Made by a program: the position numbers and the translations under genes
From: Branchiostoma floridae
Taxonomy: Eukaryota; Chordata; Leptocardii; Amphioxiformes; Branchiostomatidae
Reading direction: 5' to 3'
Assembly: GCF_000003815.2 (NCBI RefSeq)
Contig: NC_049980.1
Location: 17,165,912 to 17,229,911 of the forward strand
DNA: 64,000 nt
The notes under the pieces: generated by a model
Seen by the model: only the letters and a program-made list of their open reading frames with translations
What the model was told of the DNA's origin: nothing
Databases searched by the model: none
Shown: in pieces, positions 1 to 64,000 of the stretch
Position numbering within the stretch: the first letter of the stretch is position 1
Layout: every line of letters starts with the position of its first letter

Positions 1-266
1 CGTTCTTTGTTCCTTTTACCAAGGAGTTCTATCATAGCTTTTATCACTCATTCGGAGCAGTGAGTCAGTGAATGTTGTGGCTCAGTATTACAAAGGAGTA
101 TAATGAATTTGGTTCTCTCAGAGACAATTTAGTCGAAAAGCTAACTTAAAGGTGGAAAATGTTCTAAAATAATAACTCATGTACATTTCCACTTAGATTA
201 GATGACCATATGGTTTTTCAATCTGCCTGCTATCATGACAGCTATGTTAATGTTACTTCTACACAG

Positions 267-625
267 ACTACGACGTTTGGACCGTGATGAAGAACATAAC
301 ATACCAGAAGATCAAGGGATTTGGCGGTGCCTTCACTGATGCTGCGACTATGAACATCTTGAGTCTATCTGAGGGCGCACAGAAGAACCTCATCTCTGCT
401 TACTTCAGTCCGACTGAAGGTGTGTGAGCAGCATATCCTGTCAGGCATCAGGCACACCTTAGATTAACGGCCTGATGATCGTCTTGCTAAGATGCATTTG
501 CCATTAAATATGATAGCAAGTGACCACGTTCATATGCAGTTCTCACTACATTTCTTCTAACATGATGCTGGTTTGTCAATGCAATAGTCTGATAATGATG
601 CCATAAGGTATATGCAATGTATATA

Positions 626-663
<38 letters not shown>

Positions 664-3600
664 ATATATACATTAATCATTATTCAGGTATCGAGTACAC
701 ACTTGGCAGGGTGCCAATGGGAGGCTGCGATTTCTCCACCAGGGAGTACACGTATGACGACACACCAGACGATTTAGAACTCACCAAGTTTGCTCTGGCT
801 GAAGAGGATATGAAATACAAGGTGTGCAAAATCATGTTACTGTTGTCCCCAAGAGTATTAAAACACATGTTCTCTCAATTGATGCTATTGTTTCCCCAAC
901 AAATAATGTTAGTTTTTACTACTGTGGTGAATGAACAATGTACCTGGCTGTCTAAGAGCGGTACATGTAATATATTCCATTGCTGCCATTAGATGCAGTT
1001 GTTGCCTTCCTTTTTGTTGACTTCTTCTGTTGTACAGATTCCAGTTATCAAGAGCGCCATGCAGATGAGTGAGAGGAAGATCAATCTCTTCGGAAGTCCG
1101 TGGACAGCTCCTGCCTGGATGAAGACCAACAACAATGACACAGGTAAAGGTACCCTGAAGGGGAAGGCTGGAGACCCCTACCACAAGGCCTGGGCCAACT
1201 ACTTTGTCAAGTGAGTATTTTCAAGTGAGTATGTGCCTGTCACTTTGATGGTATTACAATGCTAACTGGAATATACTCACTGTTCCAGGTCACCACATGC
1301 TCATGTGAACCGTACTTTGCCATACCTCCTCTAGGTTTCTAGATGAGTACAAGAAACAGGGTGTGGACTTCTGGGGTCTGACAGCACAGAATGAACCGAC
1401 AGATGGAGAAATCACTCACTTCCCATTCCAGTCCATGGGATGGACAGCAGGTAAGGCATCACTTAAGTGCATCGAAATCACTCCTGTGACTAAGACAAGT
1501 GACTTGTTGCTTTTAGCCAAAACACGAAATAAAGCACACGTTGCATTGCATTGCAGCAACACTGAACTGGAATAACATTGAACAGCTAAACCACTTACAC
1601 ATCATTCATAATCCTGCAGAACCCTTACAATGTAGGCATACCCTAAACTGAAATCCACAAGTCAAACAACACGAGACACGTACATAGGAATGCCTAAAGA
1701 TAATTCTTAAATTGACACACTGTATTTTCAGTTAATCTGTTTCCTCCATTTCCTTCAGAGTCCCAGCGAGACTGGATCTCCAGTGACCTGGGTCCTGCCC
1801 TGGACAAGGCTGGCTACGGTAACATCAGCCTCATGATCCTAGATGACAGCCGGCTCTGGCTGCCAGGCTGGGCTACTTCGGTAGGTTCCCTCTTTCTAAA
1901 TGTTACAGTTCAGTTTAGGTTTCCTCTTTCTAAATAATAAGTAACTATTGTAGTGTGGCATTCATTAAATAAGATAAGCAAGGTCATAGCAAGTAATGGC
2001 AATTTATTAATAGGTAATGTGTGCATGATGCAGCAAGACACGTTGGACTGAAAGTAATTTTTGAAGGGGTATGATATCAACAGGTCCTGAACAATGGCAC
2101 AATGGCGGCAAAGTATGTGGATGGTATAGCTGTCCACTGGTACCTGGACCAGTTTGTTCCTGCTAATGTGCTGTCCTTCACCCATGATGACCTGCCAGAC
2201 TACTTTGTGCTGTCCACTGAGGCCTGCCAAGGCTTTTTTCCGTGGGAGGAGAAGGTTCTGCTGGGCAACTGGAACCGGGCGGTAGAGTACAGCACAGATA
2301 TTCATCAGGTAAGGTTATCCCATCCCCAAAGTTTCAAGCAGCCACGCAAAAGTCTTATGGTTTTTCTATGCAAATATTGACCTTACGGACCTCCCTTCGT
2401 GTCACTACTGCCAAAGTAAAAGTTTCCTCTTAATGATGACAAAATTTGATTTTCAGGTTTTCTTTGTCCAAGCGTAAACCAATGCTCTCTTAACCCTTAA
2501 ATCAGATATCCTCTGCCCCCAGCTACTGTTTTTAGTGCATTAAAACTTCTAGTAACTTTATTCTGAGATCATGCGTGTAAGCTCCTTTGACAGTTTTGTT
2601 GCAGTTCAAAGTTGCAAACAGTACACGAGAATAAAGAAAATTTTCTCATCATGGTCTTAATCAAGAAAATTCCCGTCAGATATGTTGATGGCATATTAAT
2701 GAGGAATCTTACCCATCGGTTCTGTGTTCTGTAATGCTGTTCAAAGAACTTGAAACACTGGGTGGTCGGCTGGACAGACTGGAACCTGGCCTTGAACATG
2801 ACAGGGGGACCCAACTGGGCTAACAATGAAGTGGATGCCGCCATCATTGTGGACAGCAAGAAGGACGAGTTCTACAAACAGCCGATGTACTACATCATGG
2901 GGCACTTCAGGTTTGTACCCTGAAGATATTATAGCAAAATCTGCACTTGTGTGGGAAGATAATGAACATTGTGTTGGAAGTAACTAGCATTGTGTTGGAA
3001 GTTATGACTTACAATTACATTATAAGTAAGGTATCCAAAAGTATTGACCTCTTTAGCGGCCTAAAATTCAAACTACCTCGTTATATCCTCGAAACTTTAT
3101 ATAAATCATACATACGCCCCTGTCTTGAGTACGGCGACGTCATCTGGCACGGTACAACAGCCGAGGAAATTGAATGCATACAATATCACTGTGCCCTTGT
3201 TGTAACAGGCGCCATCAAGGGGTCTTCTTACTTGGCAACTAGGAATGAACTTGGTTGGGAAACACTGTCAGACAGAAGACACCTTCATAGATTATGTTTG
3301 TTCTATAAAATTGTAAATGGTCAAACCCGAAACTACCTGTCTCTACTAGCACCCACACCTATCCTCTCATCATGTTCATATGAATTGCGTAATAGGATGA
3401 ACTTAAAACCTCTAAATTATTCAACTAATCGTTTTGCCAGGTCCTTTGTTCCGTACTCGACGCACCACTGGAACAAGCTTGATTTGTCAACTCGCTCTTT
3501 AAACTACTGTCAATTTCGAACTGTTCTCCTAAAAACCATACGACCTGTTAAGCTCAACTATCTTAGTCATGGCCCTCGCCTTTCCTGTGTTCACCTATTA

Positions 3601-4897
3601 CGCCTTCGTATTGGCACCTGTAGTTTAAACCACAGTCTCTTTACTCGAGGATTGCTAAACAGCCCAGCATGTAACTGCGGGTGCCAACGCGAAACAGTAC
3701 TACATTATTTACTCCACTGCCCTATGTACAATGCCCAACGCTCAACCCTCCTCGGCAAACTCTCCAGGCTCTTAGGACACACCCTCAACCTCTCATCACT
3801 ATCGGACAACGCTAAAGTTTCCATTTTACTCCGTGGTAGTCCTTTACATTCATCTGTTGTCAACTCCAATATTCTATTAACAACCCAAAACTTCATCACT
3901 ACAACTAAGCGTTTTTAAAACACAGTTGTCCTGGCATTTTTTGTAATGTGTCCAATTTTTTCATCAGTGGGTGGGAAACTGGACTTGGGCTTATCCTTTC
4001 TTGTTATATTAAGTACAATGTATTATTTTCTGTCTGATGTGATTTTCCTTTGCTTTTCATTTGTACTTGTTTTCTCTCTGTAAAATATGTATGCTTTTTT
4101 ATGTAAGGGGTAGCGTCAAAATAAGTCTTGCACTTGAGTGCGCCCCTTTTTGTCACTCTGTACTTCTGCTTAAATGTTTGAATAAAAAAAAAAAAAAAAG
4201 TTATGGCCTGCATTGTGCACTAGTCAAGATAATAGAAAAGAACTTTATTTGGACTTTGAAGCTCGAAGTAGCTACCTACTTTGAGTGATCACAAGAGGGA
4301 AGGTTTGGAACATTGTGCATGCGTGATGCTGTTTTCTTCGCCTTTGTTCTCGTCAGCAAGTTCCTTCCAGAAGGCTCTGTTCGTGTGGAGGTAAAAGGGC
4401 CATATGAGGATGATGAAGACCGATGGATGATGGCTTTCAGCTTACCAGATGGGTCAATGGTAGCCATTATGTAGTGAGTATTGCTTATCTAACAAGTAAA
4501 CTGGCCAGATACCAATTCAAATTAGAAAATTTCAATCAACCAAAACCAGCAATGTAGGTAATAATGACTGACCAGCACAATATAGTGAAGTTGATATCCC
4601 TGTGTTACAGTTAGACTGATATCCAAACCGATTTTAGCTTCTTAGTCGCTTCTGTCCTCTCCGCACTGGACAGAATACACCATGGAGCTATAATAGGTTA
4701 TATCAGGCTATGTTGTAGTTTGTCAAGTAAAAGAACTGTTACCTACATGTAGTTCAATTCTAAAAGCATTTCTGTCACCTCTTATCTTTTCTCACAGCGG
4801 TGAGTTTTATGATGTTCACCTCCACGACCCTGATGTTGGGTTCATCAACTTCCGACAGTTCGAGGAAGGCATCACTACTGTGCAATGGTGGCCATGA
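267..4897 (+). CDS. GBA1: Lysosomal acid glucosylceramidase, 3' nine coding exons
   Basis: Glycoside hydrolase family 30 enzyme that hydrolyses glucosylceramide to glucose and ceramide in the lysosome. Exons, chosen by homology and GT-AG sites: 267-419, 688-821, 1038-1210, 1335-1450, 1759-1880, 2084-2308, 2747-2910, 4357-4473, 4798-4897. They join without a frame break into 433 codons plus a TGA stop at 4895-4897. Visible landmarks are [11 protein letters not shown] in the first exon, [10 protein letters not shown] in the second, the acid/base glutamate in TAQNEPTD (fourth exon), the nucleophile glutamate in STEACQG (sixth exon) and [11 protein letters not shown] in the seventh. Both catalytic glutamates are intact, so the copy should be active. 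The signal peptide and roughly the first 60 mature residues lie upstream of the window. Intron 2911-4356 contains a LINE insertion. Identification is firm; the GBA1 orthology call is by overall similarity from memory. Confidence 0.95.
3007..4197 (+). mobile_element. 5'-truncated non-LTR retrotransposon (LINE) in a GBA1 intron
   Basis: An open frame running to the TAA at 3916-3918 encodes about 300 residues of the region just after a LINE reverse-transcriptase core (for example [14 protein letters not shown]), ending in the cysteine-histidine cluster [17 protein letters not shown] that is typical of Jockey/CR1/I-type RT C-termini. About 260 bp of 3'UTR follow, ending in AATAAA and an A-run at 4181-4199. 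The 8-mer AAGTTATG occurs at 2999-3006 and again at 4198-4205, directly after the A-run, and is a likely target-site duplication. The insertion is therefore about 1.19 kb, heavily 5'-truncated, in the sense orientation of GBA1. The absence of stops in the frame suggests it is fairly young. It cannot move on its own, since most of the RT and all of the endonuclease are missing. Confidence 0.85.
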
Positions 4898-5066
4898 CAT
4901 TCAAACAAGATGGCCAAGAGAATGGGCCACATGTGCAAGAGAAGTGGGGTGCTTAGTATCATTGGAGGCACTCCCCCTTGTTATTTAGCATGGAGCATAT
5001 TCTTTAATGATAGCAAGGATATACAAATGTATGGCACATGGACCAAGTAGGAGCCAACTTGTTTCA

Positions 5067-5123
5067 AATAAAACATTAATCGTGTAATAACCAAGCTTAA
5101 AAATGCATCTCAAGTTCAATAAA
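5067..5123 (+). other. GBA1 polyadenylation signals
   Basis: AATAAA occurs at 5067-5072 and again at 5118-5123, 170-226 bp after the GBA1 stop codon. Either could end the transcript. The convergent CHSY1 transcript probably ends near 5360, so the two 3' ends lie within about 250 bp of each other. Confidence 0.6.
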
Positions 5124-5378
5124 TGTATTGCTACAATACTGTGTGGTGAGGTTCATCTTTGGACAAGTTGTTCGAAACATTGTAGACACCAAAATTCTTT
5201 TTTAACATTAAACGTTTTAGTAGCAAAGGCACACTTGTGATCTGTTATAACATAGGGCAGTGCAGTGATACAAAAAAAAAGAGGAAAATGAGAATAGAAA
5301 ATTTTAAAGTATATTTGGTCTGAAGGTGATCTGAATACTATAAGATTGAAGACAATGCTACACAAGTCTTTAAAAAGT

Positions 5379-7073
5379 TTTATTGAGAGTGTAAACAGTT
5401 GGTCTCATCAATATTATATATCCATTCTCCCCATCCCTTATTCTACCTTACTGTATCATAATCATAACACTAATATCCAGCAATGTGCAATTCTTCACCA
5501 TCTGCTTCTGGTACTTATTCTGATTTAGACTATGCGACTCAAATTCCAAGTACAACAGCCTCTATCGCTATTTTCAACATTCATTATCCAAGCAATGATG
5601 ACAATGCAAGGTCAAAAACATGACTTGTCCACCACGAATCAATGGCACAAACTATAGTCTAAATGCAAATGGATACAAACAACAGTGAAATACATGTAAA
5701 AAAACCCAGCTGATACAGTCACTGCCTGTCATTGCAATTGGTTGAAATTCTCAGCAGTTCCTTCCAACTTCTACTTACATGTACCACTTTTATCATACAA
5801 TTAAAATGATTAATTCGATATGGAATCACCAAAAAAACTCAAAAATTGTCAAATTTACAATCTACTGTACACATAATGCAGCAATAAATTACATCCAAAA
5901 TCAACAGCACAGTTCCCCACAGCAGCAGTTACTTACTACTGATGTGAGAAGGCAACTGCTGAGTTAATTTGCTGACAAGTAAGCAATGGTTCATGTTAGG
6001 GAGACAATTTTACTATCGATTATCGCCAATGTCTTCCTATACAGACTCTTTGTAACAGACTAAAACAACTAGGCCTAACAATGTTTTGTAAATGTTGTCA
6101 GCATTTGTTTGCCTTTAAAAGAAACTGTCACATGTTTTATATATATATATATCCTGAACCAAACCCAACTTTGCAACATTCCTCTGCCAACTAGACATCT
6201 GTCATCTAACATTTAACCTTCTAAATGTCTGGATACCGGTTATTATTTTTAAGTAGTAAATATTAACCAACCTTAAACTGTACTTTGACCACTGGACATG
6301 TGGACCAGTTTATGAGGTAGCTGTCGTGTTATAAACTATGCCTGACGTTTTGCTTTTGGACACTGGGGTGGATGTCTGTTCGAGTATGATGACATTGATG
6401 TATCTTAACTACTCACTAACTACTTTAAACTACTCGTGATGCATTCAACAAACAACGGTAGTCAATGAACACTACAAAATCAGCTGTAGACTTGCATTAA
6501 GAATCTTATTTGGATATAATTATTGGTTTGCTACCAACATAAAAGCAAGAGGTGGACAGCAAATGCTAGAATTCATCATCATCCCACAAAGTAAAAGCAT
6601 ATTGACCTGTGAGGTTTTCCACTTGTCATAGTGTTATCTGGATGGTACACTGGCACACCTTTTTTGGCAACAGAGAATTCTGGCCATCAGCTGGCTCCTT
6701 TTCTCTATAGAAACTACATGGCAAGTATAAATCACATGGCAGATATTAGAGTCAATGGTAAGAACAAACAATTGCAAAAGTCAGTTGGTTTGCTCAAATG
6801 TCCGGAGGAAAAAGTCCAGATCCAGCTCCAGTAATATTGCTGTACTACAAAATAGTCATCTGGAGGTGTGAGTATATTTGTTACATGAGTATTGTATAGG
6901 TGTGTGGAGCTGTTGTCAACCCAAAGCCACAGCTCCAATGTAGAGATGAAAGTAGGTAGTGAACTTATTTGTAAGAATTCTGGTGGACATGGATATGCCA
7001 TGTACATTGCTATTTTGGCTCCTGAGGTTGCTGCTACAGGGAACTGAGCTGTGTGTACAGTTAACAGCCGATG
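5379..7073 (-). other. Probable CHSY1 3' untranslated region
   Basis: No coding exon is seen in this 1.7-kb stretch below the CHSY1 stop codon. A minus-strand AATAAA (TTTATT on the plus strand at 5379-5384) is the most likely polyadenylation signal, giving a long 3'UTR. The assignment is inferred from position; no transcript evidence is available here. Confidence 0.5.
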
Positions 7074-8207
7074 CTACCGACTGTCATCAGGTCTCTGTGG
7101 ATGTCTGTCTAACCAGAGTTTGGATAGTGTGGCAGCACTGCCGTACGTGCCTGCCTTCGTGCCCAGGCACATCTGATATTGCTTTTCTTCCAGGTGTGTG
7201 TCGCAAGCCACTGAATGGAACACATGGACCACCCCGGGGTCTTTCACACGGAAAGTTTTTATGTCACTGCGTACAAACTTGTCAAAGAGATCCACGTCTT
7301 CCATTCCCCAACCCTGGATGGACGTGTCAAACTGCCCCACTCGAATGAAATCGGCAGCATACAGAGATACAGTGCCGAAACCGTAGAATCGCCAGTACCC
7401 AGTGTCTTTGGTGAGCAGGAAATTGTTCCTGATGGAAACGGAGGAGTTCCGATGAACAACACTAGGATCGTATTGGCTGAAGACTATAGGATAGTAGGCC
7501 TGTTGACCAAGTATTGTCTTAGCTCGTATACGCTGTAGTAAAGACTGCTGGAATACCAGATCTACATCACAGAAGAATAGGAGTGAGGTGTTAGTGAACT
7601 GGGAAACACCGAGTTCCAATCCCAGTCCACGGGAAAACTCTCCAGCTACAAATAGTATTCTTAGGTGGGCTGTGGGATACATGTCCTGATACTGTCCCAC
7701 TAGTTTCTGGATTTCTGAACTTTGGTCTTGTTGTTTGTGTCTACTCTTGAACAGAACTATCAAGAGTTTTACCTTCTCATTTGTTCTCAAGCAAGTTCTT
7801 TCATAATTTTCCAGAAACTGTTTGAGGGTCTGCAGCCTCCCTACAAGGGGGATAATGAAGTGCACGGTTTCAGTGTCAATACTACTGAGATCAGCAGTTC
7901 TGCTCTTATCCACTAGATGGCGCTTTTGCACATTCCCCAGTGCAGCCCTGTCAGGTTGGCTGCTTCTGCCCTTCATGATTGTCTCCTCCTCCATGAACTG
8001 GATGTGGCTGAAGGCCTGCTGTAAGTAGGCATGTCTCCTCACAGGAACATTAATCTTCTTCCCCTTGTGTTTGCGGTACAACAGCAGCAAGTCCAGCACG
8101 TACTCTGCACCGTACATGGGGTTCACCCGCCAGTAACCGTACTGGATGTCCTTGTAATCGATGATACGACCTCGAGTTCGTGAGTGACGATTTATCATCT
8201 CCATCAT
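7074..8207 (-). CDS. CHSY1: Chondroitin sulfate synthase 1, last exon (exon 3 of 3)
   Basis: The final 377 codons and TAG stop (7074-7076) of a CHSY1-type bifunctional glycosyltransferase, the Golgi enzyme that builds the chondroitin backbone. This exon carries the C-terminal beta-1,4-GalNAc transferase half (CHGN, GT7-like). It shows the metal-binding motif FFCDVDLVF, the acceptor motif GWGMEDVDLF and the conserved stretch VNPMYGAEYVLDLLLLY near its start. All key residues are present. The acceptor is TTCTAG just above 8207, and phase 0 matches exon 2. With exons 35657-36463 and 9986-10399 the protein is 784 residues, close to the vertebrate length of about 800. Three coding exons is also the layout I recall for vertebrate CHSY1. 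Confidence 0.95.
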   Translation of the reverse strand: MMEMINRHSRTRGRIIDYKDIQYGYWRVNPMYGAEYVLDLLLLYRKHKGKKINVPVRRHAYLQQAFSHIQFMEEETIMKGRSSQPDRAALGNVQKRHLVDKSRTADLSSIDTETVHFIIPLVGRLQTLKQFLENYERTCLRTNEKVKLLIVLFKSRHKQQDQSSEIQKLVGQYQDMYPTAHLRILFVAGEFSRGLGLELGVSQFTNTSLLFFCDVDLVFQQSLLQRIRAKTILGQQAYYPIVFSQYDPSVVHRNSSVSIRNNFLLTKDTGYWRFYGFGTVSLYAADFIRVGQFDTSIQGWGMEDVDLFDKFVRSDIKTFRVKDPGVVHVFHSVACDTHLEEKQYQMCLGTKAGTYGSAATLSKLWLDRHPQRPDDSR

Positions 8208-8985
8208 CTAGAAGGAAAGAAGCACTCGGTAAATCCACATCCCAAAATAAAGTATCTGAGATGATCATAGAAAACTTTGATAGACAGCTTTAAAAAAAAC
8301 AAGTGACCGTAGGTAACATAGTCTGTGACGTCGGTCTGGTATATGTTGGTTGTTTTGTCTTCTTTGGTGTGTGACGTTGTGCTTATATCCTATATGATTC
8401 TTTTCATGGTGTTAGATATATCGTTGTATCTAAAGTTGCCTAATATTTCTGTGTCATGTGAATCTTACTAAACAGGTATGGATTGTGAGATAACATGTGG
8501 CCAAAGTCAAAAAGATATGGTGACGATAAGTTACCGGATGGTCTACTCTAATACACAGGCACATTCACACACAGACACACCTACAAGACCGACAGGCAGG
8601 CTGACAAACGCACCAAGTATTAACATGTTTCTGTTATGGACGTAATAAGTATGAAGCACGGAATAGGACCTTGATGTTTCTTAGTCGAAGTCAGGGAATA
8701 TAATATGGCTAAACTTCATTTGGGACGAGAATTCTTACACGCTTCATTGCAAACGGCGACAGGAGGTATTTGATTGACAGGGTCATTAGTGGAACATTAG
8801 ATGTCGGTTCCCATGTCCCACATAAGATAACACACAGCTGTTGATGATGAACTGTGCGATAAGTTTTTAACTAGTGTGAAGCCATAAGGTAGCATGACAC
8901 AGTGTTAATGGGTGAATCCCGGGGTCCATGATGCTGGTACATAAAGTAGTACGGATAAACTTGTTGAATAAGAGGTAGAAAGCAA

Positions 8986-9795
8986 ACGCGCGTAAAATTC
9001 TTGCACATATCGCGCATCTGCTTAACTATACCCAATTACCTCAACGGGCACCATATGCAGACATGGGCCAATACACTGTGAAACGTACAATTTGCAGGGG
9101 TGATTTCTGAAATTATTACATACATAATAAAAACAGCTGCCGAAAAAATAAAACACCTTGCATCATCGTCCAACTATGTGTAGAGAACCTGCCAAACCAC
9201 AAACGTATGCGACAACGGGAACATGCAGATATAGATGCGAACGCGCGTTACATTGACGACCAGAGAACATCACGCATCTGCTTGCAATATCTCAATTACA
9301 GCATGACCCATATACAGGGGATCTGGACTAATACACCGAAAGATGAACATTTTGTAGGGGTGTTATTTTTATTGCGTCCCTAATAAAACCAACTGCCGCA
9401 AAAACAAAAAAAAACAAAACAACGTGCATCATCGTCAACCTCAGTGCAGATGACCTGCCAAACAACGTACGTATGCGACAACGGGAACATGCAGATACCG
9501 ATGCGAACGCGAATAACTTTGACGATCAGGTAACACCACGCATCTGCTTGACAAATTCCAATGACACCATGACCCACATACAGAGGATCTGGACCAAAAC
9601 ACCGCAAGACGAACAAATTGTAGGGGTGTTATTTTTATAAAATCCATAATAAAACCACCTGCCGCAAAAAAAAGTTCACGTGCATCATCGTCAACCTCAG
9701 TACAAAGGACCTGCCAAACCACATAGAATTCAGACAACGGGAACATACAGATACAGCTGCGAACGCGCGTAAACGTGACAAAACTAAAAGTCTGT
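8986..9795. repeat. Tandem repeat, ~260-bp unit, about three copies
   Basis: Within CHSY1 intron 2 a unit recurs with landmark ACGCG starts at 8986, 9241, 9506 and 9763 (spacings 255, 265, 257). Each unit shares the same ordered blocks: ACGCGCGTAA-like, CGCATCTGCTT, a TACACCGAAA-like block, GTAGGGGTG, CATCATCGTC, CCTGCCAAAC and ACAACGGGAACAT. The units differ by scattered substitutions and small indels. Minus-strand frames through it look protein-like only because the unit repeats. Confidence 0.85.
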
Positions 9796-9985
9796 CGACC
9801 AGAGGGTCTGGTCACAGACTAATATTCAACATTATGCTTCAACCTATATCAACCATGGAAAGGGAAAGGCCATATATGGGGAAGTCACTATGGGTAACGC
9901 TTTTTCATTCCACTCTATTTATTGGTGTTGATGTTTCCAAATATTAAAGTTAAAGATCTATTCTACTTGTGAATACATGACAAAC

Positions 9986-10399
9986 CTGCATGATGATGTC
10001 ATCTAGGCCTGCTCTAAGTGCCTTCGGGATAGCCTGCCTGGGCTGTAGGTCCTTAGCTGCGTACACCTGTCTATTGTTCAGGTACTGCCAGGTCAGCACC
10101 TCCGCAGTCTCACGTGGGGTGAAGTGCATGAGGGACGGCACATCGCCCAGCTTGGCGTCCATCTCTGTGGCATCCTCCAGCAGCAGCTGACTCATGACTT
10201 TGACCTCCCGGTGCATGTTGAGGGTCCGTTGGCGCAGGTTGTGCATGCGCTGGCTCAGGAGGTAGTTGTGGAGGCGGTACTGGTATGGCGGGTGTTTGTT
10301 GGGATGCATGGTGATAGCACGCTGCACGCCCACGGTGTGAAGGTTCTCAATTCTGCCCTTCTTGTCGTTCTTGTAATCGTTGAAGAACAGGTGTTGGCT
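9986..10399 (-). CDS. CHSY1: Chondroitin sulfate synthase 1, exon 2 of 3
   Basis: 138 codons joining the two catalytic halves of CHSY1. The acceptor CTGCAG lies directly above 10399; the exon starts SQHLFFNDYKNDKKGRIENL and contains AITMHPNKHPPYQYRLHNY, both closely matching vertebrate CHSY1. It ends LDDIIMQ before the donor GTTTGT at 9985. Both ends are phase 0, so it joins exons 1 and 3 without a break. Confidence 0.95.
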
Positions 10400-12764
10400 C
10401 TGCAGTGAAACAGAGAAATCATCACTGTGGAATAAAGACTAACATCAACAAAGACCCGTTAGAGTTGTTTGCATTAATGATAGTATCTTGCAGTAATATA
10501 ATCTTAGTATCAAGTGGAGTATCACACTGTACTTTGCACAAGACACAAAGATGGCCACTCTTTTCTAATCTGGCACCATCAGCTGAATAGACAGTAATGG
10601 TTGTCGGTGCCAGAGCATATAACATGACATGGTGATGTGACCGAAAACATGTTGAATGAAGTTCATACTGAAGCATATAAGGCCAAAGCTGGTCAGTGGT
10701 CAACATGACCTTCTGGTCTAATTTCCCCTCTCAAAGTTGCTACCTACATGTATATCTACAGCAAAATGTTTTGGTCAAGCAAAAACGTTTAGTCACAAAA
10801 GACTCTCATCTTCACTATCTACTATATAATAGTCCTTCCAAACAAATGGATCAAGGCATCCTTTTTTATTGAATTTCACCCTCTATGGCATCTGTTGAAA
10901 AGGATGTTACAAACCAGTGGCAAAGATCTCCTGGCGTGTGTGTATACATGCACATGTATGTGTATCTAAATAGCTAGGAGTGACCTGGCAACTGAACAAT
11001 AATAAACACACCAGTTACCAATCCAAAGGCCTTAGTGAAATTGTTTACAAATAGACACTCATCTTCACAACACTGCAAGCTGCAAGCAAAGCACATGCCC
11101 CAGGAGTATAGGTCTGGTACTTTGCTTGTGCTGACACAACATGAGATTACTACATGCATTATTGTAATACTGTAGTGCCCCTTGTGTATGTCTGGTTTAT
11201 CCTCCTAACTACAAATTACCATGACATGAGATAACCTGATTTCAATCAGTATAATTAGTGTGCTCAAGATGCACAACATCCCAAACATAGATGGGACAGT
11301 GTTAAGCTTAATAAAGTACTGTTGTATTCTCTAAGTACTGCAAAAGAAGGGCCTTTATAATGGTAAAGTAAATCTGTATCTGATTCAGGTATAAGACATG
11401 TTGTAGACAGTGGAACAACGAAGTGGGCACATCTGTAGAGTGTGGAGAACATGTATACAGTCAAGATTTAACAAAGATTAGACTGTTCCTGCCCTTCCTC
11501 TTGGTACCTGGCTAGCATCAGTATGTAAGGAATGAACATGAGCCAGTATTAACATTGGCGGCATTCCTGGGACACAGGATAGGGCAGGACCAGTCCTGAG
11601 GCTAAGTAGGCAGAAGAAGTGTGCAGTATGAGGTGCCCAGTGTCAGGCAACAAACCATGTACACATGAGATGAAGTCATGGTTTCATGTTCCTCCAAAGT
11701 GCTTGTTGGGAGCAAGTTGTGTCTGGAAAGTGTTCAATCTTGAATGACAATCAGGTAGTGAATACAGGCTCTCAGACAGTTTTCGTCCATCATTGTTACC
11801 TAAAATTCCTGACTAGTACAATTCCATAACATGCAATTGTTCTGGATGACATTGCACTTCCTACCCATCCAAGCCCTGGTCTATGCTACATCTGAAATCT
11901 GTAAATTTGACTCAATACTATTTTACTTCTTTAGACTACCTACGGATACCAGTACTGAGCCAGAGAAATATCCCTGTATAGCAAGAAGTAACTGTCAAGA
12001 GCCAAGAGAAGACATTGTGACTTGAAACAATGTAATCATTTTATCTACCCTTTGCTTTAGCTATCTTGTCCACAGCTGCAGACTGCAAAACAGAATAAGA
12101 GTAGAATTCATCTTGTAATCTCATCATCACTAAGGTTTGGCTGGGAATGACTAGTCTGACTGACCCTCCATGCATGGGTGACCAGTGATAAACCCTGGGC
12201 TGAGCTCATTGAGATATGACAACAACAGAGACAATGCCACATTACTTATACCATTTAACCTGTCGACCTTGACAATAAACAGAAAAACATGGCTGAAATA
12301 AAATCCCTGGATGGATCACGCACCTCCTCTGTCTGTTTACCAGTTCTTGCCCTTGAGTGGATAGGATGATGGTCTTAAATGTCTACGGTCAGACGACCTC
12401 AGGATCAACCCTGATTGCCATGTTTATCCCAAAACAGGAAATTTCAGACATAAGAGAAGGACATGAAAACATTCAAACATCCAGCGGAACTGGACGCAAA
12501 GGGTATTTATTTGGTAAACTCCTGAAGTTCAGAAGTATGTGCAACTCAGATGGTTTACCCTTGACAGGTATGAATATAAATGATGCTGCACATCCTTGGG
12601 CTGCCATGGGACAGTGCAGAGACAGTCTCCAATCCTCAAGCACCTTGTTTTGTCTAGCTAGGCTAGGAGTGTGTTGAAAGGCACACAAACAGAGACTACT
12701 TCAGCTCATGCAAGGACCAATGTTAGATGGTCTGCATGGGGGGATCCTGACAATGCTCAACAGT

Positions 12765-12915
12765 AAATTAAGGATTGCCAGTAACACTTAACGGTAAATT
12801 CAGAGAGGATGACAATGCTTAGTGAATTCAGAAGCTACCCAATGCATTCTTTAGCATTTGACTTTTGCATCAAACATCATTTTAAACCCAGAGTGTTCAG
12901 CAGTATGATGTTGGA
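12765..12915. repeat. Diverged dispersed repeat, copy A
   Basis: Shares ordered blocks with 14275-14510: AACACTTAACGGTAA, ACAATGCTTA, ACTTTTGCATCAAA and a TTCAG(C/T)AGTATGAT end. The copies lie about 1.5 kb apart in the same orientation and are partly rearranged. The family is unknown. Confidence 0.5.
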
Positions 12916-14274
12916 AGAAATGTTTGCACACTTCTTTTGATAGCGGTAGAAAAGGCCATTAACCATCCATTGTAAGATGTCGAACAATCCAACAGCTGGT
13001 CACTAAGGTCTAGTTGTATATGACAGCGTAGAAAACGTCCTAAGTGGATATTCAATGCTGAGGGCATGCACAATCTAGGGGGTCCAGGTATACTCCCCGG
13101 GAAATTTTGAATTTTCCGATGCTGTGATGCAATTTCCTGCATTTTGAGAGGCAAATTTTAGGGAGAAAAAAGAAAAATAAAGAAAAAGAGGTGAATGTTC
13201 CAAGAGCAATCTGATGTCTACCTTTGCATGCCTAGATGTTACAAAGAACTTCTCCATTTGCTTAAGACTGAATTTAAGATAACAAATAATCCGCTCTGTA
13301 GTACTAATTGAAATGACTGATAACGCTTCATGAACAAGATAACAAAAAAATGCTTAACGCTGAAGTACAGCAGGATGGCTACTAGTACTATTGATGGTGA
13401 ATCAAAATAGCTCGTTAAGCCCAATGGAACAGGGCATGCAGACCCTCATCTTAACTGGCCTCCTACTGCTACAGTTTGATCCTTGTCATTGACCTAGCCC
13501 TTAAAAACAAAAATCTATTTTTTGCTGACGTGCAATGTGGTCTGGATTAAAAATATATATATATCTGTATAAATTCTTTTTCCTTCCAATAGGTCAGGCT
13601 GATTACTAGTATACATGTGGGGCTGTAAACTGCTCAACTATAATATGCCTGCATCCTTTCCACGGAATATCGCAAGGTGGGGAACTTGAGGTGTTTCTCA
13701 CTGCTACACATGTACACAAAGTTTCATGCTTGTTTCACAGCTGATAGTTTCTGTATTTAGGGATCCAATATGACAAAAGTTTACATCAACTAACAGAGCA
13801 TGATGAACCTACACAAAAAGCAAACTTTATAAATGTGGCAATTAATGAAACCAGCGGATCACTTGTACACTGTACTCTTGTCTGTCTCTTCCAATTCACC
13901 TTAGACCCATTAAGACTGGGGCTACATAGGAACAATTTGCCTTGGGCAAAAGTTCTGAGGGAACTAGAACTTAGAAGCAATAGGAACCATTTTCAGGAAC
14001 TAAGAGGACTGAAAAACTGAATATCATTATCCGTAAATAGTTTCATCAGGTTGGTAGATCAATCAAACAAAGTCTTCTTGGTTTCACAACCTTCTTCTAA
14101 TTTTTCCGTTTCATAACGTTCTTTTAATTCTTACGGAAGAAGTTTAAAACTTTCTACTTTTTTGGCAATGAATACACTAACATCATGTGGAATTCTGAGT
14201 AGTATCCTTTGACACTTTCCAAAAAGTTGAAGACTCTCCTTTCCACAACTGATGTCCTGATTGGGAGGATACTG

Positions 14275-14510
14275 GCAACACTTAACGGTAAGTCTAAAGT
14301 ACAGGTAACGCTTAATGCTAAATTCAGAAAGAACAACAATGCTTATAATGGTAAATTCTGAAGCATAGTAAACTATTAAGTAAACATATTCTGCAATCAC
14401 CTACATGTAAATGTAACAGTGGAACTTTTGCATCAAAACTGTTGATTTAACAGGTGTTGAGCCGGTGACAATATCATCTTGAACCCAGTGTATTCAGTAG
14501 TATGATCTCA
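14275..14510. repeat. Diverged dispersed repeat, copy B
   Basis: Second copy of the repeat at 12765-12915, longer by internal insertions. It keeps the same order of landmark blocks. No coding content or terminal inverted repeat was recognised. Confidence 0.5.
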
Positions 14511-17500
14511 ATATCTGATATTGCCTCCGCAAGTTACCGCAAGTCTATTCATCATGAAGAATATACTGATAACACATTGAATTGGAGTGGCCCGGCTGTA
14601 GTAGCTGGTAAGCATGCAGACCCTCATATTGAGTCATAACTTTCAGGAGTAGATGGTGCCTATACATCCTCTCCCACCTATGCAATGCAAGTAGGTTGAA
14701 TGTGTAAGAAGATGGATGAGTTTCCTTCCTGCACCTGGCACCTAGACATGAACCCCAGACTTCCTGTGTTCCACCTGTGACCAGGGGATGGCCTCCCACA
14801 TGGAGGCTACCCAGGAGGAAAACCTTGTGTGACAATACTGGTGTTTGGTCCCCTGCCCTCTGGAAATTGGATTTCATAATTGGAATATATTGCATGAAAA
14901 CAACACTTACAAAACTCTTAAAATGTGTTCTTTACCTACATAAAAATTATATAAATTCATTGAGTGATTTGCCAAATCTGCAGTTGCTCAGTGGTCGCTG
15001 TCTCTACTAGGATCCCATTCACACACAAAAAAAATGGAGTGAAACAAAGAACCGATTAATATTTTTCTCATTTTTAGACAATTGGATTAAACTCAAACTT
15101 GCGACTGCGACCACCCTGAGTCGGAATGGCATTGCGCTTCCAAAATGTTGCCAAAGACTACCTCGTGATTTCCAAGGGTAAAGTGACATCAATTTTTTCA
15201 TGTTAAGGCCAAACCAACCTTATTTGTTGCTTCTCGGATTCTGCTGTCAAATTTTTCCAAATTTGAAAAAAAAATTGGCTACACCTTCCGTTGACAAATT
15301 TTTACTGCCTCTCCTGACAAATAAACTATGGCTATTATGGGCGTCACATTTCAGTGCTTGTACGTGGATAATTTAAACAGTATGTATATTATTTTTTTTA
15401 AACTGGGGCTTCGCTAATCAGGGACCACCCTACATATTGATTTTTTTTTTCAACCTGCCGGTCTAATTTTTTTTCTGAAAAAATCAGAGAAGCAACAAAT
15501 GAAATTGGTATGGCTTAACTGTTGGGAAATCGGTCAGGTTGGGTTACATTTTGACACATCAACGGTTGGCAAGACACTGAAGAAAATGGTGCTTGTGAGG
15601 TCATACGGATCATTGGGATAGTCTATTGTACTGAGGATGGAAATGTTGCCTTTGATGTACTTATACGCCCAAAATCAATTGGATTAGGAACATTCACACT
15701 CAAAAATTGATTTGGATCAGGTAAGTTTTAATTGGATTTGACACATAACTCACTTCCTGTTTTTTTTAATGTGAATAGTGAGTGAGTGTGTGTGTGTGAA
15801 TGGGGTCCAAAAGGTGGTATAAGATAAGCAAGTTATATTGAGTTAAAGACTTGTATACAATTTTATTCTTACTCTCGTGTGCCTTATGAAAAAGTCATAT
15901 GATATCTGATAGAAGGCACATTGACTGTATTGTATTGAGAAACCTTTAGCTTTGCTAGGCTTCAAAGATCACATTACACTTTGAGTAAACATCCGTGCTT
16001 TTGCAACAACATTCTTTCAACAACTCTGACCATGATTGTAAATTGGATTTGATGGAGGTTTGACCATATACAATAAGTTTCTGGACAATGATACTTAGAA
16101 ACAGAATTGTCAGGAAAGGGGATTATGGTCTAACTTTTTTGCACTACTTTTGTGGGTTCTTCTACCTTCTGATTTATAGATGACCAAGGCTAACCACAAT
16201 GTTGATGTGATGTTGGGAAGCTTCCAAAACTACTAAAAAATTTGTGATAGCACACAATCAGATCTAGCGTTCACGTGGGAAGATGTGACACAGCCTGTTC
16301 TCTTGCCATGTGTGGTACATCTGCTTTGTAGATATGTCTGTCTTTCCGGGCAATACCCATCTCTTTAAATGGTCGGACCTTGGCTATAGTCCCAATCCCT
16401 AAGACATTATTTCCCAGATCATGAAAGAACATCTTTTTAAGAGTCAAAAAGAATGGGGACAGATAGATAGGTTGTAATAATTGTAATAGGTTGTTAGATG
16501 TCATTTTTCGAACACCATAAACATACATGATGTACATGAGTTTGTTCACTCCTGCACTTGGAAATTATTGAGTTACAAACTCTACAATATGAATGGTCTT
16601 GACAGCAGCACTGTCAAGGAACAGCAGATACAGCTGGAAGGACACACTTATGAAAAGCAGATCTTCTGAACTACTGTCTGTAGTGTATGTTGTACACACT
16701 CCAATACAGAGTAAAGAACATTGCATATCAAAACAAAAACATGCTTTATCTTATCAACCACTTTGCAAGGTCAGTTTACAGAGTGTTCTGATAAAATAGT
16801 GTTGGAGGAATGCTAAACAAATCACACCATCAAGCCAGGGAGACATTCTGACAATGTGTCAGCAACAAATTGAAATAAACATTTTTCTTAAATGTGACAA
16901 AATAGATCAATCAGTCTGATATGACACAAACCTGTTCAAATATTGATATTCATTTACATATGAATAATCACCAAACATTTGTGTGTTCTTAGACACTTGT
17001 AATAATATTATCATACTATATATATTATATTGCTTATCATTGCTATGAAGATTGCTATACATTATACATTATCCTTGTCAAGTGCTATCTAGTCCCTATA
17101 TGTAGGGTATAAATACGAGGGACCCTGCATTTATACCCATTTATATGCCTTCCCCCAACCCAGGCCAGGAATGTCAGGTATTCTCAAGGTCCAGACGGTT
17201 TTCTCTCTCAGTCCCTCCAGTTGAATACAACAGCATCAGCCTTAACATGTTCAAGTCACAGGCAGTTGAAATCATATACAGCCTGACAAATACCTCCTTC
17301 TGGAATAGCTATATACAGTGTGAGGCACTACAAATATAGCGCCCACGGGACCAAAAGTGGTGCACCACAATGCTATATTGATTTATGAAGTCCAGGAAAT
17401 AATAGCACTTATTCTAGTCACTAGTGTCAGACAGAGGACAACCCCTCCTGACCTACAAGCAGCATTGACTACAGTTTGATTCACCCCTGAATAAATACTT

Positions 17501-20500
17501 CTTGTAACATTAACCTTTTATACATGAGACACTTCAAAATAAAGTCACAATTTTCTGCACTCTAGTATGCTGTGAAAGAAGTCTCTGAGGAAAAATCCAT
17601 CCTGGGCAGGCAATGAAAAAGGGAAACGTGGCATGCAAATCTGGCTATGACCCAATTTATGGGACAGGGTCTGGCCCCTATAGGAGAACAATGATTGTAC
17701 TTTCAAAGCCCAATCTAAAGTAATCAAGAAAGGAAAGGCCAAGCATTAATTCTGATGTCCAAACAGTCATCCATCAATGGCTCGGTCATTGTTGAAGAGA
17801 CGGGGTCAAACAGGTATTAATAAGATTACAATGCATAATGAAAGAAACTGAAGTACAAAAGGAAAGATAAAGGATAAAATTGGGAAATTAAATTCTAACA
17901 AAAGAGTAAAGCAATACAAACGGAAGGTAAGGAAATGACTGAAATGAAAAGAAGGAAAGAAAAGAAACCAAACTGGTACAGTGAAAAAGAAGAAACAAAC
18001 TAGTAAAAGATGAGGAGGTAATATCATTAGAGTGTAGGTATGGTGTGCTCCGCATTCACTATATATCTTTCCTGTTTTCAGTTTGTTTATGATCATTGAC
18101 ATGGCCAACAACCTTCCACAGAGCAAACCCAGGGCACTTACTGATAACACCAAGACCTCCAAACAACACTGTAGGATACACATGGACTGATAGTGGAAAC
18201 AACAACACTGAGGATCTCTAAAACATCAGGCCTGCTCACACTCCTTTGCCCCACAGAGTCAGAGACATATTCCCTCATAAATTCCCTTGAGAAAATGACA
18301 ATTTCTTGTTAGCATTGTTCTAAAAGTGGCAACATTTCTCATGGTCCACCTCTCACTAGATGTTTTATATTTTTCTTTTTTTTTACAGTTAAAAAATGTC
18401 TGGAACAGTACTAACCATTGCACAAAACTTTTACATGGGAAACACAAAGTGTTATTGAAGTGACAGAACAATACCACCTGTACTGGCTGTAGTCTAGACT
18501 TTCACAGACTGCCCCAGCTGGAATATAAACAACTGGCCATTCACCAGCATTTTTAGCTGCTTAATCACCTGTACAGCCAATTAAGCTTGCAAGGTACATG
18601 TAGTCAGACTGCAGAGTGAAAACTTGAAACTGTTGCATCTATTGTGTATCATGGAAGATCTGATTAATACATACACTACCACAGCATTTCCTTTAGGACT
18701 GCAAGGAAAAAAAATCATCTTTTTCTTGGCATGAGTGCTTACAGACAGTAGATGTGTAATTCTCAAGAATTCCATGGAAAGTTTGAAATTTTGAGTATCC
18801 GGACCACAAAGCCTTACAGTACATTTATCATTGGATTCAAGAAGCAACCGAAAGAGTTTAGTATATTGACATATCAGGGTAAGTGGATTTATGACCTTGG
18901 TCTTGGACACTTTGACAGACCTGAACCCCGGCTATTTCTCATGAGTAAGAATTCTTTTGCTTTTGTAATTGTTCAACACAGCTATCTTGCAAGGCCAGCC
19001 CATGGAAAATTAACTCATGATCTGTGATAAGACAAGACATTTATAGTTTTAAGGCGACAGTCCTCCACAAGGACAAGCCTAAAAAGTTGCACTTATGTTT
19101 CAAACTGCAATATCAATGTATGATGACCATAGGAAATTTGAGTACAAAATTTATGTATCAGCTTTAACAATGTTAAGAAAGAAGTCTTTAATCAGATATA
19201 CTGATAATTTTATGCAAATGAAGTCTCATTTGCATAATCAATATTCAATGACCTTCACCTGTACATAACTTCAGATTTGCATATTAATATTTGATTACAT
19301 GAAGCATCACTTTAAGCTATCTACATACCAGAAAAATTATGACGAACCGTCAACCTCTTCCTGAGCTATTCTCTTTCAAATTCTGACACTAAACTGGCCC
19401 TGCAGTTAGAAAACAAGCCATTAGGGGGCCCAAACCTATACAACTTACATGTACCCATACCACTCTTGACCTCAAGAGCTGTCTTAGTGTCTATCACTCA
19501 AAAATCATAGCTATAGCATGTAAAGAACTAAAGATATCAAACCCAGAAGTTCCTCTGCAGTACCGCAAGAAGTCACAAGAGGGCCCAAAATCTAATCGTT
19601 TCCAGATCTCGTCAAGACCAACACACATACCGAATATCAATACATGCATTCAACTAGATGCAAAATGTATATGCAAACAAGTAGGTATGGACTGACATAG
19701 ATAGGCAATGACCCTTGTTATCATAAGCTGAAGGACCTCATACTGGCAGAGCACATTGCCCATTACCCTGTAACCATGCTAACTTTATGGGATTGTTTAT
19801 GGGCCTGGTTTTATAAAGAAGGGATGACAACATCTGAAGGGGTAATCATGTTGCATTAACGTTTCCACAATAATAAATTTGAATTTGTCTGTCAGTCTAT
19901 CAAAGTAAGTACCAGGCAGTATACATATGTACATATGCATGCACATCAAACCTATTTCTTGAATTTCATTTTAAATGCAGAAAATGAACATTCCCTCACA
20001 TGTGAGGTGCAGAATGCATACATCTCTTATTTGGTAAAAGGGATTAGGGTTTACATCCCAGAATACCTCTAAAAGTGATAAACTTTAAAAAGGTCCTTTA
20101 CTTTTATGAAGACTCCTCCATAAAACAGCTGCTTGGAGGGGTTTGGAATAATTAGTCCCCTACCTTGAGGGAACACCCTGGCAGTAAAAACTAGTCCTGG
20201 TGATAGATTAATGACCAGGTCCCAGTGATTTAACGAAGTCGAAATAGACCTTCAGTAGGTTTCCAATAACGAGGTGGTGAATGGACGGATTAGCTACCTT
20301 ATTCTATGATGAAAGCAATAACACTTGATAACTTATAATCATGGTAGTTACTACAGTATCTAGTGGTGGAAAACATGGTTTCACTTCGGTTGGCACAAAG
20401 TAGGACAACCTGGAAGAAATTTTATAATATTATTCTAGATCTAGTCACCATTGGAGGAGATAGAATTGTTTACAGTTATTGTTTACTGTACCTGTACCTG

Positions 20501-20936
20501 AACAAACTAAACACTTTCCTGCTACATCCCATGGCAGAGATGGCAATTTTTTTTATACTTCAGGATTTTACTTACAAATAATATCTTACTATGTACAATG
20601 ATGACAATTTACCAATTAATAGTACAGTTGGTTACTTGTATTTCTCTCTTGCCATGGCTTCGCGAATAGCTCACAGATAATTGATCATACATATCTAGGT
20701 CTTGGTCCAGGTCTGGACCTGTACCACTGCTTTACTTGTAGAACTGTACCATACCCCTTATCTATATATCTACGTCATAGCAGTATAAATAAAAAGTCAT
20801 TTCAATGTTATTTCAACAGAACTAATAGTAATACGAATAAACAGCTTTTTGTTAGTTCAATTGTTTTGAAGGAATCTGCATTGCCCTTGTGAGTAACCTT
20901 GCTCTGAAAGCAAAAGTCAGATACACAGACATGCAG

Positions 20937-21074
20937 CAGCCTCCATAGCAGGCTCGCTGGGCCTTTTATCGGGCCCGGCAGTACCCAGTAACCCAGTATA
21001 AAAAGAAAAGGCCAGCAAAAGTGTATTATGAGCCAAAAGACGAAAAAAGGCCCAGAGGGCCTGCTATGGAGGCT
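20937..21074. mobile_element. 138-bp MITE with 10-bp target duplication
   Basis: Terminal inverted repeats of about 29 bp begin AGCCTCCATAGCAGGC and end with the near-complement CCTGCTATGGAGGCT. The element is flanked by the exact 10-mer AGACATGCAG at 20927-20936 and 21075-21084. No coding capacity. The duplication length hints at a Mutator-like or other cut-and-paste superfamily, but this is not decisive. A CA microsatellite follows directly. Confidence 0.8.
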
Positions 21075-21085
21075 AGACATGCAGA

Positions 21086-21118
21086 CACATACACGCGTGC
21101 GCGCACACACCTACAAGT

Positions 21119-21155
<37 letters not shown>

Positions 21156-21170
21156 CACACACATGCATTA
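21086..21170. repeat. (CA)n microsatellite
   Basis: Alternating CA/CG-rich purine-pyrimidine tract with an uninterrupted CA run at about 21119-21150, immediately after the MITE at 20937-21074. Frames here (poly-HT, poly-CV) are artefacts of the repeat. Confidence 0.9.
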
Positions 21171-24100
21171 ATGCAAACACAATCGAATCTTATGCTTTTC
21201 AAAATATCGTGTTCATAATCCAACTAAAGCTGCTGCAAATATATTCACCTCCTTGGCAGAGGTGGTGCAGGAAACCAAAGACCTAGTGATTAGATTGGGT
21301 TTGACCATATCAATCAACATCCTACTTGGCTGTAAACAAATACTGAAGGACATGGTCTTGTCCATTTGCCATGTTGGTAACAGCTCAGGTCACATCTATC
21401 CAGGCCAAGTTACAGCTGTTACAACAAACCTATGTCCACATGTAAGCACAGGATTTGGCCCAGGCTGTTTCCTCTTAACTACTTATTCACCAGGCTGTTG
21501 GCACGTCCACTGTCAAATCTCTGGTAGGACATGAAGTGTTCCAATCAGATTCATGATCAAGGGCACAAGTTACAGAAATACTCCATCCATGCCAATACAA
21601 TGTCATTCATACCATTTTGTGAAATGAACACTGGCAAGGGGAGAGCAAAATGTCATCACTCCACAAAAAGCCTGACACAAAGTCTCCAGATAACCTAATG
21701 GTGTAGGCTGGGGTGAGGGTCAAGTGACTGCCTTAAATTTGTGTCAGGTGACTGTTTACATACAGTATGGCTTGCTCTTGGTCTCATTCACAAAGGTCTG
21801 TTCCCTTGATTGCTACCTGGATGTTTTAAAAGATGAAACCTGACCCTTTCCTTTCAGAGGAATGACAGATTCCACACATCTAGAATAGACCAGTCTAGAC
21901 AAGAGCCAATGACCTGCCCCCCCTGAGATCTGGGAATGATTAGGCCAAGTTGAGTGGCAGGATCTACATTGCCCTGGCAGGTCTGCATGCCAATCTTTCA
22001 TCTGCCATTAATACTTTTAATGTACTCTCATTTCATCCACTAGAAATACAAAACATTTAGCTTCATAGATAGAGACTCATGTCTCCATTTCTATCATTAA
22101 TGGCATCTCATCATGAAGGACAATGTGTGTATCAAATACGTGGCTGTCTGTAGCTTTTAGATTTTGTCTGTCCCACTGATTGTTTGTTCGCCCATGTTGT
22201 TGATGTTATTTTGAGCTCATAAAACCTTTGCAATTGTGCGCTGGTGGGGGAGGACGTAAATTTGACCAGGAGAACAGGTTCATTTCAAAATTACAATATT
22301 CTAGGATTACATTTTGAGTAGACTTGTGTGTACAAGCATCATCCATGCATCAGAACTGCCAGCCAACACATTTCAATTATTATTTGTGGGTCATTCTGTA
22401 GTAATTTGTCCATATTAGATAGAAGAATGGTCCATAAAAAGTGACCAAATTTCTGTGTTTTAAGGGTCGCTATAGGCTTCAAACTTTTTGTGCACCTTTC
22501 TAAATGTCCAATAGTCCATTTACCACACTGATTAGCTTAGGGACTCTACTGTTAGCAAGAAATTGTGCCCGATGTTGGTCACACAAGCAGTTTTGGCACT
22601 GCCATTTTACATTGACCTACTTTCAAAGTCTTATACTTAAGTGCCGAAATCTCTCTATCCCATGATAAGATAGTCTTCAAACTTTTTTTGTATATCCCTA
22701 AAATTAGGCTAAATGTGTGATAGTCACTTGACTGCTTTGTCAAGCTTATCCCGACTACTGTTGGTGAGAAAGTGTGACGGTAGTTGCAAAATCATATACG
22801 GCGCAGTATATTAGAAGCGGGTCTGTATGCGGGTACTTGAATTTTGAAAAGGATTATTGTCAAAAAGACAAATGAGGTAACTTTGCAAAAAGTCGGGTGC
22901 ATATGTCACCCCAGAAATATCATCTAATAGACTATCAAAAAATAACACTCTCTTCTGGAGTGGAACTGTGGACTGGCAGGGGTGATGAAGTGAACAATGT
23001 ACCATCAAACCGAGAAGATGACCTAAAAAAGCACTTCCCAAGATAAGAGGGTATAACTATAACCCATCATTATCATGATATGCACATTCCTTTCATAACC
23101 ATTTAGACAATATTTAACAACCAAATTTTTGACAGTTTATAGAGAAGTTTAACTTGACCCCTACTGGTATTCTTGACTTAGATGGATAAATCCCATCTGA
23201 AATGAAAGGAATAACTAATAGGCAGCACTGCAATGGATAATTTATTACTTACCACGTTGTTACAAGTTAAATCTTCTGCTAAGACTGGCCATGATGATGA
23301 TGATGATGATAATAATGACAATGATGGACTATATCGATCTGGCAATTATAATAGATGTACTAATAGGTACCATCCCTGTCAACAAAGTGGCAACTATGCC
23401 AGCACCAAACGATTTTGATTTACAGTGACACCTTCATTCATAACATGTGTTTTGGCAGGGAGGTTCAGATGCTCCAAGTGGGAGGATAGGTCAAAGGTCA
23501 AGGTCAAGCAGCCATGAAGGGTGTCAGCCAAGTAACACAGAAACAGCTGCATATTCATGAGCCAAGACGCCTTTCTTCCGACTGAAAGAAGGAAAACTCA
23601 CCATCTTGCTACCCTGAGCTCACCATGATCTCCTTGCATGTGACCCCTTCACCTGTACTCTTGTGTCACCAAGTCTGCCAGACAGTCTGACAACACCCCT
23701 CTGTAGAAACAGCTGTAACCCCGCAAGGTAACTAACCTACAAGGTTTGTTCTTGACCACATTGGTGTGCTCTGTGCCAAGAGGACATGCCTCCCAAGAAT
23801 CCAGTCAACTGTGGGTTGTGCTGTCAGGAGGCAGGAAAGACCAGGGAACTGGAGAACCCACAGCTGTGTCATGCAAGCCTGAGGACCAACAGTTTGACCT
23901 GGCTCAATGCTAAAGCACAACAAATGGAAAAATACTGCATAGAACTACACAAACAGGTTGTTTTTCAGTATTCATGGACCAGTCCTATATACTGCACATC
24001 TAGAAAACCAACTCTACCATGAAAAACTATCTTCCAGCAAAAGTTTAGTTTTTGATAAACTTGGATATGTCTACATGTTGAATGCTTTTAGTGTCATGTA

Positions 24101-25774
24101 CGCATTAATACCATTGTAATTATACCATAATAACAAAAGCTAAGTTCATCCCCTATTACAACAGAAAGAATACACACGCCTCCTCAAGTTACCCTCCTGA
24201 GGCCAAAGGTCATACAAAGCTGCCCAGGGGGACAAAGGTCAAATGTTTAATGTGACAAATTGGTTTTCCAATTCAAGTTGATGATGGGAAAGACTATTAG
24301 TTCCAAGTAAATAGTTCTATTTCAGTCCAGTTAACATTCTGGAGACCTTAATCAATGGATGTAAATAGCAATTTCACAATAACCCCATCACATTTTGACA
24401 GATCGAACTATCAAACTTTGATTGAAAGGTATTGATCTTTATTCCTCCATGTACATCAAATGAATCAAATACAGAAAACACGTATTCCGTTTATCATGTA
24501 AACTCATACATTACATGCCATAATACATTATAAATGATAGGATACTAACACTAAATATGACCATTGAATAGTCTGGCTGTTTGAATAATACTCAATGACT
24601 TACCTGATTAAAGGTGATGCCTGGAAAAGGTTACTATATTGTCTGGGAATGTGAAGTATTTCCTCTAAGAATTTGATCAGGAGCATGAAAGAATAATTAC
24701 ACAAGTTCCTTACCTTCCTGGAGGAATAGACCTGGCAGTGATCCATGTATTACTAAGAATAATGTTCATGTCTGTCTACATCATGATTCAAACTTAAATG
24801 CTTTGAATTCGTCCTTGCCCTTAAATACTCTTTCTAATGAGTCACAAACAACAGCCCAAATAAACGTCACTTCAAAATAAACAAGCTAAGTAAATCAGTG
24901 AGCGGTAACTTTGTTACTACATATTATGGTTAGGTCTCTTTTTATACGTCATGAGCTTTTACAAGGTTACATCCATGCACTTCTGAGTCCTTTGTAAATA
25001 GGATTAGATACATCTTGACCTTCAAACTAAAAGTTGTCATGACATGCCTATTTAAGCTCTCGCTATAGTAAAGCCTTTGCTTTCAAAATCTTTATAAGAA
25101 GCCTTTGGCTAGCTATATGTAGCAAACTGTTTCTTCTTCTAAATACATATAAATTTTTGCTTCAGGAAAAGAAGGACAGAAGACCTTTTAGGCTGGGTAT
25201 ATATGAATCAACGGCAGGGGGTACATTTAACAATGAGGTAGAAATGTACAGTTATACCGTTAAAATTACAACATGCAGAGGAAAGTTGAAAGAAAAATAA
25301 TACATAATTATTGGAGCCTGAAAGATGCACTGACAACTTCCTCCATGGTCAGTGTCCCTAGCTACAGTTGATGCCTATCCATCCCATCTCCTGTGTGGGT
25401 GGGAAGAGGAAAATCCTGTCTCCCCATACATCAATTCCCTAAGGTCTCCGTTTAAGTGGTAATGGAAACAGGGATCTTACATAAGCTGTATTATGTCTCT
25501 GGAAAATGTAGATACTTCTATCCGCTAGGTCATGAAAAATGTAGATGTCTGGCACAGACAAGAAGTACTAAATGCTCTTTTGAGACATTCATGATTTAAT
25601 ACAGGACTGATCTAATGATTATTTCATTGATTGATTTTCAAGCTACAACATGTTGACATATTTATGTATCTTCTTGCACATTTCGTAGTATTGGTTCTGT
25701 ATCTGTATCTATATAGCCCGTATAACACACCAGCTTAAGGACCTACAAAGTTACCCCTCATTGATCTACTTACC

Positions 25775-26368
25775 ACAGTCAAAGACTCAAACCTGTCTAT
25801 AGTGGCCACTCAAGGGACTGGAGGAATTTGGCCACAACAGACAGGTTGCCACTATAGAGAAAATGTTGATCAATTGACCATGATCAATAAGTTACACATG
25901 TTTTCAGTACCCACTAATCTTTCTCACCAAATAGCATTGTCTTGTTGTCTCAGAATTAAACTGACCCTGCCAAAGTCAAACCTACCGAAAATGATTGATA
26001 TTGCCATGAAAATGATTGATATTGCCATGCGGAATGTTGGTAAATTCAACAACAAAGACTTGCACTCTAACATTCAAGGCATGCATACCTTCCGCTACTG
26101 GCAAAATGACCCTGTCTGGAACTCCAATTCCTCGCAAACTACGATTTTAACCGGGACGCACGGTGACATACGACCAGTGTATGGTCGCAGTGTTTCTATA
26201 TCTACAGGACCGGAAATCGTGTGGCCATGGCCGCGTTGTACAGGTGGCTGCTATAGATTATTTCTTAATGCTTAGGTCAATGGGAAAAATCCAAGGGACC
26301 GACAAAAAGTGACCGCATGGCCAGGTGGTCGCTATGTAAAGGTGGTCGCTAATACAGGTTTGACTGTA
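25775..26368. mobile_element. Mariner-type non-autonomous element, copy 1
   Basis: About 590 bp, with a left end containing CAAACCTGTCTATAGTGG and a right end AATACAGGTTTGACTGTA, the same termini as the copy at 52389-54055. The left end carries a small insertion that breaks the terminal CAGTCAAACC. Inside is a 21-bp tandem duplication (AAAATGATTGATATTGCCATG twice, around 25989-26029, with one overlapping base). The 157-codon open frame across it has no transposase motif and is rejected as a gene. Confidence 0.75.
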
Positions 26369-27554
26369 TATAGCTTGACTGTCTATTTTACTGTGACAAT
26401 TATTTGGGCTGTTGCTTGTGATCTTTAGAAAGGGCAAGGACAAATTCAAAACATTAGTTCATCACAGTACAGGTAAGAAAGCAAGGTACATGTATCATTT
26501 TAGGAAACAATTTTTCTGAATCATTTCCGTTTTATTCTACTAGTACAACACCTTGTCTACAGAGAGGATAATACAAGATGTTTGTATATGGAAGTAGGTC
26601 AACTTGTTTACTTCCACTATTTAGGTAAGAAAGACAGAACACAGTCCTCCTTCAAATAGCCTGTCAGGAACATGAAAGATAGGACTGACTGGGGATGGTG
26701 TGCTGATTTAACAGTAAAACCATCCTGTCACTGAAGAATTTGAATATCACCCCTATCATGTATACAACCACCTGCACTGAGATATATGTCACAGCAATGT
26801 CCTTTTTCTTACCAGCTATTTCTTCATCCTCTCTTACTTCAAGATTGGCCAGTTTATTATTGTAACCTGTCAGTAATTAAGGATACCTTAACAATACAAA
26901 CAATACAGAAGCAATGTTTGACATGATGTGCTCACAATTAACACACCATACATTTGTATATGTACTAAATAGCACCCTCAAGCCATCAGGGAAGAGTTCA
27001 ACTTCAGTCTATCCCAACTTTCCTCTCATGTGCCAGATGTAGACTTCCATCATCAGATCTCTTGACCTGCTAAAGAATGCCATTTGACTCATGACACCTG
27101 AACCATTCTTGGTCCACAGTCCAATCCAAGTTGTTCTGTGATGCTTTAGTGCGTCAGCAGGCAGTCTAGTCTAGACTGGGATTATAGTAATAAATGGGAA
27201 CAAGTTGATGATTATTCATGCAACCTGTAACACAATCTAGGTCATCTACAGTTTCCAGTATAATGAAAAGTGCAGTCTGACGTCATGAGTCTGCAACAAC
27301 AATACTCTCCTCTAATTAGATTTCTACTTTTCCTTTCTTCCGATGGCGACAAAAACACAAATATGGTTCTTACAGTACTTTACTGCTAACAAACCCTTAA
27401 CTTGCTTAAGTGTAGTACACCAGGAAAAACGTTCTAGAGTTTTCTCTCAATATTAGTGCAAGATGCCATATTTCTTCAGATCTGTCCAGTCCAAGAAAGT
27501 GACTCATCATCAGGAGATTAGAAGGAGACTGATTGAATCTTGTCTTGTGGACAG

Positions 27555-27735
27555 GTGGTACTACTGACTTTTATGTCATTGGGGAAAATAATCAAAGGGA
27601 CCACCAAAAAATGTCAATGGGACCACCAAAATTGGTCATATTGGCCATGTGACTCATTGGAAAAAATAATCCAAGGGATCACCAAAATTTCTTGTACAGT
27701 TTACTTGTAGTTGTACAGGTTTGACCATATTCTTG
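27555..27735. mobile_element. Degenerate 3' fragment of the mariner-type element
   Basis: Contains rearranged blocks of the same family: AAGGGACCACCAAAA and TTGTACAGGTTTGACCAT, matching the AAGGGACCGACAAAA and ATACAGGTTTGACTGTA ends of the better copies. Both ends are decayed, so the limits are approximate. Confidence 0.5.
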
Positions 27736-29087
27736 ATTAATACACTAATCGTGAAATGTATAATACATATCAGGTAGGTCCTATTCGTAATATTTATTAG
27801 TAGAGTTTGTCGCAGTGCACAATTCTTTGATCATAAAAAGGTAGTCAAAACTCTTGATGTACGGTGTTAAAATGATGAGGGGGAAATGCTGTTGAAAGGT
27901 CTGGAACAAACAAGTTACAAGTTCAATTCCATTTGATGTAAAAACAGGATCTAAAACTAGCCAATCATGACCTGAAATGGCATTGAGGCATCAACTTTTG
28001 ATTTTGTAGGTCTTTAAATTGTACTAAGTGCAACTCTGGACTTTGGCCAAGTCTACAAATAGATTGCTTAGTGGTCATGGCAAGTCCCAAGGTCAGGGTG
28101 GATTTTGCCTCCTTAATCATAGTGAATCAATAATGTCAACAACCAATGGATAACACACAAGAGAATTGAAATGTAACTAAAGATTACCGACAAATGAGTA
28201 ATGTCTTGGTTTGGTTTGAGTAATGTCTTTATCATTTAGTGTCAAGAGCTTCTGTAATGAAAGCTATTATTGAAATAGCTTCCCAACCCCATCCAATACT
28301 TTGCTATAAGAAAATAACAATACTTCTCCATTCTTGTTGGACTAAATGGCTAGGAGAGTGATACTGGAATGTTGTAATGCATTGCAATTCAGTATTCAAT
28401 AGTCTGGGATTGGTAGATCTACACTTGCCATTTTGAAAATTATATCACTCTAATATAACGTCTGCATAAGACATACTGTCACATACACAAGAATGCCCAT
28501 GAAATGTCAGAGAGCTTGATGGACAAGCATACAGACATACCATGTCATGGAACAATTTTCCAGTCAATTGTGCATGGAACACCTAGGGTAACTCACAGAA
28601 ATGGGTCTCTAGATCATGTGCAAATGAGCACTGACTTTCGTGCCAACTACTAAGTCTTTTGTATCCTAAAATAGTAAGTTTAGCTCACCACAAAAAGCAG
28701 AACTGTTCCAATTCAGAATCAGAGAGCATCTAAACCACTGACTATGACTGCATGAGTTTAGCCCTGAGGATTGTATGTGTGGTTACCTCTTTAAAAGCCC
28801 AGTTGCAAATCTCCTTTGGGTTTAGCATGACACAAAAGGATATGATAGTTTTTCCCATTGCCCTGCTAGCAATGCATAAGATGGCCCTGGTCAAACCGGA
28901 CACTAGGCAGCTTGTTTACATGACACCCTACATTACGCGTGTGTTTGGGTACACCTTAGAGGGATTGGTTCATCTAGATACACCTGTGACACCCAAGTAC
29001 AATAGGTGAAGAAATGTTGCATGACAAAAAAGGTGTTTACTGTCTCATCAAGTGCTGTCTGGAAAGAGACCTGAATAAGGGTAAATT

Positions 29088-29279
29088 ATATTCTCCAAGC
29101 AGAGGTTTGGCTCTGACTTTTTTTTGGGGGGGGGGGACGTATTTTAGGAATTTTTGCTTTTGATTTTGTACCGTTTGTGGCCAAACAAAACATAAAAAAC
29201 AGTACAAAATAGAAAGCCCAATAAAAACGCCTAAAAACATAAAAAAACAGCTGGAGCCTAATCTCTCCTTGGAGAGTAA
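29088..29279. mobile_element. ~190-bp MITE with TTCTCCAAG termini
   Basis: Left end TATTCTCCAAGCAGAGGTTT and right end ATCTCTCCTTGGAGAGTAA are imperfect inverted repeats (CTCCAAG-AGAG core plus GGCTC/GAGCC). An A/T-rich interior includes a G homopolymer at 29127-29136. The minus-strand 114-codon frame across it ends within the element and is not accepted as a gene. Confidence 0.55.
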
Positions 29280-31652
29280 GTAAAAGATACTAAATGTACA
29301 ACCTCCATAATGATTCATATTTGCATTCCTATTTTCACATTTCCAATTATGGCTATGTTGTTGTACCAAACCTTTGTCCATCTTTGCCTTGCTTTTTGAT
29401 TCCCTTAAAAGTTAAAGATTGTGGAATTTTCAAGCCATATTTCTTCTACTGGCAGCTTGATTAAAAAAGAGGCCATTATCATTTCTAAGGCAAGGTTTAA
29501 CTCCCTGCCAGTATGAGCAGACCACATCTCAACACTGTATTCCTTAAGACTTGATGTAGCATATCTGTGTCACACAATGTAGCATTACAGTTCACCTCTA
29601 ACGAACATTGTGGAATCCCATCCCAAGAGGGTTTACAGTTCAGACAGGCAGGCTACAGCTGTTGTAAAGAGGTTAGTAAAGAGGAGGGGGATTTTACCTG
29701 ACTCATACAGAATGACGTAACAGACAAATGGAAAAAAAAAATTTGAAAAGGTAGAATTGCTTCGACAAAAATCATACAATAGCATGGTATACGACTTGTT
29801 TTGAAAGCAATGACATGCAACATCCCTGTTGGATGGTTACAATAAATTTTGTACATTCAGACCATGGTAAACCCAATTCAAAATCAAACATCAGTATTCG
29901 TAGCAAAAGCCAAAGGAAGGAAAGATACAAACTTTTCAAAAAGGATGGAGCTGCATCTGGCAACAACAAGGAAGGATGGAGCCAGGCAAGGACTTTTCAG
30001 AATTCAGCCTGAGTTTCTTATTTGTTTCAGGATCATTTATGATTCTGAACAAATAAAGTCAGGCTGGATTTTGAAATGTACTTCCATGTTTACAAGAGCA
30101 GAGAATGGGTCATGAGATATCTTTCTACAAGGTTTCCATGTGGCAACGAAAAAAGGCATGCAATGTCACAAGCAAAATGTCCTGGTGACAGTCATTGCAC
30201 CACATGAATGATGAAAGTGTTGCTATTACTATTAAACAAAAAATTGTCCTTGTTTTGTCAAGTCAGTATATTATATACACATAAAACCTGTGAGTGTTGT
30301 TATGACAAGCCTTTATAGATTGTGTTCTACAATAGCACACTTGATCCTTTCCTTTGTGAAGCAAATACAGGGCAATTCACATGACATAATAAACTGCAAA
30401 AGCTTTAATCCCCATACAAAAGGGCCCATAATCAGTCATCATTACTGTGTGTGAAAACCAACACTTGATAAGATTGGACTAAGAGTAAAAAGGGGGGGGG
30501 GGGGGTAAGATTATGATATATGAAATTCTGAACTAGTTGTTCTTCAGGTTTGCCAAATTATTACAATACTGGTGGGGAAAAAAACTAAAATCCAGAAAAA
30601 GAGTCCTTATAATTGGCACATTTGCAACTGTTTTTAGAGGTCTTCAGGTTTATCCCTTTAGTTTACCACATGATAACAACCTGATAATTGATTCTATGTT
30701 ACAGCAATTTCTCTGTAAAAAGGGGTGTGATTCCCACCAGTCCCAACCCGGATCTGTTTCTCACAACCATTAGTGGACAAGTTGTCTGTACTCCAGACAA
30801 ACACTTCCTGTTATGTGTACTTAGTGCCACAATAACCCATGTGTCTGTACCCTATCATGCTATATTGAATTCCCCCTTGACAAGCCAACTGAAGGATGTC
30901 CTCCAGCCTTCTTGTTCTCTCCTCTGGCTCCCAAACATCCCAAAGTATACTAGTACTCTTTGTAGCTCACACAGATCTTGCCATCAAAGCCTTCCATCTA
31001 AAGGAAAAAGTCTAGACTACACAAAATACCTAATCCTCATAGTCCTACTCATATCATAGTCATGTACTACTAGTGAAATCGTGTTAGCAATATTGAGGTC
31101 AGTTATAGCCCTTAGTCCTTTGATCCACTTTATGTATTCCTGCAATCCTACTTGAATACCCAGTACTTCCTGAAAACAACCCTAATCTGCATGTCACCCG
31201 ATCCATTATCTTCAGCTCTTGAGTTAGATTAAACCATAGCAGGTCCAACCATAGCATCTTGTTCATAATCAATACTTCAGGTAGATCATGCCATAACATC
31301 CTGATCACAACAACACTTAAGGTTGGTTGGACCATAGAATCTTGATCAAGATCGACACTTCAAGCATATCTTACGAGAGCAACTTACACCTAACACTACA
31401 GCAATGAACCCTGATTACATATAGGATAATCATATAATAATGCATATAAATGGTGGTTCTAACACATTTTGCTTATACTAGTTTTTATTTCTGTCATATA
31501 TATGTACCATTTACAAAGAGATATATAACTTTGTACAGTACCAGGAAATTAACCAGTGAGGAATGACCTTCTTACACAGACTAATTTGTTCCCATCCCAC
31601 ATGCCAAGTAGAGACACTGACAGGCAGGACAGGGGGAGGGGCATCAACTGCA

Positions 31653-31864
31653 TACTGTAAATGCAGAAATGTTAGCGGTGGATTAATGTTCGCGGTTTTC
31701 GCGGTGACCACTTCACCGCGAACTTAAAACTACCGCGAATATTTTTCTATTATGGTATTAGACTGCAGTCTATGGTGTTACCGCGAAATTAAATCCACCG
31801 CGAAAAGTCCGTTCTCCCGCTACCGCGAAATTAAATCCCCGCGAACTTAAATGCATTTACAGTA
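31653..31864. mobile_element. 212-bp palindromic MITE with TACTGTAAATGCA termini
   Basis: Perfect 13-bp inverted ends: TACTGTAAATGCA at 31653-31665 and TGCATTTACAGTA at 31852-31864, consistent with a TA target site. The interior is built of repeated CCGCGAA(A)TTAAA and TTCGCGGT motifs in both orientations, so most of the element could fold back. Non-coding. Confidence 0.85.
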
Positions 31865-34800
31865 TTTTCCATTTAAATTTATCCTGTCTAGCGTATATAT
31901 TTGAGATAATCGGCATTGGGATGTAAAATTTAAACATGTTTCAAAACGAATCAATCAGCCAATGTTGTGTTTACTCTGCAAAACCAAAAGCCTGAACTTG
32001 TGATGTACAAGCACAAAATGTGGGGTTGGTACCAGGTATTCTATAAATCCAAGTTATAACATGGATGTCTATATTTCATATGTATTGATTACTGTTGATT
32101 TTTTATGTATATTTCAAGTTATCAATAAATCTAAAAAAATACTCTATAAACATACATTAGAAATGACTGTGCCTTACAGTCACTTCCAAAACGAGGCTCA
32201 GGCCAAGGAAACAGATCACGTAGCACAGAAATATTACCACACTGATATTGCATGGGATTACTTTGTAATGAAATCTGCATGTGACTATAGCAGGTTTGTT
32301 TACTCACGTTGGTTGCTGGGGTCATATGTATTAGAGCACACGCTCAGTGTATAACCAAGTTCAGGAGGGTGCCATTTTCAAGATGCCTGACTTGACACCA
32401 TGACAGCTTCTGTATAAACTGAGAGGATGAATGACAGTGAAAAGTGGTTCACATCTGCCTTTTTAGCACCATACATTTAAATGGGGGTCTGATCTAGCAT
32501 TTCCCAGGTACTATTGGGACACAAACAACAAACCAGGCACTGTTATCATTTGTACATTGTGACTCCTCTCACATAATGGGCAGGAGGTCACAGAACAGTA
32601 CTGTCCAGTATGTCCTGGATAAGGCCTTGGCAGCTGCTACCCAGGGGGCAAAAATGTGCTGGAAATAACTTAAGTTCACAACTTGATCTGGGACTTCACT
32701 GCCAGGAAATAAGGAGTAACAGGCAGGCACCTATTTCCAAAGTGATCCAAGGTAACACGCACATCCTATCAAGGCTGACTGGCCGACAGTGTCATCTGGT
32801 CAGAGATGATCTCTACCTTCTTGCACTATGTGAACCTCAACTTAAGTAAATTTCATGCAACATCCTGTGCATATCAGCCCAGCAGCACACAGAATATATT
32901 ATAGAATATCAATAGCTGGCAGACAGCCTAATGGGACATGGACACTAGTCAGCCCTGAACAGTGAGTATATACAAAAACTGGAGGGAGGATTCAACCCTG
33001 CCAATGACCTTCAAATATTTATCATCACTACCAAGCACCATAGCAGATGTCCCGTCATTCTTGGCATTTTAAATTACTCCCTTGTAGATCAGTCAAAGTG
33101 GTCTTTGTTCAAAAGAGTTTGCTTCTCTATGCTACTTTTCAACGTATGATGTCCAAAGGGACATCATGTGTTGAAAGCCAGCATATAGCAGATGGACTCC
33201 TTACCAGTGGAGGTTTCAATCCAGGAGAGAAACATTATTTTGTCAAAAACCCTGGAGGATCTAATGACTCAAAGCAATGGCGGGCTTGGAAGTCATTACA
33301 GAGAGACAGCTCTGGTTTCCAATTAACAGTTAAGTACGTTTATCAAGGATGGAAACAAAAACAAATGATTCCTCAGTTGTACAGTTTTAGAATCTTGTAT
33401 CTATATTACAAAAATAAAAGGTGCTTCCAAAGGGAAGCTTGAGCAAAAGTAAGCGTGTAAGCAGAAAACAAATGATAATAAATAATCACACATAATTTTC
33501 TTTTTCAAGTCAAATTTGCTCCCAGTTTAGACACATTTCAGAGGAGTGATGTGTTAATGTTTATGATTGACTGCTTCATCAACCACTCACAGAAATAGCA
33601 GGCAGTGACATTCAAGGGCCTGGAGGTGAAAGGTCAGGGGTTAGAATGTCTGCAAGGGAGATGGCCCCTTTGGGCCCTGTCCCATTGATGTAACAGTTAT
33701 TAAACTGGGTATGAACAACTTATGGCCAGACCTATGATAGCAATGATGTTCACTTGTCATAAATACTAATAATACATCTGCTGTATCATTTGCAGCCAGT
33801 AGGTACATACCCAATTTTTCAGTAATGAGGCTCCTCGAACATGGGATCCCCGTTTTATGTTCCTTCTGAAAGACGGATTTGTGAATTCTGAAGATCTATA
33901 CTTGGACAGACATTTTCTACATACACAAGCACCAACATGAAACATATATACACAATCACACATGCACTGTAACTAAAAGAAAGAAGCTATGCAACCAGGT
34001 CACGTCACAGGACTGGAGCCACCAGTAGTTAATGCCACCAGAACCACAGAGTTTACACCAAAATAGGCTAATATCTTTTTGATGTCATTAAATAAACACT
34101 TGAGAAAAACAGGACAAGGGAAACCGCCCCCACAGAACAGCTGTAAGTATGGTACAAACACGAAGACAAACGCGTTAAACAAACAAGATAGTTTACTCTG
34201 AAGATTCACTATCTTCATTAGCGTAGCCAGACTACGTCAAGATATCCTTGTGATATAAAACTGCTTAGAAGAACAGATAGTTACTTCCTGTCATTATCTG
34301 ACAAAACCAACTGATACATGTGGGCATCTTGTTCTATTCTCACAATGCTGAAGGCTAACAAAACTTGTGTGCAGATGCTGAAAATGAGACATAATATTGA
34401 ACTTATTGATAAAGAAAATGTCGCTTTATCTGAGGTCTGAAGACACTTATTAAACACTTAGGAAAGACAGGTATATGATAGGTATTAGATTAGCTTCCTT
34501 CAGAATCAATTATGGGCAAACATATCCATTTACTTAGGCACAAAAATGAATTGTTCTACAAATGTCCTGGTCAATTTGAGCCCAGAAATTTCTACTTCAG
34601 TCTGAGATTCCTGCTGAAAATGAAACCCTTGGATGGACATTCTTTGTCAATTAAGCAGACAAAGTGGCATTCCCTTGCCTTCAGGCAATTTCGGCACATT
34701 GTTCTCATAATACCTTCAATTGTTGTTTCACTCACTAACAACTGCTGGAATATACACGACTCTCTGGGATAGGGTTCCAGTATCCCAACACATCAGAGCG

Positions 34801-35656
34801 ACAACAACAACAAATCAAGGTGAATTCCGAGTGGGGAAGGTCATGTGTGGTATTTCCACTTCCCTCCCGTTCAGTTGGTAAGTTGCACACCAGGTGCAGG
34901 GTGTCCTCTAGGTGCCAGTCATTCTGTGTCACCTGCTTGACCCCACTGGCTCCTGTTTGGTCAGGGGAGACTCTACCAAAGGGTTATGAACCAGTTCCTC
35001 TAGTTTGTTCTACTAGCTGGGCGGAAAATTGCCTCAGTGAGAATTCTACCAATGGATAAGCCTTCTTAGGATACACATGTCAAGATGGAGCTCTAGACGC
35101 CCTGGCATTTAGACCAAGCTCTGCATGGCACCTATCATTTTATACCACACATACCTACAGGTCAAAAAGGCAGTTAGTTTTGCCTTGGGCTGAGTCTGTT
35201 CTTGTTGAATGAATGAATACCTTTAATATACATTTTGCTGTGCAGACTGAGAGCTTAGTACACAACTAAAAGATTCACACTTACAAAGTTAGATACAGAT
35301 GGACTTTTCTCCTCCTTTTACCTTTTTCAAAAAAAAAGTATAAGTAACAGATAATGGACGTTTATAACAGAGAGTGAATAAGTAACCTCCTTAAAAAGTT
35401 TATTGAAGGGATAATGTTGCAATTTTATACAAGTCCTTCCTGCCAAGAAACAGAAGCAGATGTGAGGTGCCCTGGGCACATTCCACAGTTGGCCATAAAT
35501 CTTTGGTTTTGTCACCTCAAATTGTCTGGTCTTTCCAATGCAACACTGTATCTATGTTTCTTTCATTCCTTAAAACTAGGTCTTAAAGACAAGTTGGCAT
35601 GATGAGACAAGATAATCTGATTTTCAGATTGAACGAAGAACTTGTTCAATTCTTAC

Positions 35657-36463
35657 CTCATATGCCCATGTGCAGGCTACCCCGGTGAACTTCTGAATGC
35701 AGCGCCCAATCTCTACATCTTCATGTGTGGTGTACAGGTGCTTCAGACACCATGAGATGTTGGGTACCATCCTCCTCAGCGTCTCTCGACTCATGATCAT
35801 CCCCGGCCCCCCCATGCAGAAGTTCTCGCCCGCGTCCAGCGACAGGCGTCCAAACTCTTCCGGACTGCCCAGCCCTGTCTGTCCGATGTACAGTGGCCTG
35901 GTGGAGTTCACCCCCCTGAGGAATTTCTCTAGTTTGTCCCCCTTGATGTATACATCATCATCAGCCCTCATGAACCAGTCATACTGGTCCAAGTAATGGT
36001 CGTGCATGTACTTCAGCATGAGGAAGGACTTCTTCTGAGGGGGATAGGCGTCGTCAACCCCCGGGATGTTAACTCGGGACAACCCGTCTGGAGAGAAGCC
36101 GTTGGGATCGTAAGCGGAGTAGAATTCAACCTTGCCGGGAATATGCTTCTGCCAGGTCTCGTAAGCGGCTACCGCTCGGGAGTCCAAGTATTTTTTGGCC
36201 GTCATCACCCCGACGTACACGAGATTCTTGCCCCGCTCAGGGCCGGCTGACTCCTTCTTGGGCGTACTCGCCGGTCCGCCTGGGTCGCCCGCCCCGCTGG
36301 ACAGCAGCTCTGCAGCCGTGGGGTCCCGTCTGCATCCCACTCGGGTCCCGAGACTCCCTCCTCTAGGCGGGTCGGCCCTCTGCACCACCAGCCAGCTGGC
36401 GAGCGTGAACCCCAGAAACAGTCCCGCACATAGCCCGACCACCATCCTGGCTCGCGCCGTCAT
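35657..36463 (-). CDS. CHSY1: Chondroitin sulfate synthase 1, first coding exon (exon 1 of 3)
   Basis: 269 codons from ATG 36463-36461. It starts MTARARMVVGLCAGLFLGF, a short basic N-terminus followed by a signal anchor, as expected for a type II Golgi membrane enzyme. An upstream in-frame ATG at 36553 exists, but the 36463 start puts the anchor at the same distance as in vertebrate CHSY1. The exon carries the beta-1,3-glucuronosyltransferase half (GT31-like): NLVYVGVMTAKKYL, the metal-binding RADDDVYIKGD, ENFCMGGPGMIMSRE and YTTHEDVEIGRC are all intact. It ends TWAYE before the donor GTAAGA at 35656, phase 0. The region is GC-rich compared with the flanking intron, as is usual for a first exon near a promoter. 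Confidence 0.95.
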
Positions 36464-36599
36464 GCCGGCCCGCCGCGTCCACAGCATCACTCTCGGGTTC
36501 GTCAGCAGGCCCAACACACTGTTTCGTTGATGACTACATGTCTTGGTGAGCACTGGGTCCTCTCTGTAGACAGAAAGATCGACATTAGTGAGTATCTCA

Positions 36600-36660
36600 G
36601 CCTGACCGAAGCTGCAGGTTCACCAGTTCGGCCGCCATCTTGTTTATTCATGACGTCACA
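36600..36660 (-). promoter_or_regulatory. CHSY1 promoter-proximal motifs (YY1-like and CRE)
   Basis: About 170 bp above the CHSY1 start codon lie GCCGCCATCTTG (36631-36642, the reverse of a YY1-type CAAGATGGCGGC) and a perfect palindromic CRE, TGACGTCA (36651-36658). They are 8 bp apart, in a CpG-containing stretch with no TATA box. The transcription start is not directly visible; the role is inferred from motif and position. Confidence 0.5.
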
Positions 36661-37005
36661 TGCACAACACCCACGTGGATCCTCCACGCAGATACTCCTG
36701 ACATCATTTGTAGCGCTAAGGAACCTGATAAGCACATAAGACCTGTGGGACAAAAAATTTAACGTTCCATTAGGCAGAAATTTAACTACATTTCAAATTC
36801 CTTGAATAATTTCATCAAATCGGTAAAGGACTGAATAACAACCAGACACCACACCAAGCCAGTGCAAAGTGAACCAGTGCAAAGTGAACCAGTCAGTATT
36901 GCCTTGAGTGACAGACAGATGGTCACCGAAACGTTAACTGTTTTGCTACTCAGCAGCTACTAACTGAATAAAAACTTTGTTATTTCTACTCAACCGAAAA
37001 GCTCT

Positions 37006-37076
37006 TTTCTACTCTACTCTACTCTTCTCTACTCTACTCTTCTCTACTTTACTCTCTACTTTACTCTGCGCCTCCT
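37006..37076. repeat. (CTCTA)n-like microsatellite
   Basis: Repeated TCTACTCTACTCT-type pentamers interrupted by TTCTC and TTTAC variants. Just upstream, at about 36856-36890, a 17-bp sequence CCAGTGCAAAGTGAACC is duplicated in tandem. Confidence 0.85.
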
Positions 37077-37744
37077 CCATCCGCGTGATATTCCTACTAG
37101 GAAGTTTGCGGATTACGAACTATAACTAGAACTAGAACTAGTCTACTACATGTAGTACATTAATCTCGTGCGTACTAAAAGGTAGACTGCAAAGACCAGG
37201 AACCTCAACCTTAACCTGGTAACCGTAGTAGATCTCAGTACACAGGATGCAATATATAACGTTATCTAGCAAGAGCTAGGGTATTTTTTTTCTTTTTCCC
37301 TTTTCTAAGGGGACGCTGAAGAATGATTTTTTCTGTATACATACATGATTTCACTCGCCCCAACAGATGGAAGTTGTTTATCGCTCACAGACGCCTCTGG
37401 TCTTTGACTACAAAACTGCACCCTAGGCCTGACGGCGAGTGGCTGATGAATGAAGAGACAGTCGACGATCTCATAAATGGATTGACTTGCGGGAGCAAGA
37501 CAGGTCGTGGCATCGATTTCACTTGCTTTTAAATTTACACTAAACTAGAAAGAATGGGATGGGGCGGTGTCAACAACTCGATAACGACATTATGACTGAT
37601 ATATACCAAGGAAAATCAGTTGGAGCTTTGGAAATCAGTTACCACTGAAGGGACCACCATCAATTCATTAACGTCCTCCGCGATAAAAAGTACGTTTTTA
37701 AAAACGTCAATTGTCATTGTCCTCTTTTTGTTTGGCAAATGCAG

Positions 37745-37983
37745 ACGACCTAGTTGGATGGACAGTACAGGGCGAGTAATGGCCAACCAATCAATCAACG
37801 AGAAAGTCGGTCTTTGCAAGTACAAGCCCACCTGCAGTCCAACGGAACAATGGGTAGAACTTAGGAGAAACATGTGCGTGCCTCTTGAACCTGTCCAGCA
37901 GTGCCGACGTTCCTGGGTGTGTTTTTTCACCCACGCTGGCATTTCGTTCAGACTAAATGGAGGATTCAGCAGTGTTCGGGGAG
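37745..37983 (+). CDS. Candidate orphan exon, cysteine-containing, unrecognised
   Basis: A pyrimidine-rich acceptor (TGTCCTCTTTTTG...ATGCAG) and a strong donor (GTAAGA at 37984) bound an open stretch of about 79 codons. It reads RPSWMDSTGRVMANQ..., then CKYKPTCSPTEQWVELRRNM and CVPLEPVQQCRRSWVCFF, with five cysteines. The 5' side is phase 2 and the 3' side phase 1, the same phase class as the cysteine-rich exon at 43138-43262. It might be an extracellular module of a gene in this region, but the cysteine spacing fits no family I know, and no partner exon is certain. It could be chance. Confidence 0.25.
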
Positions 37984-38399
37984 GTAAGAAATGGGGACCA
38001 CTGGCGAAACAAGTCACAACACAGGCAACATTAGCACGTCAAAGGACGTGGGGAGAAATTCCCTAGCTCCAAGGGCGGAAATACCATAGACTGTGTGTGT
38101 CCTGAGTTACGCTATAAGCTGGAGTAGCAGGTGCGGGTATGGGGGGACTATTCAGAATTAGAACCGTTACACATGTTGGATTTTGTTCACGATAAAAGTG
38201 TCCCTTCAGCTTAGCTCCTGGTAATGAATGTCCCTAAACATTTAAGTCACTCGTGGCTTTTCCAAAATTTCAAACCAATGAAAGCCCTAGTAGCAACTTT
38301 TAATGTTGGTAGCCGCGTATGGCATAACGTAGGGTGTTCGAAGGGAATACAAACTGTGTGGCTGCCTTGAATTAATATCCCGCCAGAAATAGATCCGCT

Positions 38400-38508
38400 A
38401 TGTCAACAAATCCTGTCAATATTCATATGTCAACAAATCCTGTCAATATTCATCCTTGTCGTAATAATTCTGATGACGTCAGTCTTGTTTTATAATTGCC
38501 CTATATAA
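38400..38508 (+). promoter_or_regulatory. Candidate TATA/CRE core promoter
   Basis: A perfect 27-bp tandem duplication (38400-38426 and 38427-38453) is followed by a palindromic CRE, TGACGTCA (38474-38481), and TATATAA (38502-38508). Transcription would start near 38535, about 70 bp before the ATG at 38607 proposed as the first exon of the receptor-like gene. Motifs are read directly; promoter function is inference. Confidence 0.35.
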
Positions 38509-38606
38509 CAGCAACGGCAAACAAGCCTTGTAAAATATTCTATCCAGCAACGCGCAACAATCGACTTGAAAACGTAGCGAGCGACGAGGAGATATGGCCA
38601 AATCTG

Positions 38607-41600
38607 ATGCAAGATAGCACCCCGTACATCACTATATGCTTTATGTTATTCGTTATCATACTCATAATCTCTTGGTAGTCCTTCGGTATCGAAGATGACT
38701 CGTCAGGTGGCTCGTCAGCCGGGGGTGAACACTCATATGGCTCCTTTAGTCTGACCGATCGACACAACAACGCATCAGAGATAGTCAAAGTCACTACGGT
38801 CAAACAGCCTTGATGTGGGGCAGAATATCTCTCGGACGCACGGATCAAGAGGGCACGCTAGCTGGGGCCACTGTCCTGATTCATGCTACACCATGTGGGA
38901 TGAGCACTCCCTGTGACTCAAGCTGACGGTAACCTGACAAAGAAGGTCCAGAATTCTTTACTGGTGGAGAGTGCAGTATCCACTAAAATAAAATGACAAA
39001 CTGCCCACCATCTGCTATTCGATGACAGCCATTGCCATGGAGAAAAGTACAAAACAGCCATTATACATAACTCATGTAGCTGTGGCAGGTAGTGCCTCTC
39101 TTAGCACCGCGATGACAGTTTTTCAAGTGAAACGATGCTAGAGTGGTCCGGGCAGGTACGATTCATGACGACACTAGAGAGATATCCATCAAAGCAAGAA
39201 GAATTCAAATCCTGCTGAAGTAAATTGTGCATAAATAACACAAACACACCTGATTTCCCCACCGTACTTGGGCCTGACAGTATGAAACTCCTGAATGCCC
39301 ATTGATCCGACCCTTCTGCAGACAGTGTACGTGTACGTCGTCCCCAACAAAAGTCAGGCGTAAAAATGTGCCTAATTTTGGATGAGGTATGTACAGCACA
39401 AACTACCGGAGTTGATTACGTTGAGAAGTCAGCGTACGCGTGAAGAAGACTATAATAGTATAATGCCTGCATACTCTATGACATAGCACTATTCCAATAC
39501 CTGGTGTTTGGACTATGTCTACAGAGTCTATGCCGGCGTTCTAGCCGCATGGTTGTGCTCAAAAAGGAAGTGACGCAACGTTTAGTAAATACGCTCTGCT
39601 GCTTGGAGGGAAGAAACGTCACGATAACAGCTGCGACAGGAAGGGGAGTGTCAAGCAAACGTACGGTGGCAAAACTTTAAGTTTATCAGAGTCGAAAAAA
39701 ATATAGCACACATCGTGAAATAGCCAATTCATTCCTGTTCTTTCGAGGAATGGTCACTGATATTGCACTTTTTAAAATGAAAATGAAAATGGAAAACTCA
39801 TGAAAATGTGTAGCCAATATAGGTGGTGCTTTTTTGACATTTTGATTTGATCATTTACCTTAACTTGGGTGTCCCTGGATAATCAAATCGACAAGAACAT
39901 TCGTCGTTGACAAACTATTTTTCGGTGAAACCTAATACATAACATACAATGCACTCAGATCATGAAGTCTTTACGTTCATGCGGATGTACAGCATTTGAT
40001 ATGAAGTGCACGGACTAATCGGTAGAAGGCGTTAGTGTACATTTGAAAAAGTCATGTCATGTCACTCATTGATGCTTTTGGGTCGAGTAATCACATGCTT
40101 GCACTGAATTAATAATCATCAATACAATATTCATTATTGTTGAATGCATGCTTGTTGAATATGTATATGACGTGACCTAATATCGGAAATAAGTCTTTGG
40201 TTTCGAATATACACGAATTCAAATTGTTGAATCTGGACTACAATATATTACGTCAACTTCTGAACCTGGCGAATGTAGTACTACATGTATATGGGGCAGG
40301 AGCACAAGTAACCGTAACTTAGTAAGGGACGCAATCTCTGTGAGGTCGATCAACAAACAACCAGCTAGAATGCTAGAATGTGTTTCCTTAGCGATGATAT
40401 GTTTGTTCACAGCTAGCTAGCCAAATAAGTCAACGTACATAACGATATTCTTCCGATGATGTGACGCATCATAGGAAAGGGACTAGTCCTTACCAACCCC
40501 GTTCACACTCAAAAAAATGAAGCGGCTTCAACGTGGAAGCCGCTTGATCCGGATCGTTTTCTTGAGTGTGAACGCTCCAAGCGGCTTGGATTTTCACCGA
40601 TCCGGCTCGTTTGCAATCCATCCCTGGGAGGTAGTTTGAGACACTTGTGAACAAGCCGCTTGGCTGAAATCGCGAGTGTGAACGCAACGCGGGATAGATT
40701 CTATGCAAATTTCCGATTTGCCCCCTGTTGGAGGTTATATATCCAGGTATCGGGAGCAGGAACACACGCCACGCTGACAGGTTTGCTCACGTTACTGATT
40801 TTTGAGCCCAATGATAATGTCTGGAAAGAAAAAAAATCGCTGTAGGGTCAAGGCAAGTGGAATGGGAAGCAAACAAAGCTTTTTTTATCACGCGAAGAGA
40901 GAGGAAACACAGCAAGCTAAAAACAAATCACAAAAAACAAGCATATCTTTGAACAGCTTTCTCTCTGGATCATGATGTAAGACTATTAAGGGTGGGCTTG
41001 AGAAAACCTACAAACAATGTTGTAAAAAGTACCTGAAGTCCAGGTACGGAATTGTGTGCGATTAATCGGATTGTCTGAACTAAGTGTGAACGTAATTTTT
41101 TTGAAGCGGCTTGCACGTTCAAGCGGCTTCCACGTTCAAGCCGCTTCATTTTTTTGAGTGTGAACGGGGTCCTAGAAAGCCAACGGAGCACACTTTTATA
41201 CTACTCTTTTTAGGAAGATCAAATAAACACGTTTGCATTACATTACATATTGCCTTACATATTATATTATAGTACGCACACATTTTCCCCAATTCAGGAA
41301 CAACACAAATCTATGATGCCAACGAATCTGAACCTAAGGCAGGAATCACTCTCGTGGGTGTGCAAAGCTGCCATTTGAAGACCAACGTATGACAGGCGTA
41401 TTGTATGCCATAGAAACTGAATACTATATATATTCTGCCGCAAAAGAGGAAGGGAAGTCCACTAATGTGTTTATATAAGGTAGCATTGGCACACAACAAT
41501 AAGTGTTGATGTTACCCAGTCGGACAGTGTTAATGTTATCATGTGCGAGCATGATAGATCAATAGCTGAATGATGAATCAGAAAGAGACAAAATGATAAC

Positions 41601-44600
41601 GACCCAAAGGACTAGTTACTCGTACCTTCACCGATCGAGATGGTTGTATCAACTTTCATGAAAATAAGGGAACGTAGGGAGCCGTTTGTGCGTCTTCTTC
41701 CTTGCGATTCAGCAATATCCCAATAATGTTTCCAGTGATGGTGATGATACTTATAAGGCGTTATAGACCTAATCGTCGAGCTCGAGGTCAATTTTGGACC
41801 TTTTAGTACTAGTGGTCGACCTTGATACTATAGCAGGACTTCCGGATTTGAACCTCTGGTCCTGGACATAATGTGGTCATGATTTTTTTCTGGTAGGTAG
41901 TTCTTGTGCAATGGATGAAGTGACATAGCGATATAGCACTGACAGCACTGGACCCACTGGCAGATTCCTGTTTATTGGCAGACTTTGAAACAAAATGCCT
42001 CTGGTTGTTGGATCCTCCGGTCTGTAGATAGCTTAACTTGATTTACAAAGCGACCGCAGCCAAAATCTAACAGCCTATTAAGAATTTATCTAGAGATATT
42101 TACAAAACATTCTGTTGATAAAGTTGGTATTTTTGCGTATGGTGTTGATGGAGAAAACAATGCCAATATGACCAGATTCTTAACGTTCACTTGTTTGGTG
42201 ACCGACCTTTCGTGGTTGTTTGCTTGTTATTACATTGTGAATTTTTGACATTCAAAAGAAAATCACACTTAAGGTAANNNNNNNNNNNNNNNNNNNNNNN
42301 NNNNNNNNNNNNNNNNNNNNNNNNNNNNNNNNNNNNNNNNNNNNNNNNNNNNNNNNNNNNNNNNNNNNNNNNNNNNNNNNNNNNNNNNNNNNNNNNNNNN
42401 NNNNNNNNNNNNNNNNNNNNNNNNNNNNNNNNNNNNNNNNNNNNNNNNNNNNNNNNNNNNNNNNNNNNNNNNNNNNNNNNNNNNNNNNNNNNNNNNNNNN
42501 NNNNNNNNNNNNNNNNNNNNNNNNNNNNNNNNNNNNNNNNACTTACCCTACAGAAACTAAATGAGCTAAGATAGCTTGAATGTCCTTTGTCACGTTGTAA
42601 AGTCTTTATGAAATATCTGAGGATTTTGAAAACATGTCATCTGCTTTCTACAAATATACATACACATGTGATTGTGTCTTGTAAACGGCCGATTTGTGCA
42701 TATGTTTTAGTTTCAATCTAAGAAACATAGTGTATTTTGTCAGAAGCATCGCCGCATGTTTTGGGTCTTTACAACTTTCAAAATAAACCCACCGCCACTG
42801 AAGTCGACCAGAAACGTATAGAAGGATTGCAGATACTGTTGAACGACACAAACATTTCATATATGGTATGTTGAGGCGTGGCTTGGTTTATCCCACGATA
42901 TATGGGGTGGAAAGTAGAACGTTTCTTTCATAAGACATAAAAATATTTAGACAAAAGGGAAGGGAAGTATTCTTAACCGCATAACATCATTCGAGATACA
43001 AGTGTGATGCTTATGTAAAACGAAAAATACATTTTTATTTGTCCCCAAATGGTTACGTCCACAACACACCTCTGAATGGGTCCACATGGTATGTCTCCAT
43101 TTTCTGACTATGCAGAAGCTTATGGATAGTTCCTCAGTTTTGTAACCATGATGGGAAAGTGTCCGGAGAATTTCGGCTGGGACAGCGTCCTGGGGTGCCG
43201 CCCGTGTGTCATCTGTGTCAGCTGGCCAGATGACCCTCACTGTTGGGACTGTCCACTGCCTGGTAAGCGATTTATTTGCACACAGTCGGTATTGATAGAA
43301 AAGCGAGGGTTTCCGTAAAAGTTCAGGTTTCTTACCAAAAAAAGAGGTAATCGACCGAAACACAGGGAATCGTGTGCATTTTTCGACAAAAAAGGTCCAT
43401 ACCTGCAAAAATGTCTTTGAGCAATTAAGGCGTAAGTAAAGAAAGTACTAATGAAGAGGCTAAATCAAGATCAGCCATTTTTGAGCAAAGACGGAGGAAC
43501 ATTATAAGAAGTAGTAAGTGCTGTTTTGTCGCGAAAATGTTGTTTTATCCACCTATTTCTTTTGTGAGCTTGATAGACTTTGCCAGACTTCTTTCATCGG
43601 CACCATGTTAGGTGGCATTGCCGTTATGGGGGCAGAGGGAGAGGCTAATAGTAGCGTCCACCGCTTGGTGGCGCCTTTCGTGATATTCGAAAGCTACATC
43701 GGTTTTTGAGTCGGGAAAATATTTCAACAAGTGATATATTGAGTTAGATACACTAAGAGTGTTTAGTCTTTGGAAGATATAATTGGGGAAAACCCAACCC
43801 TCTCCCAGCTAGCTTTCGTTTTCCGTAACCTGATGTCAAAGTCTCAAAGAACAAAACAAAACGAGCTATTGAATAAAAAGTAGATATAGGAGAGTTGGCA
43901 CACTGAAATACAGAGATGATCTTAATGCCTAATCTACTGCTAAAATTTGAAGATGACCATGGATATTATCAAATCCAAATGTATCTGTTGCTAGGGAACT
44001 TCCCTGAATCAGGGATAATAGAATGAACAGTTGACAAGGAACTTTAAGTATTCGGGGAAGTCCCGATAAAAAACCGTAGTCGCCCTAATGGACCACAGAT
44101 ACATGGGATGAAGCAAATTTTAAATGAGTATCCTTTAAAAATAGAGTTCATATCTTCTATAATTCGATAGATTCAGTTTGGCAAGGAAATTTATCTTACC
44201 ACAGTATCTCGTTGCTGACTTGTTCTCAGCGAAATGTGTAAATAAGGGATTTTTGGTTCGAAAAATATATAAGGTCACACCTACATTATTGTGAATGAAG
44301 TTGTGTCAATTAACGATTGCCAGAATAACGGCTTATTTTTTTCGGTGCAATGCGTGTTGACTACGGGTAGTTGTAACATTCGTTACCGATAACAGCACAC
44401 TGAGTTTTTTCATCGAGAGACGTAGTAGCATATATACGGACAATAAGAAACTGGACAGCTTTCTTACACCAGGTCAAGAGAATGACGTAGAAAGCATCAA
44501 ACAAATCGATGATGATAAGGATTTCAATAAAGTAATAAACTAATAATGATTAACAGTGGATACAAACATCAGACTTTAAAGTGATACGGATAAAAAAACA

Positions 44601-47051
44601 AGTAGTTATATATATTTCAAGGTGACCCCATGCCTTTACATGTGACTTCCATGTGAATACAGCTCAAGAAGGTCAGAGAAAGCCTTATGAAATGTGTACT
44701 GACCGCGCCTTAGTGAAATCAGTAAGAAAAATAAAGCGAAAGAGGTCGACTCATCGGCTAAACAATCATTCTCAGTTTTGAGCTACTTGATGAATTCTAT
44801 CATCCTCTCAGGTGACAGTCGCTTTTAGCGGTGGAGTTCTACTGTGGTTATCATTTCTTCCAAGCTATCAACCAATACATGTACCTATGTTGTTGTGTAC
44901 GTGCATTGTTCGTAATGCATAATAAGTGTTGTGGGAAAACAAGGATGCTGCCCTTAATTTTGCCCATATAAAACTGTCGACAGCACTTTTTGCACATTTC
45001 ATGAACGAGCCTACTACATGTACGTGTACGTGCAGTGCGTTAACTCCATCTGTGAGATCTTTACATAAAGTAGAGGTTTATCGTGGATTGGGTTCGTGTC
45101 TTCGTTTGCCCATTGGGGTCAGTATGCATACTTTAAAATCTATATCAATTTTATCAANNNNNNNNNNNNNNNNNNNNNNNNNNNNNNNNNNNNNNNNNNN
45201 NNNNNNNNNNNNNNNNNNNNNNNNNNNNNNNNNNNNNNNNNNNNNNNNNNNNNNNNNGTCCGGGTTTAATTAAGAAAACGTGAATGTGCAATCTTTGGGA
45301 GCAACCCCCATGGCAATTATTACCTTATACATGTAAATGTATCAAAACAACTCGAGTATCAACTCGAGCAGAGTGTCAAATGTTAAAACGAGATCTTGTG
45401 ATCCGAACGAACAGAAACCACGACAGGGTACGCCGCTTCCGTGACTACTTCAGCAAGTTGGAGCAGTACTTCAGGTGGGCAGGAGGGGCTGTGGACTACT
45501 GTGGTAGCTGATGGCATCATCAGTACTGTCCGAGAGCTGCTTACTAACCTGCCCGGGCCGTCTACCGTCCGTGACACCCAGGAGATAGTAGTGGGTACGG
45601 CAGGACAACAGGGTAGGGTGAAGCACATATTCTGAAGCTTTATGAGATTTAAGGTTAAGATCGTGCACGTCTGGGTTTAGGCTACCCAATTTATAGATGT
45701 CTAAAACCTCAAATGCGATCCACACACCTATTCATAACCCCTGAATTTTCGTTCTCTTTAAACCCGGTTCCACAGACCCCTAAGACTATCACAAGAAATT
45801 GGGTTCAAGTACAAGTACTATAGGTTGGCTAGTTGATAGGCTCCGATTGATATAAAAAAAAAACTGTAGCACCAGGGCACTGGCTGTGCCTCACTTACGC
45901 TCCGGGTCCTTTCCACAAGACGGCGACCAAAATTGGATTTGTGTGACTCTTGACTTCATGAGTTGGAATATGATTTAAAAAGAACCGATGACTTAAATAA
46001 AAGACATCAAAACACACAAAACGTAAAAAAAATCGTTCTTTATCTATGAAATGTGTTGAGGTCTGAGATCTGTTGCTCAACGGTCGCAGCGCAGCCGAAG
46101 CCTCTAGAGGAAAAGGTGTGTAAAAAGGGTGTAAAAGGTATTTTCGAGTAAGAGAAATACCAATAAGATAGTGGAATACATGCAAAATACGTATGGCAGG
46201 GGCGTCATTTTTTAGATACACCGGAGTTTTATCTGTAAACACCTCCAAGCTAGACTGTTACTTCCCCTGGGACCGAATGACCTGTCCTAGCCACCTAGCC
46301 ACTGTGACATGGTAGCCTAAAGTACTGTGTTAAAGTTCTGTTTGAAGATAACTCTGACGATGATTTGACCGATTTCTGAATATATTGGGTCTTCTGACGC
46401 ACTGGCACATGAAACACATATTAATGTTATCTCCCTGAACTTAATGGCGTCATGAAACATTTACAGAAAAGTAACAAACATTACTCTTGTGTGAATTACC
46501 TTTCTTGATTTCTTTCCGAGCATTGCATCTTGCGAAAGGCTGACAAGTAGGATGCTGTTCACCAGGTTACTGTTTGCCTTCTCTCCGAGACTCTCGCCGC
46601 CTGTAGACGAGTGACACGTATGCACAAAATGTCTGCTACACAGACTCTTTCTGCAGTCACTTTTGTCAAACCTATTATTAGTGTCTCCGAAATTGGAAAC
46701 AAAGGCACCAAGATTGCATCTTACATCCTGGTTATTCGGTAAACAAAAGGCACCAATCAATAGCCTTTATTGCACATATTAGTTGGAGACTAACCTATGC
46801 TTGGAGAGTAACCATCTGTACCCGTATGGTGATGAACAGGTTTTGGGGAGGAGCTGACGTGCTCGGAGCTGACTGTGGTGGGCGTACTGAGCGCTGTGCT
46901 GACGTTCCTGTTGGTACTCCTCCTACTAAGCTGTGTTGCTTGCGGGGGGAGGGTGTGGCGTTGGTGGGACAGCGGGACCACCAGTGTTACCCTGAGGAAA
47001 TCCCCCAAGAAGTCACCTCTCAGTACGTACTATTACGAATCAGTCAAGTGA
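38607..47051 (+). CDS. Candidate TNF-receptor-superfamily-like single-module membrane receptor
   Basis: Four small exons with matching phases. 38607-38674 (phase 2 end): start ATG and hydrophobic MLFVIILIIS, signal-peptide-like. 43138-43262 (2 to 1): six cysteines spaced C-X11-C-X2-C-X2-C-X8-C-X2-C, beginning KCPENFGWDSVLGCRPC; the spacing is nearly that of Fn14 (TNFRSF12A) and the CPE..WD..LG.C..C pattern recalls TACI/BCMA modules. 45475-45612 (1 to 1; an alternative acceptor at 45427 is also phase-compatible and adds a Ser/Thr-rich stretch): stalk. 46840-47051: helix LTVVGVLSAVLTFLLVLLLL, then a basic tail ending YYYESVK and a TGA stop. About 180 residues. No TRAF-binding motif was recognised, and the 3' end is uncertain: a good acceptor at about 47738 could add an exon. 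Two gaps lie inside. MMGKC could itself be the start, as in signal-less BCMA. The cysteine and membrane exons are the strongest parts. Confidence 0.5.
40496..41170. mobile_element. 675-bp MITE with ~50-bp terminal inverted repeats
   Basis: Ends ACCCCGTTCACACTCAAAAA and TTTTTTGAGTGTGAACGGGGT are inverted copies. The match continues inward through AATGAAGCGGCTT and GGAAGCCGCTTG for about 50 bp. Further copies of GAGTGTGAACG and AAGCGGCTT occur inside in both orientations, like subterminal transposase-binding repeats. No transposase frame. It lies in the large first intron of the proposed receptor gene. No clear target duplication was found. Confidence 0.8.
42278..42540. other. Assembly gap (263 N)
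   Basis: Run of unknown bases about 600 bp before the six-cysteine exon at 43138. Additional exons of that gene could be hidden here. Confidence 1.
45158..45257. other. Assembly gap (100 N)
   Basis: Exactly 100 N, probably a scaffold join of unknown true length, between the cysteine-rich and stalk exons of the candidate receptor. Confidence 1.
45908..46125. repeat. Dispersed repeat pair, copy A
   Basis: Shares ordered blocks with 47461-47672: GGCGACCAAAA, ACAAAACGTAA, TTCTTTATCTATGAA, GGTCGCA-GCAGCC and a GGAAAAGGTGTG-like end. The ends (CCTTT...GCGACC against GGTCGC...AAAGG) look weakly inverted, suggesting an old MITE. Confidence 0.55.
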
Positions 47052-47460
47052 CCACCTCTACATAAGGACCACCTGTCCAATCCACTTTCTCGTGGTCCCT
47101 TAACAATTTTTCCTTTCACACAACGGCAGAAAGAATCCGGTCTATAGTGACCATTGTTGTCAACATAGACCAGATTTTGGGTGCAGTTTTGACTATAACT
47201 TTTCATCATCATCATCAATTAAGAAAGTCCGGAAAAATGAAATTGGTGAGAATATGGATGTGACATTGGTAGTTGTGACTAAATAATGCAATGTAGGCCT
47301 CCTTTTGTCATCAAATATGTGACTTAGAGACATCATTGCTATTGGTAACTAAGTCGTAACTGAGTAGCATGAACTCTTCAAGCGCATCAGAAGCCATGTG
47401 CATGTCAGGAGCTTTCAATGTCAGTAAAAAATGGTACTAGTCATTTCCTTTATGCTTTAG

Positions 47461-47672
47461 GCCCCTTTGTACTAGAGGGCGATCGCTGAGGCGTATGGCG
47501 ACCAAAAATGCAGTTCATGGCTTTGTAATTGGAAAACGATGCAACATGTGAAATTATGACAACAAAACACACTAAAATGTCACAAAACGTAATTCGTAAA
47601 GACATTCTTTATCTATGAATTCCTTGGTCACTCAGTGGTCGCATGCAGCCTCTGATGGAAAGGGTGTGGTAG
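47461..47672. repeat. Dispersed repeat pair, copy B
   Basis: Second copy of the repeat at 45908-46125, same orientation, about 1.5 kb downstream. Ends CCCCTTTGTACTAGAGGG and AGCCTCTGATGGAAAGGG are imperfect inverted repeats, with GCGACC/GGTCGC further inside. Confidence 0.55.
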
Positions 47673-48077
47673 TAAACTACACATCACACATAATGTTTTT
47701 CAAGGTTGACACCGTGTATCTGTTCTTTTTTTCCCCAGGCGCCGGTGACTCCGCTACATTTGGGAGGTAGCTCTTTTGACATTGCCGCTAGGTGGCATCT
47801 CAGCTCAGCTAACAGATTCCGTGCAGACTGCTTCAGTTCAGGTCTAGACGTAAAGATACCGCATGGAACCCAAGTAAAAATGCATATGCATACTTTGATG
47901 AAGGATCTGTGATGGGATTTAGCTAAGGAAATATGTTTTTGTTATCTAAGGATATAGGTCTATCTATTTTCGCAACATGAATCAGTCATGGAGTTTCTTA
48001 AAAAGCACATTGCAATATCACTACAAAGCTGGAATATATCTGGTTACTAGTAATTCTGGTCATACAAGTATAAAATG

Positions 48078-48177
48078 NNNNNNNNNNNNNNNNNNNNNNN
48101 NNNNNNNNNNNNNNNNNNNNNNNNNNNNNNNNNNNNNNNNNNNNNNNNNNNNNNNNNNNNNNNNNNNNNNNNNNNNN
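48078..48177. other. Assembly gap (100 N)
   Basis: 100 N, directly followed by a perfect hairpin at 48179-48221. Fold-back DNA may be why the assembly broke here. Confidence 1.
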
Positions 48178-48178
48178 T

Positions 48179-48221
48179 TTAGATTTCAAATTGTGCAATG
48201 GTTACACAATTTGAAATCTAA
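48179..48221. repeat. Perfect 17-bp hairpin next to an assembly gap
   Basis: TTAGATTTCAAATTGTG (48179-48195), a 9-nt spacer, then its exact complement CACAATTTGAAATCTAA (48205-48221). It may be the end of a longer palindromic element lost in the gap. Confidence 0.8.
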
Positions 48222-48857
48222 CCAGTGCTGATTTTGGACGTGCCCATTTTCTGGCTGGTTGACTGAGACAGAAATAGACTGCTCCAATTGTTCATGGCTG
48301 AATTCCAGGCTAACTTGCCCAGGACCATGGAGATAAAATTGGATAGAAGTTACCCCCTTAATTGTAATACCCCAATAGCATCCATTCCCTACCCCAATAT
48401 TTACTAGCTAGTGGTTGTGGGACAAGCACTTTTGAGGCAGTACTAAACATGCTACATGTATTTACATCTTGACTTCTGCATTACAATACAGGGATGCTGT
48501 AACGGAAGCAAGAGTTCCATGAAATATCTTAATTATGCATTACTTCTTTGCATGATTCTGAACATCATTAACTTAGATACACGTCCAAAATATTATTGTC
48601 TCTCATCATTTGGATTAATTATGGCACTTACATATGATGTGAACTAGACCCTTATTTGCAAAACTGGTACCTGTTACAACTTCACTTGCCATAAATTACA
48701 TCCATGTATTACAGTCCTATTAAGGAAAACATTGGGACATAGAATGTTATTACAATCCTGGTGCAGTACGTAGGTCACATACTATGGAGCCCTAAATTCA
48801 CCTTGACCTTGGTCTTCTGAAGACCATCCCAGATACCAAATATCGTAATCCATCAAA

Positions 48858-49455
48858 CAGGGGTGCCTAAGCATTTGCACGAACCCTATGAAATTCGTAC
48901 GAATATTATGTGATACACACGAATCACTATGCAAAAACGCACGAATATTATGAAATTCGCACGAATCACTATGCAAAAACGCACGAATGTTATGAAATTC
49001 GCACGAATCACTATGTGATTCACACAAACCTTATGAGATTTGCACGATCCTTATGCAAAATTGCGCAACCACTGCCAGGGTCACGTGACAGACGGAGCGG
49101 GATTTTCAAGATGACGGCTTCGATCGGCGGCGACGGAAAATACAATGTAACACCCCGAAATGAAGCAAAACAGTAGCTCACAGGCTATGAAATACATCTT
49201 TGCGACGGTAAATGTCCATTTCATGCCTTGAAATATAAATATCACGGGTAGAAACGCTCAAAATCATGCCACCTCCCGGCCGACATTTTTGCATAAGGAT
49301 CGTGCAAATCTCATAAGGTTCGTGTGAATCACATAGTGATTCGTGCGAATTTCATAATATTCGTGCGTTTTCGCATAGTGATTCGTGTGTATCACATAAT
49401 ATTCGTACTAATTAAATTATTTCATAGGGTTCGTGCAAATGCTTAGGCACCCCTG
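48858..49455. mobile_element. 598-bp fold-back element with repeated arms
   Basis: Ends CAGGGGTGCCTAAGCATTTG and CAAATGCTTAGGCACCCCTG are exact inverted copies, and arms of about 170-210 bp remain complementary. They consist of a reiterated cassette (CGAATCACTATGCAAAAACG, CACGAATATTATGAAATTCG and variants); the left arm has one extra cassette. TCAAA flanks both sides (48853-48857 and 49456-49460). The ~220-bp loop is different: CpG-rich, with GTCACGTGAC at 49080-49089 and a short frame from ATG 49111 (MTASIGGDGKYN...) ending at 49176. Confidence 0.85.
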
Positions 49456-49894
49456 TCAAAAGGTTCTTTGAACATAGTAATGTCTACTTAACTGCCTCCC
49501 TCAAAATTACTAGTAAGGCCAGGTTTGATTATATGGATGAGAACCATAAAACTGATGCATGCAAATAAAAAAAAAGAGCTTGGCCTAAAAAAAAAAAGTT
49601 GTCTGTACTTCAGTAGTCAGGAAGGTTGAACAAATGACTCAACACACAGAGTATGTTATACCAAAAAATAGATTCTTCATTTTTGTTTTTTGCGTGTTTT
49701 CTTCTTTTACCTTGAAATTGACGTTATACAGTATAGTTGAAAGTTGATGTACATGCAGATGTCATCCATATAATCAAATCAACATGGCCTGATGACTTGT
49801 CTACAAAACTGCCCTCCCTAAGAAAACACTTCTTGCATGACCTGAACACAGACAGACAATAAAAAAGAACAAGAAAAACATGGGTAACGGATAT

Positions 49895-49900
49895 TTTATT
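49895..49900 (-). other. RPL17 polyadenylation signal
   Basis: Minus-strand AATAAA about 46 bp after the RPL17 stop codon. A very short 3'UTR is typical of ribosomal protein genes. Confidence 0.85.
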
Positions 49901-49945
49901 GGACTGTAGTTGGATTCAGTCTTGTCTATGGTGGTACAGTCGAGT

Positions 49946-52319
49946 CTATTCTCGCTGCATCATCTTCTGACGAGCAAGCTTCTTCTTGGAGACCTTCTTC
50001 TTAGACACCTCATCCTCAGACTTGGCAATGACCGTCTCCTGCTCACTCAAGATCATCTCGATGTGGCAGGGAGAGCTCATGTAGGCTGCAATGAATAGAA
50101 AGTTGTGTATCTTTCAGAGTGTTTCCTGGTTGCACAGAGTAAATTTAAAACTACTGAATATGTACATGTATACATTTTGTGTACTTGATTACAACTGAAC
50201 TATGTTGACATTCTCAAACTTATGAATACTAACAGCTCTACAATGTGCGTACAAAACAAAACAAAATAGAAGCAATGTTTGGAATCTACCAACCTACAAT
50301 GCCTTTTTGAAAAATGAAAGTGACCCAGTATTTTTTATACCATCATGTCACAAAATATCAATTCTATAAACTTTAAGAACCCTGACTTCTAAACCTGTTA
50401 CATCAATCAAAGAAATGTAACTGGGTGATTATGACATACAAATACTGTACGTACGATTGATACGGCCGTGGGCTCTGTATGTTCTGCGCCTCATCTTGGC
50501 AGCCCGGTTCACCTGGATGTGTTCCACCATCAGAGAATCCACATCAAGACCCTGCATCATGTACATACAAAGTCAACCATCAAGTTCTCCTTACGAGAAA
50601 TAAATTCTGAATCTGAATCATTAAATAAATATGTTACACACTCTTCTTTCCATAGCTGTGAGTGACATGGTACAGTACCTTGAATTCAGCATTGCTCTCT
50701 GCATTCTTCAGCAGTTGCAGCAGGAATTCTGCACTTTTCTTGGGCCAACGTCCCTGAGTCCAACGCCAGGCCTTGCACTACAACAAAGCATCACAACCAG
50801 AATTTCATTAACCCAGAAATGAAAAGGCCATAAACACAGAAACATCAGAAAAATGGAAGAAAAATAATACATGAATGAGTGACAAAAGTCAAAAGCACAA
50901 TAAATTACAGATTAAAAATGTATACATCTTGCCCTTCCAACAGCACCTATCAACATCAAAGCCAATTATGTAAGTTCTTTAAAGCTCTTACCTGTGCCTT
51001 GCGTCCCACACCACCATTGTACCTGCGGAAGGGCACAATCTGCTTTTTGGCAGTGACATCTTTCAGGAAACGGGTGGCTTTGCGGATGTGCATGCCCTTG
51101 ATTGCATTGGCCGTTTCGCGGGTATTCTGTTCATGGGAGCATAAGTAGGTATTTTATTGATGTGCAGGTGAATATGCTCAAAATTATTTTGAAACTTGCA
51201 GTCAGAAGACAAGGTTGCAGCTTTTTGTAACACTTCTGTATGTCAAACATGAGCATTTTACAAACATCAAATGGCACTAATATTGTATTGGTACACTGGA
51301 AAGTTGGTGAGCAAAACCTTAACCATTAAACTGCCAGAGTTTCAGCCTTATAAAATGCTATCAGTGCCAGGGTTGGCCGCTGACCTCCCCAAAGAAACCC
51401 CCGAACAAGGCCCAAGTCCCTAACTTCTGGGGTTCTTGCGCTACACGTGCGCAAAGCTGCTACTTCGGGGGAATACACTATCCCGGATATATCTGGGCAC
51501 AACACACAGGACATGTATATGTGTGCCGGATCGGATATATCCAGGTTTGGCAGTTTAAGGGTTAAGTTCTAGCTTCAAAGCTGATACAGCCTACAATGTG
51601 TTCTGTTAGTAGTTCCACGTAAGTTGATGGTGACTATGCAGTGATAATTATCTAGAAATGGCAGTATTTACCTTGAAGTGCACCCGCAAGTTTGAGCCAC
51701 GGGCTTTACATGCTGCAAGGAGGAAGAAATAAAAACTAAATGTTGGTTACTTATTACATACGTGACTGAATCAGTCACATTTTTTCATTTGCTGTATTTG
51801 TGTATATTTCTGTTTTGTTTCATCAGGGTAGCTCTCCTCAAGTATCTGAGCATTGATTGGCAGAGAGGCCCCAGATCATGGCTGGATACACACATACAGA
51901 CAACAATATATACATCACATATCTAGGCATCAAATTACATGTACAGCATTGTCTTCTATACTTCTGTTAGTAACCTATGCCAGATCCTAAGGTTTGGAGA
52001 TCAGAGGTCATTAACTACTCTTTCTTACAGCATTTTGAATGTTTGTATGATGGACGAGTGTTTTTTTACTACACCTCTATAAGCAACTGTTCTTTTGTCA
52101 CATTCTAGTTTCATTCATATGGTGTCGGGTTGAATATGCACAAGTTTTTGATGTTCTGCCAAAGAAGCTTAGGTACTGGGGTAGATTATCATACATAGAC
52201 CTGCAAATAGTTTGTAGAAGAATGCATTTAGCGGCATGACGCTAAATCTTTCCAGGCAAGACAAACTCAGAAGACTTACACTTGGTGGCATTCTCCGGGT
52301 CCAGTGAGTACCTGGTCAT
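49946..52319 (-). CDS. RPL17: 60S ribosomal protein L17 (uL22)
   Basis: Cytosolic large-subunit protein lining the exit tunnel. Six coding exons on the minus strand: 52319-52280, 51712-51672, 51126-50992, 50777-50679, 50551-50455 and 50085-49946. They sum to 552 bp, i.e. 183 residues and a TAG stop, one residue shorter than human as I recall it. It starts [20 protein letters not shown], includes [53 protein letters not shown] and [13 protein letters not shown], and ends with the usual lysine-rich tail [18 protein letters not shown]. All junctions are GT-AG and keep the frame. The ATG sits 16 nt after a CACAG acceptor, showing that a noncoding 5' exon is spliced on (proposed at 54698-54722). 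Introns hold a piggyBac-like MITE and a nested mariner/LINE insertion. No guide snoRNA was convincingly identified in the introns. Confidence 0.97.
51323..51561. mobile_element. 239-bp piggyBac-like MITE in an RPL17 intron
   Basis: Terminal inverted repeats CCATTAAACTGCCA and TGGCAGTTTAAGGG (one mismatch) are flanked by TTAA on both sides (51319-51322 and 51562-51565), the hallmark target site of piggyBac transposons, whose ends also begin CC. The interior is GC-rich and non-coding. Confidence 0.75.
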
Positions 52320-52388
52320 GGTGATGGTCAGTTACCTGTGATTTAGAAATAAACAGCTGTCAAATTGTGGTTCATCGAGATGTCTGTA

Positions 52389-54055
52389 CAGTCAAACCTG
52401 TCTATAGCGGCCACTCAAGGGACTGGTAAAAATTGGCCACTATAGAGAGGTGGCCACTATAGAGAATACGCTAATTAATTCACCACAAGCAATAAGTTAC
52501 ACATGGTTTTAGTACCCACTGATCTTTCTTCACATAATACAGTACTGTACATGTACTGCAATGATTTTTACACTATACGTATTAAGAAAACAAAAGCTAT
52601 AAAAAGTTTTAAATGTTCTACAGTTGATATTGTCTGGAGAGACCGGTACCGTCATATTTCTTTTATCTTTCGTCTTCTATCCTTTGATACTTCGCCGTCC
52701 GTGTGTTCCCGCTCGCGTTCACACGTCAGATTCGCCCATTATGCTAATGTGGTACTCACAAGAAAAGTAACGTCATTTTAGACTTATCTCTTAATAAATG
52801 TAAGAATAAAATCCACCATAGTCTGAAGTTCATATCATTTTGTCTTTGTAACAATTTATTTAGAAATTTTTGTGATGTAAATATTGGTGTCGTCTATTGA
52901 CCTTATATGACCTCATTTGTCAGCGGGTTTGGGTAGCGCCAGTTTACGAAGTTTTGTTTTGAAAATAAGTCAAAGAGGTTTTAAATCCGGCGTAGGGTGA
53001 CGATACGGCCGCTGTATATGGCCGAACGCGTGCCGAAACATACATCAGCGGTCCGCGTGGCCGTAATCACAGGATGTCACAGGATGATCCTTAACGGCAA
53101 GAAGAGCATGCAGCTTCAAATTTGCTTTTGCAAAAGCATTCCGACGCCACCTACTCTGATTCTAGGGGGGGAAGCAGTACCCGTCGTGGAGTCAGCTAAA
53201 GGTCTAGGATTCATCCTTGACAGAGGTCTAACCCTCAACGACCAGGTTACGTCGATGGTGACCAAGGGCTCACGCAGACTTTACTACCTACGTGTCCTAA
53301 CCAAACAAGGCATGTCGGTGTCCGACCTTGTACAGGTGTATACGGCCCTGGTCAGGCCCGTACTTGAGTATGGCCATGTTCTCTTAGTTGGTTGCACCAA
53401 ACAACAAGAACAGTTAATCGAGAAAGTGCAAAGGAGAGCACTAAAGATCATCTCTCTGGGTGGCAGGAGAAGTGTTCCGGATTTGCCCACACTCAAGGAG
53501 AGACGTGAACTCGCTGCCATTAAGCTACTCAAGCAAATGATGAACCCGGATCACCCGCTACATGACATGGTCCCTCCGGTCAGGTCAGAGGTCACTGGAA
53601 GGTCACTTCGAAGCTCATGTAGTATCTCCGTCCCAAAAGCAAGGACCTCCAGACTGCGCAACTCATTCCTACACTATACAATCAGACAGTACAACAAATC
53701 AATGACTGGTGCCTAAGTGTTTTATTTGTCCATGTACTGTGTATGTCATGCGTACTGTACATGTTGTCTAGTCGTTGTAAGTATTCACTCTGAGTCACAT
53801 TGTAAAGATCAACGGCATTCAGAGATGCTTCTGCTAAGAATTAATCTCTGTAAGGTTGATTTTAATGAATAAAGAAAGAAAGAAAGTAATCGGCAGTGTT
53901 TTTGTACCTGCGGGACCGGAAATCGTGTGGCCGTGTTGGACAGGTGGCCGGTAAGCCTATTTCTTAATCATTACGAATCCAAGGGACCGACAAAAAGTGG
54001 CCACTATGGGCAGGTGGCCATTATGCAAAGGTGGCCGCTAATACAGGTTTGACTG
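52389..54055. mobile_element. Mariner-type element (copy 2), interrupted by a LINE
   Basis: Left end CAGTCAAACCTGTCTATAGC and right end GCTAATACAGGTTTGACTG form inverted repeats of about 25 bp (continuing into GCGGCCAC). They are flanked by TA on both sides, the Tc1/mariner target site. It matches copy 1 (25775-26368) along its right side. A LINE fragment at 53069-53885 lies inside, so the original element was about 850 bp. It lies in the 5'UTR intron of RPL17. Confidence 0.8.
53069..53885 (+). mobile_element. 5'-truncated LINE fragment nested in the mariner-type element
   Basis: A frame from about 53089 to the TAA at 53714-53716 encodes the end of a non-LTR reverse transcriptase (LNGKKSMQLQICF, VESAKGLGFILDRGLTLND, VYTALVRPVLEYGHVL, KVQRRALKIISLGGRRS). 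It ends AATAAAGAAAGAAAGAAAG, a short-repeat tail as in CR1/L2-type LINEs. GTAATC occurs directly before (53063-53068) and after (53886-53891), a probable target duplication. It is antisense to RPL17 and too short to move. Confidence 0.8.
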
Positions 54056-54697
54056 TATCAACTTGAACAAGTCTAACACTAAAAAGGTACCATTATAGTT
54101 TGATCTAGTGACCATTCAATCATAAATTCCTTGCTATAGTCAACATTATGACATGGTAGGCAACGTACAGAGTTGACACAAATCAAAGATGTTAAGATGG
54201 TTCCAAGTGACGAGTATTTCTGGGTTTTGTTGGAAGTGTTATGCACCATCATGACCATGCATGGGTCACTTCACAACTCTCCACGTTGACACTAACACAA
54301 GTACAACTAACGTTACACCACAGTCCTGAAATTCTACAACTTGCGATTGAATTAAATGTTTTATGAACAGCTATCAAAAGATTGAAATTTCTGGTGTATT
54401 CATGCTTGGATATACGCTTGCAATTCATCCTCTGAGAATATCACCCAATTATTGGGTATAGATATATTTGTATCGGCCTAACAAATTTCTATCATGGCAG
54501 GAGCCCACGAAGGAAACATCGACTGCTACCAATGTGTGATATTTCCCCATGACAAACCGAGTTGATGCAACTTTGGTCTGAAACGATTCTAGAAAGTGTA
54601 AAGTAGATCTGAGTCAACGTTCTGAGTATGTATGTACAGAGAAAGGAGCAGGATGCCGTGGATTGTGAGAATGTTCACATTTCGTCCTCCATCTTAC

Positions 54698-54722
54698 CTG
54701 AACCCACCGACGAAAGAGGAAG
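54698..54722 (-). promoter_or_regulatory. RPL17 5'TOP noncoding exon
   Basis: On the minus strand CTTCCTCTTTCG begins at 54722 and leads after 25 nt to a strong donor, CAG/GTAAGA (donor at 54697). A C followed by an uninterrupted pyrimidine tract is the terminal oligopyrimidine start of ribosomal protein mRNAs. It would splice to the acceptor 16 nt before the RPL17 ATG. It places transcription start at about 54722 and makes translation likely to respond to mTOR/LARP1, by analogy with the class. Confidence 0.7.
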
Positions 54723-55260
54723 TGCAGGGGATTGTGGGTATATTATCGGGGGACTATCACTAACTATCGGAATATGCAGGGTAAGGTTATTGTTTGCTAC
54801 TTGCACTTTAAAACCGCCTAAAATACTGATATCATGCGCATGATTGAGAATGAGTCTGTGGATCAGAGAAAGCCACAATTGCAAAGAATTTAATGGTTAT
54901 TTCTGAAATCGGCGAAGGTCCTATCAACTATATAATGAATTTTCCCTCCTAGCTGGCTTTTTCTTTAATCCCGAATGTGTTACACTGACTGACCGGTGAT
55001 TGGCTACTTGTATTGAAGATACAAATTTCATTGGTTAAAATTTTGTTCAACCCAAAGAACATTGGTTGAGAACTCTGTACTGATTAGCTAAAGCATATTA
55101 TGGGTTATGTGGGGGAGAAAGTGTCCGGATAGTCCCAGTCGGACGTTGGGGATGCTTGGGTGTCGTACTGGAGTCTACACTTTCTGCTGTTGTATCTGCC
55201 TGGCGGTATAGCGTACACCACACTGAAACACTGAACTAATTCTGTAAATTTGAAAGTGAA
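54723..55260. promoter_or_regulatory. Head-to-head RPL17/MAP2K1 promoter with three phased CCAAT boxes
   Basis: This 538-bp interval separates the RPL17 TOP exon (minus) from the MEK start codon (plus). Inverted CCAAT boxes (ATTGG) lie at 54999-55003, 55030-55034 and 55061-55065, spaced 31 bp each time, about three helical turns, an arrangement expected for cooperative NF-Y binding. No TATA box is seen. The MEK 5'UTR occupies the last part. Confidence 0.6.
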
Positions 55261-59955
<4,695 letters not shown>

Positions 59956-60036
59956 TGATGTCACAAGATGATATGGTATCTGTATCTGTAAAGTCAGTTC
60001 TACCACCCATTGGCATAACACACTAGCTCTGATGTT

Positions 60037-60968
60037 TATAGGGCTTATTCAGTCACGTGATCCTCCCCCTAGCAACGAGCGAAGTCAGCCATTTTGGTGT
60101 ACCACAGTCAGCCCGCTTGCAGTGGGGCCCTATGCAACTCGCCGTAAAAATTGTAAATATTTCCCAAGCAATGCACCATTTCCGTTCAAAACGTTTAGTT
60201 TCACAATCACAGTGTTTTGTCTTGGCGTGGGATGTTAGTTCTGCATTGGTAAAGCGCACACAGATTGGGTAACAGTAAGATTTGCTTCGCGATTCTCTAG
60301 GAAAGCCGTGCGGGAATGAAAATACGAAGGGAAATTCCGAAAACAAACAGCGGAGTCCATAAACGACAACAGGAGCATGTCCCCTAGTTCTTTCATGAAT
60401 TTCCATGAAAAAAACCCACAATAGTACAAGATGCTAACTGTGTGTGAACAAAAACCGCAGCACAGGATACTATCCTGTGGTCGTCCGACTTCTGAATGTC
60501 GAACTTTCCCGATCACTACGTACTTCTTTGAACTAAATCTCATCCTACACTCCAGTATTTGTCCAGATACTACGTTGTCGCAAGGACTTTTCATCAAGTT
60601 GTTGTAAGCCTGGTACGTTTTTAACTGAGTGTGCAGAAAGTCGTTCACACTCACAGAACAAAATAACAAAGACAAGATCGATGGACTCCGCTGTCACCCT
60701 GTCACTGTTGCCGTGTTCGTAAAGTAGACTGGATCTCCGAAAACTTTCCCTCTCTGATGAAATATGGATAATTTCCATCCGATTTTTGTAGCGAAAATAT
60801 GACTTGAGGTTAGAAGCTCTTTGCATAGTCAAACAGCGTGCAAACGACTTCACTTTCCTCGGATTTAGAGACCTTCAGACACCGAGAATCTTCGCCGGGA
60901 CTGGTGGTACACCAAAATGGCGGCACACGGAGGGAAGGGGTGATGACGTCACGCGAATAAGCCCTATA
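60037..60968. mobile_element. ~930-bp inverted-repeat element in a MEK intron
   Basis: Ends TATAGGGCTTATTC and GAATAAGCCCTATA are exact inverted copies. The similarity extends about 75 bp inward and includes CCATTTTGGTGTACCAC against GTGGTACACCAAAATGG. A TATA or TA target site is possible. The termini carry GTCACGTGAT (left), TGACGTCA (60944-60951) and CCAAAATGGCGGC (right). Minus-strand frames of 100-146 codons inside have no known domain and overlap each other; I reject them as genes. Confidence 0.8.
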
Positions 60969-61799
60969 GTTCAAGGATGCATTTCAATTGTAGTTGGATA
61001 ACGTTAATGTTCCCAAATACTAAACATATATGAAGTACTCATACTCAGATGTACTCCATGTATAGTGCTTATTCCTCTTACCTGCACAGATTCATTTATG
61101 TGGTAAAGTTTTGAAGACTGTATGTCAGGTCTTAATGCTTTTCAGGTTTCTAACACCAGCAGGTGGATTTTTGTTTTGCTTTTGAGGACACCTGATACCA
61201 TAAAATGCAACTGGATATTTGTCAATTCTTTGTTTTCTTTGTTATGTTTCCTTGCCAACTTTACAATAGAAATTTCACTCTACTTTACAGTTATCCATAT
61301 AACAAAAGGTTCATAGTGTCCTCATGTTTTGACAAGGTCGATTTTCAAATTCCCCAGTTATCCTGGTCCAACTGGTGCTTGTGTTGTGAAGTACCTTTCA
61401 ACAGGAATTTTTACGTCCCCTTACTGTAGAACTTGTGACAGAACATCAGAAACCTCTTTTTTGTTTTGCTTGGTATCTTCAAGTGCTGGAAGGATCCTTC
61501 ATAATATATACTCCTAGAAATGTGCCCAATGCCTTGAAAGTTTCTTTGAAAAGTTATTGTCTACACATGTGTAAATTTTGTGCCAAACAGGAAATAAGAC
61601 CATGTATTACGGGCAAAGAGTTGACCTGTCATTGAAAAAATAACTTTAATCGATGAAGCAGGCATAGCAATATATATGCCCATGGTGCTAACCTTCATGT
61701 ACATGTTCACTTAGCAAGAAATACAATGTGATAATGCATACATGTCTTTTATAATTGGTGGCAGCATTGTTATAAGGATGAAAGCTATAAATGTTTCCC

Positions 61800-62169
61800 A
61801 GGGCTCGAAATTTATTTTTTGGAATAGGTGCACTGGTGCACCCAAATCTGAAAATTGGGTGCACCAAAATATTTTTGGGTGCACCACATAAAATAAAGTA
61901 GAATATCAGAAAAACATAATTGCAAACCTACTTATTATAATTAGTAATTTGAACGGAGCTCTTCAGAAATAGGAAGTACTATGACAGTCATTTTATTATC
62001 TTTGTAACAGATGTCAAGAATATGGTGTTTACTTTGTATGCTGACATCTTAGCATACATAAGCCTATCAAAATATTTGGGTGCACCCTGTGCACCTACAG
62101 AAAAAAATTGGGTGCACAGCTCCAATTTTGGGTGCACCTGGGTGCACAAAACCCCAGTATTTCGAGCCC
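61800..62169. mobile_element. ~370-bp hAT-like MITE with 8-bp duplication
   Basis: Ends AGGGCTCGAAAT and ATTTCGAGCCC are inverted and flanked by the exact 8-mer TGTTTCCC (61792-61799 and 62170-62177), matching the hAT rule. Subterminal regions hold at least six copies of GGTGCAC(C) in both orientations, likely transposase-binding sites. Non-coding; in a MEK intron. Confidence 0.8.
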
Positions 62170-62177
62170 TGTTTCCC

Positions 62178-63714
62178 GTAGTGTGGTTTTGTTTACATTT
62201 TGCCTAAATTTGGGACTAGAAATCAGATATAAACATTGGCTGCTTACTCCTATCATTGTATGATAAATAATGGTGAAATAACTGGTACGGAGGGTCTGAA
62301 GCACCAGTTACATGTATGTACAGAATACAAAAATAATCCATGGAACTACAGTATATGGGCACATTGTAACAGGTATGCTAGATCTATGCACCTTATCAGA
62401 AGCTTGATAATCTTTTCAGCTCTCCTTGGAACAGACAAACAAGAAAACAACAAGCAAACATCAGAGAATATCAGAAAAATTAACATTTGTATTGGAATTG
62501 AGATTATGATTATGAATAATTCTCAGTCACCATCTTAAAGTTTAAATATCTAAAAGGTATTGTAGTGAAACCAAAAGTGTGAAGCAGTGACTTAAAGACA
62601 TTTTGATGTAAGCCCAATTTGATGTTGTCAGCCTTGTACAATGTATATTATCAGTAGGGTCAGAGGTGTGACAAGTTTGTCTCTACCATAGCCCTGCAAA
62701 TTGTATTGGTAGGTGTTACAGTGTCACACTTACTCCAGCAAAGGGAATATTTGAGCTATGAAGTATTCATATGCGTAGCAGTGGATTGTGCTGGGTGTAG
62801 TGAAGTATGGCCTTGGGGTCATAAATTATGCATTGAAGATGCCCTTTTTATGTTCAGAGGGTTTGCTGCGAAGGCTTCAGACAGTAATGAAACACGAGGT
62901 CACCAAAGACTATTACTGTATGAGACAACTTGGTACAACTGTTATTCATATAATGTACATTCTAGACATATCATGAGAAATGGCCATGTGTTCTATGAAT
63001 TCCTCTTTTAGTTTCATTTTTACATTAGTTGTTCTCCTTGGTTGTTCCATCAAAAGGTATCACTTCTAATTCTATTTCTAATATTAACAGATGAGTGTGT
63101 TTCTAATCTGGTATAAATTGCTTTTGTTCAGTGACTTTAGTTTTGTTTATGGGAAGGCCAATGCCAGATTATTCTAGAAGACTGCATTGCTCTCACTGAA
63201 ACCTTTCAATAAGACTTGTGTTTTCCCCAAAGCTATTTGCTATCATAGGGTTGCACTGGCACAGTTTCAACTCGATGGATGTCATTAGAAACATGTTATG
63301 CCAGGAACAATTGGGGGCCTAAGGAAAGGGGATCCACACAATGTCCACCTGTATTCATGTATGATATTGTGCACAAATTCTGTAGAATCCTTTTTGGCAA
63401 CAACACATCTTTTTTTGTCCTGAATACGTCCTACTGTCACAGTCTTCACATTGAGTTTTAGAACGTTAAATTTCCCAAATCCATGCATATATTACAATTT
63501 CAGACCTCCTTGCCAGATGGATCTTATACAGTTTCAAATTATCCAGATTTGCGATTTGTCATCATGAACACAAAAATGGCGTAAATCTAGCGTACATAGT
63601 TTGTTGCATCACACAGGAAAATGAAAGTTATTTGCGTTGATTCAGATATTTTGGCTGTGTTTTTGACTTGTGTTTTTAAAATTTGTTTTAAAAGCTGCCA
63701 ACTCGAGTTCTCAC
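62178..63714. other. MEK intron, nothing further recognised
   Basis: A/T-rich intronic sequence between the hAT-like MITE and the Myb/SANT remnant. No MEK exon (the next should encode a GGSLD-type stretch) was found before the window end. Confidence 0.5.
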
Positions 63715-63992
63715 TGGTCGACTGAGGAAACTGTGTCTGTTCTATTTGTGTCTGTTTCTTCTATTTGGGCAAGGAGCTTTATCAAAAGCTCCTTGATTTG
63801 GGTCAATTTTGAGGGGATCAGGAGATCCAGAGCCTTTATGGCAGATTTTGGAACAAATATCTATTGGAGGGCATGAGGGAACATGGCTTCAGCATGACAG
63901 CCATACAGTGCCGATCGAAGACCAAAAATCTGACGCAGAAGTACAAGGCTGTACAAGATCACAACATTATCATACCTTTTACACTGAACTGA
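63715..63992 (+). pseudogene. Decayed Myb/SANT-like DNA-binding domain
   Basis: From 63816 a frame reads GDQEIQSLYGRFWNKYL, then EGMREHGFSMTAIQCRSKTK and NLTQKYKAVQDHN, ending TGA at 63990-63992. This is the second half of the Myb/SANT-like (MADF/trihelix-type) domain common in Harbinger-associated and MSANTD proteins: the A.QCRSK.KNL...YK signature is clear. The first half (HWSTEET at 63712; a LLDLGQF-like piece near 63790) is split over other frames with a TGA at 63810. It is therefore probably a broken copy inside the MEK intron. An alternative is a separate gene continuing past the window, or assembly errors. Confidence 0.6.
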
Positions 63993-64000
63993 AATGGTTA

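Follow-up and report, generated by a model that had tools for sequence, protein, structure and literature searches.

The window analysed here is a 64,000-nucleotide stretch of the Branchiostoma floridae genome (NC_049980.1, 17,165,912 to 17,229,911), and positions are numbered from its first letter. At about 43148–47051 its plus strand probably carries a three-exon gene for a BCMA/TACI/Fn14-like receptor with one N-terminal Cys-rich module, a stalk, a helix and a tail (Table 1). The predicted protein has 161 residues: the module is at its extreme N-terminus and is followed by the stalk, one helix and a basic tail of 35 residues. The gene is small and easy to miss; the product, as predicted from sequence, is probably a single-module TNF-receptor-type cell-surface receptor, part BCMA/TACI and part Fn14. 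A sequence-only reading of the region had placed four plus-strand exons between CHSY1 and RPL17. Both neighbours were found on the minus strand, CHSY1 as CHSY1-like exons and RPL17 at 49949–52319 with a human query sequence, and the two N gaps reported are real (42278–42540 and 45158–45257). All four exons are present at their coordinates, with GT/AG borders and one open frame with either version of exon 3, but exon 1 probably does not belong to the gene. The exon numbers of that reading are kept, and exons 2, 3 and 4 are the coding exons of the gene. An Rfam scan of 36600–49900 returned no family at gathering score, and no phage DNA match to 43100–43300 was found.

Table 1. Features of the candidate receptor gene, in window coordinates
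Feature	Position	Strand	Remarks
Proposed first coding exon (exon 2): 5' UTR from acceptor 43116, start, Cys module, donor 43262 (phase 1)	43116..43262	+	
Six-cysteine module CPENFGWDSVLGCRPCVICVSWPDDPHCWDC	43160..43252	+	One occurrence in window; Fn14 the only PDB match at E ≤ 10; links Fn14 to BCMA
Predicted tip of the beta-hairpin (W-D-S-V-L-G), where BCMA/TACI have the D-x-L ligand loop	43178..43195	+	Low-confidence AlphaFold models, alignments
Stalk exon (exon 3), phase 1-1	45454..45612	+	GC island, codon bias, exon-chain search, splice scores
Membrane and tail exon (exon 4), stop codon 47049–47051	46840..47051	+	GC island, codon bias, helix
Predicted transmembrane helix TVVGVLSAVLTFLLVLLLLSCVAC	46872..46943	+	Kyte-Doolittle peak
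Alternative last exon (possible), joined to donor 46952	47739..47912	+	Acceptor score, exon-chain score
Earlier proposed signal exon (exon 1), probably outside gene	38607..38674	+	Weak donor, low GC, no codon bias

Exons 2, 3 and 4 are GC islands (GC of 0.58, 0.59 and 0.57), and among same-length comparison segments, which overlap one another, 10 of 13849, 5 of 13821 and 0 of 13652, respectively, were equally GC-rich. Codon scores were high for exon 3 (2 of 1243 open segments as good) and exon 4 (2 of 370), and unremarkable for exon 2 (162 of 1533). For exon 3 both quantities were measured on 45477–45611 and 45429–45611. The comparison segments include 1–7000 and 52401–64000, where genes were later found, and the GC and codon tests are therefore stricter.

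Splice sites were scored with approximate matrices, and percentiles are ranks among the GTs or AGs of the window. Donors 43262 and 45612 were at the 99.4th and 98.2nd percentile, and acceptor 46840 of the membrane exon was weak (63rd percentile). Acceptors 45475 and 45427, earlier proposed for exon 3 (78th and 43rd percentile), were outscored by 45454, the best in-frame acceptor (93rd percentile); all three keep the same frame. A home-made exon-chain search was run with penalties of 9, 14, 17, 20 and 23. The run at penalty 9 was overfitted (best chain of 29 exons) and was set aside, and penalties 14–23 were picked after seeing it. Exons near 43.1, 45.5 and 46.8 kb were retained at penalties 17, 20 and 23, with the exon at 45454 picked at all three, and were lost at 14.

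The absence of any gene, with the stretches being either open frames unconnected with one another or what is left of a decayed gene, is highly improbable: it would fit the weak acceptors and an exon 2 without codon bias, but the three GC islands coincide with the exons, and the three-exon chain scored 19.7 at penalty 23 vs. −20 to −23 for both strands of 10701–23400 and 22401–35100. Two antisense candidates were rejected: the minus strand of the region reached chain scores of −3.5 vs. 19.7 (penalty 23) and 8.0 vs. 32.9 (penalty 20), and a frame running antisense through exon 2 (42947–43408, 153 aa) gave no Pfam match at E ≤ 1.

As previously read, the protein has a hydrophobic stretch of 20 or more residues; its Kyte-Doolittle peak is 2.8 over 19 residues. 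Net charge is −3 in the 15 residues ahead of this helix and +5 in the tail behind it. The six cysteines, at TNF-receptor-family-like spacing, lie N-terminal of the helix, on the side predicted to be extracellular by charge bias only.

How the protein begins depends on exon 1, which had been taken as a signal-like start. This assignment is probably wrong. Its donor is at the 67th percentile of the GTs of the window, its GC content is low (0.35), and its codon score is equalled or bettered by 1677 of 4197 open segments. Exon 1 was missing from the three best exon chains at penalties 17, 20 and 23, and an exon ending at its donor was used at penalties 9 and 14, in chains with stop codons across joins. 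The best of the five AGs in 43060–43165 is acceptor 43116 (97th percentile). Candidate start codons are 43148 or 43151 (MMGKC), of which the exon-chain search picked 43151 when the penalty was 20 or 23. An in-frame TAG between 43116 and MMGKC rules out an N-terminal extension from this acceptor, and the start is therefore more likely to be leaderless, like that of BCMA, than to carry a signal peptide. Splice scores, the exon-chain search and the in-frame stop thus favour a predicted type III topology.

A real receptor gene of Fn14-like layout with a conventional signal peptide, supplied by exon 1 or by an exon hidden elsewhere (e.g., in the gap at 42278–42540), is rather unlikely. Acceptor 43138, which leaves the frame open upstream and was picked at penalty 17, would allow it, but this site scores below 43116 (71st percentile). 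The peptide encoded by exon 1 includes a strongly hydrophobic run, and exon 1 is the sole phase-2 candidate between 36.7 and 43.13 kb over the thresholds used (12 or more residues, hydropathy of 2.2 or more, donor score of 1 or more), but it lacks coding signals and its donor is weak. Furthermore, both MMGKC ATGs have an A at −3, and in the alignment MMGKC stands opposite MAGQC of BCMA, which again argues for the leaderless start.

The Cys spacing of exon 2 is exactly that reported, C-X11-C-X2-C-X2-C-X8-C-X2-C. Translated in all six frames, the window contains the exact pattern once, and none of 200 random windows of matched composition contains it; a loose version is present once in the window and in 3 of the 200 random windows. 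With a profile built from five vertebrate modules, exon 2 ranked first of the 2231 reading frames of the window (E 0.0044 vs. 0.31 for the next), and its score was reached in 3 of 200 random windows. At 14.4 bits it falls below all five receptors, which score 19.8 to 41.2 bits, each against the other four. A profile of Fn14 only placed exon 2 eleventh among the window frames (E 4.3, with 7.3 bits taken off as composition bias). The Pfam check that had been suggested (TNFR_c6, BCMA-TALL_bind, TACI-CRD2) came out negative: the predicted protein gave no match, including TNFR_c6 (PF00020), at E ≤ 10, and the exon 2 module did not match PF09257, PF09305, PF09256 or PF12191 (stn_TNFRSF12A) at E ≤ 10, whereas the frog Fn14 module matched PF12191 at 2.5e-07. 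PF00020 is a weak test for this subgroup, because BCMA and TACI CRD2 are also unmatched and frog Fn14 is under the cut-off.

Among PDB sequences, exon 2 matched Fn14 alone at E ≤ 10, with frog Fn14 at E 0.15. BCMA and TACI CRD2 detect each other at a similar level when searched in this way: TACI CRD2 comes up at E 0.14–0.17 with BCMA as query, and BCMA at E 0.08–0.75 with TACI CRD2 as query. A profile of Fn14 only misses BCMA, but a profile of Fn14 and exon 2 finds seven BCMA sequences (E 0.05–0.22), with the alignments confined to the first half of the module, and the BCMA score was reached by none of 200 shuffles of exon 2 that kept the cysteines in place. The likeness to frog Fn14 and BCMA extends beyond the cysteines: with these fixed, shuffles reached the pairwise BLOSUM62 score in 5 of 5000 cases for frog Fn14, 4 of 5000 for BCMA and 2 of 5000 for TACI CRD1. 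The beta-hairpin is present in both AlphaFold models (low confidence), and for both the top Foldseek row is BCMA; the 37-residue model gave seven matches, headed by two BCMA chains and the Fn14 of frog and human as the first four, with every E at least 0.4. Neither BCMA nor Fn14 was listed by VIA-align over 18 chains.

The proposed TWEAK- or BAFF/APRIL-type single-module receptor is thus supported by the PDB match and the profile rank, and weakened by Pfam and the low profile scores. We consider it improbable that this is a real small membrane protein with a module unrelated by descent to TNF receptors and resembling them through convergence of short Cys-rich peptides. Such convergence would be in line with the Pfam result, with the weakness of comparisons over some 36 residues, with the random windows that equalled the five-receptor score, and with the additional hits of the Fn14 and exon 2 profile, a lyase at E 0.19 and RBX1 chains at E 0.5 or above; however, frog Fn14 and BCMA are matched through residues between the cysteines, and the PDB search gave Fn14 alone.

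As a member of this receptor group, the predicted protein would share with Fn14 (TNFRSF12A) a single six-cysteine module with identical last four spacings (2-2-8-2), a stalk, a helix and a short tail, but the first loop has 12 residues in Fn14 (12-2-2-8-2) and 11 in exon 2 (11-2-2-8-2). Fn14 has a signal peptide, probably missing here, where the one candidate signal exon is poorly supported, and a TRAF-binding tail motif (P/S/A/T-x-Q/E-E) that the modelled tails lack. TACI (TNFRSF13B) has two modules vs. one here; its CRD1 is resembled by CPE..WD..LG.C of exon 2, and its CRD2 is no closer to exon 2 than shuffles are. BCMA (TNFRSF17), like exon 2, has a single module and a start a few residues before the first Cys (M-x-G-x-C), but its C-terminal spacing is 3-8-3 vs. 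2-8-2, and PF09257 does not match here. Where BCMA and TACI have the D-x-L ligand loop, exon 2 reads D-x-V, a conservative change (D-S-V-L vs. D-S-L-L in BCMA); the corresponding Fn14 motif, absent from exon 2, is S-x-D-L (PMC8024323). According to PMC5360319, the BCMA/TACI/BAFFR group has type III topology without a signal peptide, and the BCMA tail has a TRAF-binding motif, in contrast to the modelled tails; fish TACI and BAFF-R are described there as also lacking the consensus. Grindelwald of Drosophila is likewise an invertebrate single-module receptor, but, as described in PMC8024323, its X2 module is paired with a C2 module and it carries no D-x-L or S-x-D-L tip; it was not among the PDB matches of exon 2, in a set that may not include it.

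Tentatively, and with considerable doubt, a leaderless single-module receptor of an invertebrate chordate, its hairpin of BCMA/TACI type and its second half of Fn14 type, may be an extant relative of the ancestor shared by TWEAK and BAFF/APRIL receptors. If so, the BAFF/APRIL receptor layout, including the missing signal peptide, would be older than B cells and vertebrates, and its origin would be separated from that of B cells. BAFF, APRIL and TWEAK receptors have one or two modules vs. up to six in other family members (PMC6001812), and a pre-vertebrate receptor linking both groups would open their common origin to a test, in which it is paired with the TNF ligands of the same animal. The gene would thereby bear on the source of these vertebrate immune receptors. 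No such amphioxus receptor is described among the top-ranked open-access matches listed, PMC4979521 and PMC5752451 included, a scope outside which the main paper on the amphioxus immune repertoire (Huang et al. 2008, cited in PMC7674686) lies.

If the gene is expressed, as we infer, the protein would most likely work like BCMA, TACI or Fn14. Its module would use the beta-hairpin, tipped by D-S-V-L, to bind a single subunit of a TNF-family trimer; with one hairpin per subunit, three receptors would gather around each trimer. A consensus TRAF motif is absent from the three modelled tails, and a death domain is larger than 35 residues. With such a tail, the protein might recruit adaptors in a non-standard way or act as a decoy or modulator; the former is slightly preferred.

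The alternative last exon would give a different 57-residue end. Its acceptor scores 15.7 (100.0th percentile of the AGs of the window), and the chain that uses it is nearly equal to the main chain at penalty 23 (18.9 vs. 19.7). At penalty 20 it reaches 30.9 vs. 28.7, and a third variant 32.9.

The sequence-only reading had placed a TNF-receptor-like gene of four + strand exons between the CHSY1-like and RPL17 genes: a signal exon (exon 1, 38607-38674), a six-cysteine module exon (exon 2, donor 43262), a stalk exon (exon 3, donor 45612) and a membrane/tail exon (exon 4, 46840-47051). The four stretches have GT/AG borders at these coordinates and form a single open frame once joined. Exons 2, 3 and 4 are islands with a GC content of 0.57-0.59, compared with 0.34-0.49 in the 2-kb averages of the window; 10 of 13849, 5 of 13821 and 0 of 13652 segments of the same length, respectively, were as GC-rich. 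By codon usage, scored after training on the CHSY1-like and RPL17 exons, exons 3 and 4 rate as coding (2/1243 and 2/370 open segments scored equally), and exon 2 gave no coding signal (162/1533 as good). Exons 2 and 3 end in strong donors (99.4th and 98.2nd percentiles), and the acceptors are weak.

A simple, self-written exon-chain search, with its own codon table, splice matrices and penalties, was run over 36.7-49.4 kb, and penalties were increased above 9 after an overfitted initial run at that value. At penalty 23, the best chain was 43151-43262, 45454-45612 and 46840-47051 (score 19.7), and the minus strand of this region scored -3.5. As controls at the same penalty, both strands of 10701-23400 and 22401-35100, which overlap by 1 kb and lie within the CHSY1-like intron, scored -20.3 to -22.6. 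The positive scores on the + strands of 1-7000 (65.1; - strand -8.2) and 54001-64000 (9.9; - strand -15.8) pointed to further genes, listed in the table. At penalty 20, the best chain (32.9) kept the same start but spliced out of exon 4 from 46952 into additional exons, and the plain three-exon chain ranked third (28.7). Exons 2-4 (start 43138, end 47047) were retained at penalty 17 within a ten-exon chain, and at penalty 14 exon 2 was entered at 43186 in a different frame. RPL17, half of which lies within the training set, was recovered fully plus one false exon at penalties 14 and 17; at 20 and 23 recovery was partial, with one exon lost and another extended too far. By eye, 47461-47690 and 45890-46120 look like copies of one interspersed repeat, on which the repeat search was silent; one of them stops just short of a strong acceptor at 47739.

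The proposed signal exon probably does not belong to the gene: exon 1 has a GC content of 0.35, a donor at the 67th percentile and no codon bias (1677/4197 open segments as good). A perfect 27-bp tandem duplication (38399-38452) lies a short way upstream of it, and a MITE-like 675-bp element with 52-nt terminal inverted repeats (98% complementary) occupies 40496-41170, upstream of the candidate gene. Acceptor 43116 outscores the other four AGs in 43060-43165, and from it an in-frame TAG precedes tandem ATGs at 43148 and 43151. The protein would then start with MMGKC, and this sequence lines up with MAGQC in BCMA. PMC5360319 and PMC6001812 describe BAFFR, BCMA and TACI as type III proteins that lack a signal peptide. 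The predicted leaderless start is taken as the more likely one.

The exact cysteine spacing of exon 2 (11-2-2-8-2, first to last; Fn14, 12-2-2-8-2; BCMA, 12-2-3-8-3) occurs once in the window and in 0 of 200 random windows that follow its trinucleotide statistics; a relaxed form of the pattern turned up in 3/200. Among 177635 distinct PDB sequences, the single match to exon 2 at E<=10 was frog Fn14 (E 0.15), with all six cysteines aligned and one gap. As a yardstick, BCMA found TACI CRD2 at E 0.14-0.17, TACI CRD2 found BCMA at 0.08-0.75, and two-module TACI reached both BCMA (E 0.008) and frog Fn14 (E 0.15). A profile built from two Fn14s alone failed to find BCMA; with exon 2 added, it drew seven BCMA sequences (E 0.05-0.22, covering the first half of the module), together with an unrelated lyase (0.19) and RBX1 chains (0.5 onward). 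When exon 2 was shuffled with cysteines fixed, the BCMA score (15.3 bits) was reached in 0/200 (best 9.7) and that of TACI CRD2 in 19/200.

In pairwise BLOSUM62 comparisons, such shuffles reached the observed value in 5/5000 (frog Fn14), 4/5000 (BCMA) and 2/5000 (TACI CRD1); human Fn14 (591/5000), TACI CRD2 (914/5000) and BAFFR (2357/5000) gave no signal. The corresponding counts for frog Fn14, BCMA and TACI CRD1 were 0, 24 and 5 with BLOSUM45, and 38, 289 and 9 with PAM250. With a five-receptor profile from a hand alignment of modules, exon 2 came first (14.4 bits, E 0.0044) among the 2231 frames of the window, and the runner-up had E 0.31. That score was attained by 3/200 random windows, and the five receptors themselves scored 19.8 to 41.2 bits when left out in turn.

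The Pfam search suggested for the TNFR families returned no match to exon 2 at E<=10, and the whole predicted protein gave only weak, unrelated matches below the cut-off. The same library recognizes frog Fn14, and in it BCMA and TACI cross-match, which places exon 2 further out than these vertebrate receptors are from each other. Its ligand tip, D-S-V-L, is neither of the motifs D-x-L and S-x-D-L given in part of PMC8024323. Since the family tests failed, the module is not filed as Fn14, BCMA or TACI. The candidate is probably a real gene, whose start the sequence-only reading probably misplaced. It would encode a single-module receptor of the TNF-receptor type that combines traits of BCMA with traits of Fn14.

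By analogy, the hairpin of the module would dock onto a single subunit of a trimeric TNF-family ligand; PMC6001812 describes such one-subunit contacts for single-module receptors. An excerpt of PMC7674686 credits Branchiostoma floridae with 24 TNF ligands, so ligands would be at hand if the window comes from amphioxus; a table in PMC4979521 gives 10 TNF receptors, 4 with death domains. The P/S/A/T-x-Q/E-E TRAF motif, as defined in a passage of PMC5360319, is absent from all three modelled protein versions. Two further TRAF patterns are likewise absent from the three versions. Given these absences, the candidate protein may signal through an unusual adaptor or act as a decoy.

Other features of the window
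Feature	Coordinates	Strand	Evidence
Glucosylceramidase-like gene, GH30	287-4897	+	PF02055, E 2.6e-142; nine exons per exon-chain search
Retroelement-like frame, flanked on both sides by exons of the GH30-like gene	2947-3918	+	Weak zf-RVT match, E 0.0028, below cut-off
Protein-kinase gene, start	55261-60943	+	50-residue piece vs Pkinase, E 1.6e-07, slightly below curated cut-off

The protein-kinase gene presumably resembles MEK1/2.
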